Positions 1 through 64,000 of a DNA stretch of 64,000 bases are shown in pieces. The DNA comes from Pyrinomonadaceae bacterium. Its GTDB lineage: Bacteria; Acidobacteriota; Blastocatellia; Pyrinomonadales; Pyrinomonadaceae. Within the stretch, counting starts at the first letter, position 1; the number at the start of each line of letters is the position of its first letter. Under the pieces are notes generated by a model. The model was not told the origin of the DNA. It saw nothing but the letters and a program-made list of their open reading frames with translations, and made no database searches. Position numbers and translations under genes: made by a program. The stretch lies in assembly GCA_017983495.1 (NCBI GenBank), contig JAGOBH010000005.1, positions 1-64,000 of the forward strand, given 5' to 3'.

Positions 1-346
1 CATCAAATCCGGCCGCGGCCGCGTCTTCCTGCGTTCCGGCGTAAAATATCGCCGCCGGACGTGCCCAGTAGATCGCCCCGAGACACATCGGGCAAGGTTC
101 GCACGAGGTATAGAGCGTGCAGCCATCGAGCTGGTACGTGCCGAGATTGGTGCAAGCGTTGCGGATCGCGACCACCTCAGCGTGTGCGGTCGGGTCGTTG
201 GTCGAGGTGACGGCGTTGCTGCCTTCGCCGATGACGCGACCGTCCTTGACGACCACGCAGCCGAACGGGCCGCCGTCATTTGACTGCATACCTTGGCGGG
301 CAAGCTCGACGGCACGCATCATAAATTGTCGGTCGAGTTCGTTCAT
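1..346 (-). CDS. guaD: guanine deaminase, C-terminus cut by window edge
   Basis: This would be a cytosolic zinc-dependent deaminase converting guanine to xanthine for purine salvage or catabolism. Reading the minus strand from the ATG at 346 gives 115 codons before the window ends. The cytidine-deaminase-fold signature is clear: HAEV at residues 55-58 (zinc His and catalytic Glu) and SCEPCPMC at 81-88 (zinc Cys85 and Cys88). The CLGAIYWAR stretch that follows is typical of GuaD rather than of TadA. The ATG overlaps the TAA of the upstream gene by one base (TAATG), which implies translational coupling in a minus-strand operon with the glutaminyl cyclase and the DsbA-like protein. TadA is the alternative, but the post-motif sequence fits GuaD better. 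Confidence 0.85.
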   Translation of the reverse strand, partial: MNELDRQFMMRAVELARQGMQSNDGGPFGCVVVKDGRVIGEGSNAVTSTNDPTAHAEVVAIRNACTNLGTYQLDGCTLYTSCEPCPMCLGAIYWARPAAIFYAGTQEDAAAAGFD

Positions 347-1224
347 TATCCCTTGGGCGGCGTGATCTTGATCTCGTAGAGCTTTTTCCAGTTTTTGCCC
401 GTCACGAAAATACGATCGTTCTGGGCGTCATAGGCGATGCCGTTGAGCACATTTTCCGTTTTGTCGTCGTAGCGGTCGCCGGGCGATTTCGGCTGGTCGT
501 CAGGCGAGATGCCTGACAGGTCTATCCAGCCGAGCACCTTGCCGGTCGCCGGGTCGATGCGGGCGATGTGGTTGGGTTTGCCGAGAACCTCCGGGTCCTC
601 CGAATGCCACACGTTTGCCCATATCTCGCCTTTGACCCATTCGAGTTCGTTGATCCGCATCAACGGCTTGCCGTCCTCACGCATGACCGGCATCGTCTTG
701 ATCGTCTTGAATGTCGCGGGATCGACGACCCGCAAAACGTGCGTGCCGTCGCTCATGATCAGGTTGGTGCCGTCGTTCGTTAGTCCCCAGCCTTCACCGG
801 AGTAACTGAGTTCGCGTTCGAGCTTGAAATCGGCGAGATTATAGACGAATGCCGTGCGTTCACGCCACGTGATCTGGTAGATCTTGTCGCCGAGTATCGT
901 CATGCCCTCGGCAAAATACTCTGCCGGGACATCGTGTTTCTGCAGCACCTTGCCCGTCGCGAGGTCGACCTTTCTGAGCGTCGATTCCTTATATTCGCCC
1001 GTGCTTTCGTATAGAAATCCGCCGTTGATGACGAGGCCCTGCGTAAACGCCTTGCCGTCGTGCGGGTACGATTTGACGACCTCATAGCCCGATGTCGTCG
1101 CCGGAGCCGCGGTTTTCACAGGCGTGTTCGCGGCATTCGGTTTGGTGCCTCCGTTGTTATTCGGCGAGGTTCCGCCGCAGTTGAGCATCACGAGTGCAGA
1201 TAAGACAAATACAAAAATGCGCAT
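346..1224 (-). CDS. glutaminyl-peptide cyclotransferase, exported
   Basis: A predicted glutamine cyclotransferase of the plant/bacterial beta-propeller type, which turns N-terminal Gln of proteins into pyroglutamate. The 292-residue product starts with a hydrophobic signal (residues 1-15) ending in MLNCGG, a lipobox-like site with an unusual Asn before the Cys, so it may be a lipoprotein. A Pro/Asn/Thr-rich linker follows. The family core starts at YPHDGKAFTQGL (about residue 50) and continues with GFLYESTGEY and the propeller strands; ITWRERTAFVY and GWGLTNDG are typical of the family. It lies 12 bases after the DsbA-like gene and overlaps guaD by one base, so all three are probably cotranscribed. 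Confidence 0.85.
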   Translation of the reverse strand: MRIFVFVLSALVMLNCGGTSPNNNGGTKPNAANTPVKTAAPATTSGYEVVKSYPHDGKAFTQGLVINGGFLYESTGEYKESTLRKVDLATGKVLQKHDVPAEYFAEGMTILGDKIYQITWRERTAFVYNLADFKLERELSYSGEGWGLTNDGTNLIMSDGTHVLRVVDPATFKTIKTMPVMREDGKPLMRINELEWVKGEIWANVWHSEDPEVLGKPNHIARIDPATGKVLGWIDLSGISPDDQPKSPGDRYDDKTENVLNGIAYDAQNDRIFVTGKNWKKLYEIKITPPKG

Positions 1225-1236
1225 ATTATTGTTGGC

Positions 1237-2559
1237 TTATTTCGCCAATGCACGCTCGATAGCCGTGCGAAAACCACTTTCCGAAAGCCGTCTGACCCTG
1301 ATGCCGTTGATGAATATCGTCGGCGTCGATGTGATGCGGTATTGTTCGGCATCAGCCATGTCCTTTCGCACCTCGGCCGCGATCTTTTCGGAGCTAAAGT
1401 CTATCTCAAATTGTTTTACATTCAAACCCAATTCGGCGGCGTACGCCTTTAACGACGCGACGTCGAGGGCGTTTTGACGCTGATAGAGCAGCTCGCCGTA
1501 TTCAGCAAATTTACCCTGTGCGTTTGCAGCACCGGCGGCAAGAGCGGCATTGAACGCATTTTCGTGAATGTTGGTGAGCGGCAGGTCGCGGACGACAAAT
1601 CGGATCTTGCCCGGGTAAGCGGCCATCGCCTTCTTCAAGACCGGATGGGTCGCCGAGCACGCCGGGCACTGAAAATCGCTGAACATCACGACCGTTACCG
1701 GTGCGTCCGACGGTCCTTGTGCCGGATCGTCATCCACCGAGATCATCTCGACGAGCGGCTGCGGCTGTTTGTACAGGATGTTGACCTTGTATTTTGCAAA
1801 AAGTCTCGTCTGAAGAGCGTCCGTAAGAGCGTAACGCTCCTCATCCGAATATTCCTTCAGTTTATTTGTGATCTCACGAGCGATGTAGTCTGTCGGTTCA
1901 ATGCCGGCGGATCTTGCCTCGTCATTGATAAGCGTGTCCAGAACACGCGATTCGAGGTCGTCGACAACTGCATCGCTGATGTCGGCGGCGGCTTCGAACA
2001 GTTCGATCCGGTTCGCGTCTTCAAACTGCTGGGCCGTAATGGTCTTCGCTCCGATGGTCGCGAGTATGTCGGTTGGCTTCAGGTTGACGGCATTCACGTC
2101 CATTCCCTTAACGGCCTTGTATTTCGTTTTCAGCGTGCCGACGTACGCGATCAACGCACGCTGCTGGGCATCGCGTTTGAGATAGCTGACGATAGAGGGC
2201 CGCACCTCGGCGAGCGGCTTGTTGTCGAGGGCGGCAAGGTTCGCCTGGTAGACCTTGTTGATCGCGGCCGCAGTCGGAGCGGCAACCTTTGACGTGACAC
2301 TTGTTATGAGCTTTTCACTGGTTATTGCTTGTGATTTGGCCTCGGCGGCAAGGAGTGCGTCGCCGATCATTCCTTCAAGCAGATCGGTGCGGAGCTTTGC
2401 CATATTCGCCGGCAAACCGTTAACTGCCGCGATGACTTCGGGCGAAAGGTCGGCCAGCTTGAACGTGTGGCCGGTCGCCGTAGCGTAAACGTCCGTTCCG
2501 GTTTGTGCGAAAGCCGAAAGGGTAAAGATCAAAAAGACGAGAAATGCGGAAATCTTCAT
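1237..2559 (-). CDS. DsbA-family thiol oxidoreductase with N-terminal extension, exported
   Basis: A predicted periplasmic thiol:disulfide oxidoreductase. The 440-residue protein has a signal peptide (residues 1-18, ending SAFA). A helical region of about 240 residues follows, with no motif I recognise, though it resembles chaperone or SurA-like N-terminal regions. The C-terminal thioredoxin domain of the Thioredoxin_4/DsbA type starts near FSDFQCPACS (CPAC active site) and includes the cis-Pro region ITSTPTIFING and a closing RTAIERALAK helix. It is the first gene of the minus-strand run ending in guaD and is divergent from the glycosylase gene at 2669. Sequences of this layout are common in Acidobacteriota. 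The function of the N-terminal part is unknown. Confidence 0.8.
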   Translation of the reverse strand: MKISAFLVFLIFTLSAFAQTGTDVYATATGHTFKLADLSPEVIAAVNGLPANMAKLRTDLLEGMIGDALLAAEAKSQAITSEKLITSVTSKVAAPTAAAINKVYQANLAALDNKPLAEVRPSIVSYLKRDAQQRALIAYVGTLKTKYKAVKGMDVNAVNLKPTDILATIGAKTITAQQFEDANRIELFEAAADISDAVVDDLESRVLDTLINDEARSAGIEPTDYIAREITNKLKEYSDEERYALTDALQTRLFAKYKVNILYKQPQPLVEMISVDDDPAQGPSDAPVTVVMFSDFQCPACSATHPVLKKAMAAYPGKIRFVVRDLPLTNIHENAFNAALAAGAANAQGKFAEYGELLYQRQNALDVASLKAYAAELGLNVKQFEIDFSSEKIAAEVRKDMADAEQYRITSTPTIFINGIRVRRLSESGFRTAIERALAK

Positions 2560-2668
2560 AAAATGGACAACAGTCAGGACAAAATGAATTCTAACAAAAT
2601 CGCTGTTAAATTAGCATTGAGGATATGATGAACCAAATCGGCGATACTTTGCCGGCCGATCGTAAATT

Positions 2669-3364
2669 ATGTTGACGAAAAAGGTCCCGAACGCGTTTTA
2701 CATGACCGAAGACACGCTCGCGGCCGCCCGCGATCTGCTCGGCAAGCTGATCGTCGTACCGGACGAGAATGGACGGCGTGTGTCGGGAATGATCGTCGAG
2801 AACGAGGCGTATTGCGGCGTCGAAGACCGTGCCGCACACAGCTATGGCGGACGGCGGACGCCGCGAAACGAGGTCACATACGCCACGGGCGGCCACGTTT
2901 ACGTCTTTTTAGTCTACGGGATGTACTACCAGCTCAACGTCGTCACCGGCCCGGCCGACCACCCGCACGTCGTGCTCATTCGAGCCGTCGAACCCGTCGA
3001 CGGCATCGAGATCATGCGTGAACGTCGCGGCTTCTTGTCAGAACCGGGAGCGACGGTTGCTGGGCCTACCAGCAACACTGGCACGTCTTATGTGCCAGAA
3101 CCGACTGGGTCGAAGCGTGACAAGAATCTAACTTCGGGTCCCGGCAAACTCTGCATAGCTATGGGCATCGACCGCGGCCTGAACGCCGAACACCTCTCAG
3201 GCGAACGCATCTGGCTCGAAGATCACCGAACTTTTTCGGACGACGAAATCGCCGTCGGAAAGCGCATTGGCATCGACTACGCCGGCGAAGATGCGGAAAA
3301 GCCGTGGAGATTTTGGATTGAGGGAAATCAGCTTGTGAGTAAGGGGCAGAACCGGGAGCGATAG
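2669..3364 (+). CDS. 3-methyladenine DNA glycosylase (AAG/Mpg type)
   Basis: Base-excision repair enzyme that removes alkylated purines. The AAG fold is visible: RDLLGKLIV near residue 21, IVENEAYCG with catalytic Glu46 and intercalating Tyr48, AAHSYGGRRTPRN, then YVFLVYGMYYQLNVV, and LTSGPGKLCIAMGID in the C-terminal half. The spacer between RERRG (about residue 121) and NLTSGPGKL (about 152) is some 24 residues longer than usual. It is rich in Gly, Pro, Ser and Thr and is encoded by palindromic repeat DNA (3041-3098). The last codons and the TAG stop also lie inside another palindrome (3347-3420). The insertion falls in a surface loop of known AAG structures, so activity is probably kept. 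No clear ribosome binding site is visible. Confidence 0.88.
   Translation: MLTKKVPNAFYMTEDTLAAARDLLGKLIVVPDENGRRVSGMIVENEAYCGVEDRAAHSYGGRRTPRNEVTYATGGHVYVFLVYGMYYQLNVVTGPADHPHVVLIRAVEPVDGIEIMRERRGFLSEPGATVAGPTSNTGTSYVPEPTGSKRDKNLTSGPGKLCIAMGIDRGLNAEHLSGERIWLEDHRTFSDDEIAVGKRIGIDYAGEDAEKPWRFWIEGNQLVSKGQNRER
3041..3098. repeat. REP-like palindromes inserted in frame in the glycosylase gene
   Basis: Two perfect hairpins lie back to back: an 8-base stem at 3056-3063 with 3069-3076, and a 7-base stem at 3078-3084 with 3092-3098. They are preceded at 3040-3053 by a copy of the arm (AGAACCGGGAGCGA) that recurs in the hairpin at 3347-3420. The DNA stays open in the glycosylase frame. Confidence 0.75.
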
Positions 3365-3420
3365 CGACCGGGTTCATTTGGTCATTGAAAAGAACCCAGT
3401 CGCAACCGCTCCCGGTTCTG
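3347..3420. repeat. long imperfect palindrome spanning the glycosylase stop codon
   Basis: Left arm 3347-3375 pairs with right arm 3392-3420 (about 25 of 29 positions), with a 16-base loop. The glycosylase TAG (3362-3364) lies in the left arm. The arm core AGAACCGGGAGCG is shared with the in-gene repeat at 3041. It may also act as a transcription terminator, but no U-run follows. Confidence 0.75.
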
Positions 3421-3423
3421 ACA

Positions 3424-3471
3424 GATCATCCGCATCCCAAACTTCGGGCGCAGGGTGATCTGTGGATGAGG
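3424..3471 (-). pseudogene. 3' remnant of a second cytochrome P450
   Basis: Read on the minus strand, this piece encodes PQITLRPKFGMRM. That matches the C-terminal PQITLRPKYGMRM of the intact P450 700 bases upstream, and the DNA agrees at roughly 35 of 41 bases (3427-3467 against 4206-4246). Only the extreme 3' end is left. It runs straight into the palindrome at 3347-3420. The AT-rich gene at 3540-4151 separates it from the intact copy. Confidence 0.75.
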
Positions 3472-3539
3472 GGAATCAGTTTGTCAGATGTAAACGACAA
3501 ATTAAGGCTCGCAATAAAGTATGAGTATTAACCTGCTTG

Positions 3540-4151
3540 TCACAACCTAATTGCTCCTTTGGGAACTTTCCCAGACCAAAATTCCTCTCTTTGTTTTTGG
3601 TCGCCAAGATCCATCGTAAAATTGGTCCATTTTCCAAAAAAATTCCTCACCGAACAACTCCATTCCCCCGCGGCATTGTCTGAGAACTGCCAGAGAATAT
3701 GATATCCATTCTCATTTGAGAACCCTTCGTTATCGGCCTGCAGGATTCCTCTAGTCTTGTTCCAAATTGTCGATCTAATTGATTCAATGATAGGAAAATT
3801 CTCTTCGGTCGTTGAAGCGTCAAAAAGCTGAAATGCGTAAATCACTTTTACCTTATCAAAATACTTCTCCAACCAATTTACGGCCGAGATCGGTTTGCAA
3901 TTCTTGATGTCCTTTCTAAATTCTTCGAGTTCTTCATTGCCAAGTCCTCCCCTACTAACGGGACTGCGTTCGATCCGCATTAGATCGGTGCCATTGGAAC
4001 TCGCAACTTCGATAGCTGTCCAGTTGTCTGGGCTTTCGGATGGGTCGAACACGATCTTCGCGGTTAGATTGTCGTTGACCAGCCCCCCTGCCAAGATATT
4101 GATGTGAATGTTCGGATCTTTTGTCCCTAGAACTCTAATGAAATATCCCAT
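3540..4151 (-). CDS. hypothetical protein, AT-rich orphan
   Basis: A 203-residue protein I do not recognise. It has no signal peptide or membrane segment, and is rich in charged and aromatic residues with several Trp (NWTAIEV, NWLEKYF, ILWQFSD, GEWSCSV, GKWTNF), suggesting a compact globular cytosolic protein. Base composition is clearly lower in GC than in the neighbouring P450, which suggests recent acquisition. It starts 21 bases after the P450 stop on the same strand, so it could be read from the same transcript. A 3' fragment of another P450 lies about 70 bases beyond its own stop, which marks the gene as an insert between a P450 and a decayed P450 copy. Confidence 0.7.
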   Translation of the reverse strand: MGYFIRVLGTKDPNIHINILAGGLVNDNLTAKIVFDPSESPDNWTAIEVASSNGTDLMRIERSPVSRGGLGNEELEEFRKDIKNCKPISAVNWLEKYFDKVKVIYAFQLFDASTTEENFPIIESIRSTIWNKTRGILQADNEGFSNENGYHILWQFSDNAAGEWSCSVRNFFGKWTNFTMDLGDQKQREEFWSGKVPKGAIRL

Positions 4152-4172
4152 CGTTTTGTTTAGTACTACGAG

Positions 4173-5594
4173 TTATTGTCGTCTGTCAGAACGGTCGGCA
4201 ACTTTCATCCGCATCCCATACTTAGGCCGCAGCGTGATCTGCGGATTTAGGCCGATGCGTTGGCCTGGGTCGAGCGATAGGCGCCATTTTCGGGCGATGG
4301 TCGCGATCAGCATGATGCCTTCGGTCCAGGCAAAGCTCTCGCCGATGCACCTGCGGACGCCGCCGCCGAAAGGGAAGTAGATGTTTCGATTGGTAGCCTC
4401 TTTGACGCTCATCGTTTCCCAGCGTTCGGGGCGGAATTCGAGCGGGTCGTCCCAAAATTGGGCGTCGCGGTGCATCACAAATGGGCTCGTCAGGATCAGC
4501 GTCCCCGGTTTTGCGACAAAGCCGCCGAAATCGTGTTCGTCAACCACATTTCGCCCAATCGCCCACGCGGGCGGATAGAGCCTCATCGATTCGGCAAGCA
4601 CGGCTTCGGTGAATTTTAGGTTTGGGATGTCGTCTATCGTTGGTATTCTGAGCGATTCGCTGGTATTGGCACGTTCGTTCAGACTTGCGTTTCCGCCTTT
4701 CGCGAGCACTGCATCGAGCTCGGCGTGAAGTTTTGCCTCCGCCGCCGGATGCTGAGAGAGCAGATACCACGTCCAGGTCAGGGCGTTCGCGGTCGTTTCG
4801 TGACCGGCCATAAAAAGTGTCAGAGCCTCGTCACGGACCTGTTCGTCGGTCATCATTTCGCCGTCGTCTTCGTCCTGAGCCATCAGCAGCATCGAGAGCA
4901 GGTCGCCCTTGTCCTCGCCCGAGCAGCGGCGTTCGTCGATAATGCCGTAGATCACGTTGTCGAGCGTCCGCCGAGCTCGTTTGAATCTGAGCGACTGCGG
5001 CAAAGGCAGTTTTTCGAGCCACTCTGAGAACGGCAGCAGCAGGAAATTGAACGATTCGACCATCGTCGTCATCGCGGCACCGATGTCGTCGGCATCGTCT
5101 TCGACCTCGGCGTCAAAGAGCGTCCTGGCGACGATCTGGAGCGTCAGATGCATCATCTCTTTGTCGATGTCGCGAGTCTCGCCGTCATTCCAACTAGCCG
5201 CCATGCGGTCGCCGTATTCGACCATCGAACGGGCATATTCCGCAATACGCAGACGGTGAAACGCCGGTTGGATCATTCGCCGCTGCCGCAGATGCGACTC
5301 GCCCTCGTTGGTGAGCAGGCCGTTGCCAAGCAGTACGCGGGCACGCTGGAGAGCTCGGCCCTTGCGAAATTTATGTGCGTTTACGACAAACAGATCGCGA
5401 ATGTGATCGGGGTGATTTATGAAAAACACCGGCTGCGGCCCGAGTTGGTAACGCGTGACGTCGCCGAGTGCCGCCTGCCGCGTGAGAAATCCCGTGCGGT
5501 CCCGCCAAAACTCGCGTAGGTGCCCGCCCAGCAATCCCGCGGGCGAGGTTGGCGGCTGTGAAGCTACATTTTTGTCGGGCACGTGTTTTGACAT
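4173..5594 (-). CDS. cytochrome P450
   Basis: Haem-thiolate monooxygenase of 473 residues, soluble bacterial type with no N-terminal anchor. Visible signatures are the I-helix AGHETTANALTW with the oxygen-activating Thr pair, the K-helix ESMRLYPP (ExxR), the PERW segment, and the haem loop FPFGGGVRRCIG with the axial Cys near residue 416. The substrate is not evident. Sequences of this kind are usually grouped with CYP102-like or fatty-acid-hydroxylating families, but that is a guess. No ferredoxin or reductase gene is adjacent. It is divergent from the aminotransferase at 5632, with only 37 bases between them. The downstream orphan and the P450 3' remnant show that the locus has been rearranged. 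Confidence 0.93.
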   Translation of the reverse strand: MSKHVPDKNVASQPPTSPAGLLGGHLREFWRDRTGFLTRQAALGDVTRYQLGPQPVFFINHPDHIRDLFVVNAHKFRKGRALQRARVLLGNGLLTNEGESHLRQRRMIQPAFHRLRIAEYARSMVEYGDRMAASWNDGETRDIDKEMMHLTLQIVARTLFDAEVEDDADDIGAAMTTMVESFNFLLLPFSEWLEKLPLPQSLRFKRARRTLDNVIYGIIDERRCSGEDKGDLLSMLLMAQDEDDGEMMTDEQVRDEALTLFMAGHETTANALTWTWYLLSQHPAAEAKLHAELDAVLAKGGNASLNERANTSESLRIPTIDDIPNLKFTEAVLAESMRLYPPAWAIGRNVVDEHDFGGFVAKPGTLILTSPFVMHRDAQFWDDPLEFRPERWETMSVKEATNRNIYFPFGGGVRRCIGESFAWTEGIMLIATIARKWRLSLDPGQRIGLNPQITLRPKYGMRMKVADRSDRRQ

Positions 5595-5631
5595 TTAGAA
5601 ATCCGAACCGAAAACTGTTATTTTGTAGAGT

Positions 5632-6792
5632 ATGTCAGAACCGAAACCAATGAAAGTCAAACCGGATATCCGCGCCATTACGCGGCTCGTGCCGCCCAGC
5701 GGAAACCTCGTTCAGGGACAGTCGGAATTGCCGATCGACCCGCAGCTTGCGGCCGAAGCCGCATCGATCATCGCCGCCAGCCAAAACCATTACGGCGGCA
5801 GCGAGGGCGACGCTAATCTTCGCAAGGCCGTCGCCGAAAAGATCGCCAAATACAATAATATCATCGTCGATGTCGACGCCCGGCCGTTTGAGGTAATGAT
5901 CACAAACGGCGGCACCGGGGCTCTGATCGGCATCGCCCAGAGCTATCTTCGCGGCAGATCCGCACTCGTTTTCGAGCCGTACTATCCATATCACCGGCGA
6001 ATTCTCGAGGATTTCGGCTCAAAGACTGAGACGTTCGAACTCGATGAAAAGTTGACATTTGAAAAGGACGCTCTGCTGGCACGATGCAAGGAGCTCAAAG
6101 ACCGCAGCGAATTTCCGCTCCGCGTCATTATCGTCTGCACTCCGGCAAACCCGAGCGGAAAGGTGATGTCGCAGACCGAACTCGAAGCGATCGCCGATGT
6201 CGCACAGGAACTCGACCTGCTGGTCGTCTCCGACGAGGTTTACGAGCATTACGTCACGGGCGAGAATCCGCACACGCCGATCGCCACGCTTCCCGGTATG
6301 TGGGAACGCACGATCACGGTCAATTCGTTCTCGAAATCGTGGAATATTTCGGGCTGGCGTCTCGGCTACGCGTACGGCAAGGGCGAACTCATTCAACCGA
6401 TCAACAACGCCGCGAACGTGATCTATGTCTGTCCGGCGACACCGTTGCAGGCCGCTCTTTCGCGTGTTCTGATGGCCGATGAGAGCTATTATCCGGCACT
6501 TCGCGACAAGTTTGACGGCAAACGCCGCTTTACGTCCGAGATACTGACCGGGCTCGGGTTCGATATCTACAATTCGGGCTCGGCGTTCTATCTCTGGGCA
6601 CGGATCCCAGAGCAATTCACTGATGCAATCGCCTTCAACGAGATGCTGATGCGTGATGCCGGCGTCGGAATGACGCCCGGTTCGGCGTTTGCGGACACCG
6701 ATACGTGGGACGCCCACGTCCGCATATGTATCGCCCGCGAAGATTCTGTGCTGGCAGGTGCGATGGAAAAACTACAACGCGTTTTGAATTAG
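5632..6792 (+). CDS. pyridoxal-phosphate aminotransferase, class I/II
   Basis: A fold-type I aminotransferase of 386 residues, cytosolic. Motifs seen are NGGTGALIG (phosphate-binding region), TPANPSGKVM (Asn for PLP), VSDEVYEHYV (Asp and Tyr contacts), the Schiff-base lysine in NSFSKSWNISGWRLGY, and a C-terminal Arg in HVRICIARE for the substrate carboxylate. Aspartate or related amino-acid transamination is likely; the donor cannot be set from sequence. ATG at 5632 gives MSEPKPMKV, and a second Met follows six codons later. It is followed 27 bases later by the S46 peptidase gene and may be cotranscribed, which would link peptide breakdown to amino-acid use. Confidence 0.9.
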   Translation: MSEPKPMKVKPDIRAITRLVPPSGNLVQGQSELPIDPQLAAEAASIIAASQNHYGGSEGDANLRKAVAEKIAKYNNIIVDVDARPFEVMITNGGTGALIGIAQSYLRGRSALVFEPYYPYHRRILEDFGSKTETFELDEKLTFEKDALLARCKELKDRSEFPLRVIIVCTPANPSGKVMSQTELEAIADVAQELDLLVVSDEVYEHYVTGENPHTPIATLPGMWERTITVNSFSKSWNISGWRLGYAYGKGELIQPINNAANVIYVCPATPLQAALSRVLMADESYYPALRDKFDGKRRFTSEILTGLGFDIYNSGSAFYLWARIPEQFTDAIAFNEMLMRDAGVGMTPGSAFADTDTWDAHVRICIAREDSVLAGAMEKLQRVLN

Positions 6793-6819
6793 AGTAATCT
6801 ATTTGTTGAGAAAATTATT

Positions 6820-8895
6820 ATGAAACGAATCATCGTCTTTTTGCTTCTCCTCAGTTTTACCCTTGGTGTTCCGCTTGCTCATGCCGACGAGGGCATGTGG
6901 ACATTTGATAATCCGCCGACAAAACAGTGGAAAGAGCGTTACAATTTCGAGCCGTCACAGGCCTGGATGGATAACGTTCGCCTTGCCAGCCCGAAGGTCA
7001 ATGGTGCGTCGGCCGGTTTTGTCTCGCCGAACGGCCTGATCGTTACCAATCACCACGTCGCGTCATCCTATATCGAACGGCTCTCAACCAAAGAGCGGGA
7101 CCTGATGAAGACCGGATTTACGGCGAAAACGCTGGCTGACGAACTGAAGATACCGGACGCAAGCGCGTCGGTACTAGCGTCGTACGCTAACGTGACCGAA
7201 CGCGTCCATAATGCGGCAAAGGCCGGCACGACCGATGCCGAAATGGCAGCTAAGCGAACGGCCGAGATCTCGGCAATCGAAAAGGATTGCACGGCGACGA
7301 GCGGCGGCCTTCGTTGCGAAGTGATCTCGTTCTACAGCGGTGGTGAATATTGGCTCTATAAATTCAAGGTCTATCGCGACATTCGTTTGGTGGTCGCACC
7401 CGAAGAGCAGGCCGCTTTCTTTGGCGGTGATTATGACAACTTTGTATTTCCGCGTCACGACCTGGACTTTACTTTCCTTCGGGCTTACGAAAATGACAAG
7501 CCTGCCGCGACGCCGAATTTCTTCAAATGGTCGCCCAAGGGTGCTCAGGACGGTGAGTTCATTCTGGTTTCGGGCTATCCGGGATCTACGGCTCGGCTGC
7601 TGACACTCGCCCAACTCACATATCAGCGGGACATCGGAAATCCGCTGCAGAAAAAGGTCTGGGAACTTCGTCGAAAGGCTCTCGAAAATTACTCTAAACT
7701 CGGGGCCGAACAGCTGCGACAGGCAAATCCGGGAATGCGCTCGTTCGCAAATTCACTCAAGCGGCTCGAAGGCCAGCAGGACGGCCTGCTCAATCCGCGT
7801 AATTTTGCCCGCAAGGTCGCCGAGGAAAAGGACCTTCGCGATAAGCTTGCCGCGAAACCTGAACTTGATAAGCAGTACGCACCGGCATGGAAAAACATCA
7901 GTGACGCCTACGCCAAGCTTCCGGCAATGGCAAATCGCCTAGCGTTCTCGAACATCTCGGCCTCGCGGCTTGCGAGCATGGCTCAGCAGATCGTGACATT
8001 CCACATCGAGACCGCTAAACCGAACGACCAGCGTTACCCTGAGTTTCGCGATAACCGCCTCGAATCGTTCAAAAATTCGATGGCGGCTCCGTCCACGTTC
8101 TACCTCGATATGGAGGAAGCTTCGCTCACGTTCTGGCTTCAGGAAGCCCTAAAGACGCTGGGCCCGGGCGACCCGTTCATCAGGGCAGCGATCGGTGATG
8201 CTGATCCTGCCGAGGTCGCCAAACGGGCGGTTCGTGAGACCAAGCTGACCGATCCGGCGGCCCGTAAGGCTCTGATCGATGGCGGTGCCGCGGCCATAGC
8301 GGCTTCGACCGACCCGATGGTCACGCTTGCTCGGCGCGTCGAACCTATCGCTCGCGAACTGCGTGCGTGGAACGAGGCCAACATCACAAATGTCGAGACC
8401 GCCAACGGCACCAAGATCGCACAGGCACGCTTTGCGGTTTACGGCAAGACGATGCCGCCGGACGCAAATTCGCAACTCCGCATCGAGTACGGCAAGGTCC
8501 ACGGTTACGAAGAAGACACGACGCTTGTGCCGTACAAGACGACATTCTTCGGTCTGTATGATCGTATGTTGAGCTTTGACAGCAAATCGCCGTTTGAGCT
8601 GCCTAGCTCGTTGATCAGCCGACGGGACAAGATCGACCTGTCCACGCCGTTGAATTTCGTCTATTCGGCCGATACGATCGGCGGCAACAGCGGTTCGCCC
8701 GTCATCAACCGGGCCGGCGAGATCGTGGGGCTTAACTTCGACAGCAACAATCAAAAGCTATCGAACCGGTATTGGTACATCGACGAGAACGAAGGTTCGC
8801 GTGCCGTCGGCGTGCATTCGGCAGGCATCCTCGAGGCCTTGAAAAAGGTCTACGACGCTCCGGAACTGGTCAATGAATTACTCGGCTCCAAATAA
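6820..8895 (+). CDS. S46 family dipeptidyl-peptidase (DPP7/DPP11-like)
   Basis: Exported serine exopeptidase that would release dipeptides from peptide N-termini in the periplasm. The 691-residue product has a signal peptide (residues 1-22, ending AHA). The chymotrypsin-fold His is in VTNHHVASSYIERLST, the FPRHDLDFTFLRAY region holds the conserved Asp area, and the nucleophile lies in GGNSGSPVINRAGEIVG near residue 625. The length fits the family (about 700). Eighteen residues after the catalytic Ser, where DPP7 has Gly and DPP11 has Arg, this protein has Ser (NFDSN), so its P1 preference is unclear. It is followed by a hairpin terminator at 8921. Confidence 0.93.
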   Translation: MKRIIVFLLLLSFTLGVPLAHADEGMWTFDNPPTKQWKERYNFEPSQAWMDNVRLASPKVNGASAGFVSPNGLIVTNHHVASSYIERLSTKERDLMKTGFTAKTLADELKIPDASASVLASYANVTERVHNAAKAGTTDAEMAAKRTAEISAIEKDCTATSGGLRCEVISFYSGGEYWLYKFKVYRDIRLVVAPEEQAAFFGGDYDNFVFPRHDLDFTFLRAYENDKPAATPNFFKWSPKGAQDGEFILVSGYPGSTARLLTLAQLTYQRDIGNPLQKKVWELRRKALENYSKLGAEQLRQANPGMRSFANSLKRLEGQQDGLLNPRNFARKVAEEKDLRDKLAAKPELDKQYAPAWKNISDAYAKLPAMANRLAFSNISASRLASMAQQIVTFHIETAKPNDQRYPEFRDNRLESFKNSMAAPSTFYLDMEEASLTFWLQEALKTLGPGDPFIRAAIGDADPAEVAKRAVRETKLTDPAARKALIDGGAAAIAASTDPMVTLARRVEPIARELRAWNEANITNVETANGTKIAQARFAVYGKTMPPDANSQLRIEYGKVHGYEEDTTLVPYKTTFFGLYDRMLSFDSKSPFELPSSLISRRDKIDLSTPLNFVYSADTIGGNSGSPVINRAGEIVGLNFDSNNQKLSNRYWYIDENEGSRAVGVHSAGILEALKKVYDAPELVNELLGSK

Positions 8896-8920
8896 CGGCC
8901 GGGTCGATGCTGTAACTGAA

Positions 8921-8946
8921 GATGAGCCCGCCCGGTCGGGCTCATC
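8921..8946 (+). terminator. hairpin after S46 peptidase gene
   Basis: Perfect 10-base stem (GATGAGCCCG with CGGGCTCATC) and a 6-base loop, 25 bases after the stop codon. No U-run follows, so termination may be partial. Confidence 0.6.
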
Positions 8947-8991
8947 TGCGTTCTACAAACGTTGAACGCCAAACGCATGGCTTAAATCTCT

Positions 8992-9609
8992 ATGAAGATC
9001 AACCAATCTGTATTTGTACTGCTGCTGATCGCCATCGGCCTGACGGCTGTCGGCAATGCCCAGAATTCGAAGGCTGCAGAGATCAAAGCGATCGACAAAT
9101 ACTGCTCATCGATCGACGCCATTGTTAAGAAGAGCAAGGGCCCGGAACTCGTATTCGCCGATACCAAAGACTACAACGAAGAGCGTTCGGTGTGGCGTAA
9201 GTTTGCGTCCGAAAAGGCGCTCGAGAAATTTCGCGAGCGGAACGAGTCTTACTCGATCGCGTACGTCTGGCGGAATGCCGGCAAGGTTGCGTTAGTCAAT
9301 TTCACCGACTTCAGCCCCTCGGGCGACTGGGCGGAATACACGTATACCTATTATCGTGCGGACGGGACGCTTGCCCGTGCTGAGACGGAATTGCGGACGT
9401 TTCAGGGAGATTTCATTGTCATCCACCGCCGCTATTATGACCGCCGCGGCCGCTTTTTGAAAAAGACCAGCAAATATCTCGACCTGCAGACCAAGAAACC
9501 GAAAAAGCCGACAGACGAGATCGCCACGGAGGAAAACGGCTGGACCTGGTCAAATATCCACATGACCACCGCAAAACTACCCTTCGCAAAACTGATCAAG
9601 AAAAAATAG
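8992..9609 (+). CDS. exported hypothetical protein
   Basis: An unrecognised 205-residue protein with a clear Sec signal peptide (MKINQSVFVLLLIAIGL, cleavage after GNA near residue 23). The mature part is rich in Lys, Tyr and Arg and includes YTYTYYRADGTLARAETELR and RRYYDRRGRFLKK. These look like beta-strand repeats that handle a polypeptide or polymer surface, but no catalytic motif is visible. It sits between two hairpin terminators and is probably its own transcription unit. The ribosome binding site is not evident. Confidence 0.75.
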   Translation: MKINQSVFVLLLIAIGLTAVGNAQNSKAAEIKAIDKYCSSIDAIVKKSKGPELVFADTKDYNEERSVWRKFASEKALEKFRERNESYSIAYVWRNAGKVALVNFTDFSPSGDWAEYTYTYYRADGTLARAETELRTFQGDFIVIHRRYYDRRGRFLKKTSKYLDLQTKKPKKPTDEIATEENGWTWSNIHMTTAKLPFAKLIKKK

Positions 9610-9731
9610 TGCGTTGGCGAGATCAGCGAGATGCTCTTAGCGTGATCGACTCAGGCGGGGACCGGGATCAAGTGAGCCGTTCGCCACTATCCACACGGCG
9701 ATTTCAGTGAGGCCGTGGCCGCCCGAAAGAA

Positions 9732-9764
9732 ATGCCCCGGCGAGTTTCATGCTCGTCGGGGCAT
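9732..9764. terminator. bidirectional terminator between convergent genes
   Basis: A 13-base stem with one G:T-type mismatch (9732-9744 with 9752-9764) and a 7-base loop lies between the convergent exported protein gene (ends 9609) and katG (ends 9785). Confidence 0.75.
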
Positions 9765-9784
9765 CAAATTGGCAATGAAGGGTA

Positions 9785-12004
9785 TTAACGCATATCGAAT
9801 CGGTCAAGATTCATCACCTTTGCCCACGCTTCAACGAAATCCTTCACAAACTTCGCTTTAGCATCATCCGAAGCGTAAACCTCAGCAACTGCCCTCAACT
9901 CTGCATGCGAACCAAAGATGAGATCGACCGGAGTTGCCTTCCATTTGAGCACGCCTGTCTTTCGATCGCGGCCTTCGTAAACACCTTCGGCCGCTGATGA
10001 CTTGGACCACTTGGTAGACATGTCCAACAGGTTGACGAAGAAATCGTTGCTCAATGTTCCCGGGCGTTCTGTAAACACGCCAAATCCCGAGCCGCCGGCG
10101 TTTGCGTTCAATGCACGCATTCCTCCGACCAGCACCGTCATTTCAGGAACCGTGAGCGACAGGAGACTCGCCTTGTCGACCAGCATCACCGCGGGCGGTA
10201 AACCGGAGCCTTTTCCGTAATAATTTCGGAAACCGTCGGCGTTTGGCCTGAGCAGCTCAAAGTTTTCGATGTTCGTCTGCTCTTGGCTCGCATCCGCTCT
10301 TCCGGGTTTGAACGGAACCGAAACATCGATCCCACCTTTTTTCGCGGCCTGTTCGATCGCGGCCGCACCGCCCAGAATTACCAGATCAGCGAAAGACACC
10401 TTTTTACGCCCCGTTTGCGTTTTGTTGAAGTCTGTTTGAATTCGCTCGAGACCTTTTACCACACTATCCAATTCACTCGGGTCATTCGATTCCCAGTTCT
10501 TCTGCGGCAAAAGCCGGATCCGGCCGCCATTCGCTCCGCCGCGCATGTCCGTGGATCGGAACGAAGACGCTGAGGCCCACGCCGCCCGAATCAATGCGTC
10601 GTTCTTGAGCCCGGAATTGAGGATCTTAGATTTCAGCGCAGCGATGTCGTTGCTATCGATCAGGTCGTGGTCCACTTTTGGAACAGGATCCTGCCAGATG
10701 AGGGTCATTTCAGGAACGTCCGGGCCGATATACCTTGATCGCGGCCCCATGTCACGGTGCGTCAGTTTGAACCAAGCCTTCGCAAACGCAGCATCGAACT
10801 CCTTGGGATCGGCGAGGAAACGCCGCGAGATCTTTTCGTACACGGGGTCGAATCTGAGCGAAAGATCGGTCGTCAGCATTACCGGCTGATTTCGTTTCCC
10901 CTTGATATGTGCATCGGGGACCATGTCTTTGCCGGCGTTGTCCTTGGGGATCCACTGCGTCGCACCTGCCGGGCTCTTTGTCTTCACCCATTCAAACGCG
11001 AAAAGATTCTCAAAAAAGTTGTTACTCCAATTCACAGGAGTCTTTGTCCAAGCTCCTTCGAGACCGCTTGTAACCGTATCTTCAGCGTTGCCTTTTCCAC
11101 ATTTATTCGTCCAACCGAATCCCTGTTCTTCCAGGTTCGCGGCTGCCGGTTCGGGACCGATGCATTCGGCCTTATGCGCGCCGTGGGTCTTTCCAAGTGT
11201 ATGTCCGCCCGCGATCAGTGCAACCGTTTCTTCGTCATCCATTCCCATGCGGCCAAACGTTTCGCGGATATCTTTCGCAGCGAGGATCGGATCGGGGTTG
11301 CCGTTCGGGCCTTCAGGGTTCACGTAGATCAATCCCATTTGTACGGCCGCGAGCGGCTTTTCAAGTGTCCGGTCCATGCCGAATCGCTTATCTCCGGCGA
11401 GCATCTTCGATTCCGGGCCCCAATAGACGAGATCGGCTTCCCAGTCGTCCTCGCGTCCGCCAGCAAACCCGAGAGTCTTAAAGCCCATATCCTCGAGTGC
11501 GACATTACCGGCCAATACCATCAGATCTGCCCACGAGATCATTCGGCCATACTTTTTCTTGACGGGCCAGACGAGCCGTCTTGCTTTGTCAAGGCTCGCA
11601 TTGTCCGGCCAGCTGTTAAGGGGTTCAAGACGCTGCTGGCCGCCGCCTGCACCGCCTCTTCCGTCGATCGAACGATAGGTTCCGGCACTGTGCCATGCCA
11701 TCCGTATAAAGAACGGGCCGTAGTTGCCGTAGTCGGCCGGCCACCAATCCTGAGATTCTTTCAGCGTTTTTCTGATATCCGCTTTTACTGCCGCGAGGTC
11801 AAGTTTCTTGAATTCCTCGGCATAGTTAAAGTCTTTTCCCATAGGATTTGACTGGGGAGATTGCTGCCGAAGAGCTGTAAGGTCAATTCGATCCGGCCAC
11901 CAAAACTCGTTCGGCGCCGGTCTTGATTGTGAAAAGACCGGTATCGAAAGCAATAGCATCGATGACGCTATTCCCATCAACAACGGCGTAATTCGTCGCA
12001 ACAT
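9785..12004 (-). CDS. katG: catalase-peroxidase with signal peptide
   Basis: Bifunctional haem catalase-peroxidase. The start chosen is ATG at 12004, because AAAGGAGT lies 7 bases before it and it begins a good signal peptide ([21 protein letters not shown], cleavage near FSQ). The frame stays open upstream to 12115, but that extension has no such features. The mature protein starts near residue 24 of 739. Landmarks are [11 protein letters not shown] (distal Arg, Trp and His), [11 protein letters not shown] (Tyr of the Met-Tyr-Trp crosslink), [12 protein letters not shown] (proximal His) and GGMRALN (crosslink Met). Both halves of the KatG duplication are present. A signal peptide points to a periplasmic enzyme, unlike the usual cytosolic KatG. 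Confidence 0.95.
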
Positions 12005-12260
12005 ATGTTTACTCCTTTTATTGACCGGAGCTTTCCGGTCCGAGTGATGCTCAGCCCAAGTCGACAACTGCGCTATTGTTTTTCTTGAAGCAATGTTGCA
12101 GTTTCTGATCAGCAACCGGCATGAATCGCGAATCCGGAGTTATAGCGAGGTGAAAACCACGTCTAAACCTTGTCTCCGCGCGGTCCGATCCGTCTGATTT
12201 GGGCTTCCTGAGGATCCGACCAGCATTCGTGCGGTTATTCATATTTTATCACCTGGACGT
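12005..12260 (-). promoter_or_regulatory. katG upstream region with hairpin before the ribosome binding site
   Basis: The katG leader (minus strand) carries AAAGGAGT directly before the start and, just upstream of it, a perfect 7-base hairpin (12023-12029 with 12034-12040, GACCGGA/TCCGGTC). I see no convincing PerR, OxyR or Fur box. A 63-codon ORF across this leader has no coding support. Confidence 0.45.
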
Positions 12261-12657
12261 ATTTTTTTCTCAATCCTGCATGAATTTTCGCCCGTGAAAG
12301 TTGACTGCACCGATCGGCAGGTTCGTCACAGTTGACACCGCTGATACAATATCTGTTATAGGATCTGATCTTTGAAAGCCGAAACGGAAGACGGGATTGA
12401 TGAATAGCGAATATTTAATGATGAATGCAGAGTGACTTCCTGAACCTTCCAGACTTTCTGGACTTTCTCGACTCGCCACATGTGGGAACTTGTTGGGACA
12501 AACGGGACAGATCGCAATATCACCCTAACCGATTGGTTCACAACAGTTAGCGACTATTTGCTGTATGACATATTCCTACTATTTCCTACTTAGTGGGAAT
12601 ATTTCCTACTAATTCCGACCGATTTGGCGATCGGGAAATACGTAAGAAAGATGAAAC
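12261..12657. other. non-coding stretch with short repeats
   Basis: No gene is visible. The stretch holds a degenerate CTTCCAGACTTTCTGGACTT run (about 12440-12470) and a GGGACA-rich piece (12477-12513) resembling the spacer at 57276-57310. Three TTCCTACT units occur at about 12573, 12583 and 12603. It looks like repeat-derived spacer. Confidence 0.5.
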
Positions 12658-12682
12658 TCACTGGACCGCTACGCGGCCAAAA
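12658..12682 (+). repeat. outer REP copy, left
   Basis: Exact direct repeat of 13411-13435. It contains a near-palindrome centred on CCGCTACGCGG. Confidence 0.85.
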
Positions 12683-12793
12683 ACAAGGCAAGAGAATCGT
12701 TCGCTTTTTTGTGGAGAATATCTCGACGCGTTCGTTCAGGAAACTGCTATATTATCGCTTAACGATGCATGCGGCTGACGGCTTTGTTGACTC

Positions 12794-12878
12794 TGCCGCG
12801 GAGCGGCAACCCGAATTTAGCCGTTGACTTTTGTCCACGGAAACAATGCCCAATGATTACCTCGTCGCGTAGCGACGA
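12794..12878. repeat. left group of REP hairpins upstream of the transposase
   Basis: Three hairpins: 12794-12808 (perfect TGCCGC/GCGGCA), 12820-12840 (8-base stem, one mismatch, inverted relative to 13384-13405), and 12862-12878 (perfect 7-base TCGTCGC/GCGACGA). The last ends 4 bases before the transposase start codon. Confidence 0.8.
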
Positions 12879-12882
12879 CTGA

Positions 12883-13341
12883 ATGAAAATGGCGAATACG
12901 TATTCAAATTTGTTCTACCACGTCGTGTTTAGCACCAGAGGTCGAAAGGATCTCATCAGCCAGGACATCGAAGCCCGAGTTTGGGCGTACATCGGCGGCG
13001 TTGCGAGATTACACGGGTTGATCGCAATTCAGGTCGGCGGGATTGAAAATCACATTCACGTCCTGATACTGGCAAAGCCGAAGATTGCTCCGAGTCAGAT
13101 CGTTCAATGGCTAAAGGGCGAGTCTTCCAGATGGATACACGGGACTTTTCCAGAGTTGCGATCGTTTGAGTGGCAAGACGGTTACGGGATATTCAGTGTT
13201 AGCAAGTCGGCTGTTCGAGAGGTTGTTGATTATATCAAGAACCAACGTGAGCACCATAAGGAGCAAACGTTCGAGGACGAATATCTCTCGATGTTAAGAT
13301 TAAATGGAATCGATTACGACGAGCGATACGTACTTGATTGA
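12883..13341 (+). CDS. REP-associated / IS200-like Y1 transposase
   Basis: Small HUH single-strand transposase of the IS200/IS605 TnpA clan, 152 residues. The N-terminus (YSNLFYHVVFSTRGRKDLI) is the clan's first strand, and GIENHIHVLILAKP holds the HUH-type metal motif (HIHV). The catalytic Tyr is expected in the QDGYGIFSVSKSAV helix (about residue 104), followed by VVDYIKNQREHH. Length and context, a single copy inside several REP palindromes with no TnpB, fit the RAYT group that disperses REP sequences. The start is ATG at 12883 or 12889; neither has a strong ribosome binding site, and the upstream REP hairpin abuts the start. Confidence 0.92.
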   Translation: MKMANTYSNLFYHVVFSTRGRKDLISQDIEARVWAYIGGVARLHGLIAIQVGGIENHIHVLILAKPKIAPSQIVQWLKGESSRWIHGTFPELRSFEWQDGYGIFSVSKSAVREVVDYIKNQREHHKEQTFEDEYLSMLRLNGIDYDERYVLD

Positions 13342-13346
13342 TTCAG

Positions 13347-13405
13347 TCGTCGCTAACGCGACGAGCTCGATTTTGTTTCGCATGCCGTGGACACAAGTCC
13401 ACGGC
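13347..13405. repeat. right group of REP hairpins downstream of the transposase
   Basis: 13347-13364 (perfect 7-base TCGTCGC/GCGACGA stem) is the inverted partner of 12862-12878. 13384-13405 is a perfect 9-base stem with an ACAA loop and the inverted partner of 12820-12840. The first hairpin may also terminate the transposase transcript. Confidence 0.8.
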
Positions 13406-13410
13406 TAAAT

Positions 13411-13435
13411 TCACTGGACCGCTACGCGGCCAAAA
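13411..13435 (+). repeat. outer REP copy, right
   Basis: Exact direct repeat of 12658-12682. The similarity decays but continues for about 10 further bases. Confidence 0.85.
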
Positions 13436-13580
13436 GCAGGGCATAATAAGGGTCCACAACGGCAATGTTATGGCCCGAGATAGGTAGGCGCGTTTAATGA
13501 CCGACCGAATAGTAACGTGGGGCGGTGACAAAATTATTTATTTCACCGGAAGTTGTTAAAAATAAATCAACGGAGGATGT

Positions 13581-13724
13581 ATGCTGACGATTATTATAAT
13601 TGGCGGGACTGCGTTTTTTGTCGGATTTCTGATTAAGGTTTTCGTTCTTAAGCGAGATCCAACTACTTCATTGTATGGCGACCGAGCACCGAGTATTGTG
13701 CCAGAGGATGAACAAGAACCGTGA
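13581..13724 (+). CDS. small single-pass membrane protein (47 aa)
   Basis: A 47-codon ORF too short for most gene callers. CGGAGG lies 4 bases before the ATG. The product has an N-terminal hydrophobic helix (about residues 3-23, IIIIGGTAFFVGFLIKVFVL), then a Lys-Arg pair giving an inside-positive tail, and a polar, acidic C-terminus ending EDEQEP. No family is recognised. It lies in an AT-rich accessory stretch between the RAYT locus and another membrane protein. The strong ribosome binding site plus membrane helix support translation, but nothing shows function. Confidence 0.6.
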   Translation: MLTIIIIGGTAFFVGFLIKVFVLKRDPTTSLYGDRAPSIVPEDEQEP

Positions 13725-14093
13725 ATTAGCGATGCGATTCGGTCGATTAAAAGCGAATTTGATTACAATCCTCGCCAGACCACATGGTTGCGCAGAAAAC
13801 TGTGCTTTGGTCATATTCAAAAGATAAACGATCCATGTCAATAGTACAGAATTAGGTTCGGGAATTTACTTAAAGAATCAAATCGAACAAGGCTTCAAGA
13901 ATCTCGCTCTGATCGTTTTGTGTGGTTGTTCAATGTTTAGACGTCGAGCACTTATCCAAACGATTCCCTCCGTTATGGGCGAATGCAAAATTAGTCGCTC
14001 ATGGAAAAGCACAGATAGATTTGAATGAAACTTCTACTCTGATCGATTCGATTGACGAATTTACCGTTTTGTTTCTTGTTTGAATTGTTAGTC
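13725..14093. other. AT-rich gap without recognisable gene
   Basis: About 370 bases of low-GC DNA. No ORF with a ribosome binding site, no hairpin terminator and no repeat shared with the rest of the window was seen. Confidence 0.5.
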
Positions 14094-14636
14094 TCACCTC
14101 TTTCTCAATTGGCGAAAGAGTTGAATCAGTCCAATTGCAATTCCAAGAACGACTAATCGAATTACGTCCGCCAAGACCGAACTCCGTCTCTCGCTGATTA
14201 TTGGAGTCGATTCAATCGCACGCCCTAATAACTTATTCATTTCTGGATTCTCAGGATCATAAATTGCAATCGCCTTGTGAGTTTCCGGTCGGTTCGCGAT
14301 TTCGCAAATCCCTGAATAACTATAAGGGCCAACTTCAAACGTGTATCGGACTTCAAAAGTTCGTTTTCCGTTGCGCCAGATAACGTTGTACTCATGGTGT
14401 AATCTAGCATTTGCTTCAGAACCATTATTGTCCATTCGAGCACGAGAGGCCTCCTTCGCCGCTTCAGCAGCAACCCCATTTTGATATACGCTGATGGCGC
14501 CTACGATTCCAACACAGATGAAGAAAGATATAATCACCAAAATGATTTTGTTTTCTCTATTCGATCGAATCTCGTCAGCTCTTGCATTCACCACGTACCG
14601 ATGCAGTTCTTCGTCAGATTTGTCTAAATCGAGCAT
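14094..14636 (-). CDS. two-helix membrane protein, DUF3592-like
   Basis: A 180-residue protein with transmembrane segments near residues 31-51 (IILVIISFFICVGIVGAISV) and 158-173 (VIRLVVLGIAIGLIQLF). The soluble part between them has an immunoglobulin-like feel (RTFEVRYTFEVGPYSYSG) and ends in IAIYDPENPEMNKLL. A YDPxNPE-type motif after such a domain is characteristic of DUF3592 proteins, so I assign that family tentatively. The role is unknown. Base composition is AT-rich like the rest of 13.5-14.9 kb, suggesting a horizontally gained island. Confidence 0.65.
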   Translation of the reverse strand: MLDLDKSDEELHRYVVNARADEIRSNRENKIILVIISFFICVGIVGAISVYQNGVAAEAAKEASRARMDNNGSEANARLHHEYNVIWRNGKRTFEVRYTFEVGPYSYSGICEIANRPETHKAIAIYDPENPEMNKLLGRAIESTPIISERRSSVLADVIRLVVLGIAIGLIQLFRQLRKR

Positions 14637-14885
14637 AATATTTTTCGGTAAAATTAAGCGTGCTCGTCATTTCGCAGGAAAAAGGTAGCGCTATTGACAA
14701 AAAATGTAAAATTAACGAAGGTTGGTTCACAACTTCGAAGCATCACATGAAAGGTCCTTCTTCCGTGATCCGGCGAGACAAAAGTCAATGGCGTAAGAAA
14801 CGGCGTAGGAAAAGTCGTGGGAGATACTATAAGAAGGCAATGGACAAATCACGATTACACTGTCTTTCGCACAATTTCTAACAAT

Positions 14886-14937
14886 TTGCTAATATTCTAC
14901 GTTATAATACCGTGTCTTAACCCACGGAGAGACTTTT
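14886..14937 (+). promoter_or_regulatory. promoter and ribosome binding site of the radical SAM gene
   Basis: A consensus -10 box TATAAT lies at 14903-14908, with only a weak -35 candidate. GGAGAG near 14925 is 8-10 bases before the ATG at 14938. This sets the start codon. Confidence 0.55.
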
Positions 14938-16893
14938 ATGTTTAGTGATAATTTTCGGCGCGGCGAGGGGAAAGGGAAGGGGAAAAAGGGCTCGAAGGCT
15001 ATTTCTAAGATGGCCGATATCGGGTGGAAGGCGTTTCAGGCGGTGAATAAGGCGTTGCCCGAGGGGCAGTCGATACAGCCGGCGTGGGCTGCCGAGCCGC
15101 TGCTCAAATCGTATGAGCGCACGGCTCCGCCGCTCGGGTTTCCGCGTGAGACCGATTCGCTCTGTCCGGCGTGCGTCAAATCGGTCCGCAACGGCGTCAT
15201 CTCGGGCGATATTCCGCTCAATATCCTGATGGATTCGCACCCCGGCGAGATCAAGGCGCAGATCGTCGAGGAAGACGGCCAGGTCATAATGCGAAAGGAA
15301 TGTCCGACGCACGGCCTTTTCGAGGATGTGCTGGCGACCGACGCCAAGTTTCTCGACCGAATCGAAAAGCTATTTTTCGGCCGCGATTTCAAATCCGCCG
15401 AAGACAAGCACGTTCATCATCACGGCACGAGCGACATCAAATTCGGCCGCGGAGCGGTGCTCACGGTCGATCTGACGAACCGCTGCAACATGATGTGCAA
15501 TCCGTGTTTTATGGATGCAAATCAGGTCGGCTACGTTCACGAACCGACGTTCGAGGACACCAAGGCGATCCTCGACCGGGCCGTTTCGTTCAAACCCAAA
15601 CGCCAGATCATCATACTGTTCTCGGGCGGTGAACCGACGCTGTCACCGTATTTCTTGGACGCTGTCGCCTACGCCAAAAAGGTTGGTTTCTACCGTATCC
15701 TGGCCGCGACCAACGGCATCCGCTACGCCGAGGACATCGAGTTTTGCAAAGCCGCCAAGGCTGCCGGACAGCACGGCGTTTACCTGCAGTTTGACGGTAC
15801 CAACGAGGCGGACAACGCCCATCGCGGCGTCGGTAATCTCTACGACGTCAAGCTCAAGGCGATCGAAAATCTCGCGTCCGTCGGCATCAAGGTGACGCTC
15901 GTTACCACCATCGTCAACTCATGGAACAACGACGGTATCGGCAGCATCGTTAAATTTGCCGCCGAAAATATCGACAAGGTCCAGACCATCGCGTTTCAGC
16001 CCGTGTCGTTTACCGGCCGCGATGAGGACGTATCCGACAAGGACCGCAAGGAGCAGCGTTACACGCTCGCGGGCATGACGCACGACCTCAAGGACCAACT
16101 TGGAGGTGTGCTCGAACCGCTTCGTGATTGGTTTCCGCTCTCAAGCTATTCGGCGTTCACGTCCGTGATGGACATGCTGCAGGGTGCCGACGCTCCGTGG
16201 GGCTGGTCGTCGTGCAACTGTCACCCGAATTGCGGCATTTTTACGCTCATCGTCGTCAATAACAAGACGAACGAGATGCGTTCGCTGTTCGAGTTTTTTG
16301 ACTACGAGCAGTTCATGAAGGATGTCGCGACGATCACGGACACTGCCCGCGGCAAAAAGCTGACGATGGCTCAGCTTGCGATGGCGATCATGCGCAGCTA
16401 CGACGCGACGCGTGCGCCCGAGGGTTTCCCGATCTCGCAGATCCTGAACCTATTCAAGCCGTCGTCGACCACGTCAAATTCCGACCGCAACGACCGAATG
16501 CAGGTCGAACGCAAAGAGGATGACGTTTGGCGTGTTCTCTGCGTCGAGGGTATGTGGTTTCAGGACCTCTTTACATACGATTTTCGACGGACCGAGATGT
16601 GCGTCATTCCGTACGGAACGCAGGAGGGCGAGATCTCATTCTGTGCATATAACACGGGCGTCGGCTGGCGTCAGATCATCGAGGAAATGCACAAGACCGC
16701 GTCGCTTTCCGAGTGGTACGAAGAGCACGGACGCCACGCGGTCTATGCCAAGGGCAAGGAAGTTCCGGGCATCGGAAAGGCCCGAAGCCTGAGCCTGCCG
16801 GTCATCGCCAAGGTGCTCGAAAGCGACATCGACAAACCGGACGCGACGCCGTATTTGGTCGAAGAAGAAGAGGTCGAGACGGTCGGTGTCTGA
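14938..16893 (+). CDS. radical SAM protein, Tes/Mss-like (class D methyltransferase type)
   Basis: A 651-residue radical SAM enzyme. A basic, Gly/Lys-rich N-terminus is followed by a Cys-containing region: LCPACVKS (about residue 75) and RKECPTHGLFEDVL (about 120). The radical SAM cluster motif CNMMCNPC (CxxxCxxC, about residue 182) comes next, then GGEPTLSPY and further core strands. A late Cys group, SSCNCHPNCGIF (about 425), may bind an auxiliary cluster. The arrangement of a CP.C / ECP.HG head before the SAM core is that of the MJ0619 class, which includes archaeal tetraether synthase (Tes) and the bacterial membrane-spanning-lipid synthase (Mss). Coupling of fatty-acyl tails into membrane-spanning lipids is therefore an attractive role for this phylum, but it is inference. 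A strong terminator follows. Confidence 0.75.
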   Translation: MFSDNFRRGEGKGKGKKGSKAISKMADIGWKAFQAVNKALPEGQSIQPAWAAEPLLKSYERTAPPLGFPRETDSLCPACVKSVRNGVISGDIPLNILMDSHPGEIKAQIVEEDGQVIMRKECPTHGLFEDVLATDAKFLDRIEKLFFGRDFKSAEDKHVHHHGTSDIKFGRGAVLTVDLTNRCNMMCNPCFMDANQVGYVHEPTFEDTKAILDRAVSFKPKRQIIILFSGGEPTLSPYFLDAVAYAKKVGFYRILAATNGIRYAEDIEFCKAAKAAGQHGVYLQFDGTNEADNAHRGVGNLYDVKLKAIENLASVGIKVTLVTTIVNSWNNDGIGSIVKFAAENIDKVQTIAFQPVSFTGRDEDVSDKDRKEQRYTLAGMTHDLKDQLGGVLEPLRDWFPLSSYSAFTSVMDMLQGADAPWGWSSCNCHPNCGIFTLIVVNNKTNEMRSLFEFFDYEQFMKDVATITDTARGKKLTMAQLAMAIMRSYDATRAPEGFPISQILNLFKPSSTTSNSDRNDRMQVERKEDDVWRVLCVEGMWFQDLFTYDFRRTEMCVIPYGTQEGEISFCAYNTGVGWRQIIEEMHKTASLSEWYEEHGRHAVYAKGKEVPGIGKARSLSLPVIAKVLESDIDKPDATPYLVEEEEVETVGV

Positions 16894-16922
16894 GACACTG
16901 CGGCGACCATTTAGGACAAAAG

Positions 16923-16960
16923 GCTGATAACCGCACAGTTTTCGGTTATCAGCTTTTACT
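16923..16960 (+). terminator. rho-independent terminator after radical SAM gene
   Basis: Perfect 11-base stem (16923-16933 with 16943-16953) followed by TTTTACTTTTC. Confidence 0.88.
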
Positions 16961-16990
16961 TTTCAGGCGTGAATAAGAAAGAATTAGTTA

Positions 16991-18094
16991 ATGAATAGCC
17001 TCGTGTTTTCAAATATGCTCCACCGTCCTGCCCGCACGGCAGTGAGCATCATCGGTATCGGGATCGGCATTTTGCTGATCGTTTTTACGGTCGGGCTGGC
17101 CAACGGCAGCCTTCGCGAACGTGCCCAACGTGAGGCCAACGTCGGTGCCGAGATAATGCTGCGTGCGTCGGGCAGTCTCGGGTTGAGCGGCTCTGAGGCG
17201 TTGCGTCTGCCGGTAACACTCGCGGCCGAGATCGAAAAGGTCGAGGGCGTCGCCGTTGCCGTGCCGATCGCCCAGAACAGCATTTCCGTGTCGGATTCGA
17301 ACACCGGCAGCCGTATCGTCGACGGTATCAATTTCGACCAGTACGCAGCCGTCGCCAGCATTCAGATCGCCAAGGGCCGCAAGCTTGCCGATAATGCCGA
17401 CGAGGTAATCGCCGATGTTGCCTGGGCCGCCCAAAAGAACCTCACGATCGGCGACAAGATGAAGCTCTACGACCGTGATTTCACATTTGTCGGCTCATAC
17501 GAACCGAGTGCCGGCGGCCGCATTAAGGTTCCGCTCGGCACAATGCAAACCCAACTCGGTGCCGAGGGCAAAGCGTCGGCGATCCTCATCAAGGTCAAAG
17601 ACGGCTTTTCGCAAGACACGGTCGCCGAGAGCGTGCATGCGAAATTTCCCGATAATCAGGTAATCCTCACACGCGATCTCGAAGAGCTGTATATGCAGGG
17701 TTTCCCCGCACTCAACGTCTTTCTGAACGTTGTTATCGGGGTCGCCGGTGCGATCAGCGCACTCATCATCCTGCTGACGATGTACACGACCGTCACCGAA
17801 CGTACGCGTCAGATCGGAGTGCTCAAATCGCTGGGAATGTCCAATTTCAGCATCGCGTGGAATATCGTTCAGGAGGCATTGCTGATCAGTATTTGCGGTA
17901 TCGCCTTTGGCGTGCTTGCGACCTATTTGCTTAGTTTAGCTCTGACAAAATGGTCGACGCTGACCGTCCAGATCGAGCCGTCGGTCGTGGTCAGCATTCT
18001 GGTCGTCGGCATATTCAGCAGCATTATCGGGGCTCTCTATCCAGGACTGCGTGCCGCACGGCTCGATCCGGTCGAGGCCCTTGGGTACGAATAG
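16991..18094 (+). CDS. ABC transporter permease, MacB/FtsX type
   Basis: Inner-membrane permease of 367 residues. One transmembrane helix lies at about residues 14-38 (TAVSIIGIGIGILLIVFTVGL). A periplasmic MacB-type core domain of about 200 residues follows, then three C-terminal helices with the FtsX-domain motifs TERTRQIGVLKSLGMS and the ending LRAARLDPVEALGYE. No ATPase or membrane-fusion gene is adjacent, so the partners must be encoded elsewhere. Its relation to the radical SAM gene upstream is only positional, since a strong terminator separates them. It is convergent with pgi, with 28 bases between. Confidence 0.9.
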   Translation: MNSLVFSNMLHRPARTAVSIIGIGIGILLIVFTVGLANGSLRERAQREANVGAEIMLRASGSLGLSGSEALRLPVTLAAEIEKVEGVAVAVPIAQNSISVSDSNTGSRIVDGINFDQYAAVASIQIAKGRKLADNADEVIADVAWAAQKNLTIGDKMKLYDRDFTFVGSYEPSAGGRIKVPLGTMQTQLGAEGKASAILIKVKDGFSQDTVAESVHAKFPDNQVILTRDLEELYMQGFPALNVFLNVVIGVAGAISALIILLTMYTTVTERTRQIGVLKSLGMSNFSIAWNIVQEALLISICGIAFGVLATYLLSLALTKWSTLTVQIEPSVVVSILVVGIFSSIIGALYPGLRAARLDPVEALGYE

Positions 18095-18122
18095 TGAGTA
18101 GTCGATCAAGATCTATTGGGCG

Positions 18123-19805
18123 CTAGATGATAACGGCCAGTTCACGAAGTCCGCTTGCAACATCGCTGGCGAGATGCACTCGGAGGGCTCTTCGCCCGCG
18201 ATCGACCAATACCTGAAAATCGCCGCGGGACTGTGCGGCCTTGACGACCGAGAAGGTATATTTTTGTCCGGGAACCGGCACGTCCGCTGCGTCATCCGAC
18301 GTGATCTGCAAAAACACGCCGTTATTTGCACCGCCCTTGTAAGCCTGGCCGGTCGAATGCAGAAATCGGGGGCCGAAACCGAGGCAGGTCGAGCATTCAA
18401 AACGTTCTAGCACCGACGAGCGCATCGTCTGCATCAGTTCCTCGTTCTCCGCGTTCATCTCGATATATCCGAGCAGCCCAAAATAGTCGCCGGTGCCGAT
18501 ACGGCTAAGATGTGCGTCGATTATGGCCGCCGCCGTTTCTTCTTCGGCAGTCGCGAGCAATTCGGCGGCGTACTCCCGACTTGTAAAGAGCGAGAAATCC
18601 TCCGACTCGAAGAACGGCGCCTCGTCCGGCAGCTTGCCGGTCAGTTCGTATTCGTCGGTGATCTTGCGTGCTTCGATCTTAGCCGATTCGACGTCGGGCT
18701 GGTCGAACGGATTCAGTTTCATCACTGCACCGGTGACCGCGGTCGCAAATTCCCATCGGAAAAATTCCTGCCCGAGGTTGTCGATACTGTCGAGTTCGAT
18801 CCGAACTGCAGGGTGCCCGGCGGCGATCGCAGCGTATTTCTCGTCCATTTCGGCATCGTCCGCGAGGCTCAGGAATGCAAATACGCGGTCGTCGCTGTAT
18901 TCCTCCACTGTCCGTTCGCCTTCGCGATCGACCGGAATGATGGCGACGCCGTTCTTGCCGGTCGATTCGGCAACGAGTTGCTCAAGCCAGGCACCGAGGT
19001 CGTGGATCTCCGGCGATGTGAATATCGTCAGCTTGTCGCGGCCATGAGCGTGGCAAGTGCCGAGGATGAGCCCGAGCATCGCACCGCTGTTCGACGCGGT
19101 GTCGACCGTCTTACACGCCTCGACCATTTCTGCCGCATTTGTCAGAAAGGTCTCGACGTCGATGCCCATCGACGCTGCCGCAGTCATGCCGAATGCCGAC
19201 AAAGCCGAAAACCGTCCGCCGATCTGCGGCTTGCCGTAAAAGATGTGTCGAAATCCGTCCTGTTTCGCGACCTGCTCCATCTTCGAGCCGGGGTCGGTGA
19301 TGGCGATGAACTGCCTGCCCGCATTTTCACGTCCGACCGTCTCGACGACGCGTTCAAAGAAGTACTGCTTGAAACAATTCGGCTCAAGCGTCGAGCCCGA
19401 TTTGCTGGCGACGATGAAAAGAGTCCGCGTCAGATCAAGCTTGTCCTCGACCGCCCTGACCTGAGCCGGAACGGTCGAATCGAGGATGTGAAAATTCGCC
19501 TTGCCGAAGGTCATTGCCAGCACCTCAGGTCCAAGCGATGATCCGCCCATTCCCATCAGCAGAACGTCGGTAAATCCGGCCGTTTCGAGATCAGCACGAA
19601 GGTCGCGGTATTTTTGCAGATCGGCGAGTTCCTCGTCGACGATGTCGAGCCACCCGAGCCATTTTGCCTCGTCGCTGCCGGTCCAGACAGTGGCGTCTTT
19701 TGACCAGAGGCGGGCGATCATTGATGCATTTGTCCATCGGTCCAATTCGGCGGAAAACTCAGTGTGTATGGTGTCGGGAAGTGAGTAGGTAAACAAGTTA
19801 AGCAT
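18123..19805 (-). CDS. pgi: glucose-6-phosphate isomerase (long form)
   Basis: Interconverts glucose-6-phosphate and fructose-6-phosphate. The 560-residue protein has the SIS-fold signatures LLMGMGGSSLGPEVLA (about residue 100), FIVASKSGSTLEPN (sugar-phosphate loop) and LVAESTGKNGVAIIPVDR. The C-terminal region (LERFECSTCLGFGPRFLHSTGQ and the last strands) matches the GPI half found in fused transaldolase-GPI proteins and stand-alone long forms in Acidobacteriota and cyanobacteria. The start is ATG at 19805, 5 bases after the ino1 stop, so the two are surely cotranscribed. Both enzymes act on glucose-6-phosphate. Confidence 0.92.
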   Translation of the reverse strand: MLNLFTYSLPDTIHTEFSAELDRWTNASMIARLWSKDATVWTGSDEAKWLGWLDIVDEELADLQKYRDLRADLETAGFTDVLLMGMGGSSLGPEVLAMTFGKANFHILDSTVPAQVRAVEDKLDLTRTLFIVASKSGSTLEPNCFKQYFFERVVETVGRENAGRQFIAITDPGSKMEQVAKQDGFRHIFYGKPQIGGRFSALSAFGMTAAASMGIDVETFLTNAAEMVEACKTVDTASNSGAMLGLILGTCHAHGRDKLTIFTSPEIHDLGAWLEQLVAESTGKNGVAIIPVDREGERTVEEYSDDRVFAFLSLADDAEMDEKYAAIAAGHPAVRIELDSIDNLGQEFFRWEFATAVTGAVMKLNPFDQPDVESAKIEARKITDEYELTGKLPDEAPFFESEDFSLFTSREYAAELLATAEEETAAAIIDAHLSRIGTGDYFGLLGYIEMNAENEELMQTMRSSVLERFECSTCLGFGPRFLHSTGQAYKGGANNGVFLQITSDDAADVPVPGQKYTFSVVKAAQSRGDFQVLVDRGRRALRVHLASDVASGLRELAVII

Positions 19806-19810
19806 AGGAT

Positions 19811-20992
19811 TTACTTTGTCTGCTCGGGAAGAAGCCAGTCGAGCAGCATCTCTTCCTGTTTGTGAAAGGCCTGTTCGGGCCGGTCGCCGTTTGTCATCGG
19901 CAGCTTAAAGAACACTGACAACTGTTCCTGAACGCCCGATTCGTTTCGCTGAGCGGCAAGGTCAAGACAGCGAGCGATCTCGATTGCGAGCGGCGCGGCC
20001 AGAATCGAATCGCGGCAGAGGAAGTTGACCTTGATCTGCATCGGGCGGCCCAAAAAACCGCGGATATCGATGTTGTCCCACGATTCTTTGTTGTCGCCCC
20101 GCGGCCGGTAGTATCGGATGTCGACGAGATGATCGCCGACCTCGTAGCCGAGAATGTCGTCGAGAACGCTGCTTTTCGTTTTTAGTTTAGAGGCAAGAGA
20201 ATCTTCGTTCGACAGGGCTAGACCGTCGCGATTGCCGAGAATATTGGTCGAGTACCAGCCATCGACGTGCAGAGCACGCGAACGCAATGCCGGTGCGATC
20301 ACGGTCTTGATAAACGTCTGTCCGGTCTTGCCGTCTTTGCCGGCGACAGCGACGCCTTGTTTTTCAGCAAATTCGATCAATGCCGCAGTGTCGGCCGCCA
20401 CCGACGGCGTGAAGTTGCCGAACGGCACGCCCTCGGCGATCGCCGCGTATGCGTAGAGCATCGCGGGCGGGATGTCGGCGGCATTATCGTCCAATGCCTG
20501 TTCAAAACCGGCAAGCGAATTGAAGATCTCGTTTCCCTCGACGGCGAGCTTTTCGGTCGACGCCAGATTGATGACGACGACGGCATCGCAGTCAGCTTTG
20601 AACTTTCGTATGTCATCGCGGACCCTTGCGATAGCATCACGGTGCGAGGTGCGCGAGACCAGATTTTCTCCCTCGATATTCGAAAGAAAGTCTTCGTTGG
20701 CGATCGCCGGCCAGGGCTTGATGTTTCGCAGCGAAGCTTCGACCGCGACAAACTGTTTGTGGGTAAGCACATCATGCTCTTCGGCGGCCTTGGCGAGATG
20801 TTCGCCATTCATATCCCAACCCGCAATGACGATATCGGTGTAATCCGTTAGTCCGTCCGCGTGCATCTCAGCCAGCGGCAGCCCGGTCGTGTCGATGAGG
20901 CCCTGCCGCAAAAGTTCCACGCCGGCAGCCATCGTCGACCCGACCGCCCCGCCGACCCCAATGACTGCAATTCCCAGAGTTCGCTTGGTCAT
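19811..20992 (-). CDS. ino1: inositol-3-phosphate synthase
   Basis: NAD-dependent isomerase-cyclase turning glucose-6-phosphate into myo-inositol phosphate, the entry to inositol lipids or compatible solutes. The protein has the Rossmann loop GVGGAVGSTMAAG near residue 10, LPLAEMHADGLTDYTDIVIAGWDMNG, VVINLASTEK, GKDGKTGQTFIKTVIAPALR (active-site Lys and Thr) and the family's LGNRDGLALS. ATG at 20992 is preferred over the in-frame TTG at 20998, giving MTKRTLGIAV and about 393 residues, as usual for prokaryotic forms. It leads a two-gene operon with pgi and is divergent from the exported protein gene at 21176. Confidence 0.92.
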   Translation of the reverse strand: MTKRTLGIAVIGVGGAVGSTMAAGVELLRQGLIDTTGLPLAEMHADGLTDYTDIVIAGWDMNGEHLAKAAEEHDVLTHKQFVAVEASLRNIKPWPAIANEDFLSNIEGENLVSRTSHRDAIARVRDDIRKFKADCDAVVVINLASTEKLAVEGNEIFNSLAGFEQALDDNAADIPPAMLYAYAAIAEGVPFGNFTPSVAADTAALIEFAEKQGVAVAGKDGKTGQTFIKTVIAPALRSRALHVDGWYSTNILGNRDGLALSNEDSLASKLKTKSSVLDDILGYEVGDHLVDIRYYRPRGDNKESWDNIDIRGFLGRPMQIKVNFLCRDSILAAPLAIEIARCLDLAAQRNESGVQEQLSVFFKLPMTNGDRPEQAFHKQEEMLLDWLLPEQTK

Positions 20993-21175
20993 AATCAAAA
21001 CTCTAGTTTACATCAAGATGTATGGTTCGCGTTATAGCCGTGCCGACGGAGTCAGCCTTGACCGATCGGCGAAGCTCGTGGAAAATGTGACGACAGCGTT
21101 CTAGTCTGATGAGAACAGGAGTAGCAAATAGAAGGTCTGTTAATCGTGGGTTCGGTACTTATGTTTAATATTTAT

Positions 21176-22348
21176 ATGAAGACTATTATCGCAATAGTAT
21201 TAATGATCATTATGGGTGCGGCCCTTAATGGCCAGACGCCGCCAAAACCGACCCCGACGCCAGATATCCTCAAGGGCGGAACGATCACGGATGCGACAGA
21301 TCGGATGGTCACGGATACCTTAGGCGGCGGCAAGGGGAAATACGACGGCATATTTGACGGCGTATCGAACTCAGCTGCCCGCACGGTTCCCGAAGAATGG
21401 AAACGCACGGTCCTGACCGGCACCGGGCTGAGCGTTGCGTCACCGGTACCATTCAAATTACGGCGAAGCGAGCCGCTGGCGTCGCTGGTGGGTGATGTCG
21501 AGGCCGATGTACTATGGGAACTTGAGTATGGCGGCTTGCGGGCGTATATCGGCTACACCAAAGAGAACAAAGGTTACAAGGCCGTACGACAGCATCTTGA
21601 GGATACGATCCAATATATGCTCAATAACGCTAAGGCGGTCGAATCGCTGATCCACGACACTACATTTCTCGGCGAAACCGGAGCATTTTTTGATGAGGTT
21701 CGTTTTGAACCGTCGAGCAACAAGTCGGTGCGAAGAAAGATACTTGTTTTCGGCAGTCCAAACGCCTATCGGAAGATCGACCTTATTTTCCCGGCCGAGG
21801 ACGCGGCCGCCGCCATATTGTCGAGTCAGATCCTCGCTTCGTTTAAAAAGGAAGGCTCTTTGGCGACGGGCAAGTCCAGATTTCCGCCGCTCGAATGGAA
21901 ACTCTACAATTTTGGCGGCGTTCTGTTCGAATTTCCGGCAAAGCCCGCCGAGGGCAACTGCACGGCCGAACTTCCGGAGCGCGTGTCACAGACCTGTGCC
22001 GTCTGGGGCGAAAATTTGGTAAACCTTCACGTAATATACTCGACCTACCCACCGCGGGTGCCTCAGCCGACAGCAACGCAGGCGGCTGAGGAGCACGTGA
22101 AATTCTCTAAAGATCTTGAGATCAGTTCCAAAGCCGCAGGCCGTTCGGATTTCCGCATCTCAGTGTTTCCGATCAATATCGGCGATGCGGCGTTAGTTGT
22201 CGAAAACACAGGATTTAGTAAAAACCAGACTGTATTTATTCGCCGGGGCAACGCCCTGTGGCAAGTCAGCATTTCGTCTTCGACTGTTTTCGATCAGGCT
22301 ACGCTCGCGGGTGAGCGAGCGGTGCGGTCGATCAAATTCAAGAATTGA
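21176..22348 (+). CDS. exported hypothetical protein
   Basis: An unrecognised secreted or periplasmic protein of about 390 residues. The start is placed at the third Met of the open frame (21176), because it opens a textbook signal peptide (MKTIIAIVLMIIMGAALNGQ) followed by a Pro/Thr-rich linker. The mature part has alternating hydrophobic and polar strands (ADVLWELEYGGLRAYIGYTKEN; VFGSPNAYRKIDLIFPAEDA) and two Cys (GNCTAELPERVSQTCAVWG) that may form a disulfide. No enzyme motif is visible. It is a single gene between divergent ino1 and the aminotransferase. Confidence 0.75.
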   Translation: MKTIIAIVLMIIMGAALNGQTPPKPTPTPDILKGGTITDATDRMVTDTLGGGKGKYDGIFDGVSNSAARTVPEEWKRTVLTGTGLSVASPVPFKLRRSEPLASLVGDVEADVLWELEYGGLRAYIGYTKENKGYKAVRQHLEDTIQYMLNNAKAVESLIHDTTFLGETGAFFDEVRFEPSSNKSVRRKILVFGSPNAYRKIDLIFPAEDAAAAILSSQILASFKKEGSLATGKSRFPPLEWKLYNFGGVLFEFPAKPAEGNCTAELPERVSQTCAVWGENLVNLHVIYSTYPPRVPQPTATQAAEEHVKFSKDLEISSKAAGRSDFRISVFPINIGDAALVVENTGFSKNQTVFIRRGNALWQVSISSSTVFDQATLAGERAVRSIKFKN

Positions 22349-22487
22349 TCGACCGTGGCCGGTGCTCTGCCGCTCGACGCAGCCCTGAATATCGTACACA
22401 TGCCGGCGGAAATCTGTTATGATGCCGTCAAATAGCGGCGTAAAAGATACTGCCTATACGAGGTGGTAAATCACGTTCGCCGATTTC

Positions 22488-23816
22488 ATGCCTAGCTCTT
22501 TTCATAAATATATGACCCAACCAGAAACCAAGTCCACTCTTTCAGAGGCAGTCCGCAAGCATAAAGAATTTCTTTTCCCGGCCGTTGCCACCTACTATCA
22601 GGAGCCGGTCGCGCTCGTAAAGGGCGAGGGCGAATACGTCTGGGACGATCAGGGCAACAAGTACCTCGATTGTTTCGGCGGTGTGCTGACCGTCAGCGTC
22701 GGACACGCAAATCCGCGCATTAACGAATCGGTGCTTGCACAAAACCAAACGATCCAGCACACCTCTGCTCTCTACGCCAATCCGAACCAGTCGAATTTGG
22801 CGGAAAAGCTCGCCGAGATCACGCCGGGCAGACTCAAGAAATCGTTCTTTACCTCAAGCGGTACCGAGGCCGACGACACGGCCCAAATGGCGGCTAAGAT
22901 CGCCACCGGGCGGCACGAGGTCGTCGTGCTGCGGCACAGCTATTCGGGACGTTCGGCGACGGCTCTGTCGTCGACCGGCCATTCGAACTGGCGCCCGTTG
23001 CCGGCTCAGGTCGCGGGCATCGTCCACGCACCGGCTCCGTACTGCTACCGCTGCCCGTTCAAGCTCGAATATCCGTCGTGTGAGATGGCATGTGCCAACG
23101 ACATCGAGGAACTGATCCAGACGACGACGACCGGCGAGATCGCGGCGTTCATGGCCGAGCCGATCCTAGGCGTTGGCGGATTTATCGTGCCGCCGCCCGA
23201 GTATTTTCAGATCGCGTACGACATCGCACGCCGTCACGGCGGCCTGTGCATCGCCGACGAAGTGCAGACCGCATGGGGCCGCACGGGCGACAAATGGTTC
23301 GGCATCGAACACTGGAACGTCGAGCCCGATATCATCACGTCTGCCAAGGGAATGGCAAACGGCGTGCCAATCGGCTGGACGATCGCGACACCTGAGGTCG
23401 CCGACAAATTCCCGGGTTTGACCTTTGCCACGTTTGGCGGTAACCCGGTCTCGACCGCCGCTGCACTCGCCGTCATCAAGATGATCGAGGACGACGACCT
23501 CCGCACAAATTGCCGCGTCGTCGGCGACTATTTCCGCGGCAGGCTTGAGGAACTTAAGGAAAAGTACCCCGTCATCGGCGACGTCCGCGGCATGGGGCTG
23601 ATGCAGGGCATCGAACTCGTGCGTGACCGCAAGACCAAGGAACCCGCTCCGCAAGCTGTCCTGACCGTCTTCGAAGAGACCAAACGCCAGGGCGTCCTCA
23701 TCGGCAAAGGCGGCCTCTACGGCAACGTCATCCGCACGGGAATGATGCTCAATTCGACTAAGGACAACGTCGACGAACTGATCAGGGCACTCGATGCCGG
23801 CTTAGCGTTGTGTTAA
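22488..23816 (+). CDS. class III aminotransferase, probable beta-alanine aminotransferase
   Basis: PLP enzyme of 442 residues (alanine-glyoxylate / omega-amino acid group). Motifs seen are FGGVLTVSVGHANP, FFTSSGTEADDTAQMAAK, EPILGVGGFIVPP, LCIADEVQTAWGRTG (PLP Asp), IITSAKGMANGVPIG (Schiff-base Lys), TFGGNPVSTAAAL and RGMGLMQGIELV. The pyrimidine-degradation genes further along the same strand suggest it takes beta-alanine or 3-aminoisobutyrate to the semialdehyde; that is inference from context. The start could also be Met9 (22512); GAGGTGG lies too far upstream (over 20 bases) to settle it. A paralogue's last 43 codons survive at 25547, on the far side of a serine hydrolase gene. Confidence 0.88.
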   Translation: MPSSFHKYMTQPETKSTLSEAVRKHKEFLFPAVATYYQEPVALVKGEGEYVWDDQGNKYLDCFGGVLTVSVGHANPRINESVLAQNQTIQHTSALYANPNQSNLAEKLAEITPGRLKKSFFTSSGTEADDTAQMAAKIATGRHEVVVLRHSYSGRSATALSSTGHSNWRPLPAQVAGIVHAPAPYCYRCPFKLEYPSCEMACANDIEELIQTTTTGEIAAFMAEPILGVGGFIVPPPEYFQIAYDIARRHGGLCIADEVQTAWGRTGDKWFGIEHWNVEPDIITSAKGMANGVPIGWTIATPEVADKFPGLTFATFGGNPVSTAAALAVIKMIEDDDLRTNCRVVGDYFRGRLEELKEKYPVIGDVRGMGLMQGIELVRDRKTKEPAPQAVLTVFEETKRQGVLIGKGGLYGNVIRTGMMLNSTKDNVDELIRALDAGLALC

Positions 23817-23825
23817 GAGAAGAAA

Positions 23826-23896
23826 TTCACCACAGAGGCACAGAGAGCACAGAGGTCAGTGAGAAATTTCCTCTGTGTTCTCTGTGTACTCGGTGG
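23826..23896 (+). repeat. CACAGAG palindrome, copy 1, ending before a start codon
   Basis: Left arm 23826-23855 pairs with right arm 23870-23896 (about 22 of 27). The right arm ends GGTGG, 9 bases before the ATG at 23906, and may provide its ribosome binding site. Confidence 0.85.
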
Positions 23897-23905
23897 CTAA
23901 TTCTT

Positions 23906-25543
23906 ATGAAAATTCCAACTTTTCTTATTTTATTTCTGCTTTTTTCGGTTTCCTTTGGTCAGATTCCTGATAAAACGAAAGTGATCTCCGGCACGGAGCG
24001 GGCGTTTGATAAAGCGTCGAAAGCCATAGCGATGCCGGCTCCGGGCTGTGCGGTCGGCGTTTCGCTGAATGGTGAATCTGTTTTCGAAAAGGCATTTGGC
24101 CTCGCGGAGATGGAGCACAATATTGCGAACACTCCGCTGACGATCTTTGAATCGGGTTCGGTAGCAAAGCAATTTACCGCGGCTGCCCTTGTCCTGCTGC
24201 AGCAGGACGGCAAGCTCGACCTTGATGACCCGGTTCGAAAGTACATACCCGAGCTGCCGGATTATGGGTCGCCATTGACGATCAGACATATGCTCAATCA
24301 CGCAGCAGGCTTACGTGATTGGGGAGCGGTGATGTCGCTGACGGGTGCCGGCCGCGGCGACCGCGTGATCGGTCAGGATCTCGCGTTCGATGTGATGACT
24401 AGTCAGAAGGCTCTTGATTTTACACCCGGAGCCGAATATTCGTATTCGAACAGCGGCTACAATCTGGCGGCGGTGATCATCGAACGCGTATCTCAAAAGA
24501 AATTTCCCGAATTTGTCGCCGAACGATTGTTCAAACCGCTCGGGATGACAAACAGCTCATGGCGTGACGATTATCAACGGATCGTGCCGGGCAGAGCATT
24601 GGCGTATTCGCGGCAAGGTGCGAAAGCACCGTGGCGGCTGGATATGCCGTTTATGAATGTTTACGGAAATGGCGGCATGCTGACGACCGTCGGCGATTGG
24701 CTCAAGTGGAATGCGATGCTCGATACACGCTCGATGGGAGCATCGCTCGTTGACGAACTCGAAACACAAGGCGTGCTGAATGACGGGCGAAAGATACCGT
24801 ACGCACTCGGACTAAGGGTAAGCAAATATCGGAATCTGCCGGAAGTGGCGCATGGCGGTTCGACGGCCGGCTATCAGACGTTCCTCGTTCGATATCCGAA
24901 AGCCAAGGTCTCAGTCGCGGTGATGTGCAATGGCACGTCGCCGTCTGCCACATCGATCGCCCGCAGCGTGACCGACGAGATCTTCGGGCCGTTTCCGCCG
25001 CCGGTTCAGCCGGAAAGCGTGAATGTCCCCGTCGAACAGCTCAATAAGTTCGTAGGGCTTTGGCGTGACGAAAAGACCCATCTTGACGCCCGAACGACGA
25101 TCGACGGCGGTACGCTTCGGGTTGACGGACAGCCGTTGCGACCCGTTGCCGATGGGGTCTTCGCGATAGGCCAAGCGAAATTTACGTTCAAGATCGGCAG
25201 TAGCGGCAAGCCTTCGTATCTTGAGGTAGCCGCGGATGGTGACGTCTCCCGGTTCATTCTTGAGACCGAGTGGAAACCGACGCCCGCCGAGCTCGCCGAA
25301 TTTTCAGGACAGTGGTACAGCAATGAGGCACAGGCGGGCGTATCGTTTGTGGTCGAGGGCGACAAGGCCCATATCTTTCAGCGGCCAAAGACCAAACTGC
25401 CGCTCACGCCGCTTTACAGAGACCATTTCTCGGCCGGCGATCGGGTCATTTGGTTTACCCGAAACACAAAAGGCAAGATCGAAAGGATGCACGTCGGAGC
25501 GTCGCGAATGCGAGATATGCCATTTGAACGTGTCCGCAAATAG
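23906..25543 (+). CDS. exported serine hydrolase (beta-lactamase class C family)
   Basis: A 545-residue secreted serine hydrolase. The start at 23906 gives a signal peptide (MKIPTFLILFLLFSVSFGQ); the open frame runs further upstream only through the repeat. The active-site SxxK is SVAK in ESGSVAKQFTAAAL (about residue 85), YSNSGYNLAA is the YxN motif, and HGGSTAGYQTFLVRYP takes the KTG-box position (HGGST). A C-terminal lipocalin-like or DUF3471-type region of about 170 residues follows. Such proteins are usually D-aminopeptidases or esterases rather than true beta-lactamases. It is wedged between the aminotransferase and a remnant of an aminotransferase, with 3 bases to the remnant. Confidence 0.9.
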   Translation: MKIPTFLILFLLFSVSFGQIPDKTKVISGTERAFDKASKAIAMPAPGCAVGVSLNGESVFEKAFGLAEMEHNIANTPLTIFESGSVAKQFTAAALVLLQQDGKLDLDDPVRKYIPELPDYGSPLTIRHMLNHAAGLRDWGAVMSLTGAGRGDRVIGQDLAFDVMTSQKALDFTPGAEYSYSNSGYNLAAVIIERVSQKKFPEFVAERLFKPLGMTNSSWRDDYQRIVPGRALAYSRQGAKAPWRLDMPFMNVYGNGGMLTTVGDWLKWNAMLDTRSMGASLVDELETQGVLNDGRKIPYALGLRVSKYRNLPEVAHGGSTAGYQTFLVRYPKAKVSVAVMCNGTSPSATSIARSVTDEIFGPFPPPVQPESVNVPVEQLNKFVGLWRDEKTHLDARTTIDGGTLRVDGQPLRPVADGVFAIGQAKFTFKIGSSGKPSYLEVAADGDVSRFILETEWKPTPAELAEFSGQWYSNEAQAGVSFVVEGDKAHIFQRPKTKLPLTPLYRDHFSAGDRVIWFTRNTKGKIERMHVGASRMRDMPFERVRK

Positions 25544-25546
25544 ACT

Positions 25547-25675
25547 GGCGTCCACATCGGCAAAGGAGCCCTTTACGGCAACGTAGTGAGGACCGGCGTC
25601 ATGCTCAATTCAACCACCGATTCGATCGACAAAGTCATCAAGGCGTTGGACAAAGGTTTAGCTTTATGCAAATAA
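25547..25675 (+). pseudogene. 3' remnant of a class III aminotransferase
   Basis: 43 codons, still in frame and ending in TAA, encode the C-terminus of a class III aminotransferase (IGKGALYGNVVRTGVMLNS onward). Against the intact protein ending at 23816, 30 of 41 residues match. Divergence with a preserved frame suggests a homologue from another source rather than simple decay of a recent tandem copy. No start or upstream part of the gene remains. Confidence 0.88.
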
Positions 25676-25676
25676 C

Positions 25677-25714
25677 TTGACTAGGTTGGCCAAGTAGGCT
25701 ATTGTGGCCAAGTA
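25677..25714 (+). promoter_or_regulatory. promoter and likely operator of the toxin-antitoxin pair
   Basis: TTGACT (25677-25682) and TATTGT (25700-25705) are 17 bases apart, a good sigma70-type promoter. TGGCCAAGTA occurs twice, 18 bases apart (25687-25696 and 25705-25714), over the spacer and start region, as expected for autoregulation. The predicted transcript starts at or next to the ATG, so it may be leaderless. Confidence 0.6.
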
Positions 25715-26040
25715 TGAGTGTTAGAGCATCAAAACCTAGAGTTTCGAGAGGCGCAAACATCGCCGAGTTGAAAAATAACCTTAGTGTTTTTCTCAAAGGT
25801 GTAAAAAATGGTGGCGAAGTAATAGTCAGTGAGCGAAATGTTCCGTTTGCTAAGATCGTTCCGTTTGTTGAAATAGAAGAATTCGAAACTGAAGAAGAAA
25901 AACTGGTCGCAGAGGGAATTCTGGCTCCGCCGACTAATGTTGGATCCTTGCCGGATTCGTTCTGGGACGACGATGATCTTCCAAATGTGCCGTTAGAAAA
26001 AATCCTTGAAGTTATCAGGGAGGAACGGGATGAGCGCTAA
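25714..26040 (+). CDS. antitoxin, Phd/YefM-like (prevent-host-death family)
   Basis: 108-residue DNA-binding antitoxin. The N-terminal Phd/YefM fold is visible in GANIAELKNNLSVFLKGVKNG and VIVSERNVPFAKIVP (about residues 15-55). The acidic C-terminal tail (SFWDDDDLPNVPLEKILEVI) would wrap the toxin. ATG at 25714 is chosen because the upstream extension overlaps the promoter. The gene overlaps the toxin start by 11 bases, the usual coupling in type II modules. AT-richer than its neighbours. Confidence 0.88.
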   Translation: MSVRASKPRVSRGANIAELKNNLSVFLKGVKNGGEVIVSERNVPFAKIVPFVEIEEFETEEEKLVAEGILAPPTNVGSLPDSFWDDDDLPNVPLEKILEVIREERDER

Positions 26041-26470
26041 AGTTGCGTTTTGGGACACCAGTGCGATCATTCCACTTTACTGTAATCAGGTGATGTCGTC
26101 TGAATCTCGTCGTATAAGGCGGAGGTTCAAGCAGCCCGTCGTTTGGTGGGGAACCCACGTCGAAATACATAGCGGCATAAATCGCCTTTTACGTGACGGA
26201 GTTTTGACCGAAAGGCAGTTTAACAGAGCATTAGAGAAATGGAATAACCTACGGTCATTGGCCTTTGTCGTATTGCCTGAGGACAATGTTTTGAAACTTG
26301 CAATTTCGTTGACCAATAAACACAATATTAGGGCTTTGGATGCCTTTCAACTTGCCGCCGCGCTTAGCTGGTGTCGTGAGCACACGCGAAACCGACAGTT
26401 TGTATGTGCTGACAAGCGATTAGCGGATGCGGCGAGCGACGCGGGATTTGATGTGGTTGAACTGTTGTAG
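26030..26470 (+). CDS. PIN-domain toxin, VapC-like ribonuclease
   Basis: A 146-residue PIN ribonuclease. The first acidic residue is in FWDTSAIIPLY (Asp9), a conserved Glu lies in WWGTHVEIHSGINRLL, RALDAFQLAAAL holds the next catalytic Asp, and FVCADKRLADAA provides the last. GGAGG lies 7 bases before the ATG at 26030, which decides this start over the in-frame TTG at 26006. It would cleave RNA when free of the antitoxin encoded just upstream. The module lies right after the aminotransferase remnant, at the boundary of an AT-rich accessory stretch. Confidence 0.9.
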   Translation: MSAKVAFWDTSAIIPLYCNQVMSSESRRIRRRFKQPVVWWGTHVEIHSGINRLLRDGVLTERQFNRALEKWNNLRSLAFVVLPEDNVLKLAISLTNKHNIRALDAFQLAAALSWCREHTRNRQFVCADKRLADAASDAGFDVVELL

Positions 26471-26476
26471 GCGCAG

Positions 26477-26756
26477 GTGGTTGAGTTTATTAGCATTTTA
26501 CAAGCCGCGTTTCTGGCTGGGATCGAAGTAGCTGAGGCTGATGACTTGGCGATCGCAGACCTTGAGGCCGAACTCAAGTTGAAACGCGACGAGCGCGATG
26601 ACAAATACCTGGCACTAGATCAGAAACGCATCAGGGATTGGCATGGCCGTCACCGGCGACCCCGCCTACGGCAACGACAGCCCGCTCTACGGAGCCATGG
26701 GCTTGGTCCGTAAATCGGAGAAGAAGTCTGGTCTAACACGGAAAAAGAAATCGTGA
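26477..26756 (+). pseudogene. frameshifted small protein gene
   Basis: The first frame from 26477 encodes a helical, charged region (LEAELKLKRDERDDKYLALD). Around 26640 the sense continues in the +1 frame as MAVTGDPAYGNDSPLYGAMG, then VRKSEKKSGLTRKKKS and TGA. I recall the GDPxYGxDSPLYxAMGYVRKSERKSGL ending from small uncharacterised proteins whose N-terminal part is a similar helix, so the two pieces probably form one gene with a single frameshift. The function is unknown. It follows the toxin gene by 6 bases. Confidence 0.55.
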
Positions 26757-26832
26757 CAAAAAACTCTGGGTGTCGGGATCGTTTGCGGTAACATCAGTAC
26801 GACGTCACCGATCCCGGCACTCGGATTTGGTT

Positions 26833-27651
26833 ATGAATATATTTACGGAACGAAACTTCTATCCAAGCGAGGATACCCCGATCAAAGCACATTACGCAGG
26901 TATCTTTGACTCGGTTTTTCTCGCATTCATTCCGTTCTTTCGTTTGGACGAAGAGCATCTGTCCAAAACGAGTTTTCAAAAAGTGCATCAGATTACTTTT
27001 CCTCAGTTCAATTCGGCGAACCCTGACTTAAAGCTACCTGAGAATATAAACGCTGACATCTATTCCAATGACAATCCGGATTACCCTACCGACGCGGAGA
27101 TTTTGAAGTACGGAACTCCGGTCGGATGGGAAGAGGTCAGACAGGGTTGCGGATTTGCTTCTTACGTCGAGCTAAACAAAGCTCTGACTACGACGATCGG
27201 TGGTTATCGGGCAGAGCTGAAACGTCAGGATTTGGCTGATAGGTTACTAGAGTACGCTCTTCGAGAAAGGATTTTCCTGCCTGAGGAAGGTAAACTCGAT
27301 GTGCTCTCGAAGCGTTCAATTCTCAAGACATTTGGCCGGCTTGATAAAGGGCTTGTGATCGTTGAAGATGAGTACCTTCAGAAAAAAGAATATATCGATA
27401 TTCGCTCCATTACCGACGAGGAGTTTTGCGAGCGCATCAGCTACAAAGACTATTACATCTACGACAACGACCAAGACGTTCTTTTTGCGGTTGACTGGGA
27501 TGACTTCTTTTTCCTCATCTGTTCTAGCGATTCGACGCGAGACGAAATTCTGCCAGATGGTGACTTCGAGGGATTCTTATGCGACGCGAATACCACGGTT
27601 TATTGGGAATATTCGGACGCGGAGATTCAAGCGGCCATAGCTACTGGATAA
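26833..27651 (+). CDS. hypothetical protein, possibly DUF2711
   Basis: A 272-residue cytosolic protein with an AT-rich gene. The start at 26833 (MNIFTERNFYP) is chosen because the upstream extension is Arg/Ser-rich and unlike the rest. The middle segment, YPTDAEILKYGTPVGWEEV and GFASYVELNKALTT, then YRAELKRQDLADRLL, recalls DUF2711 proteins of Firmicutes. The C-terminal part is very acidic and aromatic (YKDYYIYDNDQDVLFAVDWDDFFF), as in immunity-type or SMI1-like proteins. No catalytic motif is recognised. It lies between the toxin-antitoxin module and the remnant of a dihydropyrimidinase gene. Confidence 0.6.
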   Translation: MNIFTERNFYPSEDTPIKAHYAGIFDSVFLAFIPFFRLDEEHLSKTSFQKVHQITFPQFNSANPDLKLPENINADIYSNDNPDYPTDAEILKYGTPVGWEEVRQGCGFASYVELNKALTTTIGGYRAELKRQDLADRLLEYALRERIFLPEEGKLDVLSKRSILKTFGRLDKGLVIVEDEYLQKKEYIDIRSITDEEFCERISYKDYYIYDNDQDVLFAVDWDDFFFLICSSDSTRDEILPDGDFEGFLCDANTTVYWEYSDAEIQAAIATG

Positions 27652-27710
27652 TAAGGGCTAGGACTAGGACAACGACATTCCACTAACGCTAAAAGAAAGG
27701 TATTAAGATA

Positions 27711-27830
27711 ATGAAAACATTGATCAAAAGCGGACGTGTCGTCACTGCTGTTGACGACTATCGGGCGGATATCTTTATTGATAGCGAGACGGTGACGACT
27801 ATCGGTGGTGGCGCTGTTGTGCGACTGAAG
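27711..27830 (+). pseudogene. 5' remnant of a dihydropyrimidinase gene
   Basis: Starts ATGAAAACATTGATC and agrees with the first ~105 bases of the intact dihydropyrimidinase (28381) at about 90 percent of positions, through the residues ETVTTIG. Homology then ends. The frame runs on through a CACAGAG repeat arm to a TGA at 27885-27887 (58 codons). A purine-rich AAAGAAAGG lies about 10 bases upstream, so a short peptide might still be made. Confidence 0.88.
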
Positions 27831-27837
27831 AATAAAA

Positions 27838-27968
27838 TTCACCACAGAGGCACGGAGGGCACAGAGAGATTTAGAAAGATCCTATGAGTGACCGATTGGT
27901 GGTTCGAATGAGGTTATCTAACAATTTTAGTTTTTCTTTCTCGGTGTCCTCTGTGACTCTGTGGTGAA
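27838..27968 (+). repeat. CACAGAG palindrome, copy 2, before the GxxExxY gene
   Basis: Left arm 27838-27868 and right arm 27940-27968 (about 25 of 29 pairs), with some 70 bases between. The right arm ends GGTGA, 9 bases before the ATG at 27977. Confidence 0.85.
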
Positions 27969-27976
27969 TCCTTCTT

Positions 27977-28342
27977 ATGAATGACTTAACTGAAAAGATC
28001 ATAAGTTGTGCGATCAAGGTCCACAGAATTCTAGGTCCGGGTTTGCTTGAGAGCGCGTACGAAGTTTGTCTTGTTCACGAATTAAAGAAATCCGGGCTGA
28101 GAGTTGAACGCCAAGTCCCACTGCCGATCGTGTATGACGGCATTGAACTCGATGCGTGCTACCAATTAGATATCGTTGTCGAAGATGTAATAATTCTCGA
28201 ACTGAAATCGGTTGAAAGGATCATGCCGATTCACGAAGCCCAATTGCTGACCTACCTCAAACTTACAAAGAAAAAGCTCGGCTTATTAATCAACTTCAAC
28301 GTAGAATTATTGAAAAACGGCATTAAGAGAAAAGTGATTTGA
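27977..28342 (+). CDS. GxxExxY protein (PDDEXK-like)
   Basis: A 121-residue protein of the GxxExxY family, which has a PDDEXK-like nuclease fold. The naming motif is GLLESAY near residue 23. The nuclease-like signature is YQLDIVVEDVIILELKSVE (Asp, Glu-Leu-Lys), and IHEAQLLTYLKLTKKKLGLLIN is the usual C-terminal helix and strand. Its role in bacteria is unknown. The gene is boxed by CACAGAG repeat arms (27838-27968 upstream, 28346-28374 downstream), and the whole lies between a 5' fragment and the intact copy of dihydropyrimidinase. It is therefore probably a passenger of the repeat, or drives its spread. Confidence 0.9.
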   Translation: MNDLTEKIISCAIKVHRILGPGLLESAYEVCLVHELKKSGLRVERQVPLPIVYDGIELDACYQLDIVVEDVIILELKSVERIMPIHEAQLLTYLKLTKKKLGLLINFNVELLKNGIKRKVI

Positions 28343-28345
28343 AAA

Positions 28346-28374
28346 CTCTGTGTTCTCTGTGCCTCTGTGGTGAA
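28346..28374 (+). repeat. CACAGAG repeat, right arm only, before dihydropyrimidinase
   Basis: Matches the right arm at 27940-27968. It ends GGTGA, 7 bases before the ATG at 28381, and lies just after the GxxExxY stop. Confidence 0.85.
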
Positions 28375-28380
28375 GCTATT

Positions 28381-29760
28381 ATGAAAACACTAATCAAAAA
28401 CGGACGCGTCGTTACTGCGGTGGACGACTATCGGGCGGATATTTTTATTGATGGCGAGACGGTGACGACTATCGGCAAGCGGCTGGATATGGAGGCGGAT
28501 GTTGTGCTGGACGCGTCGGGGAGGCTGGTGATCCCGGGCGGGATCGATCCGCATACGCATATGGAACTGCCGTTTGGCGGGACGCATTCGTCCGACGATT
28601 TTTTTACCGGGACGCGGGCGGCGGCGTTTGGGGGGACGACGACGATCATTGATTTTGCGGTGCAGACGAAGGGCGAATCGATGACCGCGGGCGTCGATGC
28701 GTGGCACAATAAGGCCGAGGGCAAGACGGCGATCGATTACGGGTTTCATCTCATCACGACCGAGTTTGAGGACGGCGATGAGCAAGAAATGTACAAGCTG
28801 ATGGACGAGGGCATCACTTCGTTCAAGCTGTTTATGGCGTATCCGGGCGTGTTTTTGGCCGACGACGCGACGATCTTTCGGGCGATGTCTGCGGCCGGCC
28901 AACGAGGCGGCCTGATCTGCATGCATGCCGAAAACGGCATCGTCATCAACGAGATCATCAAACGTTTTCTCGCCGACGGACGCACTGCTCCGAAGTATCA
29001 TGCTCTGACGCGTCCAACTATCGCCGAGGCCGAGGGAGTTCATCGCGCGATCGCAATTGCTGAGATGGCCGAATCGCCGGTCTATATCGTTCACCTTTCG
29101 TGTACGGATGCGCTCAATCAAGTGCGACAAGCGAGAGATCGCGGCATTGCGGCGTTTGCGGAGACTTGTCCGCAGTATCTTTTCCACTCGATCGACGATT
29201 ACGGCGACGGATGGGAAGGTGCGAAATACGTGATGACGCCGCCGCTTCGCGAAAAGCATAACTGTGCCGAGCTCTGGAAAGGCCTCAAGATGGACGATCT
29301 CCAAGTCATCTCGACCGACCATTGCCCGTTCTGTATGAAAGAGCAAAAGGAACTCGGCGTAAATGATTTTTCAAAGATCCCAAACGGAGCTCCAGGCGTC
29401 GAGAACCGTATGAACCTCATCTACAACGGCGGCGTGGTCGAGCAGCGAATTTCTTTGAATCGCTTTGTCGAACTAACCTCAACGGCTGCCGCGAAGATGT
29501 TTGGCCTGTTCCCGAAGAAAGGCACAATTGCCGTCGGTTCGGATGCCGACATTGTTATTTTCAATCCCGACACCGAACACACCTTCGGCGTCGAAGCCGA
29601 GCACATGAATGTCGATTACTCTTCTTATGAAGGTGTGAAAGTAAAAGGCAAGGTCGAAACCGTGCTATCCCGTGGAAAGGTCGTCATCCAAAACGGCGAG
29701 CATCAAGGGAAGGCCGGTGACGGGCAATTTCTGAAACGAGGCGAGTGTGTGAAGGTTTAG
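28381..29760 (+). CDS. dihydropyrimidinase (D-hydantoinase)
   Basis: Zinc hydrolase opening dihydrouracil or dihydrothymine to the N-carbamoyl beta-amino acid, the second step of reductive pyrimidine breakdown. 459 residues. Metal and active-site features are GGIDPHTHMELPF (HxH), ITSFKLFMAYPG (the Lys that is carboxylated), MHAENG and VHLSC (zinc His), and STDHCPF (catalytic Asp). The start at 28381 follows a GGTGA repeat arm; the open frame upstream (from 28339) is repeat sequence. Partial copies flank it: 5' at 27711, and internal plus 3' at 31209. Companions are the aminotransferase (22488), ureidopropionase (57344) and PreTA (59029, 61449). Confidence 0.93.
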   Translation: MKTLIKNGRVVTAVDDYRADIFIDGETVTTIGKRLDMEADVVLDASGRLVIPGGIDPHTHMELPFGGTHSSDDFFTGTRAAAFGGTTTIIDFAVQTKGESMTAGVDAWHNKAEGKTAIDYGFHLITTEFEDGDEQEMYKLMDEGITSFKLFMAYPGVFLADDATIFRAMSAAGQRGGLICMHAENGIVINEIIKRFLADGRTAPKYHALTRPTIAEAEGVHRAIAIAEMAESPVYIVHLSCTDALNQVRQARDRGIAAFAETCPQYLFHSIDDYGDGWEGAKYVMTPPLREKHNCAELWKGLKMDDLQVISTDHCPFCMKEQKELGVNDFSKIPNGAPGVENRMNLIYNGGVVEQRISLNRFVELTSTAAAKMFGLFPKKGTIAVGSDADIVIFNPDTEHTFGVEAEHMNVDYSSYEGVKVKGKVETVLSRGKVVIQNGEHQGKAGDGQFLKRGECVKV

Positions 29761-29826
29761 AAAATTGGAACTACTCGACCGCGATTGCCGTAAGTGCTAA
29801 GAAGATATCGATATTTAGAATATATT

Positions 29827-31185
29827 ATGAAACCGAGTCATTTGCGGCGCCCAAGCGTCTTCGTACTGATCTTTATGTTTGCCGCGACGGTCGCGGTGCG
29901 AGCCGACAAGGTCGATGATTTTGTCCGAGCAGCAATGCAAAAACAGCATGTGCCCGGCGTTGCGATCGCGGTGGTTCGGGACGGAAAGGTAATAAAGTCC
30001 GCGGGATACGGGATGGCCAATGTCGAGCTTAATGTCGCCGCGACTCCCGACACCGTGTTCAAGATCGGTTCGGTCAGCAAGCAGTTTCTCTCGGCCGGAA
30101 TTATGCTCCTTGTTCAGGATGGCAAACTGAGTCTCGACGACAAGATCGCCAAGTTTTTGGACGGCACACCTGAAACTTGGAAAGATATTACGGTTCGCCA
30201 TCTTCTAACCCATACATCAGGGCTTGTTCGCGAGGCACCCGGTTTTAACCCGCTCAAGGTACAGAGCGATGCCGATGTCATCAAGACGGCATACGGGGTG
30301 CCGCTTGTTTTCAAAACGGGCGATAAATGGCAGTACTGCAACGTCGGCTATTTTTCGCTCGCGGAGATCATACACAAAGTCAGCGGAAAACCGTGGGGTG
30401 ATTTTCTAACGGAACGCGTGTTTGCTCCGCTCGGAATGAACTCCACGCGAACGACGACGATGACCGATCTCGTCCAAAACCGCGCAAACGGTTACGCTTG
30501 GGCAAAGGGTAAATACCAAAACGCCGATATCTATTTTGCTCTTCGGCCGAGTGGTGCATTTCTCTCGACGGTGAATGATCTCGCAAAGTGGGACGCTGCT
30601 CTTTATACGGACAAATTCTTAACCAAAGCGACACGTGATCAGATGTGGACGCCGGTCAAGCTGAATAATGGCGAGACATATCCCTACGGTTTCGGTTGGC
30701 AGTTGGAACCGGCGGGAAATCATAGACAGGTTCGTCACGGCGGGTCCCTGCCCGGCTTTCGAGCTGAGTTTACGAGATTGGTCGACGATAAGCTGTCGGT
30801 AATTGTTTTGACGAACGGTGACGGCGCAAATGCCGCCTCGATCGCTGCAGGGGTCGCGGATAATTATATTCCAGACGTCCTACCCAATCGATCGGTGGCG
30901 AAGGTCGATCCGAAAATATTTGATCCATTTGTCGGACAATATCAGCCCAATCCGGCTGACCCGACGTTTATCGTCATCGTCAGTCGCGAAGGAAAAAAGT
31001 TGATGGTCCAGGAGGGCACTGACGCTGAGAAAGAAGAATTGCTGCCTGAGAGCGAAACCGACTACTACATTGGTGACGATCCATTGCTCACGTATAACTT
31101 TCTAAAAGGCGAGGACGGTCAAGTGACGCACCTAGTCGTAATGCGTGGTAAGCAGCAATTGGCCAAGGCGAAAAAGATCAAGTAA
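29827..31185 (+). CDS. exported serine hydrolase (beta-lactamase class C family), second copy
   Basis: A 452-residue secreted serine hydrolase, distantly related to the one at 23906. The start at 29827 yields a signal peptide with a basic head (MKPSHLRRPSVFVLIFMFAA, cleavage near VRA). SVSK in IGSVSKQFLSAGIML is the SxxK nucleophile motif (about residue 80), YCNVGYFSLAEI is the YxN motif, and RHGGSLPGFRAEF takes the KTG-box position. A shorter C-terminal beta domain follows. The role could be peptidase or esterase. It sits between intact dihydropyrimidinase and a dihydropyrimidinase remnant, the same layout as the first serine hydrolase. Confidence 0.9.
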   Translation: MKPSHLRRPSVFVLIFMFAATVAVRADKVDDFVRAAMQKQHVPGVAIAVVRDGKVIKSAGYGMANVELNVAATPDTVFKIGSVSKQFLSAGIMLLVQDGKLSLDDKIAKFLDGTPETWKDITVRHLLTHTSGLVREAPGFNPLKVQSDADVIKTAYGVPLVFKTGDKWQYCNVGYFSLAEIIHKVSGKPWGDFLTERVFAPLGMNSTRTTTMTDLVQNRANGYAWAKGKYQNADIYFALRPSGAFLSTVNDLAKWDAALYTDKFLTKATRDQMWTPVKLNNGETYPYGFGWQLEPAGNHRQVRHGGSLPGFRAEFTRLVDDKLSVIVLTNGDGANAASIAAGVADNYIPDVLPNRSVAKVDPKIFDPFVGQYQPNPADPTFIVIVSREGKKLMVQEGTDAEKEELLPESETDYYIGDDPLLTYNFLKGEDGQVTHLVVMRGKQQLAKAKKIK

Positions 31186-31208
31186 TAATCATCGGGCCCG
31201 CACGGCGT

Positions 31209-31483
31209 GCGGTGATGCGTTCGACCATTGCTGAGGGCGTTCATCGCGCGATCGTCATCGCCGAGATGGCTGAGTCGCCGGTTTATATTGTTCGTCTTTT
31301 TTCGTCTACGGCGTCGATGCCGAGCATTTGAATGTCGATTACTCTTTCTACGAAGGCGCGAAGGTAAAAGGCAAGGTCGAAACCGTCCTCTCACGTGGCC
31401 GAGTTGTTTTCCAAAATGGCGAACACACCGGCAAACAGGGCGATGGGCAGTTCATCAAAAGGGGAACCTGTGTTAACTTGTAG
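31209..31483 (+). pseudogene. internal and 3' remnant of a dihydropyrimidinase gene
   Basis: Two blocks of a dihydropyrimidinase joined by an internal deletion of roughly 490 bases. The first encodes GVHRAIVIAEMAESPVYIV. The second runs from GVDAEHLNVDY to the natural end (QFIKRGTCVNL and TAG at 31481), with about 45 of 57 residues matching the intact copy. It begins a few bases after the serine hydrolase stop. The well-kept last 57 codons argue for recent loss of function or acquisition from a diverged homologue. Confidence 0.88.
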
Positions 31484-31507
31484 CATCAAAAAAGATCTAC
31501 AAATAAC

Positions 31508-34222
31508 ATGGGCGAAAGTATAGAGATCGGCTCGTCGATCGGGAATTACCGTATTGTCTCCAAGATCGGCGCGGGTGGAATGGGCGAAGTTTACAAGGCC
31601 CACGATTCGCGGCTTGACCGTGAAGTGGCGATCAAGGTGCTGCCTTCGGAGATGTCGAGCGACGAAGACCGTCTGCGGCGTTTCGAACAGGAAGCAAAGG
31701 CCACATCCGCGCTAAATCATCCCAACATCCTTACCGTCTACGACATCGGCGAACACGATGGCTCGCCGTTCATCGTCGCCGAGTTGCTTGACGGCGAAGA
31801 GCTTCGCGAGCGTCTTGATGAAGGCTCAATTCCACTCAGAAAAGTAACCGAATACGCCCAGCAGATCGTCAGCGGGCTTTCGGCGGCGCACGAAAAGGGC
31901 ATCGTTCACCGCGATCTCAAGCCGGAAAACCTTTTTATTACAAAAGACGACCGGGTTAAGATCCTTGATTTTGGCCTGGCTAAACTGTCAGAACCGCCTG
32001 CGTCAGCGGGCGGCACGAGCGGCAACGAAGACGCAACGCGAAAAGCACTCACAAACCCCGGTGTAGTAATGGGCACGGTCGGCTATATGTCGCCCGAGCA
32101 GGTTCGTGGGCAGATGACCGATCATCGCTCGGATATCTTTTCGTTTGGATTGATCCTTTACGAAATGATCACGGGACGGCGGGCGTTTCAGGAGGAATCG
32201 CTGGCTGAGACGATGTCGGCGATCGTCAAAGAAGAGCCGCCGGAAATGACGGAATCCAACCCGAACATCAGCCCGTCACTTGAACGGATCGTCAGGCGGT
32301 GTCTGGAAAAGAAACCCGAACGCCGTTTTCAATCGACGGCCGACCTTGGGTTTGCTCTTGAGTCTTTGTCGGCTCCGACGAGTTCGTCAGGAGCGAATCT
32401 TACTGAAACTGTGCGGACGCTTGATTACGCTGCTAAGACGACACGCAGCCGCTGGCGTGACCGCATCTGGATGATTGCGGTAGGCGTGTTGGCATTGATT
32501 GCTCTCGCCCTCGGCGTAGCGTACCTTCGGCGGCCGGTGTCAGAAGCAGCAACGGTGTTGCGGCTATCGGTCAATCCGCCGGACAAAACTGAGAGATTGA
32601 CTTCCCTCTCAGTATCCCCGGATGGGCGCACCCTGGCTTTTGTCGCCACCGTCGAAGGAAAAACGCAGATCTGGGTACGCCCTTTGAGGGAATCGACTCC
32701 CAAGCCACTCGCGGGGACGGAAAACGCGAGTTTGCCGTTCTGGTCGCCGGATAGTCAGTTTATCGGTTTCTTTGCGGCAGGCAAGCTGCAAAAAATATCG
32801 CTCTCCGGCGGAACGCCCGCTCCGCTGGCCGAGATTCAACAATTTACCGGTGGAACCTGGAACCGTAACGGGGTGATCCTGTTCGGCACCGGCAATGCAG
32901 GTATTCAAAGCATATCAGCCAACGGCGGGCCGGTCAGTTCAGTTACGTCAGTTAACACTTCACAGGGAGAAGTCCGGCATCGCACTCCGTTCCTGCTGCC
33001 TAATGGCCGTCAGTTTCTCTTTCACGTCCAGCACAGTGATCCAAACAAACAAGGGATCTACCTGGCCTCACTGGAAGGCGGCGAGGCGAAACAGTTGGTC
33101 GCTAATGATGCCGGAGCCTTCCAGGCAGAAGAGGATCCGGCCACACCCGGTGCAGGCTATCTGATCTTTGTCGAGCAAGGAGCATTGATGGCACAGCGTT
33201 TTGACTTCGGCCGGAATGAGTTGAGCGGTGAGCCGGTACGGCTGGTGGAGCAGGTGCAAACCGGATTGCGAGGATTTGTTGGGCAATTCTCACTGGCCGG
33301 AAATGTGCTGGCGGCAATGGAAGGAACGACCCGCGAACAACTTACCTGGGTTGATCGAACCGGGAAGAAAGTGGGAACGGTTGGCCCTGTGGGGGCTTAC
33401 GGCATTCGCGACCTGTCACCGGATGGTCAGCGACTGGCGGTCACACGCTATGATTCGAAGCTCGGCACAGGCGACATCTGGTTGTTTGATCTGGTCCGCG
33501 GAACTGAAACGCGGCTGACGGTTGATCCCGCAGATGATAGTTTTCCCGAATGGTCGCCCGATGGTAGCCGCATCGTCTTTTCGTCCACTCGCAAAGGAAT
33601 GTCCGGTCTTTACTTGAAAGACGCTACCGGCGCAGGTCAGGAAGAATTGTTGTTCGAGTCAGCGAACGGCAAGGTTCCCCTGCAATGGTCACCGGATGGT
33701 CGCTTCATTCTGTATCGTGAGTCTGATCCGCAGACGAGTCAGGATCTATGGATGCTGCCGCTGGAAGGGGAGCGCAAGCCCTGGCCCTGGCTGAAGACGA
33801 AATTTACAGAATCATCTGGTAGCGGCATTTCTCCCGATGGCAAATGGATAGGGTACTCTTCTGATGAATCAGGACGCGGCGAAGTTTACATTCAGGCTTT
33901 TGAACCGGGCGTTCCGGCATCCGGCTCCAGATGGCCGATCTCTATTGGCGGCGGTCAGCAAACCAAATGGCGCAGCGATGGGCGCGGAATGTATTATCAC
34001 CTCAGCGGTAAAATGATGGAAGTGGATGTCAGCCTCGGCACAAAGGTCGAAGCGGGACTGCCCAGAGAACTCTTTGATTCGCGCACCATCGGCGCAGACC
34101 TGACCCGTTCGTGGGTCATGACTAAAGATGAACAGCGCTTTATGTTCGTAACGAACGCAGACGCCGCCGGCGTCCCGCAGTTTTCCGTCGTGTTGAACTG
34201 GATGGCGGAGCTCAAGAAATGA
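31508..34222 (+). CDS. serine/threonine kinase with PD40 sensor, kinase 1
   Basis: Membrane-bound Hanks-type kinase of 904 residues. The kinase domain (about 12-275) has GAGGMGEVYKA (P-loop), AIKVLP (Lys), IVHRDLKPENLF (HRD) and DFGLAKL (DFG), with MSPEQ in the APE position. One transmembrane helix (about 322-344, IWMIAVGVLALIALALGVAYL) leads to an extracytoplasmic beta-propeller with TolB-like PD40 repeats (LSVSPDGRTLAFV, FPEWSPDGSRIVFSS, GISPDGKWIGYSS). The activation segment carries an in-frame palindrome (31994-32013) shared with kinase 2. It is the first gene of an operon; its stop overlaps the next start (ATGA). The signal sensed is unknown. Confidence 0.93.
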   Translation: MGESIEIGSSIGNYRIVSKIGAGGMGEVYKAHDSRLDREVAIKVLPSEMSSDEDRLRRFEQEAKATSALNHPNILTVYDIGEHDGSPFIVAELLDGEELRERLDEGSIPLRKVTEYAQQIVSGLSAAHEKGIVHRDLKPENLFITKDDRVKILDFGLAKLSEPPASAGGTSGNEDATRKALTNPGVVMGTVGYMSPEQVRGQMTDHRSDIFSFGLILYEMITGRRAFQEESLAETMSAIVKEEPPEMTESNPNISPSLERIVRRCLEKKPERRFQSTADLGFALESLSAPTSSSGANLTETVRTLDYAAKTTRSRWRDRIWMIAVGVLALIALALGVAYLRRPVSEAATVLRLSVNPPDKTERLTSLSVSPDGRTLAFVATVEGKTQIWVRPLRESTPKPLAGTENASLPFWSPDSQFIGFFAAGKLQKISLSGGTPAPLAEIQQFTGGTWNRNGVILFGTGNAGIQSISANGGPVSSVTSVNTSQGEVRHRTPFLLPNGRQFLFHVQHSDPNKQGIYLASLEGGEAKQLVANDAGAFQAEEDPATPGAGYLIFVEQGALMAQRFDFGRNELSGEPVRLVEQVQTGLRGFVGQFSLAGNVLAAMEGTTREQLTWVDRTGKKVGTVGPVGAYGIRDLSPDGQRLAVTRYDSKLGTGDIWLFDLVRGTETRLTVDPADDSFPEWSPDGSRIVFSSTRKGMSGLYLKDATGAGQEELLFESANGKVPLQWSPDGRFILYRESDPQTSQDLWMLPLEGERKPWPWLKTKFTESSGSGISPDGKWIGYSSDESGRGEVYIQAFEPGVPASGSRWPISIGGGQQTKWRSDGRGMYYHLSGKMMEVDVSLGTKVEAGLPRELFDSRTIGADLTRSWVMTKDEQRFMFVTNADAAGVPQFSVVLNWMAELKK
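31994..32013. repeat. REP-like palindrome in kinase 1 activation loop
   Basis: 20-base near-palindrome with CCGCC/GGCGG ends, preceded by TGTCAGAA. It is identical at 34699-34718 and encodes PPASAGG just after DFGLAKL. Confidence 0.7.
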
Positions 34223-36852
34223 CACTAACTGAAGGCACGAAACTAGGAAGATACGAGATACGCTCGCTCATCGGCGTTGGCGGAATGGGTGAGGTTTACC
34301 GGGCAAGCGACCCGAAGATCGGGCGTGATGTGGCGATCAAGGTACTGCCGGCGGATTTTTCGGCGGACAAGGAACGCGTCGCGCGATTTGAGCAGGAAGC
34401 TCAGGCCGCCGGGGCGTTGAATCACCCGAATATTCTGGCGATCTACGATGTTGATACGCAGGATGATGTTCTGTATGTCGTATCCGAATTGCTCGAAGGC
34501 GAGGAACTACGCCAGCGGCTCGATGAAGGGCCGATCCCTCTGCGAAAGGTGGCGGAGTATGCTCAGCAGATCGTTAGCGGTTTGTCAGCGGCGCATGAGA
34601 AAGGAATAGTCCATCGCGATCTGAAGCCGGAAAATCTTTTCATAACGAAAGACGACCGTGTAAAGATACTTGATTTTGGACTGGCCAAATTGTCAGAACC
34701 GCCTGCGTCAGCGGGCGGCACGAGCGGTAATGAAGACGCAACGCGAAAAGCACTAACAAACCCCGGTGTCGTAATGGGCACGGTCGGTTATATGTCGCCG
34801 GAGCAGGTTCGCGGGGCTCCGACCGATCACCGCTCCGACATCTTTTCGTTCGGCTTGATCCTTTACGAAATGATCGCGGGCAAGCGGGCGTTTCAGCACG
34901 AAACGATGGCTGAGACAATGTCGGCAATTCTCAAAGAAGAACCCGAGGAGATCACCGAATCAAATCCGAACATCAGCCCGTCGCTTGAGCGAATTGTGAG
35001 GCGATGTCTGGAAAAGAAACCGGACAGGCGTTTTCAATCTACGCATGATCTTGGTTTTGCTCTAGAGTCGCTGTCGGCACCGACGAGTTCGTCGGGGAGC
35101 AATATGACAGCGGCGATCAGTGCGATCGGTACTGAAACAGATAGATCAGGTTGGAAAGCTCGGATTCCCTGGATCGCCGCCGGGGCGTTGGCTCTGATGT
35201 TGATCTCATTTGGAGCGTGGACATTGCTCAGACCGGCACCGGCACTGCCGCCATTTGTCTCGCTCGATGTGGCGGCTCCGGCGGGGTGGACGACTGCACC
35301 GACCAGCGCTCTTTCGCCGGACGGTTCGCGGCTGGCTTTTACGGCTGAACAAGAGAAGGGTAAGCCTCATCTGTGGCTGCGGATATTGGCGACCGGCGAG
35401 ACTCAGATGGTCGCCGATTCAGAAGATGCGTCCGCGCCGTTCTGGTCGCCGGATGGGGCCGAAATAGCCTATTTTACGAATGAGCGTCTTCGAGCGGTCA
35501 ACCTCGCGACCGGGCGGTCGCGAGTGATCTGCGATGTCACCGGGCGCCGGAAGGCAGGCACATGGAATGCCGGCGGCGTGATCATTTTTGCGACCGAAAA
35601 TGGCGTGCCGCTGCGACGCGTTAACGCCGATGGCAGATCACTCCCCTCGGACATGCCGCAGAAAGAAGGATTCAGGCCATTCTTTTTACCGGACGGACGA
35701 CATTTCCTTTTTGGCCACTCACAGTTAGGAGGTATTTCTGTCGGCGATCTTGAGTCGGGTGAGGTCAAAGAGATCCCGGCCGAAGCGGCCGAGCCTAAAT
35801 ACGCCGACGGCTATCTATTTTTTAACTCTCCCGGCGGGTTGATGGCCCAAGCCTTTAACCCCGAGTCATTCAAGCTTTCGGGCGAGCCGATAAAGATCGC
35901 GGAAATTTGCTGCCTCAATTCTTACACCGGCACGAATTTTAGCGTGGCCGCAAACGGGCTGATAGCATTTCGAAGGCAGATCGTGGAACAGCGTGAGAAC
36001 GCCTGGTATTCGCGCGACGGCACGCGTACAGGCCTAGGTGATGCCGGCAATCGGCCCGCCAATCCGTTATTCTCTCCTGACGATTTAATGATAGCTCTGG
36101 GCCGGGACGGAGACATCTTGCTGTTTGACGTTGCTCGCGGCACGGCGCGTATGTTTGCCTCGGGAAAGCCGGACGGGTTGGTTATGCCAATGTGGAAATC
36201 CGACGGTAGTGCGGTCCTATTTATGAAGGCCCGTGTGGGCGTGGTAGAAAAGGCTCTGAACGGTGGACCCGAACGAACGGTCATTGAACCAAAGGGTTGG
36301 GTGACCGAGATGATCAGTGACGGCCGGGCCCTTGGTTTCAAGGTAAGGGAAGGGAACCGAGACATCTTCATCCAGAACACAACCGGTGACGAAACGTATT
36401 TCGCCCAGTCGCCGGGGAACGAAACACAGCCCGCACTATCGCCCGATGAGCGTTGGCTGGCATACGTTTATTCTGAGAGCACGGGCGATGAGAAGATCAT
36501 CTTCATTGAAGCCTTTCCGAATGGCGGGCAGAAAATACGCATTTCGGGCGACTTTGGCGGCGTCCAGCCGCGATGGCGCCGTGACGGCCGCGAGCTTTAT
36601 TTTGTTGCCCCGGATGGCAGCCTGATGGCGGTCACGGTCGAGGAAACGGGCGGCGTACTCAAGGTCGGGACGCCAAAGGCACTCTTCAAAACCGCGATCG
36701 AGCCTGGTAGCGGCATTGGAACCCGGGCGAGTTATGACGCAACCCGCGACGGATCGCGTTTCTTTGTGACTGAACAAAAGAAAGACCCCGGAGCCGACAC
36801 CCAGCCAGTGACGGTACTCGTAAACTGGCAAAGCATTGTGAAAAAGAGATGA
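34219..36852 (+). CDS. serine/threonine kinase with PD40 sensor, kinase 2
   Basis: 877 residues, same plan as kinase 1: GVGGMGEVYRA, AIKVLP, IVHRDLKPENLF, DFGLAKL, a transmembrane helix at about 315-337 (IPWIAAGALALMLISFGAWTLL) and a PD40 propeller (ALSPDGSRLAFTAEQ, ALSPDERWLAYVYSE). It overlaps kinase 1 by 4 bases. The first ~130 codons are almost identical in DNA to kinase 3, while residues around the activation loop match kinase 1, including the palindrome. The propeller halves differ strongly. That is a mosaic produced by conversion among paralogues. Confidence 0.93.
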   Translation: MTLTEGTKLGRYEIRSLIGVGGMGEVYRASDPKIGRDVAIKVLPADFSADKERVARFEQEAQAAGALNHPNILAIYDVDTQDDVLYVVSELLEGEELRQRLDEGPIPLRKVAEYAQQIVSGLSAAHEKGIVHRDLKPENLFITKDDRVKILDFGLAKLSEPPASAGGTSGNEDATRKALTNPGVVMGTVGYMSPEQVRGAPTDHRSDIFSFGLILYEMIAGKRAFQHETMAETMSAILKEEPEEITESNPNISPSLERIVRRCLEKKPDRRFQSTHDLGFALESLSAPTSSSGSNMTAAISAIGTETDRSGWKARIPWIAAGALALMLISFGAWTLLRPAPALPPFVSLDVAAPAGWTTAPTSALSPDGSRLAFTAEQEKGKPHLWLRILATGETQMVADSEDASAPFWSPDGAEIAYFTNERLRAVNLATGRSRVICDVTGRRKAGTWNAGGVIIFATENGVPLRRVNADGRSLPSDMPQKEGFRPFFLPDGRHFLFGHSQLGGISVGDLESGEVKEIPAEAAEPKYADGYLFFNSPGGLMAQAFNPESFKLSGEPIKIAEICCLNSYTGTNFSVAANGLIAFRRQIVEQRENAWYSRDGTRTGLGDAGNRPANPLFSPDDLMIALGRDGDILLFDVARGTARMFASGKPDGLVMPMWKSDGSAVLFMKARVGVVEKALNGGPERTVIEPKGWVTEMISDGRALGFKVREGNRDIFIQNTTGDETYFAQSPGNETQPALSPDERWLAYVYSESTGDEKIIFIEAFPNGGQKIRISGDFGGVQPRWRRDGRELYFVAPDGSLMAVTVEETGGVLKVGTPKALFKTAIEPGSGIGTRASYDATRDGSRFFVTEQKKDPGADTQPVTVLVNWQSIVKKR
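34699..34718. repeat. REP-like palindrome in kinase 2 activation loop
   Basis: Identical to 31994-32013 and at the same codon position. It is absent from kinase 3, which reads EPKPDAGSS there. Confidence 0.7.
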
Positions 36853-36862
36853 GCAGGGAATT

Positions 36863-37897
36863 ATGAGTTCCGAATCGATCATTACAGACGAATACGCTGA
36901 CTTTATCTCTAAGCTGAAAGCCGATATTGGGCAGACGCAGATCAAGGCGGCACTCGCGGTCAACCGCGAACTCGTCCTGCTTTATTGGCGTATTGGAAAC
37001 GGCATTCTGGCAAAGCAAAAAGAACTCGGCTGGGGTGCCAAGGTCGTCGAGCAAATATCGCTCGATCTGCGTCTGGAGTTTCCGGCGATGAAAGGGTTTT
37101 CGCGGACGAATCTGCTGTATATGCGGCTTTTTGCCGAAGCATATCCTGATGAGGTAATTGTCCAACAAGCTGTTGGACGAATTCCATGGGGCCATATTGT
37201 CCGGATTCTCGATAAGGTAAAAGACCCGGTCGAACGCGAGTTCTACATTACCAAAACCATGGAAAACGGCTGGAGCCGGAATGTTTTGGAGATACAGATC
37301 GAAACAGGCCTGTATCTGCGGCAAGGCAAAGCGATCACGAATTTTGAACTGACTCTGCCAAAACCTCAATCGGATCTCGCTCATCAATTACTGAAAAGCC
37401 CGTACAATTTCGATTTTCTCGGCCTGACGGACGAGGCACATGAGCGTGACATTGAACAGGCGATGATGCGGCATGTGCGAGAATACCTGCTCGAGTTGGG
37501 CGTAGGTTTTGCGTTTGTCGGCAGTCAATATCGGCTGGATGTCGGTGGCGAAGAGTTTTTTGTTGATCAACTCTATTATCATCTCAAACTCCGCTGCTAT
37601 TTCGTTTTGGAGCTGAAAGCGGGTAAATTCAAACCCGAATACCTCGGCAAACTAAACTTCTATCTCTCGGCGATCGACAACCTGTTGCGTGAATCGGGCG
37701 ACAACCTGAGCTTAGGCCTGATCTTGTGTCGAGGGGAAAACAAAACAGTGGCAGAATATGCATTACGTGACATGGCAAAACCGATAGGCATTTCGAGTTT
37801 TGAGCTCACAAAGATCTTGCCGGAGAATTTACGAGGCAATCTGCCGACGATCGAAGAGATCGAAGCCGAGTTGAGATCGGTTAAGATCCGCGAATAA
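36863..37897 (+). CDS. PDDEXK nuclease, YhcG/DUF1016 family
   Basis: A 344-residue protein with the DUF1016 N-terminal region (LYWRIGNGILAKQKELGWG, then LEFPAMKGFSRTNLLYMRLF) and a C-terminal PDDEXK nuclease domain. Its core is GGEEFFVDQLYYHLKLRC (Asp) followed by FVLELKAGKFKPEYLGKL (ExK). Members are linked to restriction, DNA repair or mobile elements; the substrate is not established. It starts 10 bases after kinase 2 and ends 6 bases before kinase 3, so it is read within the kinase operon. It may be an insert between two tandem kinase paralogues, or functionally tied to them. Confidence 0.92.
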   Translation: MSSESIITDEYADFISKLKADIGQTQIKAALAVNRELVLLYWRIGNGILAKQKELGWGAKVVEQISLDLRLEFPAMKGFSRTNLLYMRLFAEAYPDEVIVQQAVGRIPWGHIVRILDKVKDPVEREFYITKTMENGWSRNVLEIQIETGLYLRQGKAITNFELTLPKPQSDLAHQLLKSPYNFDFLGLTDEAHERDIEQAMMRHVREYLLELGVGFAFVGSQYRLDVGGEEFFVDQLYYHLKLRCYFVLELKAGKFKPEYLGKLNFYLSAIDNLLRESGDNLSLGLILCRGENKTVAEYALRDMAKPIGISSFELTKILPENLRGNLPTIEEIEAELRSVKIRE

Positions 37898-37903
37898 AAA
37901 GTA

Positions 37904-40567
37904 ATGACATTGACCGAAGGGACAAAACTAGGAAGATACGAGATCCGCACGCTGATCGGCGTGGGCGGAATGGGTGAGGTTTACCGGGCGAGCGACCCGA
38001 AGATCGGGCGTGATGTGGCGATCAAGGTCTTGCCGGCCGATTTTTCGGCGGACAAGGAACGCGTCGCACGGTTTGAACAGGAAGCTCAGGCCGCCGGTGC
38101 TTTGAATCATCCGAATATTATCGCGGTCTATGATGTCGATACTCAGGACGACGTTCTTTATGTTGTGTCCGAGCTACTCGAAGGCGAAGAACTGCGCGAG
38201 CGTCTTGACCAAGGTTCGATACCGCTCAGAAAAGTCACCGAATACGCGCAGCAGATCGTCAGCGGGCTCTCCGCCGCGCATGAGAAAGGTATTGTTCACC
38301 GCGATCTGAAGCCGGAAAATCTTTTCATCACAAACGACGATCGCGTGAAGATCCTCGATTTCGGACTGGCTAAACTGCGTGAGCCAAAACCCGATGCAGG
38401 CAGCTCTGAGGATGCAACGCGTAAAGCGATCACAAATCCGGGCGTCGTTATGGGAACGGTGGGCTATATGTCGCCTGAGCAGGTTCGCGGCCACGCGACC
38501 GATCACCGGTCCGACATTTTTTCGTTTGGGCTGATCTTGTACGAGATGATCACGGGCAAGCGGGCGTTTCAGCACGAAACCATGGCTGAAACGATGTCGG
38601 CAATTCTCAAGGAAGAACCCGAGGAGATCACCGAATCCAACCCAAACATCAGTCCCGCATTAGAGCGGATAGTTCGGCGGTGTCTGGAAAAGAAGCCGGA
38701 AAGGCGGTTTCACTCGGCGCATGATCTTGGTTTTGCGCTTGAGTCACTGTCCGCTCCGACAAGTTCCTCGGGAACGAATATGACAACGGCGGTGAGTCCG
38801 ATTGGTCCTGAAAATGACAGATCGCCTTGGCCCATTCGGATTCTGGCAGCCGCTGCTTTACTGCTGCTGATCGGCTGCGTTGTGCTCGGCGTGATGTATG
38901 TCCGAAGGCCGGTGCCGGATGAGCGGCTTGTGAGCTTTGTTGTACCACCGCCTGAACCCGCATCTAATGTCGGCTCGCCGGCCATTTCTCCCGATGGACG
39001 CACGATCGCATTTAATATGGTGGTCGACGGCAAGTTGCATCTCTACATTCGTGAACTTGGGTCGTTTACAGAGCGTCGCCTTAACGGGACTGACGAGGCT
39101 CAGGCCGCGTTTTGGTCGCCTGACAGCAGATCTATTGCATTTACTGCGAACGATAAACTAAAAAAGGTCGATGTCGGCGGCGGGGCTGTTCAAGTAATTT
39201 GCGATGCTCCAAAGGGATTTTCGGGTGCCTGGAGCCGTGATGGCGTGATCGTATTCGGCAGTATCGATCAGGGTATTCGGCGCGTGTCCGCGTCCGGAGG
39301 CGAGGTTTCCGAACTACTGCCTCTTGATGAGTCGCGTAAGGAAACGCGGCATCTATTTCCCCGCTTTCTCCCCGACGGGCGTCACTTCTTTTACAGGAGC
39401 CACAACAGCAGCCCCACCGATCCACCGGAAATATTTATCGCCTCGATCGACGGGAAAGAGCGAAAGTCGCTATTCAAGAATTCTTCGGACGTTTACTATA
39501 TCGAGCCGGGATATTTGCTGTTCGCCCGTGATACAACCGTCATGGCACAGCCGTTTGACGCCTCAAAACTCCAGTTCACCGGCGATCCCGTTCCAGTCCT
39601 CGAGAATGTGGCAATGCTAACTTCCACCGGCCGCTCGCAATTCTCGGTTTCCGAGAACGGGACATTGGTCTATAAGACGGGGGGCGGCACTGTTAACCAG
39701 TTGAGATGGTTCGACCGTCAGGGGAAGGAGATCACAAAGGTGGGCCCGCCGGGCGAATATTCTGATGTGGTCCTTTCGCCTGACGGCAAGCGGGCCGCGG
39801 CTGAGCGTATCGATAACAGCAATCGTGATATTTGGATGATCGACCTGGAACGCGGCTTGCCGACGAGATTTACATTTGGTGCCCTCCGGGAAGACGACCC
39901 GGCGTGGTCGCCCGACGGCACGTATCTTGTTTTTAGTTCGAACGGATATGGCGACAAGCAGTCGATCTTTCGAAAACTAGCAAACGGTGCTGGGAATGAT
40001 GAGTTGTTGAGCGATGCCGTTAGCGTTCAGACAAGCGGGATGGATTGGTCGCCAGACGGCAAGAATATCCTGTTTGCAAACATTGGGGAGAAGTCGGGCA
40101 ACGATATCTGGATATTGCCGATGGCAGGCGAGGCAAAACCATATCCGCTGCTAAAGTCTGAATTTAATGAAAGCCAGGCACATTTTTCGCCTGACGGCCG
40201 TTACTTTGCCTATGTGTCCAATGAGAGCGGCCGCGAGGAGGTCTACATTCAAAGCTTCCCGGTCGGCACTGGCAAATGGCGAGTCTCGACCAACGGCGGT
40301 TGGCAGCCCAAATGGCGGCGTGACGGCAAGGAGCTTTATTACGAGGCCATCGACAAGAAACTGATGGCGGTCCCTGTAAAACTGGATGGAAGCGTCGAGA
40401 TCGGATCGGCGACCGCTTTGTTTCAAACTGAGATAACCGTCGGCAGCCCTAATCGATACGCCGTCACTGCTGACGGCCAGCGGTTCCTGATCAACTCACC
40501 GCTCCAATCGGGACAGGAGTCGCCGTTCAACGTGATCCTGAACTGGACCTCGACGCTGAAGAAGTGA
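37904..40567 (+). CDS. serine/threonine kinase with PD40 sensor, kinase 3
   Basis: 887 residues. The kinase core (GVGGMGEVYRA, AIKVLP, IVHRDLKPENLF, DFGLAKL, MSPEQVRG) is nearly identical to kinase 2 at its 5' end. A transmembrane helix (about 308-330, ILAAAALLLLIGCVVLGVMYV) and a diverged PD40 propeller (AISPDGRTIAFNMV, AWSPDGTYLVFSS, HFSPDGRYFAYVSNESG) follow. It lacks the palindrome seen in kinases 1 and 2. It is the last gene of the operon, and a 163-base inverted-repeat element starts right after its stop. Confidence 0.93.
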   Translation: MTLTEGTKLGRYEIRTLIGVGGMGEVYRASDPKIGRDVAIKVLPADFSADKERVARFEQEAQAAGALNHPNIIAVYDVDTQDDVLYVVSELLEGEELRERLDQGSIPLRKVTEYAQQIVSGLSAAHEKGIVHRDLKPENLFITNDDRVKILDFGLAKLREPKPDAGSSEDATRKAITNPGVVMGTVGYMSPEQVRGHATDHRSDIFSFGLILYEMITGKRAFQHETMAETMSAILKEEPEEITESNPNISPALERIVRRCLEKKPERRFHSAHDLGFALESLSAPTSSSGTNMTTAVSPIGPENDRSPWPIRILAAAALLLLIGCVVLGVMYVRRPVPDERLVSFVVPPPEPASNVGSPAISPDGRTIAFNMVVDGKLHLYIRELGSFTERRLNGTDEAQAAFWSPDSRSIAFTANDKLKKVDVGGGAVQVICDAPKGFSGAWSRDGVIVFGSIDQGIRRVSASGGEVSELLPLDESRKETRHLFPRFLPDGRHFFYRSHNSSPTDPPEIFIASIDGKERKSLFKNSSDVYYIEPGYLLFARDTTVMAQPFDASKLQFTGDPVPVLENVAMLTSTGRSQFSVSENGTLVYKTGGGTVNQLRWFDRQGKEITKVGPPGEYSDVVLSPDGKRAAAERIDNSNRDIWMIDLERGLPTRFTFGALREDDPAWSPDGTYLVFSSNGYGDKQSIFRKLANGAGNDELLSDAVSVQTSGMDWSPDGKNILFANIGEKSGNDIWILPMAGEAKPYPLLKSEFNESQAHFSPDGRYFAYVSNESGREEVYIQSFPVGTGKWRVSTNGGWQPKWRRDGKELYYEAIDKKLMAVPVKLDGSVEIGSATALFQTEITVGSPNRYAVTADGQRFLINSPLQSGQESPFNVILNWTSTLKK

Positions 40568-40569
40568 TT

Positions 40570-40732
40570 TGTGTCCGTAGCCCACACGTGAGTAAGGGCT
40601 CAAGACGGCGACTAGGTCTGATGATGTAACGATACTGCTCTGTGGTGAGGGATCAGTGGTCAAGTTGAGAGGATGATCGATAGAACGCGTAGCGTGAGTT
40701 GAGCCCTTACTTACGTGCGGGCTACAGACACA
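40570..40732. repeat. MITE-like element with 34-base inverted ends
   Basis: Arms 40570-40603 and 40699-40732 are inverted copies (31 of 34 positions) around about 95 unrelated bases. It starts within 3 bases of the kinase 3 stop. A partial third copy of the arm (GCGGGCTACGGATAC) follows at 40734. No coding capacity. Confidence 0.85.
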
Positions 40733-40750
40733 TGCGGGCTACGGATACGA

Positions 40751-41173
40751 ATGGAAATGGACGCAGATAAGACTTTATGGCTGTCTCCGCTGGTTCTCGA
40801 CCAGGGGTTCGGCGTGCAGTTTCGGGACGATCATGTCCACATTGAACTCGGCAAGGAGTTCACGGTGGATCCTGAGAAGCGGAACGCATTTTGGGGTGTC
40901 ATCGCAACCGCGTGCGCCCAGCACGAAACAAGCCGTGTGCTTGTCGAAGGCTTTCTCCCCCAAGGTGAGCGTGAGGTATCGGACGTCATCGACGCCGGGC
41001 AAAAGACCGCGACGATTCCAAGACTTTGGCTCGCATTCGCCGTTCGAAATTTCGAGCCTACGGCACAGACTGAGCTATATGAAACAATCGCAGCTTCGCA
41101 TGGTGTGCGCGTGAGGTTTTTCTCCGACCCGGAACGGGCTCTGAAATGGCTGCGACAAAATTCGCCGCAATAA
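40751..41173 (+). CDS. small cytosolic protein, STAS/SpoIIAA-like
   Basis: About 140 residues without signal or membrane segments. Alternating strands and helices (FGVQFRDDHVHIELG; TSRVLVEGFLPQGE) and the C-terminal VRVRFFSDPERALKWL resemble STAS / SpoIIAA-like proteins, in which the last helix follows a RxFxDxxxAxxWL segment. I do not see the phospho-Ser motif of true anti-anti-sigma factors. The start is ATG at 40751 or 40757; no clear ribosome binding site. It lies next to the kinase operon but is separated from it by the MITE, so joint function is only a possibility. Confidence 0.65.
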   Translation: MEMDADKTLWLSPLVLDQGFGVQFRDDHVHIELGKEFTVDPEKRNAFWGVIATACAQHETSRVLVEGFLPQGEREVSDVIDAGQKTATIPRLWLAFAVRNFEPTAQTELYETIAASHGVRVRFFSDPERALKWLRQNSPQ

Positions 41174-41179
41174 ATGCGC

Positions 41180-41218
41180 AAAAAGCCGCTGTCGGATGTT
41201 CGTCCGGCAGCGGCTTTT
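41180..41218. terminator. bidirectional rho-independent terminator
   Basis: AAAAGCCGCTG...CAGCGGCTTTT stem, extended inward by further pairs, with A- and T-runs on both sides. It serves the convergent genes at 40751 (+) and 41236 (-). Confidence 0.88.
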
Positions 41219-41235
41219 GCTTTTACGATCAGTTA

Positions 41236-41787
41236 TTACTTGATCGAGTCTTTATTGTCCGCTTCGTATTTCTTGACCTGGTTGTTCAGATCGTCGGTTT
41301 CTTTCTCAAGAGCATCAGCTTTGGTCTTGATGGCGTTTACTTCGGCCACAAAACCTGCCGGATCTTTTGCGTTCAGCATAGCCTGAATTCCGCCCTTTTG
41401 AGCAGCAATATACTCGCTCAACTTACTCAACTGCTTTGATTTCAAGGTGACATAGCCCTTGACCTTATCGTTGAGCTTGAGCTTTGCGGCTTCGTCAAAA
41501 TCCTTGGCGGCCGCCTTGTAAAGCTCTGTCGCTTTATCGAAATTGGCAAGTACCTCTTTCGCCTTGGTTTCGTTCTTGGACTTCCAATCCGCAAGATCTT
41601 CAACCTCTTGTGACATCAGTGCTTCCGCGTCGGTAGTGGCTTTGGTGAATATTGTCGAGGCCTCTTCGACCTTCTTGTTCGACGCGGTGATGAGCGTGTT
41701 TGCCTCATCGATCTGTTCGCAGCCGATCATAAATACCGTGCTGGCGATGGCTGCGATCGTCAAAATAATTCTAAACTGTAATTTCAT
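41236..41787 (-). CDS. coiled-coil lipoprotein
   Basis: A 183-residue predicted lipoprotein. The signal peptide (MKLQFRIILTIAAIASTVF) ends at MIGCEQ, with the lipid-modified Cys at 23. The mature part is almost wholly helical and rich in Ala, Lys, Glu and Asp with heptad-like spacing (NKKVEEASTIFTKATTDAEAL; ADALEKETDDLNNQVKKYE), indicating a coiled coil in the periplasm. GAGGAG lies 9 bases before the start, and a bidirectional terminator follows. No family is recognised; it may play a structural envelope role. Confidence 0.78.
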   Translation of the reverse strand: MKLQFRIILTIAAIASTVFMIGCEQIDEANTLITASNKKVEEASTIFTKATTDAEALMSQEVEDLADWKSKNETKAKEVLANFDKATELYKAAAKDFDEAAKLKLNDKVKGYVTLKSKQLSKLSEYIAAQKGGIQAMLNAKDPAGFVAEVNAIKTKADALEKETDDLNNQVKKYEADNKDSIK

Positions 41788-42016
41788 TTATATAGTCTCC
41801 TCAAATTTTTGAATTGTTCGAAAGACGGTCAAACAGTGACATCCGGAGTCTTTCGCTCACCGGCATAATTTTCGAAAGCCTCTTTCTGACTTTCTCCGAT
41901 CCATGTTTTTACCGATACGGAATATAATAGCCGAATTCAAAACGCCTGCAACTTCCAAGGGCCGGTATTAGCCTGCGGTGTTTACATCCATCGATCAAAT
42001 AAGGTAAAACCCTATA

Positions 42017-42832
42017 ATGATATTTTCTGACAGATCGCTCTCACAAAAGCTCGAACGAACGGAAGCTCACGCTAATTCCGATTTTGTCAGCACCCGCGCA
42101 CGCCTCGACCCGGCCAGCGGAGCACGGTGGATCGAGGTCGGCGGAGCGTACGCGATGTTTGACGGAGCCGAATCGCCGCTGACCCAGACCTTTGGGCTCG
42201 GCATATTTGAGGAAACGACGCCCGAACATCTCGACGAGATCGAGGCGTTCTTTCTTGGATACGAAGCTCCGGTCTTCCACGAGGTCAGCCCCTTGGTCGA
42301 CCCGTCGCTGATGGAACTGCTTAGTGGCCGCGGGTATCGTCCGATCGAGCTGACCAGCGTTATGTATCGCGAACTCAGCGTGCAAAATGTCGAATTCAAG
42401 CCCCGAGACCCAGCCCTTACGACACGCGTGGTGACGACAGACGAGGTCGATCTGTGGGCGAAAACGTCCGCCGACGGCTGGGCGACCGAGCACGAAGGGC
42501 TTGCTGAATTTATGTTCAAATTCGGCCGGATCAGTGCTCAGTGCAGCGGTGCGTATCCGTATCTGGCCGAGTTAGACGGCCGGACGGTCTCGACAGGAAT
42601 GCTGTTCATTTACGACGATGTCTGCATGCTCGCCGGAGCCAGCACGATTCCCGACGGCCGCAACCGCGGTGCCCAAACCGCCCTGCTCGAAGACCGTCTC
42701 GCATTTGCCGCCGCCGAGGGCTGCACGCTCGCGATCATGGGTGCATCACCCGGCAGCATCTCACAGCGAAACGCTCAGAAAAATGGCTTTCATATCGCCT
42801 ACACCCGTACAAAATGGCAGTTGTTTAGATAG
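42017..42832 (+). CDS. GNAT-family N-acetyltransferase
   Basis: A 271-residue protein with a C-terminal GNAT fold. MLAGASTIPDGRNRGAQTALLE is the acetyl-CoA loop (RNRGAQ in the Q/RxxGxG/A position), LAFAAAEGCTLAIMGASPGS gives the next helix and strand, and SQRNAQKNGFHIAYTRTKW is the usual closing element. The N-terminal half (AYAMFDGAESPLTQTFGLG) resembles the first domain of tandem GNAT proteins. The substrate is unknown. It stands alone between a lipoprotein gene and a convergent kinase gene. Confidence 0.85.
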   Translation: MIFSDRSLSQKLERTEAHANSDFVSTRARLDPASGARWIEVGGAYAMFDGAESPLTQTFGLGIFEETTPEHLDEIEAFFLGYEAPVFHEVSPLVDPSLMELLSGRGYRPIELTSVMYRELSVQNVEFKPRDPALTTRVVTTDEVDLWAKTSADGWATEHEGLAEFMFKFGRISAQCSGAYPYLAELDGRTVSTGMLFIYDDVCMLAGASTIPDGRNRGAQTALLEDRLAFAAAEGCTLAIMGASPGSISQRNAQKNGFHIAYTRTKWQLFR

Positions 42833-42897
42833 CGGACTCGTCAACGATCTGTTCGCTCGTTGTTAAGGCAGGCGATCGAACCGAACGTTCAGTAAGA

Positions 42898-45066
42898 TCA
42901 GTTATGAATGGGCGCGTCGCTCGGGATCGTAGCCACCAACGCCTGAAAACGGGGGTCGCTGCGCAAAGGGTCGAGATCAGGGTCGTTCGTCGACCATTCC
43001 CTCGACAGTCCGCCGTGTTTGATCACTGCTTCCAGACACTTGAGTGCTTCGTCAAAAAGCCCCAGAGCCGTGTACACGCACGCGGCGTTATATTCGACGA
43101 TAGGTTCGTCCGAGTCAATTGCCAGTGCGCTGGCAACCCATTTTTCGGCACGTCCGGGTTCTCCCATTTCAACCAAAACAGATGCCCCCATCGTCAATGC
43201 TCGGGTGTCGTCCGGGTGCGAGCGGATACGTTTCTTGACCGCCTCCATACATTCCAGATCCGAACTTCTCGCTTTGCCCATTTTGCCCATGCGTTTGTAA
43301 CACATTCCGAGCAGATACCATGAGTCGAAAGCTTCGGGAACGATCGAGCACGCTTCCTGGAAATGTTCGGCGGCTTCGGCGTGGTTACCCAACGAGAATT
43401 GCATCCGCCCCGAGATGTAATGCGGCTCATAAAGTGTCGGATCCAGTTCGATCGCACGACGCAGGTAGAACTCGGCTTCGTCAAAATCATCGCGCAAAAA
43501 CAATGCCATTCCGCGAGCCGCGTTGGCGTCGGCGAGGTTTGGGGCAAGCTCGAGTGCCTTCGCACTCGCGTCGGCCGCGGCGTTCATGGCTTCCGCCCCC
43601 TTGCCAAAATACAATCGAAGGAAGGAGTGACAATCAGCGATGCCGGCGTACGCTCTGGCATAACCGGGACTGATCTCGATCGCTTGCGAGAAGAGTTGGA
43701 GGGCAACCTCGAAAGCCTTTCGGCGATGATGGTGGATGAACTGTCTTCCCTGGAGGTAAAACTCATGAGCTTGAACGTCGATAGGGTCTTCGGTTGACTG
43801 TGCCCGATCATTTGGTCTGCCCAGAGCCACTTTTAATGCCCGTGCGATCTGCTCCGATATCTCGTCTTCAACCGCGAAGATGTCTTTCATTTCACGGTCA
43901 TAACGATCATGCCAAAGACGGAAACCATCTTTTACGCTTACAAGCTGAGCCGATATGCGAACACGGTCGCCGACTCGGCGGACGCTGCCTTCCAAGATGT
44001 TGCTGACGTTCAGTTTACCGCCAATTTCTCGGATATCCGCCGATTGGTTCTTAAATTGAAAGGCCGAGGTCCTGGATGCCACGTGCAGATCCGGAATGCG
44101 GTTAAGAGCCATCAGGATCTCTTCGGCAATCCCGTCACACAAGAACTCCTGATCCCTAGCTGCGGTCATATCCTTAAACGGCAGCACAGCAATAGAGGAA
44201 CGCGCGTCGACCGCCGGAAATCTACGGGTGATCGCTCCCGAATCGAGGGCCGACTGCAGACCGATAAGGTCCCCGACCATCGCATCGATGCAGCTATAGC
44301 GGCCCTGCCGATCCTTGGAAAGGGCCTTGTCGATAATGTGGTCAATATGTGGTGAGACTCCTTCGCATACAACCGAAGGAGCACGCGGCTCGTCATTCAA
44401 AATCGAGGTTATTACGTCCGACACCGGTTCCACGCCGAAGGGAGCTATACCGGTTACCATTTGATAGAGTACCGCACCAAGAGACCAAATATCTGATCGC
44501 TCGTCCACCGGCTCGCCTCGAAGCTGTTCCGGTGACATATAAGCCGGTGTTCCCACGACGGAATCTTGGTCACCATCCACCTCACCCCTTAACTGGGCGA
44601 TGCCAAAGTCCAGGATCTTGACCGTGTCGTCAGTGGTGATCATTAGGTTGGCCGGTTTAATGTCCCGGTGAATGATCAACTGTTCGTGTGCCGCACCCAA
44701 TCCACGTCCAGTTTGTAGGGCTATCGAGAGTGCCCGACTTATGCCGAGGGGGCCGCGTGCCAGCACACGATCGAGCGTCTCGCCCTCGTAATAAGCCATA
44801 GCGATAAAGACGTCCCCAATAGGCGTTTCATCAACTTCGAAGATCGTGCAAATGTTTGGGTGGTCCAATAAGGCGGCAGCGTGAGCTTCTCTGATTAACT
44901 GTTCCCTCATCGGGGCCTCGGCGAGCGGTCTCAGAAACTTTAACGCCACTGGCCTCTCAAGCCGAAGGTCGGTGCCGCGAAACACCTCTCCCATGCCGCC
45001 GTGAGCCACCAACTCATGCACCTCGTAGTGGGAAACCTTAGAGCCTGTTCGCGAGGCAAATGACAC
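42898..45066 (-). CDS. serine/threonine kinase with TolB-like and TPR domains
   Basis: A 722-residue Hanks-type kinase without an evident membrane helix. The kinase domain (about 13-270) shows AHGGMGEVFRG, ALKFLRP, IIHRDIKPANLM, DFGIAQL and MSPEQLRG. A TolB-like domain of the cyclase/FlgO type (SSIAVLPFKDMTAARDQEFL; EGSVRRVGDRVRISAQLV) follows at about 290-420, then TPR repeats to the end (YARAYAGIADCHSFLRLYF; YNAACVYTALGLFDEALKCLE). The TolB-like and TPR parts resemble those of the 47671 protein. It runs opposite to all the genes around it. The partner and signal are unknown. Confidence 0.92.
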   Translation of the reverse strand: MSFASRTGSKVSHYEVHELVAHGGMGEVFRGTDLRLERPVALKFLRPLAEAPMREQLIREAHAAALLDHPNICTIFEVDETPIGDVFIAMAYYEGETLDRVLARGPLGISRALSIALQTGRGLGAAHEQLIIHRDIKPANLMITTDDTVKILDFGIAQLRGEVDGDQDSVVGTPAYMSPEQLRGEPVDERSDIWSLGAVLYQMVTGIAPFGVEPVSDVITSILNDEPRAPSVVCEGVSPHIDHIIDKALSKDRQGRYSCIDAMVGDLIGLQSALDSGAITRRFPAVDARSSIAVLPFKDMTAARDQEFLCDGIAEEILMALNRIPDLHVASRTSAFQFKNQSADIREIGGKLNVSNILEGSVRRVGDRVRISAQLVSVKDGFRLWHDRYDREMKDIFAVEDEISEQIARALKVALGRPNDRAQSTEDPIDVQAHEFYLQGRQFIHHHRRKAFEVALQLFSQAIEISPGYARAYAGIADCHSFLRLYFGKGAEAMNAAADASAKALELAPNLADANAARGMALFLRDDFDEAEFYLRRAIELDPTLYEPHYISGRMQFSLGNHAEAAEHFQEACSIVPEAFDSWYLLGMCYKRMGKMGKARSSDLECMEAVKKRIRSHPDDTRALTMGASVLVEMGEPGRAEKWVASALAIDSDEPIVEYNAACVYTALGLFDEALKCLEAVIKHGGLSREWSTNDPDLDPLRSDPRFQALVATIPSDAPIHN

Positions 45067-45245
45067 GGCGAAGTCCCTCCCTTGGGCTTTCTGAGCGCTC
45101 TTTAATATGGTCTCTCATTAATGAAATCATGCTACTATCTAACAAACTTTTGCAAGCCAGCGCGTTGCCGCAAAATCAGGTCGGATGAAACTGATCAAAA
45201 ATATGGAACATTCTCGATGGGCCGCGAACTCGTGTTGCGATTTTT

Positions 45246-45345
45246 ATGAAACGACGCCTTGAATGCCGACGGGATTCTTACGACGATGAGCTCTTTTAAT
45301 GTCGATGCGACGGCAATGGGCTCAATGACGGCACTTTTCGGATTG
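45246..45345 (+). pseudogene. 5' remnant of a Cys-motif TPR protein gene
   Basis: ATGAAACGACGCCTTGAATG encodes MKRRLECRRDSYDDELF before a TAA, matching MKRCPECRRDYYDDTLLY of the intact gene at 47671. The DNA similarity goes on past the stop for about 45 bases (CDGNGLNDG against CLEDGVVLVQG). The 45067-45391 gap shows nothing else. Confidence 0.75.
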
Positions 45346-45403
45346 AGCTTTAATAGCGATCGGTATTCACAGAGCTAGATAGTAGATATAAATGGAGAAA
45401 CTT

Positions 45404-47626
45404 ATGATTCGAAATAGCTTTCAGATGATCGGGCTAATGATCTTGTTCTGTCTTGCAGTCTCAGCACAGCCAAAGAGCGGCGACAAGCTGAACGCGGCAG
45501 AAACTTGGAAACAAGGCCACTCGCGGCACGGCGATGCATTTGACGTCGGCCCACGCGAAAAGCCGTCGGTGATGACTGGCATCGGCAAGGTCAACTTTCC
45601 GATCACAACCAAAAATCCCGAGGCTCAGCAGTGGTTCAATCAGGGAATTGCGTTGCTCCATTCTTTCTGGTTCTTTGAGGCGGAGCGGTCATTTCGTTGG
45701 GCGCTCAAACTCGATCCCGAATGTGCGATGTGTTACTGGGGTTTGTCGCAAGCGGCGGCGGACGAGCGGGGCCCTCAGTTTTTGAAAGAAGCCGGCAAAC
45801 GGAAAGACAAGGTCAGCGACCGCGAACGCCGCTATATCGAAGCTTGGGAGGCCCGAGGCGAGACCGATCTTCCCGCCGACGCGGGCGGTAATAATCCGAG
45901 CGACGAAAAACGCAGTAAGCGGTTCATGTTTCTGCTCGAACAGATCGTGCTGAAATATCCCGACGATATTGAGGCCAAGGCGTTTTTTGCGCTCGATCAG
46001 ATGGGCGGCGAGCATCGTTACGGTGCCGAGTTGATCTTGCAGCAGGTCTTGGCGCGCGACCCCAATCACCCGGGAGCTCATCATTATCGAATCCACAACT
46101 GGGACAGTGCCGAGGGCTATCAGGCGATCGACAGTTGCGCGGCGTATGGTAAGGTCGCGGCCGGCATCGGCCACGCACAACACATGCCCGGTCACATTTA
46201 CAGCGGCATTGGGATGTGGCACGAAGCGGCGATCTCGATGGATTCGGCCACGCGGGTCGAAAAGCAATACATGCGCGATCGTCTCGTCTTTCCGTTCAAC
46301 ACCTGGAATTACGCTCACAACCAAAATTATCTCGGCTACATTCAGGAACAGCTTGGGATGCCCGAGGCGGCGATCAGCGGAGCAAAGCAAATACTGGCGG
46401 CTCCGCTCGATCCTAAATACAACAATCCGTCGCGATATAGTGCACACGCTCAGGGCACGATCGCATTGTCACGAGCACTCGTCAGGTTCGAGCGATGGAA
46501 GGACATTCTTGAACCGCAGACGTTCAATTGGCAGGATCATACGCGCGACAAGCTGACGCGCAGTTACATCGAAACGCTCGCGTATCTCGGCCTCGGCGAC
46601 ATTGAAAAGGCGGCGAAAAGTTATGCTGAGCATGCGGCTTTGAAACAGGAGATTGAAAAGCCCGAAAATAAATTCCTTGAGAATCATCATACGATCCAAT
46701 CGCTCGAACTGCGTGGACGCCTCGCACTGGCGAAAGGTGAAGCACTTAACGGCCTGATGCTGCTCGCCGAGGCAGCGAAACAGCAAGCGGTGAAATTTGA
46801 CGACGAAGATGATCCGTCGCCTTGGCCAAATGTTCTGTACAACACGCTCGGTCGTGCCTATCTCGACCAAAAAACTCCGTCGCTGGCAGTCGCCGCGTTT
46901 GAAAAGGCATTGACGATCGTCCGCAATGACGGATTTGCGTTGGCAGGCCTCGTCGAGGCTCATAACGCGTTGGGCGACAAGGGGAAGGCAACCGAGGCCT
47001 ATGCTCGGCTGCTGCACGTTTGGTCCGACGCCGAGCCCGGACTGAAGTGGCTGGCACAGGCCAAAGCCGCGGGGTTACAGGCACAGCCAAAAGATGCGTC
47101 ACCCGGGCCGCAACGCAATTACAAACGCACAACCCTCGATCAGCTTGGGCCGAGCGTCTGGGAGCCGTTTGTTGCGCCTGAATTGAATGCCGTCGATGCA
47201 CAGGGGAAAGCGGTTTCGCTCAAAGACTTTCGCGGCAAGAACGTGCTTTTAATCTTTTATCTGGGCGGTTATTGTGAGCACTGCCTCACGCAGCTCAAGG
47301 ACGTTATCAAACGCAACAAAGAACTCGGCGAACTGGACACGACCGTACTCGCCGTCAGCGCCGATGTGGATAAGGATATAGCTCAAACAGCTAGATCACT
47401 GGGAGTGCCGTTCCCGCTGCTTTCCGATCCAAAGTTTGAAAATGCCCGCCGCTTTAAGGCCTATGATGATTTCGAAGAGATGGCGTTGCACTCGACGATC
47501 CTGATAGACAAGCGGGGCCGGGTACACTGGTCGCGCACGGGCGGCAGCCCGTTCACTGAATTCGATTTCCTTATCAAAGAAATTGAGCGCTTGAATAATT
47601 CAACTAGCTTGGCAGCAGCGAAATGA
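45404..47626 (+). CDS. exported TPR protein with C-terminal redoxin domain
   Basis: About 740 residues. The start at 45404 has GGAG 8 bases upstream and gives a signal peptide (MIRNSFQMIGLMILFCLAVS, ending AQP). A long TPR-type region follows (QQWFNQGIALLHSFWFFEA; CAMCYWGLSQAAADERG), a layout common in secreted tetratricopeptide proteins of soil bacteria. The last ~160 residues form an AhpC/TSA-like thioredoxin fold (VSLKDFRGKNVLLIFYLGG), with CEHC as a CxxC redox site in place of a single peroxidatic Cys. A periplasmic thiol-redox or peroxide role is likely. It is followed 44 bases later by the Cys-motif TPR gene. Confidence 0.88.
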   Translation: MIRNSFQMIGLMILFCLAVSAQPKSGDKLNAAETWKQGHSRHGDAFDVGPREKPSVMTGIGKVNFPITTKNPEAQQWFNQGIALLHSFWFFEAERSFRWALKLDPECAMCYWGLSQAAADERGPQFLKEAGKRKDKVSDRERRYIEAWEARGETDLPADAGGNNPSDEKRSKRFMFLLEQIVLKYPDDIEAKAFFALDQMGGEHRYGAELILQQVLARDPNHPGAHHYRIHNWDSAEGYQAIDSCAAYGKVAAGIGHAQHMPGHIYSGIGMWHEAAISMDSATRVEKQYMRDRLVFPFNTWNYAHNQNYLGYIQEQLGMPEAAISGAKQILAAPLDPKYNNPSRYSAHAQGTIALSRALVRFERWKDILEPQTFNWQDHTRDKLTRSYIETLAYLGLGDIEKAAKSYAEHAALKQEIEKPENKFLENHHTIQSLELRGRLALAKGEALNGLMLLAEAAKQQAVKFDDEDDPSPWPNVLYNTLGRAYLDQKTPSLAVAAFEKALTIVRNDGFALAGLVEAHNALGDKGKATEAYARLLHVWSDAEPGLKWLAQAKAAGLQAQPKDASPGPQRNYKRTTLDQLGPSVWEPFVAPELNAVDAQGKAVSLKDFRGKNVLLIFYLGGYCEHCLTQLKDVIKRNKELGELDTTVLAVSADVDKDIAQTARSLGVPFPLLSDPKFENARRFKAYDDFEEMALHSTILIDKRGRVHWSRTGGSPFTEFDFLIKEIERLNNSTSLAAAK

Positions 47627-47670
47627 AATCATACTTGATCGATTATTAGGCAGTTTGACAAGAGAGTTTT

Positions 47671-49395
47671 ATGAAGCGATGCCCTGAATGTAGGCGGGAT
47701 TATTACGACGACACACTGCTGTATTGCCTCGAGGATGGAGTTGTGCTCGTCCAAGGTTCAGTGGCGTCGCCCGCGGGTGACAGGGACGAACCGGCGACAG
47801 CGATCTTGCACTCAACGGCTGCTCCCGGCGAGGCTCCGACTCGGGCTCAGATCAATACGACGAATGAGACCTCAATCTTGCCTGCAAACACGGGCGATCT
47901 TGTTCCTAAGCCTCGCGGGTTTGATAAACGTCTCATTTTGGCTCCTCTCGCGATTGCGGTCGTTGTTCTTGTTGGGTTCTTTGGTTATCGATATCTCAAA
48001 CCTGCAACAGGTGGACCGATCAATTCGATCGCCGTTCTGCCTTTTGAAAACCGGAGCGGTAACGCAGATTCCGAATACTTGAGCGATGGTTTGGCGGAAT
48101 CTTTGATCTATCGCCTGTCGCAACTTCCCGATTTGAAAGTCAGCCCGACGAGTTCGGTCTTTCGTTACAAAGGCAAAGAAACCGACCCGCAGACCGTCGC
48201 CAAGGAATTGGGAGTTGATTCCGTGATGACGGGACGCATCACCCAACGCGGCGATAATCTGACGATCAGCGTCAATCTGGTTGATACCCGAAACGGCAAA
48301 TCGCTATGGGGCGAGCAGTATGAGCGCAAGATGTCGGAACTGCTGGCGACGCAGCGTGAGATCGCGGCGACGATCACCCAAAAATTGCAGTTAAAGCTTT
48401 CCGCCGAAGAAACGGGACTCACAAAGAAATATACAAACAACAACGAAGCATACCAGCTATATATGAAAGGCCGTTTTGCCTGGAACAGACGAACGGTCGA
48501 ATCACTGAAACAGGCGGCTGAGTTTTTCAAGCAAGCGATCGAGAAAGACCCGAACTACGCACTCGCTTATGCAGGGTTGGCCGAGACGTACGCTCTTTTT
48601 TCGCAGTATAACGTCGCCTCATCAAAAGACAGTATGCCACAGGCAAAAGCGGCCGCTTTGAGGGCATTAGAACTGGACGCTTCCTTGGCAGCTCCACACG
48701 CCGCTCTCGAAGCGTATTTTACCTTTTATGAATTCGATCGGGTTGCGGGGGAAAAGCAGATCCGCCGGGCCATCGAACTCGATCCGAACTACGCGACTGC
48801 CTATCACTGGCTCGGCGGAGATGTGCTTTACCCGACAAAACGGTTTGACGAGGCCATTGCGGCGATGAGGCGAGCCGAGGAGCTGGATCCGCTTTCTCCT
48901 ATAATTGGAACAAATCTTGGTGACGTATTACTTTACGCCCGCCGCTATGACGAGGCGATCGTTCAATATCAACGTGTTCTTTCTCTCGACCCGAATTTTG
49001 CTAACGCCTTCTCTGGCTTGGGTTTGACGCATTGGCAAAAGGGGATGAAACCGGAAGCGATAGCCGAAATGAGTAAGTATATTGAACTGACCGGTTCTAG
49101 CTTCGGAAAAGGAGATCTGGGGTTCTTTCTGGCAAGATCCGGACAGCGGGATGATGCGGTTAAACTCCTGGCCGAGTTAAAGCAGGCATCTTCACAGCAA
49201 TACGTTCCTTGCACCGCCGTTGCGCTGATTCACCTTGGGCTTGGCGAAAAAGAGGAAGCTTTGGATTGGCTCGAAAAGGAAATTGATGACCGCGGACCTT
49301 ATTCGACTTATTATGCAGTTATGCCGGAACTTGACGACCTGCGCACCGAGCCGCGATTCAAGGCCATGCTTAAACGCTTGAATCTGCCGGAATAG
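47671..49395 (+). CDS. membrane TPR protein with N-terminal Cys motif and TolB-like domain
   Basis: 574 residues. A short zinc-ribbon-like head (MKRCPECRRDYYDDTLLYCL; three Cys) is followed by a flexible stretch and one transmembrane helix (about 90-110, LAPLAIAVVVLVGFFGYRYL). A TolB-like domain (NSIAVLPFENRSGNADSEYL; VDSVMTGRITQRGDNLTISV) lies at about 121-245. The C-terminal half has six or so TPR units (PNYALAYAGLAETYALF; PNFANAFSGLGLTHWQKG). The layout is that of the sensor half of acidobacterial kinases without the kinase. Partial 5' copies of this gene lie at 45246 and 49402, suggesting local duplication. Confidence 0.88.
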   Translation: MKRCPECRRDYYDDTLLYCLEDGVVLVQGSVASPAGDRDEPATAILHSTAAPGEAPTRAQINTTNETSILPANTGDLVPKPRGFDKRLILAPLAIAVVVLVGFFGYRYLKPATGGPINSIAVLPFENRSGNADSEYLSDGLAESLIYRLSQLPDLKVSPTSSVFRYKGKETDPQTVAKELGVDSVMTGRITQRGDNLTISVNLVDTRNGKSLWGEQYERKMSELLATQREIAATITQKLQLKLSAEETGLTKKYTNNNEAYQLYMKGRFAWNRRTVESLKQAAEFFKQAIEKDPNYALAYAGLAETYALFSQYNVASSKDSMPQAKAAALRALELDASLAAPHAALEAYFTFYEFDRVAGEKQIRRAIELDPNYATAYHWLGGDVLYPTKRFDEAIAAMRRAEELDPLSPIIGTNLGDVLLYARRYDEAIVQYQRVLSLDPNFANAFSGLGLTHWQKGMKPEAIAEMSKYIELTGSSFGKGDLGFFLARSGQRDDAVKLLAELKQASSQQYVPCTAVALIHLGLGEKEEALDWLEKEIDDRGPYSTYYAVMPELDDLRTEPRFKAMLKRLNLPE

Positions 49396-49401
49396 AATTT
49401 T

Positions 49402-49486
49402 ATGAAACGATGACGCGGACTCTTCGGCGGGATCATTTCGACTATGGCCCGGATAGCAAGTGTTTGGCGGGTGAATCTGGTCGACG
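49402..49486 (+). pseudogene. 5' remnant of a Cys-motif TPR protein gene, second
   Basis: Six bases after the intact gene's stop, ATGAAACGATG begins a decayed copy. A one-base deletion breaks the frame. After restoring it, RRDHFDYGPDSKCLAG parallels RRDYYDDTLLYCLED of the intact head. A shorter possible copy (ATGAAACGACGCCC) lies at 50858, just before the permease gene, but is too short to trust. Confidence 0.55.
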
Positions 49487-49525
49487 TATGTCACGGGTTC
49501 TGGTGAATTGGGTGAAATTACATTT

Positions 49526-50803
49526 ATGAGATCTGACCTTTTAATTCTGCTAATTATCTTGTTGTTGTCGGTGGCGTCTCCGGTTTTCGCGCAAGGCTCG
49601 GGCACCCCCAGTCCATATCTGTATGTTTGGGCCGGTGATAGTGACGAGAAGGATCCTGATTTTCTCGCTGTCATCGACGCTCGTCCCGGCGCCCCGAGCT
49701 ATGGAGAGATAATCGCCACACTCCCTGTGGGAGCACGCGGAACTTCTCCGCATCATACGGAATATGAATTTCCGGCAAATTCTCTGCTTTTCGCGAATGG
49801 TTGGGGTGCCGGGCAGACTTTTATCATCGATCTTCGCGATCCTCGAAAGCCAAAGCTGGCAAGTCAATTCAAAAATATAGCGGAATACGCGTTTCCCCAC
49901 AGTTTTGCGCGGTTGACGAACGGGAACGTTCTCGCAACCTTTCAAGTAAAGACAGCAGGCTACGAACCGCCCGGGGCTTTGGTTGAACTCGACCCTCGTG
50001 GCAATCTTGTTAAAGCGAGCAGTGCGGACGTTGCCGGAATCGAAAAGAAGCAGCTGTGGCCGTATAGTGTGTTGGCCCTACCGAAAATAGACCGTGTCGT
50101 TACCACGAGCACCGAAATGGGACTTCCTAAATGGGCGTTACCAACGACTCACGCAGGTTCACACGACTCTCATACCCTGGCCGATACCCAATATGTTCAG
50201 ATATGGAGGCTCAGTGATCTTCGGCTTTTGGCAACGGTTCCACTACCGGCGTCCGTCGGCGGAAAGTCGAATCTCAACCCTGCCGAACCCCGACTTTTGC
50301 CGGACGGCAGTGTTTACGTGAGTACTTTTAACTGCGGACTGTTCCGTTTATCCGGGCTGCAGGGTTCCGAACCGAAGGCGGAGTCCGTTTATACGTTTCC
50401 CGGAGCCGGTACAAAACTAGAGTGTGCCGTCCCGGTCGTGGTCGGTAGCTACTGGATACAGACCGATCCGTCCCTGCCGGGTTTAATAGCATTGGATATT
50501 AGCGATCCCGCAAAACCCCGGGAAGTATCCCGGCTTGTTCTGGAGGAACCTTTCAAAAAGACGCATTGGGTCGCGGCAGATCGGAATTCGAATCGTTTGG
50601 TTGTGACCGGGAACAATCTGTCGTGGGTTCTGATCGCGAATATCGACGGGAAAACCGGAAAGCTGGCACTTGACCAGAAATTTAAGGTGAAAGGCAGTGA
50701 CCGCCCCGGCATCGACTTCGGGCAGGTTCGATGGCCGCACGGCGAAACGGGAGCGGCATGGGTTCACGGTGCTCTATTCGGGCCGGGTCCAACGAAAAGA
50801 TGA
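49526..50803 (+). CDS. exported selenium-binding-protein-like (SBP56/MTO) protein
   Basis: About 425 residues with a signal peptide (MRSDLLILLIILLLSVASPV, ending FAQ). The mature part looks like the SBP56 / methanethiol oxidase beta-propeller: PYLYVWAGD, SPHHTEYEFP (metal-type His pair), PHSFARLTNGNVLATFQ, VVTTSTEMGLP, VQIWRLSDLRLLATVPLP, DGSVYVSTFNCGLFRLSG and YWIQTDPSLPGLIALD are all close to family patterns. It lacks the Cys pair near the N-terminus of classical SBP56. A periplasmic sulfur-compound oxidase is possible but unproved. It lies between the TPR gene and the pyrimidine permease. Confidence 0.7.
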   Translation: MRSDLLILLIILLLSVASPVFAQGSGTPSPYLYVWAGDSDEKDPDFLAVIDARPGAPSYGEIIATLPVGARGTSPHHTEYEFPANSLLFANGWGAGQTFIIDLRDPRKPKLASQFKNIAEYAFPHSFARLTNGNVLATFQVKTAGYEPPGALVELDPRGNLVKASSADVAGIEKKQLWPYSVLALPKIDRVVTTSTEMGLPKWALPTTHAGSHDSHTLADTQYVQIWRLSDLRLLATVPLPASVGGKSNLNPAEPRLLPDGSVYVSTFNCGLFRLSGLQGSEPKAESVYTFPGAGTKLECAVPVVVGSYWIQTDPSLPGLIALDISDPAKPREVSRLVLEEPFKKTHWVAADRNSNRLVVTGNNLSWVLIANIDGKTGKLALDQKFKVKGSDRPGIDFGQVRWPHGETGAAWVHGALFGPGPTKR

Positions 50804-50894
50804 TTATCCCGGGAATGCCGTGTGTGTTCCCGTTTGGATTTAGCTTGGTAAAAGATCATGAAACGACGCCCTTAGTTGAGCGAGAAACTTGCTT

Positions 50895-52388
50895 ATGTTC
50901 GAAACGATCCAACACGCAGACGGCCGCGTCGAATTAAAGACGGAAGCACTTCGGGAGATCGAGGGCTCGGCGCTTTATAACGAAGACCTTGCACCTGTCC
51001 CAGTGGCGAAACGCGATTGGACGACGTACAACTACGCCGCGTTGTGGATCTCGATGGCACACTGCATACCGACGTATATGATGGCGTCGGGGCTGATCTC
51101 GGCTGGGATGAACTGGTGGCAGGCACTTTTCACCATCTTACTCGGCAACGTCATCGTGCTTGCACCGATCCTGCTCAACTCACATCCCGGGACGAAGTAC
51201 GGCATTCCGTTTCCTGTTTTTGCTCGGGCGGCCTACGGAACGGGCGGCTCGAATCTGCCGGCACTGATGCGTGCGATCGTCGCGTGCGGTTGGTTCGGCA
51301 TTCAGGCGTGGATCGGCGGACAGGCGTTGCAGACGTTCTTTGCGGCGTTCATTCCGGGTTGGGCGACGTTGCTCGGACCGGCTGTCGGCGGGCATACACC
51401 GACCGAATGGCTTTCGTTCCTGATCTTTTGGGCGATGAATATCCTCATTATCTACAAGGGTATGAACCTGCTCCGGATCGTCGAAAACTGGGCCGCACCT
51501 TTCGTTTTGGTGATGACGGGTATCCTGCTTGCGTGGATACTTTATCAGGCGGGCGGCATCGGATTTCTTCTGCACGAACCTGGAAAACTCAACACGTTCG
51601 GCGAATTCTGGCCGGTATTTATCCCGAGCCTGACGGGAATGATCGGCTTTTGGGCAACGCTGTCGCTCAACATGCCCGACTTTACACGGTACGGCAAGAG
51701 CCAACGTGAACAGGCCATCGGCCAGACCGTAGCACTGCCGACGACGATGGTCGTCTTTGCCGCGATGGGCATCTTGATCACGTCCGCGGCGGTCGTCGTA
51801 TTTCCGCACATGAACCCGGCCGATGCGTGGGATCCGGTCAAGCTCGTCGGCCAATTTTCGCAGCCCGTTGTGGTGGCGATCTCGATGTTTACGGTCGTTG
51901 TCGCGACGCTCTCGGTCAATATCGCCGCAAATGTCGTCTCGCCCGCCAACGATTTTGCGAACGCTTTCCCCAAGCTCATATCGTTCCGAACGGGCGGCCT
52001 GATCACCGGCATTATCGGCATACTGATGATGCCGTGGAAACTGCTTGCCGACCCGAGCGGTTATATTTTCGGCTGGCTGGTCGGCTATTCCGGCGGCCTT
52101 GGGTCGATCGCGGGTGTGCTGATCGCGGACTATTGGCTCGTTCGGCGGAAAGATCTGAACCTTGGCGATCTCTACCGCACCAAGGGCATATACGGCGGAT
52201 GGAATTGGCGTGCCGTCGTTGCCACACTTTTAGGCTGCTTTTTTGCGTGGATAGGGTTGATTTATGAGCCAGTCAAGATCCTTTACGATTATGCCTGGTT
52301 TGTCGGATTCGGGGTCTCATTCTTCACACATTGGCTCTTGATGAGAGCATTTTCGCCGCAGACGAATTTGTCGTCTGATGAAATATGA
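50895..52388 (+). CDS. NCS1-family nucleobase permease
   Basis: A 497-residue inner-membrane transporter with about twelve hydrophobic segments. The NCS1 pattern is clear: LYNEDLAPVPVAKRDWTTYN, ALWISMAHCIPTYMMASGLI, LNSHPGTKYGIPFPVFARAA, LMRAIVACGWFGIQAWIGG, NMPDFTRYGKSQREQAIGQ and NIAANVVSPANDFANAFPK. It is closest in feel to the uracil / allantoin / hydantoin group. With the pyrimidine-degradation genes alongside, it most likely imports uracil, thymine or dihydropyrimidines. The start is ATG at 50895; an in-frame TTG lies two codons earlier. The 3' remnant of a homologous permease survives at 54330, beyond the PD40 protein gene. Confidence 0.92.
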   Translation: MFETIQHADGRVELKTEALREIEGSALYNEDLAPVPVAKRDWTTYNYAALWISMAHCIPTYMMASGLISAGMNWWQALFTILLGNVIVLAPILLNSHPGTKYGIPFPVFARAAYGTGGSNLPALMRAIVACGWFGIQAWIGGQALQTFFAAFIPGWATLLGPAVGGHTPTEWLSFLIFWAMNILIIYKGMNLLRIVENWAAPFVLVMTGILLAWILYQAGGIGFLLHEPGKLNTFGEFWPVFIPSLTGMIGFWATLSLNMPDFTRYGKSQREQAIGQTVALPTTMVVFAAMGILITSAAVVVFPHMNPADAWDPVKLVGQFSQPVVVAISMFTVVVATLSVNIAANVVSPANDFANAFPKLISFRTGGLITGIIGILMMPWKLLADPSGYIFGWLVGYSGGLGSIAGVLIADYWLVRRKDLNLGDLYRTKGIYGGWNWRAVVATLLGCFFAWIGLIYEPVKILYDYAWFVGFGVSFFTHWLLMRAFSPQTNLSSDEI

Positions 52389-52458
52389 AATGCACTATAA
52401 TCTTTGATGTATCGTTCTGTTCGAGCGTCACGCCGGAAACCAATTAATGGGAATAAAA

Positions 52459-54303
52459 ATGAAGTACTTTCTGAAAACCGCAATATCGATCTGTTTTGTC
52501 TTGATCTTGGCAAATTTGAATTTGGCGCAATCGCAGACGGGTCAGTTTCGTCTGGGGATCGCTTACGGTAGCAGTCTTTTTTCAAACAAAGAGCGGTTTG
52601 AATTTACGATCGGCGGCGGGCAGAAGATAGTTTTGACCCACGACAATCCGACAGCCTATTTCACACCGAAATTTACCACAGGGCAGACCTATTCGATCTC
52701 CCAACTGTCGGGCCCGCGAACCTGTAGTCTTTTTGGACAGGGACGCGGAACATTTGCCAGTCAGGATATTGTCATAACTGCTTCCTGCGGTTCGCCGACG
52801 CTTTCGATCTTCAAAATGGAAGTAACCGGGATCGAGCAGGGCGAGAACTTCAAATTCGCCGATAATTACCGGCGTACCTATCAATATCCATTTTCAACTA
52901 CTGCAAATCTCGGCGGCTATCCGCAGGGCGACGATTATAGCTTGACCCAGACCGCAGGACCCCGGCAATGCGTAATGACCCTTAATCAAGGCGTAGTGCT
53001 GAACACGCCTTTGACCGTGAAGGCTAACTGCGGCAGAACCGGCGGTGGTACCACGGGAACGCCCGCCCCCCAAAAAGCTCAGTGGGATCTCGTCAGCCGT
53101 AGTTCGGACGACAAGATACTCGGCACATTTTACGAGACCTTTACACCCGTAATTGGCGGTAGCGGAGCTGACGAGGGCAGGTATGTCGCGTTTGTAACCT
53201 ACACGAAAGGTCTCGGCGGCGGCACAGGAAAATATCGGCAGATTGTCTGGCGCGACAGAAAGACGGGCGAAACTCGGGTTGTCAGCCAAGGTATGAATGG
53301 TGTGGAAGGCAATCAAAACAGTACCGCTCCTTCGATCTCGGCGGACGGCAAGTCAGTTGCGTTCGAATCCTACGCTACTAATCTCGTGCCGGTCGACGCA
53401 AACGGCGTCCGTGACGTTTTCGTTTGGAATTACGACCGCAACAGTGTTGCCGCCGTCAGCGAAAACCGCGGCATCGAGGCCAATTCCGAGTGCTATGAAC
53501 CGACTATTTCCGGCGATGGAAATCTGATCGCCTTTTCATCGTCCGCCGATAATTTAGCTGCGGGCGTTTCCGGAACTGCGACTGTCAACGTGTATTTACG
53601 CGATATGCGCAGCGGTGCGGTGACGCTGATCAGCAAAAATGAAAAGGACGGCAAAGGCGGCGGCGGTTCGCGTCCATCAATCTCCGAGGACGGCTCGCGT
53701 ATTGCATTTTACAATTATTTTCCGCTGACAAAAGAGGACAAAAATGATCTCTGGGACATTTATGTCTGGCAGAGCGGAATGCCGAAGCTCAAACGGATCA
53801 GCAAAACGTCTTCGGGCGGGGAAAAAGATCAGGGTGACGAGAGTTCCAGCCGTGTCGTCGCGCCGTCGATTTCCGGCAACGGACGCTACGTCGCATTTGC
53901 AACGACCGCAACCAATATGGTTTCCGATGACACCAACAAATTACAAGACGTTTTCGTCGTCGAGATCGATTCCGGCAGCGTGATTCGGGCAAGCGTCGGC
54001 GAGAGCAATGCGCAGGGCAACGGCGACAGCCCCATCGGGCAAGGCGAGAAGATCGCCATTTCGGACGATGGAAGTCTGGTCGCGTTCAGCACCAAGGCTA
54101 AGAATCTCGGCGGAAACATATTGATGAAAAATATTCTGACAAACCAGCTTCTCAGGATCTCGGCCGATGTTGAATCGACGGTCGGCCAGCCTGCCATGTC
54201 GAGAAATGGGAAAGTTGTGATTTTCGGCTCAAGCCGTCAGCTTGACAGCCGTTTTAAGTCGTCAGGAGTTTTTGTCTTCAGCACCGGTTTAGCGACACCG
54301 TGA
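52459..54303 (+). CDS. exported PD40 beta-propeller protein
   Basis: A 614-residue secreted protein with a signal peptide (MKYFLKTAISICFVLILANL, ending near LAQ). Two similar Ig-like units of about 80 residues come first, each ending in a GPRxC...xCG pattern (SGPRTCSLFG, then ITASCGS; AGPRQCVMTL, then KANCG). A PD40/TolB-type propeller follows (ISADGKSVAFESYATNLVP; ISEDGSRIAFYNYFPL; ISGNGRYVAFATTATNMV; ISDDGSLVAFSTKAKNLG). No enzyme motif; binding or surface display is likely. It is inserted between the permease and a permease 3' remnant, like the two serine hydrolases in their loci. Confidence 0.85.
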   Translation: MKYFLKTAISICFVLILANLNLAQSQTGQFRLGIAYGSSLFSNKERFEFTIGGGQKIVLTHDNPTAYFTPKFTTGQTYSISQLSGPRTCSLFGQGRGTFASQDIVITASCGSPTLSIFKMEVTGIEQGENFKFADNYRRTYQYPFSTTANLGGYPQGDDYSLTQTAGPRQCVMTLNQGVVLNTPLTVKANCGRTGGGTTGTPAPQKAQWDLVSRSSDDKILGTFYETFTPVIGGSGADEGRYVAFVTYTKGLGGGTGKYRQIVWRDRKTGETRVVSQGMNGVEGNQNSTAPSISADGKSVAFESYATNLVPVDANGVRDVFVWNYDRNSVAAVSENRGIEANSECYEPTISGDGNLIAFSSSADNLAAGVSGTATVNVYLRDMRSGAVTLISKNEKDGKGGGGSRPSISEDGSRIAFYNYFPLTKEDKNDLWDIYVWQSGMPKLKRISKTSSGGEKDQGDESSSRVVAPSISGNGRYVAFATTATNMVSDDTNKLQDVFVVEIDSGSVIRASVGESNAQGNGDSPIGQGEKIAISDDGSLVAFSTKAKNLGGNILMKNILTNQLLRISADVESTVGQPAMSRNGKVVIFGSSRQLDSRFKSSGVFVFSTGLATP

Positions 54304-54329
54304 TGATCCAAAACAGGATAGCGAAGCGG

Positions 54330-54500
54330 CCAAAACCGCCGCGGCGTCATGGTCGCACTTTTAAGTTGCTTTTATGCACGGTTCGGGCGGATAATTCGAA
54401 GTCTGAGAACGCTTTACGACTACGGATGGTTTGTCGTTTTCGGCATTGCGTTCTTTGTGAATTGGAGCCTAATGGTGGCAGTGCCGCCGAAGCGTAGTCG
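54330..54500 (+). pseudogene. 3' remnant of an NCS1 permease
   Basis: In frame, this stretch encodes the last ~45 residues of an NCS1 permease: LLSCFYARFG, then LYDYGWFVVFGIAFFVNWSL, aligned to LLGCFFAWIG and LYDYAWFVGFGVSFFTHWLL of the intact protein ending at 52388. The frame then runs into the CACAGAG repeat and stops. Everything 5' of this is missing. Confidence 0.88.
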
Positions 54501-54594
54501 CCACAGAGACACAGAGCGCACAGAGTAGAGATTCTTTGTTATTGTGGTTGGGCGATCTAAAAATCCTCAGTGATCTCTGTGACTCTGTGGTGAG
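54499..54594 (+). repeat. CACAGAG palindrome, copy 3, before the semialdehyde dehydrogenase gene
   Basis: Left arm 54499-54525 and right arm 54566-54594, with 40 bases between. The right arm ends GGTGAG; GGTGA is 7 bases before the ATG at 54601. Confidence 0.85.
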
Positions 54595-54600
54595 AATATT

Positions 54601-56058
54601 ATGAAGTACCAAAGAGTTAGAAATTTTTTCAACGGCGAGTTTGTCGATAGCGTATCGACGGGCGACCTCGACGTTATTTCGCCGATTGACGGCAATTTGC
54701 TGTCGACGGTGCCGATGTCGACAGCCGATGAGCTAAATATGGCGGTCGCATCCGCCAAGGCCGCGGCCGTATCGTGGGGCGAGATGCCGATCAAGGAGCG
54801 CGTCCAGGTCTTTTTCCGCTACCGCAATCTGCTCGAGCAAAATTCCGACGAACTTACGGCCCTGATCGCCGAGGAAAACGGCAAGACCTGGGACGAGGCC
54901 AGGGCCGAGGTCGATAAGAGCATCGAGCTTACAGAATTTGCCTGTTCGATGCCGCAGCTCGTGTCGAACGAGGTACTCGAGGTCAGCCGCGGCGTTGAGT
55001 GCCGCACCGAGCATTTTCCGGTCGGCGTCGTCGCGTCGATCGCACCGTTCAATTTTCCGCTGATGGTGCCCAACTGGACGATGCCGAACGCACTCGTGCT
55101 CGGCAACACGATGATCATGAAGCCGTCCGAGCTCGTGCCGCTGTCGGTGATCCGCATGGCTGAGCTGCTCAAAGAGGCGGGCTTGCCCGATGGCGTTTTC
55201 AACATCATCAACGGCGGCAAAGATGTGGTCGAAGGCATCTGTGCTCACCCGGACATCGAGGCGGTCAGCTTTGTCGGCTCGACCAGGGTTGCCAAGCTCG
55301 TCTATCAGCAGAGCACGCACAACCTGAAACGCTGCGTGGCTCTCGGCGGTGCGAAAAATCACCTCTTCGTGCTGCCCGACGCCAATCCGTCGATGACCGC
55401 GACGAACGTCACCGCGTCGATGTCGGGTTGTGCCGGCCAACGCTGTATGGCGGCGTCGGCGATGCTCGCGGTCGGCAACGTCGACCCGATCATCGAACAG
55501 ATATGTACCGAGGCACGCAAGATCATCCCCGGCAAGAATCTAGGTGCTGTAATATCCAAGCCGGCAAAAGAGCGGATCGAGAGCTACATAACAGCGGCCG
55601 AACGCGACGGAGCGAAAATACTCGTAGACGGCCGCGGTGCCGTTGTCGAGGGCAAAGAGGGCGGTACATACGTCGGCCCGACCGTCATCGATTTCGTCAC
55701 GCCCGATATGTCGGTCGCGACCGAGGAGATATTCGGCCCGGTCATCTCGATCATGCGGACAAACACGATCGATGAAGCACTCAAGATCGAGAACGCCAAC
55801 CCGTACGGCAACGCCGCGGCTGTCTTTACCCAGAGCGGCGGCCTCGCCAGATACGTCATGGAACACGCCAGTGCCGGTATGATCGGCGTCAATATCGGCG
55901 TGCCCGTGCCGCGTGAGCCATTCTCGTTCGGCGGTTGGAACGATTCGCGTTTTGGTGCCAGCGACATCACGGGCAAAAGCTCGATCCCGTTTTGGACCAA
56001 GCTCAAAAAGACGACGACAAAATGGAACCCCGAAGCCGGGATTAACTGGATGAGTTAG
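54601..56058 (+). CDS. CoA-acylating (methyl)malonate-semialdehyde dehydrogenase
   Basis: A 485-residue aldehyde dehydrogenase of the MmsA/IolA class. It oxidises malonate semialdehyde (from beta-alanine) to acetyl-CoA, or methylmalonate semialdehyde (from 3-aminoisobutyrate) to propionyl-CoA. Seen are ASIAPFNFPLMVPNWTMPNA, MKPSELVPLS, VSFVGSTRVAKLVY (NAD site), LGGAKNHLFVLPDA, GCAGQRCMAAS (catalytic Cys), EEIFGPVISI and the end TTTKWNPEAGINWMS typical of MMSDH. It is the last step for the pathway encoded around it. The start is set by the GGTGA of the repeat arm. It is followed 7 bases later by the cytochrome gene. Confidence 0.94.
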   Translation: MKYQRVRNFFNGEFVDSVSTGDLDVISPIDGNLLSTVPMSTADELNMAVASAKAAAVSWGEMPIKERVQVFFRYRNLLEQNSDELTALIAEENGKTWDEARAEVDKSIELTEFACSMPQLVSNEVLEVSRGVECRTEHFPVGVVASIAPFNFPLMVPNWTMPNALVLGNTMIMKPSELVPLSVIRMAELLKEAGLPDGVFNIINGGKDVVEGICAHPDIEAVSFVGSTRVAKLVYQQSTHNLKRCVALGGAKNHLFVLPDANPSMTATNVTASMSGCAGQRCMAASAMLAVGNVDPIIEQICTEARKIIPGKNLGAVISKPAKERIESYITAAERDGAKILVDGRGAVVEGKEGGTYVGPTVIDFVTPDMSVATEEIFGPVISIMRTNTIDEALKIENANPYGNAAAVFTQSGGLARYVMEHASAGMIGVNIGVPVPREPFSFGGWNDSRFGASDITGKSSIPFWTKLKKTTTKWNPEAGINWMS

Positions 56059-56065
56059 AGAATCA

Positions 56066-57136
56066 ATGAAAAAGATCAAAATTATCGCACTCGTTCTCAG
56101 TGTTCCGCTGTTTGCGGCGTTGATTTTTAAGTCGCAGCCAACGACAGCCCAAACACAGGTCGAAACGGCCGGGCAAAAGTTCAAGAACATCAAAGTTCTC
56201 AACGACATGCCCGCCGACCAGATGGGACAGGTGATGAACATCATGTCCGCGAGTCTCGGCGTCGATTGCAAAATGTGTCATTCGTCCAACGACAAGGACT
56301 TTGAAAAGGACGGCAACGAGCACAAAGACATCGCCCGCAAGATGTTGACGATGACCTTTGAGCTCAACAAGAAGTTTTTCGAGGGCAAGCCTGAGGTTTC
56401 GTGCAACACCTGCCACAACGGCCGTGAGCGTCCCGTTTCGGTTCCTAATCTGATGCCGGTCGAGCACGCCGAGCGGCCAAAACAGCCGGCCGTCAAGCCA
56501 TTGATCGACGACATTCTGGCAAAATACGCGACCGCACTCGGCGGCAAAGACGCCGCGGCGAAGGTCACCTCGCGTCATATCAAAGCCTCGCGAATTGAGC
56601 CCGACGGCAAGACGAACGAGGCCGAAGAGATCTGGCAGAAAGGTCCGAACGTCCGCATCGAGACTAGGTACGGCGACTATGTCGTGGCCGAGGTGTACGA
56701 CGGCAAGTCGGCATGGAAGCTCGGTAATAACGCAGCCATCGAGCTCAAGGCTTATGAGATCGAGCAGATCAAGCGAGACGCACAACTCTTTGGCAATGCC
56801 GATCTCAAGACGGTTTACGCCAAACTCGATTATCGCTTTATGGATCGCATAGACGGCCGCGAAGTCTATATCGTCCAGGCAACAACCGCCGACAATCAGC
56901 GTGAGCGTCTGATCTTTGACGTCGCGACCGGCCAGCTTGTCCGTCGTATTGCGTCGGCGATGACCGTTATCGGCCAGTTTCAATATCAGGTCGATTACAG
57001 CGACTACAAAGATTTCGGCGGCGTTAAGCTGCCCGCAACGACGCGGTTCGCCGTGCCGAGCATCAGCTGGACGCGTAAGGTCTCGGAGGTAAAAAACAAC
57101 GCACCGGTCGATGCTGCAAAATTTGCAAAACCGTGA
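56066..57136 (+). CDS. reaction-centre-type c cytochrome with C-terminal lipoprotein-like domain
   Basis: 356 residues. The N-terminal hydrophobic segment (IIALVLSVPLFAALIF) is an export signal or anchor. Two haem-c sites, CKMCH and CNTCH (about residues 71 and 114), lie in a region resembling the photosynthetic reaction-centre cytochrome subunit family (NDMPADQMGQVMNIMSASLG), which is widespread in non-phototrophic Acidobacteriota. From about residue 150 a second domain (ALGGKDAAAKVTSRHIKASR; VIGQFQYQVDYSDYKDFGGV) resembles outer-membrane lipoprotein-sorting beta folds. A periplasmic electron-carrier or sensing role is likely. It is tightly linked to the semialdehyde dehydrogenase gene. Confidence 0.85.
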   Translation: MKKIKIIALVLSVPLFAALIFKSQPTTAQTQVETAGQKFKNIKVLNDMPADQMGQVMNIMSASLGVDCKMCHSSNDKDFEKDGNEHKDIARKMLTMTFELNKKFFEGKPEVSCNTCHNGRERPVSVPNLMPVEHAERPKQPAVKPLIDDILAKYATALGGKDAAAKVTSRHIKASRIEPDGKTNEAEEIWQKGPNVRIETRYGDYVVAEVYDGKSAWKLGNNAAIELKAYEIEQIKRDAQLFGNADLKTVYAKLDYRFMDRIDGREVYIVQATTADNQRERLIFDVATGQLVRRIASAMTVIGQFQYQVDYSDYKDFGGVKLPATTRFAVPSISWTRKVSEVKNNAPVDAAKFAKP

Positions 57137-57343
57137 TGCGCTAAAAAATTTGAAATTCGTGGGACAGTGGGACACTTTGCTTTAACGTCCTTATTTGTAA
57201 GCTTTAGCCTGTCCCAACTGCTGTCCCACTTTAAGTATCTCTGGGACAGTTTTACCAGCCCCGCGTCCGATCACGACATGTGGGAGAACGCCGGGACAGC
57301 GGGACAAGATATTAAATAGTGGAAACCTGATTGGAGAAAACCT
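57137..57343. other. spacer rich in GGGACA inverted repeats; leader of the ureidopropionase operon
   Basis: GTGGGACAGTGGGAC (near 57159) is mirrored by an inverted version near 57210-57229. The piece at 57276-57310 resembles 12477-12513. GGAG occurs about 9 bases before the start at 57344. No ORF is supported. Confidence 0.5.
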
Positions 57344-58213
57344 ATGTCAAGAATCATTAGATCCGGCCTGATACAGGCACATAACGTCGGTGATGTTAAC
57401 GCCCCGATCGACCAGATCAAGAAGGCAAATATCGATCATCAGATGAAGTACGTTGAGGAAGCCGCACGGCAGGGCGTCCAGATGTTGTGCTTTCAGGAAA
57501 TATTTACTACGCCGTATTTTTGTGCCGAACAGACGACGCGTTGGTACGAGGCGGTCGAAAAGGTCCCCGACGGCCCGACCGTCAAACTGATGCAAGACGT
57601 CGCCAAGCAGTTTGGTATGGTGATAATCGTCCCCATCTACGAGGAAGAGATCTCAGGTATCTATTACAACACGGCAGCTGTTATCGACGCCGACGGCAAG
57701 TATCTCGGCAAATACCGCAAGACACACATTCCGCATGTCGCTCCGGGTTTTTGGGAGAAATTCTATTTCCGTCCGGGCAATCTCGGCTATCCGTGCTTTG
57801 ATACCGCGTTTGCACGCATCGGCGTCTATATTTGCTATGACCGTCATTTCCCCGAGGGTGCTCGCTGTCTCGGCCTCAACGGTGCCGAGATCATATTCAA
57901 CCCGTCGGCAACCGTTGCCGGTCTGAGCGAATATCTGTGGAAACTCGAACAGCCCGCACATGCGGTCGCCAACGGCTATTTCGTCGGTGCCATCAACCGC
58001 GTCGGCACCGAGGCTCCGTGGAATATCGGCGAATTTTACGGCCAGAGCTATTTCTGCGATCCGCGCGGCCAGATGCTCGCCGTCGGCAGCCGCGACCAGG
58101 ACGAACTCGTCGTCGCCGATCTCGATATGGACAAGATCCGCGAGGTCCGCAACACCTGGCAGTTTTTCCGTGATCGCCGCCCCGACCTCTACGGCCCGAT
58201 CGTTGACGACTAA
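57344..58213 (+). CDS. beta-ureidopropionase (N-carbamoyl-beta-alanine amidohydrolase)
   Basis: Nitrilase-superfamily hydrolase of 289 residues that releases ammonia and CO2 from N-carbamoyl-beta-alanine, giving beta-alanine. The catalytic triad is visible: Glu in LCFQEIFTTPYFC, Lys in KYRKTHIPHVAPGFWEKFYF, and Cys in IGVYICYDRHFPEGAR. The GFWEKFYFRPGN segment and NPSATVAGLSEYLW are typical of the ureidopropionase branch. GGAG about 9 bases before the ATG supports the start. It heads a tight run with an exported protein, PreT, a methyltransferase and PreA (gaps 5, 18, 16 and 4 bases). Confidence 0.93.
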   Translation: MSRIIRSGLIQAHNVGDVNAPIDQIKKANIDHQMKYVEEAARQGVQMLCFQEIFTTPYFCAEQTTRWYEAVEKVPDGPTVKLMQDVAKQFGMVIIVPIYEEEISGIYYNTAAVIDADGKYLGKYRKTHIPHVAPGFWEKFYFRPGNLGYPCFDTAFARIGVYICYDRHFPEGARCLGLNGAEIIFNPSATVAGLSEYLWKLEQPAHAVANGYFVGAINRVGTEAPWNIGEFYGQSYFCDPRGQMLAVGSRDQDELVVADLDMDKIREVRNTWQFFRDRRPDLYGPIVDD

Positions 58214-58218
58214 TCTAT

Positions 58219-59010
58219 ATGAAAAATGTCCTAAAAATTGCCGTTGTCTCGGCCGTACTGTTTTTGACTGCGATCGCGGTTTCCGCTCAGTCGGCACTCA
58301 AGATCGAGAACGAATTGATGGTTCACGTGCGTGCTATCAAAAAGTATTCGGCATATGGGCCGATCCGCGACTATGACCGGCTTGAGAAAGAAAACACCGC
58401 GCTCAAGAAAAAGCTGCTGGCTTATGCAAAGCTGCAGGCTACGTTGGGATACGGATTTCCAAAGCTCTCCAAGGAGATATCCATCTCGACGTCTTCGGAT
58501 GGTAAGTTTCGTATCTACTCGTGGGATACCGAAGAAGGCGGGACGATGCACTCTTTCGACAGTGTTTACCAATACAAAAGTAACGCCGGACGTGTCTATT
58601 CCAAATCCTTTTCGTCGGACGAGACGGACGCCGGAGCGTTTGTTTCCGACATCTATACGCTCAGTACAGCGAGCGGCCCGGTCTATCTCGCAAGATTTTC
58701 AGCGATCCTGTCGACATCGTTATCGTATCAGTCGATCGACCTCTTCAAGATCAGGGGGAATGTCCTCGATAGCCGGGTGAAACTGATCAAAACGAACGAG
58801 GGGCTGACGCACACGCTCGGATTTCAGTACAATTTTTTCTCGGTCGTAAATCGGAAGGAACGCCCGATCAAGCTGATCACTTACGACGCCGCGACACGTA
58901 CCATAAGGCTGCCAGTGGTCATCGCCGCCGACAAAGACCCGGCGGGCAGGGTTACAGATCGTGTGATCAAATACCGGTTTAACGGGACATATTTTGTTAA
59001 GGTCCGCTGA
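58219..59010 (+). CDS. exported hypothetical protein
   Basis: A 263-residue protein with a signal peptide (MKNVLKIAVVSAVLFLTAIA, ending VSA). The mature part starts with a short helical region (DRLEKENTALKKKLLAYAK), followed by beta-rich sequence (ISTSSDGKFRIYSWDTEEGG; YNFFSVVNRKERPIKLITY). No family is recognised. It is read 5 bases after ureidopropionase and 18 bases before PreT, so it is translated with a cytosolic pathway although it is exported. That makes it either a passenger or an unrecognised envelope partner. Confidence 0.75.
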   Translation: MKNVLKIAVVSAVLFLTAIAVSAQSALKIENELMVHVRAIKKYSAYGPIRDYDRLEKENTALKKKLLAYAKLQATLGYGFPKLSKEISISTSSDGKFRIYSWDTEEGGTMHSFDSVYQYKSNAGRVYSKSFSSDETDAGAFVSDIYTLSTASGPVYLARFSAILSTSLSYQSIDLFKIRGNVLDSRVKLIKTNEGLTHTLGFQYNFFSVVNRKERPIKLITYDAATRTIRLPVVIAADKDPAGRVTDRVIKYRFNGTYFVKVR

Positions 59011-59028
59011 GCGGCGAACACATAGTCT

Positions 59029-60393
59029 ATGGAAAATTCATTCTGCACCCCGCTTGATATTACACAGATCGAGCAGAATTTTGCGGAGATAAATCGGGCA
59101 ATGACCGCACAGGAGGCAATGCAGGAGGCGAGCCGGTGTCTATATTGTTACGATGCACCTTGCATACAGGCGTGCCCGACGGGCATCGATGTGCCGACAT
59201 TCATCAAAAAGATAGCTAGCGGCAACGTAACCGGCTCGGCCCGGACGATATTTGACGCAAACCCGATCGGGGCAAGCTGCGCACGCGTCTGCCCGGTCGA
59301 GGTACTGTGCGAAGGTGCATGCGTAGAAAAAACGCTGATCAATAAACCGATCGAGATCGGGCGGCTGCAGCGGTTTGCGACAGACTTTGCAATGGCGGCC
59401 GGAAAGCAGCTGTTTCACGCCGGCGAGCCGACGGGGAAGTCGGTCGGCATCGTCGGCTCCGGCCCGTCGGGCCTGTCTTGTGCGACCTATCTTGCACGGC
59501 TCGGCTACGCCGTCACGGTCTATGAACGCCGTCCCGAGGCGGGCGGCCTCGACACCTACGGCATGGCCGAATACAAGATGCCAAAGAGCGTCTCGCAGGC
59601 CGAGGTCGAGCAGGTCAAAAAGCTCGGCGTCGAGTTTAGGCTAAATACGGCGGTCGGTGCTGACGTGAGCTTTGACGATCTGCGGTCGTCGCACGACGCT
59701 ATTTTCCTCGCGGTCGGGCTCGGTGATACCAACAAACTCATCATCCCGGGCGAAGACTTGCAAGGCGTGATCGACGCACTGCACTTTATCGAACGGATCA
59801 AAACCCGCGAATGGAAGTCCGTTCCGCTCGGCCGCAATGTCGTCGTCCTAGGTGCGGGCAATACCGCTATCGACGCCGTCACGCAGGCGAAACGGCTCGG
59901 AGCCAAAAAGGTCACGTTAGTTTATCGCCGAACCGAAAAGGACGCTCCGGCATACGATTACGAGATGGAACTCGCCCGCAAGGACGGCATCGAGTTCATG
60001 TGGCAGACATCGCCCGTCGAGATCCTCGGCGAAGACCGAGTTTCAGGTATGCGTGTCACCGACGCGGCCGGCCTCGTGAGCGAGATCGAGTGTGACCAGG
60101 TCATCAAAGCCATCGGCCAGCAGAAAATGGCTTCGTTCTTTACTGACATTGCGGGCGTCGCCATCGACGAAAAAGGCCGCGTCGCTATAAACGAGAATAT
60201 GCGGACATCTGACCCAAAGATATTCGCCGGCGGCGACTGCGCCAACGGCGGTGCCGAAGCCGTCGACGCTTCGCAAATGGGCAAAAAAGCCGCGATTGGT
60301 ATTCACGAAGTATTGACTGGAGATAAGGTCGAGTTTGCCGGTGCTATTTTACGCGATACTCCGACGGCACCGGCGGATCCCAACCGGCACTAG
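59029..60393 (+). CDS. preT: NAD-dependent dihydropyrimidine dehydrogenase subunit PreT
   Basis: FAD/Fe-S subunit that passes electrons from NAD(P)H to PreA for uracil or thymine reduction. 454 residues. N-terminal cluster motifs are CLYCYDAPCIQACPTGID and CARVCPVEVLCEGAC (residues about 38-56 and 84-98). The FAD Rossmann loop is GIVGSGPSGLSCATYLARLG, the NAD loop VVVLGAGNTAIDAVTQAKRL, and the closing FAD motif KIFAGGDCANGGAEAVDASQ. It resembles glutamate synthase small subunits, but the partner gene preA nearby decides the assignment. PreT and preA are split by a methyltransferase gene, which is unusual. Confidence 0.92.
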   Translation: MENSFCTPLDITQIEQNFAEINRAMTAQEAMQEASRCLYCYDAPCIQACPTGIDVPTFIKKIASGNVTGSARTIFDANPIGASCARVCPVEVLCEGACVEKTLINKPIEIGRLQRFATDFAMAAGKQLFHAGEPTGKSVGIVGSGPSGLSCATYLARLGYAVTVYERRPEAGGLDTYGMAEYKMPKSVSQAEVEQVKKLGVEFRLNTAVGADVSFDDLRSSHDAIFLAVGLGDTNKLIIPGEDLQGVIDALHFIERIKTREWKSVPLGRNVVVLGAGNTAIDAVTQAKRLGAKKVTLVYRRTEKDAPAYDYEMELARKDGIEFMWQTSPVEILGEDRVSGMRVTDAAGLVSEIECDQVIKAIGQQKMASFFTDIAGVAIDEKGRVAINENMRTSDPKIFAGGDCANGGAEAVDASQMGKKAAIGIHEVLTGDKVEFAGAILRDTPTAPADPNRH

Positions 60394-60409
60394 TGATCAG
60401 GAGACAAAT

Positions 60410-61444
60410 ATGCAATCAAATACGGGATCCACAATGACACCAGCCCCGCCCCCTCAGGCGGTTATAATGCAGCTTTCGATGGGAGCAGCGGTTACACAGG
60501 CAATATACGTCGCGGCTAAGCTCGGCATCGCTGACATTCTCGCCAATGGCGAAAAACATATCGATGAGATCGCAAGGGCTGCCGATGCACATGCGCCTTC
60601 ATTGTATAGGATACTTCGCAGCTTAGCCCCGCTTGGTGTTTTTACTGAAACGGATAAGCGCATATTTGCTAATACCCCTGTTTCTGAGGTTTTACGCTCC
60701 GGAATTCCGGGCTCGATGCGCAGCTCGATGTTATTCATGGGCGAACCCTGGCACTATAACGTCTGGGCGGATATGCTCCACAGTGCCAAGACGGGGGAAA
60801 CGGCCTGGAAAGAAACGCACGGAGAAGAGGTTTTCGAATGGCTTGCCAAGAATCCCGAGGCGTCTGAGATCTTTAATGGTTGTATGTCTGAGTTGAGCGC
60901 GGGGTCAGCTCCCGCAGTTGTAGCCGGATATGATTTTTCGGGGATAGATACTATTGCGGACATTGCCGGAGGCCACGGATTGATGCTCTCTCAGATCCTG
61001 ACGGCTAATCCGACATTAAAGGGAATACTTTTTGATATGGAACATGTCGTGAATGGTGCCGGTGAGATGCTCCGAAGCTATGGAGTTGAGGATCGTGTTC
61101 GTTGTATCTCAGGAGATTTCTTCGCGGAGGTGCCGGCGGCCGATGCTTATATAATGAAGCATATTATTCACGATTGGGATGACGAACGATCGATCAGGAT
61201 CCTAGAGTCAATCCACCGTGCCATGTTAGGTGAAGGCAAGGTCCTGCTTGCTGAAATGGTCATTCCTGAGGGCAACGATCCACATCCGGGCAAGATGCTC
61301 GACCTCGAAATGCTGACATCTCCGGGCGGCATCGAGAGGACGGCCGATGAATACGCTCAATTGTTTGAAAAGGCTGGATTCCGGCTAAGCCGCATCGTGC
61401 CGACAATGTCGCCTTTAAGCGTGATCGAGGCGGTAAAAGGGTAA
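60410..61444 (+). CDS. SAM-dependent O-methyltransferase (COMT-like)
   Basis: A 344-residue small-molecule O-methyltransferase of the plant-COMT / hydroxyneurosporene / acetylserotonin type. GGAG 8 bases before ATG 60410 fixes the start. An N-terminal winged-helix dimerisation region (AKLGIADILANGEKHIDEIA; PSLYRILRSLAPLGVF) precedes the SAM-binding IADIAGGHGLMLSQIL, GDFFAEVPAADAYIMKHIIH with the catalytic His in HIIHDWDDE, and LLAEMVIPEG. Such enzymes methylate hydroxy groups in secondary metabolites. It lies between preT and preA with 16 and 4 base gaps, an odd place with no clear link to pyrimidine catabolism. Confidence 0.9.
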   Translation: MQSNTGSTMTPAPPPQAVIMQLSMGAAVTQAIYVAAKLGIADILANGEKHIDEIARAADAHAPSLYRILRSLAPLGVFTETDKRIFANTPVSEVLRSGIPGSMRSSMLFMGEPWHYNVWADMLHSAKTGETAWKETHGEEVFEWLAKNPEASEIFNGCMSELSAGSAPAVVAGYDFSGIDTIADIAGGHGLMLSQILTANPTLKGILFDMEHVVNGAGEMLRSYGVEDRVRCISGDFFAEVPAADAYIMKHIIHDWDDERSIRILESIHRAMLGEGKVLLAEMVIPEGNDPHPGKMLDLEMLTSPGGIERTADEYAQLFEKAGFRLSRIVPTMSPLSVIEAVKG

Positions 61445-61448
61445 TAAA

Positions 61449-62696
61449 ATGGCTGATCTGACTACAAATTTTGCAGGAATCAAGTCGCCCAATCCGTTCT
61501 GGTTGGCATCGGCGCCGCCGACGAATATGGGTTCGATGATCGAGCGTGCGTTTGACGCCGGTTGGGGCGGGGCGGTTTGGAAGACGCTCGGCGAGCCGAT
61601 CACAAATGTCTCATCTAGACTGGCGGGGCTCGATCAGGGGCCTTTGCGGCTCATCGGACTTAATAATATTGAGTTGATCACCGACCGTTCGCTTGAGATC
61701 AACCTCAGGGAAATGGCCGAGTGCAAGAAAAAGTATCCGAACAACGCCGTCATAGCCAGCCTGATGGTCGAGTCGAAAAAAGAGGCTTGGCAGGAGATAA
61801 CCAAGCGAACGCAGGACACGGGCTGTGATGGCTTTGAGCTCAATTTTGGCTGCCCCCACGGTATGTCCGAACGAGGTATGGGCGCCGCGATGGGCCAGGT
61901 GCCCGAATATACCTGCATGGTCACCGAGTGGGTCAAAGAGGTCGCCGAGATCCCGGTGATAGTAAAACTCACTCCAAATGTAACTCATATCGTCCCGCCC
62001 GGCCGTGCTGCCCAAAAAGGCGGTGCCGACGCGGTGTCGCTGATCAACACGATCAACTCAGTGATGGGCGTTGATATCGATACGATGATCCCGTATCCAA
62101 ACGTCAACGGCATGGCGGCGCACGGCGGATATTGCGGCACGGCCGTCAAGCCGATCGCCCTCAACATGGTCTCGGAGCTCGCCCGCGATGCTGAGTTCAA
62201 CATACCGATCTCCGGCATCGGCGGCATCAACACATGGCGTGACGCGGTGGAATTCATGCTGCTGGGTGCGGGAAATGTGCAGGTCTGCACGGCGGTGATG
62301 CATTACGGCTACCGCATCGTCGAGGATATGATCGACGGCCTCAATAATTATCTCGACAGCAAGGGCCACGCGTCGGTTAATGACATCGTTGGCAAAAGTG
62401 TCAGCCGCGTGACCGACTGGGGCAATCTCGACCTCAACTACGTCGTCAAAGCCCACGTTAACGAAGACAAGTGCGTCCGCTGCAACCTTTGCTACGTCGC
62501 CTGCGAGGATGGAGCGCACCAGAGCTTCGAATTTGTCGAATCAAACGGTCAGCGATACCCCCGAGTCATCGAAGATGAATGCGTCGGCTGCAACCTGTGT
62601 GCACTGGTCTGCCCGTCACCCGGAGCCATCACCATGGAACGCCGCGACGACGGTTCGTCACCGCAATCATGGCGTGAGCGGACGGCAGGGAACTAG
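61449..62696 (+). CDS. preA: NAD-dependent dihydropyrimidine dehydrogenase subunit PreA
   Basis: Catalytic flavin subunit that reduces uracil or thymine to the 5,6-dihydro form, the first step of reductive breakdown. 415 residues. The FMN barrel has SPNPFWLASAPPTNMG, ELNFGCPHGMSERGMGAAMG with the active-site Cys region, and PISGIGGINTWRDAVEFMLL with QVCTAVMHYG for phosphate binding. The C-terminus carries two 4Fe-4S motifs, CVRCNLCYVAC and CVGCNLCALVCP, that take electrons from PreT. The start is 4 bases after the methyltransferase stop. It is the last gene of the run and is closed by the strong terminator at 62729. Confidence 0.94.
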   Translation: MADLTTNFAGIKSPNPFWLASAPPTNMGSMIERAFDAGWGGAVWKTLGEPITNVSSRLAGLDQGPLRLIGLNNIELITDRSLEINLREMAECKKKYPNNAVIASLMVESKKEAWQEITKRTQDTGCDGFELNFGCPHGMSERGMGAAMGQVPEYTCMVTEWVKEVAEIPVIVKLTPNVTHIVPPGRAAQKGGADAVSLINTINSVMGVDIDTMIPYPNVNGMAAHGGYCGTAVKPIALNMVSELARDAEFNIPISGIGGINTWRDAVEFMLLGAGNVQVCTAVMHYGYRIVEDMIDGLNNYLDSKGHASVNDIVGKSVSRVTDWGNLDLNYVVKAHVNEDKCVRCNLCYVACEDGAHQSFEFVESNGQRYPRVIEDECVGCNLCALVCPSPGAITMERRDDGSSPQSWRERTAGN

Positions 62697-62728
62697 ATTT
62701 GCAATAATCGGTTCATGCCGCGAAACGG

Positions 62729-62779
62729 CCAAAAGAAAATAGCCAGAGGTTTCACTCACCACTGGCTATTTTCTTTTGG
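62729..62779. terminator. bidirectional rho-independent terminator after preA
   Basis: Perfect 18-base stem (62729-62746 with 62762-62779) with CCAAAAGAAAA / TTTTCTTTTGG ends, between preA and the convergent TPR gene. Confidence 0.92.
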
Positions 62780-62816
62780 CGGATTTGCCGCACGAGTACC
62801 CACTCGAATTGACCTT

Positions 62817-64000
62817 TTACGGGGTTGCACCGAGCCTCTTCAAGGCGTCCTTTGCCTTTTGAAGATTCGAATCGATCGATAATGCCTTGCGATAATCGGC
62901 AATTGCGTCGTTTTTGTGGCCGAGTTTTTCATGGGTCTGGCCGCGCATGTAAAAATCGTCCGGTTTGGTGGATCCGCGATTGATCGCCTCGTCGAAATTA
63001 GACAGTGCCGTGAAGAGCTTTTGCCCTTGCATCGCAGGGCTTTGCTCATATATCAGCAAAGCGGCGATCGCACGAAAACGGTAGGCGTCAACGTACTCGG
63101 GATTTGTGTCCACGACCTGGTTGAACAGGCGGATGGCTCCCTCATAGTCTTTTTTGCCGATAAGTCCCAGGCCGCGATCGACCAGCTCTTTAGCCGATGC
63201 TGCGTTTGCCTTTGTGATCGGGCCTGTTTTTGAGTCGTCGAGTCTACTGTTCAGTTTGAGCTTTTCCGTTCCGTGGTTCAGAGCCTGATTCAGAAGTACT
63301 GCAAACGAGCTGCGGTCGATCCTCTTTTCCGGCGAGATCGCTTTCATCGTCGATGGGCCGAAGGTGCATTTCAGGCCGTTGACAACCTCGCCGGAGTTGA
63401 GCGTGCCGGCAGTGACCTTCGGCTTCGGGCAGTTGAGGCCGAAAAGCTCGGCAAATCGAGCGTCCGAAATGTCCGCGGCAGGAGCCATTTGCCGCAGTGT
63501 TTTAACGCCGTTCGCCGTTAGCATTTCATACGCATCGATAGTTAGCGTTAGATACGGTTCGAACTTGCGGTCCGTTGTCAGGCCGGCGATGCCGTAGCGT
63601 TCGATCAGCGACTGCAGTTCGCGGTAGCCGGCGTCGGTAACCTTCATATCGGTTACCTGAAAAATGCTTGTCAGTGTCTCCACCTTGCGGGGCAGTTTTG
63701 CTCTCGTCCTTGCTGCTTCATCCAAGGCGTAAGGTTCATCGGGTTTGATCTTCAAAACGTATTCAAAATCCGCCAGAGCCAGTTCGCTCTGCCCAAGCTT
63801 GTTATGAGCAAAACCGCGATTGAGCCGGGCATCGATAGCGTCGGGCAATATCTTTAAGTACTCAGTAAATCCGTTTATCGCCCCGACGAAGTTTGATGCA
63901 TTGTAATCTGCCACGGCCTTTTGAAAAAGGGGCCAAGCACGGGCCTTTTTTTGATCGACCGTTTCCGCAACCTTTACGGAAGCCTTGGCGGGCATATTCT
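62817..64000 (-). CDS. TPR protein, N-terminus probably cut by window edge
   Basis: At least 392 residues. TPR units occur at both ends: FQKAVADYNASNFVGAINGF and RLNRGFAHNKLGQSELALAD near the N-terminus, and GLIGKKDYEGAIRLFNQVVD and FYMRGQTHEKLGHKNDAIAD in the C-terminal 130 residues. The middle (about 130-250) is a different, EF-hand- or peptidoglycan-binding-like helical region (YRELQSLIERYGIAGLTTDR) that I cannot name. An ATG exists at 63995, but this would give a TPR protein without an export signal. Related proteins begin with one, so the true start probably lies outside the window. Confidence 0.75.
   Translation of the reverse strand, partial: NMPAKASVKVAETVDQKKARAWPLFQKAVADYNASNFVGAINGFTEYLKILPDAIDARLNRGFAHNKLGQSELALADFEYVLKIKPDEPYALDEAARTRAKLPRKVETLTSIFQVTDMKVTDAGYRELQSLIERYGIAGLTTDRKFEPYLTLTIDAYEMLTANGVKTLRQMAPAADISDARFAELFGLNCPKPKVTAGTLNSGEVVNGLKCTFGPSTMKAISPEKRIDRSSFAVLLNQALNHGTEKLKLNSRLDDSKTGPITKANAASAKELVDRGLGLIGKKDYEGAIRLFNQVVDTNPEYVDAYRFRAIAALLIYEQSPAMQGQKLFTALSNFDEAINRGSTKPDDFYMRGQTHEKLGHKNDAIADYRKALSIDSNLQKAKDALKRLGATP

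Follow-up and report, generated by a model that had tools for sequence, protein, structure and literature searches.

The window, i.e. the whole stretch of DNA that was analysed, comprises bases 1-64000 of one contig of a 4.01-Mb genome. It contains a small cassette in which a gene for a GxxExxY protein is enclosed by inverted repeat arms, with a complete palindrome upstream of the gene and a further right arm downstream of it; the original prediction had described this arrangement, and it is confirmed by the sequence. The features of the cassette and two solo hairpins of the same arm family located elsewhere in the window are as follows:

27838-27866, + strand: left outer arm with three CACAGAG-type units, TTCACCACAGAGGCACGGAGGGCACAGAG
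27867-27939, no strand assigned: loop of the upstream palindrome, from the sequence and the DNA fold of 27838-27968
27940-27968, - strand: inner right arm, which completes the upstream palindrome, CTCGGTGTCCTCTGTGACTCTGTGGTGAA
27977 (ATG) to 28342 (stop), + strand: GxxExxY gene, 121 amino acids, PD-(D/E)XK (PDDEXK_3) nuclease family, from profiles, alignment and model
28346-28374, - strand: right outer arm, CTCTGTGTTCTCTGTGCCTCTGTGGTGAA, beginning 4 nt after the GxxExxY stop
23826-23898, no strand assigned: solo hairpin of the CACAGAG arm family without a gene; the orthologous site in genome G031 (L190) also carries a hairpin
54497-54594, no strand assigned: solo hairpin upstream of an aldehyde-dehydrogenase-like gene, again of the CACAGAG arm family; the corresponding site in genome G026 (L185) is empty

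At its GGTGA end, the inner right arm is 9 nt away from the start codon of GxxExxY. As single-stranded DNA, the palindrome 27838-27968 is predicted to fold with -29.3 kcal/mol (z -7.1 versus shuffles), and the only Rfam matches to a hairpin were to microRNAs and below threshold. According to the ORF list and Pfam, GxxExxY is the sole ORF between the arms in the window and a DDE transposase gene is absent.

The encoded protein had been judged PDDEXK-like, and its matches to TIGR04256 (158 bits versus a cut-off of 35, 9e-47) and PF13366 (153 bits versus a cut-off of 22, 7e-45; Pfam gives PDDEXK_3 only) bear this out. In an alignment of 52 sequences, the columns E25, Y28, D65, E75, K77, Q89, N106, and F107 are invariant, and E25, D65, E75-x-K77, and Q89 represent the E/D/ExK/Q set of RecB-like PD-(D/E)XK nucleases; that the active site is intact is an observation. 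The AF2 model of the window protein has a pLDDT of 96.9. Foldseek ranked the Holliday-junction resolvase Hjc first, followed by Cas4 and lambda exonuclease, all with E-values above 0.01; VIA-align placed Cas4 (SSO0001) first with a Z of 9.8 and Hjc at 6-7, and PADLOC reported weak matches to Cas4 profiles. Nucleases of the nearest folds (Hjc) act on hairpin- or cruciform-type substrates. For close GxxExxY orthologues dN/dS values of 0.06-0.17 were obtained, and the enzyme is therefore maintained by purifying selection. The GxxExxY family has a name but no assigned function; of the relatives sampled, 73 of 98 possess it, and it occurs in many phyla. It had been remarked at the outset that no described function of GxxExxY together with such repeats was known, and no account of a function or of an association with repeats was found in the searchable open literature, subscription papers and preprints being outside the scope.

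The motif CACAGAG occurs 19 times in the window versus 4.9 expected, a count reached by none of 100 shuffles. Across the source genome, the double-unit arm has 31 matches versus 0 for the reversed pattern, and most of these arms form inverted pairs with a length of 70-160 bp. Arms flank each of the five GxxExxY genes present in this genome and belong to a different family in every case, namely CACAGAG, CGCAGAG, CGCAAAG, a ACAGGGAT-type family, and CGCGAAT/CACGAAT. The CACAGAG arms on which the original prediction was built are present here, but CACAGAG is one class among a family of three-unit repeats. Since the left and right arms of the CACAGAG elements of the source genome are unlike at the linker before the third unit, where one position matches in 0 of 12 elements, the elements appear to be oriented.

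Several arms and hairpins occupy unusual positions. Hairpins of the ACAGGAT, CGCAGAT, and CGCGGAT types are nested inside loops of the CACAGAG family (L032, 1501-1661; L013, 1398-1518; L031, near 1501). In L027 (1456-1530), the first part of an M16-peptidase-like gene contains a lone right arm, from which the hydrophobic stretch of the apparent signal peptide (FFAFLCVLCASVVNL) is translated; here a repeat has apparently been exapted as coding sequence. In the window, the longest ORF of a beta-lactamase-family gene (23810-25543) begins with GTG and runs through a solo hairpin (HHRGTESTE...). Because this reading frame traverses the hairpin, start-site annotation near arms is likely to be wrong, and gene calls can read through arms into their neighbours.

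Upstream of the cassette lies a 98-nt 5' fragment of a dihydropyrimidinase gene (27708-27805), which is 90% identical to 28378-28475. The cassette had been described as placed between this fragment and the intact gene; the fragment is real, but it is not a feature of the cassette, because similar fragments occur in congeners without one. In G026, G027, and G036, 5' fragments are found upstream of intact copies with other DNA between them and no cassette. The 98-bp repeat was also considered as a long target duplication and rejected, as 5' fragments without a cassette are present in G026, G027, G036, and G008 and the left copy has a deletion of its own. Fragments of both the 5' and the 3' end (window 27708-27805 and 31230-31483; L350, L351, L352, and L355) flank or precede the intact gene in the window and in congeners, with varied DNA between them. 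The 5' end of the dihydropyrimidinase gene seems prone to duplication with inserted cargo, which is separate from the cassette.

Whether GxxExxY genes elsewhere are accompanied by arms was analysed both with and without an assumed motif. The motif-based analysis comprised 80 GxxExxY loci from GTDB genomes of the Acidobacteriota, Planctomycetota, Verrucomicrobiota, Myxococcota, Desulfuromonadales, Cloacimonadota, Bacteroidota, Chloroflexota, KSB1, Calditrichaceae, Alpha- and Gammaproteobacteria, and Treponema. Within 250 bp of the genes, the arm density was 5.7 per kb on the left (+ strand, upstream) and 5.6 per kb on the right (- strand, downstream), versus 0.03-0.15 per kb at distances above 500 bp, and almost no reversed pattern was present beside these loci. 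As a loose local-alignment score for inverted arms proved too noisy, shuffle-based and motif-based tests were used instead. In the motif-free test, the inverted flanks beat 300 of 300 dinucleotide shuffles at 129 of 172 GxxExxY genes, and the same test was passed by 1 of 187 control places. The second sample consisted of other GxxExxY copies from 27 non-acidobacterial genomes, and significant inverted arms were detected at 26 of these 43 genes. Significant arms are missing at about a quarter of the 172 genes and at 40% of the 43. The packaging of the gene between arms is a direct observation: GxxExxY occurs in a dozen bacterial phyla or more, and its usual place is between inverted repeats made of short tandem units. 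A lack of enrichment in other genomes, which would have refuted the original prediction, was not encountered: in many phyla the arms show an enrichment of about 50- to 100-fold and have the predicted orientation. The same data dispose of the notion that the gene merely became inserted beside a common intergenic repeat to which it has no link. Arms are indeed common in some genomes, but a strand-specific enrichment of about 50- to 100-fold in many phyla, with 1 of 187 controls passing, refutes this explanation, and we regard it as having practically no chance of being correct.

Among the relatives, CACAGAG arms were found in 53 of 73 genomes with GxxExxY versus 4 of 25 without it (p 9e-7); the relatives are not independent, and p-values for co-occurrence overstate the case. 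Individual genomes, even congeners, range from 0 to 10 GxxExxY genes and from 0 to about 100 arms. The genomes G049, G053, and G064 have arms and no detectable GxxExxY, which requires past loss of the gene or incomplete assembly. A search of phages gave no match, and a search of plasmids gave 8 weak matches.

An enzyme other than GxxExxY, e.g. a RAYT/Y1 transposase, could in principle move the arms and carry GxxExxY as cargo. Y1_Tnp genes are present in 85 of the 98 genomes, 13 matches being found in the source genome, and their number correlates weakly with the number of arms (rho 0.27). However, arms on both sides were detected at 0 of 30 Y1_Tnp genes versus 119 of 172 GxxExxY genes in the same test, CACAGAG arms are absent from 12 of 15 genomes with Y1 but without GxxExxY, and G082 (99 arms) and G046 (40 arms) possess GxxExxY without any Y1 gene. 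Moreover, no other gene was present between the arms in the loci inspected by eye, which did not amount to a systematic scan. Transport by a foreign enzyme, against which the correspondence between arm class and GxxExxY clade also speaks, is accordingly considered very improbable.

The arms have a common layout. In all families an arm consists of three to four tandem units about 9 bp apart, the best self-match shift being 8-10 bp in 190 of 226 arms; unit types beside other GxxExxY genes include CACAGAT, ACAGGAT, CACGAAG, CACCAAG, and TAGGATT. From copy to copy the sequence of the units is conserved whereas variation of the linking bases is nearly random, and the loops are unlike in both sequence and length. 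Mapping of the arm classes onto the protein tree required 22 changes versus 53 with shuffled labels (minimum 47), and the distribution of host genomes on the same tree was random (71 versus 72 with shuffled labels); the arm class tracks the clade of the GxxExxY protein, not the host genome. The gene-free hairpins of one class are most numerous where the nuclease of that class occurs: GAT-type arms have a median of 16.5 per genome in the presence of a GAT-clade protein (18 of 18 genomes), of 1 in genomes having only other GxxExxY proteins, and of 0 in genomes without any (p 2e-9). For GAG-type arms, the GAT-clade protein has no predictive value versus genomes with other GxxExxY proteins (p 0.29). 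Both this grammar and the cognate pairing were observed directly. A homogenisation of the left and right arm within each element was also considered; it was not seen in the source genome and in G043, i.e. in two of four genomes, and it was seen in G005, which mixes sub-families, and weakly in G066.

The original prediction had suggested a possible mobile cassette and had called for a search for empty sites. Such sites were found in congeners for two cassettes and several solo hairpins, and mobility is supported by them as well as by the enrichment, the relocated copies, and the match of arm class and protein clade. For the L005 cassette, which lies upstream of an aspS-like gene, empty sites are present in congeners (seven loci), and the same holds for the L002 cassette and for the solo hairpins. 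In G024 and G036, the left flank of the window cassette runs straight into dihydropyrimidinase and the cassette is absent. Protein pairs with at least 90% identity occupy the same site in 32 of 33 cases, the exception being a pair within one genome that shares one flank; at 80-90% identity both flanks are shared in 59 pairs and neither in 6, and at 70-80% in 46 and 94 pairs, respectively. As flank sharing falls with protein identity, the cassette is inferred from these comparisons to be inherited mostly vertically, with slow and rare relocation. Duplicate cassettes within a genome are represented by L067/L092 (88%) and L137/L199 (92%). In several pairs of relocated copies with 70-92% identity, among them pairs from one and the same genome, the homology ends at or near the arms; in L067/L092 it extends somewhat past the arm edge. 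No target duplications were seen by eye at the sites of the source genome, and the congeners, which are only 75-90% identical, are too divergent to resolve them. In L298/L314, G038 contains an extra insertion of about 33 bp beside the hairpin. This insert consists of one right arm with a 5-bp direct repeat, ATCAC, at its borders and is possibly a one-arm insertion with target duplication.

Cassettes are mostly intergenic and often begin 5-15 nt after the upstream stop codon and end 7-11 nt before the next ATG. This fit, together with the resemblance of the arm end GGTGA to a ribosome-binding site, would suit a domesticated host system in which the hairpins serve the host in mRNA processing, termination, translation start signals or chromosome structure, with GxxExxY as the host nuclease binding or processing them and with mobility as a matter of the past. 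A comparison of G005 and G038, whose flanks are about 95% identical, points the same way, as the orthologous hairpins of the same family have arm units that are 98% identical, with 86% for the loops and 95% for the flanks; the dN/dS values of 0.06-0.17 would also be in keeping with it. We nevertheless consider this interpretation unlikely, although not negligible, because the presence of the elements is patchy even among congeners, many sites are empty, and arm families are swapped and nested in a manner typical of mobile DNA.

Every site examined in G005 and G038 holds a hairpin in both genomes, but swaps of this kind were found at three of them (L287/L325, L291/L319, and L301/L324), where the hairpin family has been exchanged, CACAGAG versus CGCAGAG, over both arms and the loop. 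These exchanges at occupied sites are the best evidence for a homing-like drive, in which a break made by the nuclease in a resident hairpin or at a gene junction is repaired by gene conversion, which copies the element into it, so that elements mainly replace each other at fixed places. The fold matches include the homing endonuclease I-Bth0305I, but this match is weak (E 0.73), and the empty sites and relocated cassettes document arrival at new places; we rate such a mode somewhat lower still than domestication.

The interpretation that we favour, with a probability of roughly 0.7, is that of a small element composed of two inverted arms and one gene for a RecB/Hjc-like PD-(D/E)XK nuclease, the nuclease being the element's own enzyme and the gene-free hairpins being derivatives. 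In this model, each arm would be a recognition array with three to four units spaced by about one helical turn, and the GxxExxY nuclease would recognise its cognate arms. A hairpin or cruciform is envisaged to form from the inverted arms, most likely in single-stranded DNA at replication forks and alternatively in supercoiled DNA, and GxxExxY protomers bound to the tandem units might then cleave the DNA close to the foot of the arms. Host replication and repair could copy the end thus freed or broken into another site, or exchange it with that site, as a rule leaving no visible target duplication. Arm-loop-arm hairpins without a gene would be non-autonomous derivatives, related to the cassettes as REPINs are to RAYTs, and the process would be slow: inheritance is mostly vertical, purifying selection retains the cassettes, and now and then they relocate or pass from one lineage to another. 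That the nuclease acts on its own repeat is an inference supported by the cognate pairing and the intact active site; neither cutting nor movement was witnessed, and cleavage of DNA, the substrate, and the route of copying are all inferred. Because the loops differ between copies, it cannot be seen directly that a unit is copied intact.

The closest known counterparts are the REPIN-RAYT systems or REPtrons (PMC3116915, PMC8049555). In both, small hairpins of inverted repeats are scattered among the genes and have diverse spacers, which for REPINs are described as highly diverse (PMC8049555); in both, a distinct enzyme gene for each repeat family is flanked by its own repeats and co-evolves with them, inheritance is mostly vertical, and genomes that keep the enzyme have more repeats. 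However, GxxExxY is a PD-(D/E)XK nuclease whereas the RAYT is an HUH Y1 transposase (PF01797), and the arms consist of tandem units of about 9 bp (CACAGAG, CACAGAT, CACGAAG, ACAGGAT) instead of the GTAG-tagged short palindromes of REPIN-RAYT repeats (PMC3733652, PMC8266576); in addition, several unlike arm families commonly coexist in one GxxExxY genome. Judged against these definitions, the GxxExxY system would work like a REPtron but is not one, as both defining features, HUH/Y1 and GTAG palindromes, fail. With the MITEs of DDE-type insertion sequences it shares short non-autonomous elements, terminal inverted repeats, and a longer enzyme-coding version, but the GxxExxY cassette has no DDE transposase and no visible target duplication, and it has three-unit arms and a single nuclease gene of about 120 codons. 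Homing endonuclease genes, including those of PD-(D/E)XK types, are likewise free-standing small nuclease genes that may spread by break repair; GxxExxY, in contrast, lacks an intron, an intein or an interrupted target gene and has its own inverted arms and many gene-free hairpins. Hjc, Cas4, and lambda exonuclease are similar in fold and in the RecB-like residues (E, D, ExK, Q), whereas the GxxExxY gene stands alone and mostly inside arms.

On balance, we lean towards regarding these elements as a separate class of mobile DNA, with less assurance than we attach to the element itself: a lone PD-(D/E)XK nuclease, which is not a DDE, HUH, tyrosine or serine recombinase, would recognise three-unit inverted arms and disperse both itself and gene-free hairpins, in many co-existing families, each with its own nuclease; these families would have been spreading at a slow pace across a dozen phyla or more and would be the source of many anonymous intergenic repeats in environmental genomes. 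The newness lies in an unrelated enzyme and an unrelated repeat grammar and not in a proven mechanism; if any repeat with a dedicated nuclease were counted as one kind, the system would be a variant of that kind. The cognate three-unit inverted repeats give GxxExxY a testable role and account for a large class of anonymous intergenic hairpins, and they suggest that REPIN-like systems may have arisen with a non-homologous enzyme.

Apart from the cassette, the window contains an IS200-like Y1 transposase gene (12883-13341; PF01797, 100 bits) flanked by repeats at 12654-12690 and 13407-13443 that contain CCGCTACGCGG; this is apparently an ordinary RAYT/REP locus. A weakly matching Phd/YefM-like antitoxin and PIN-domain toxin pair (25702-26470) is located near the cassette and upstream of a DUF2711 gene. 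At 31508-34222 and, as copies, near 34214-38706, three protein-kinase genes in all stand in tandem; they are paralogues with up to 88% DNA identity, and the first of the three carries PD40 repeats.
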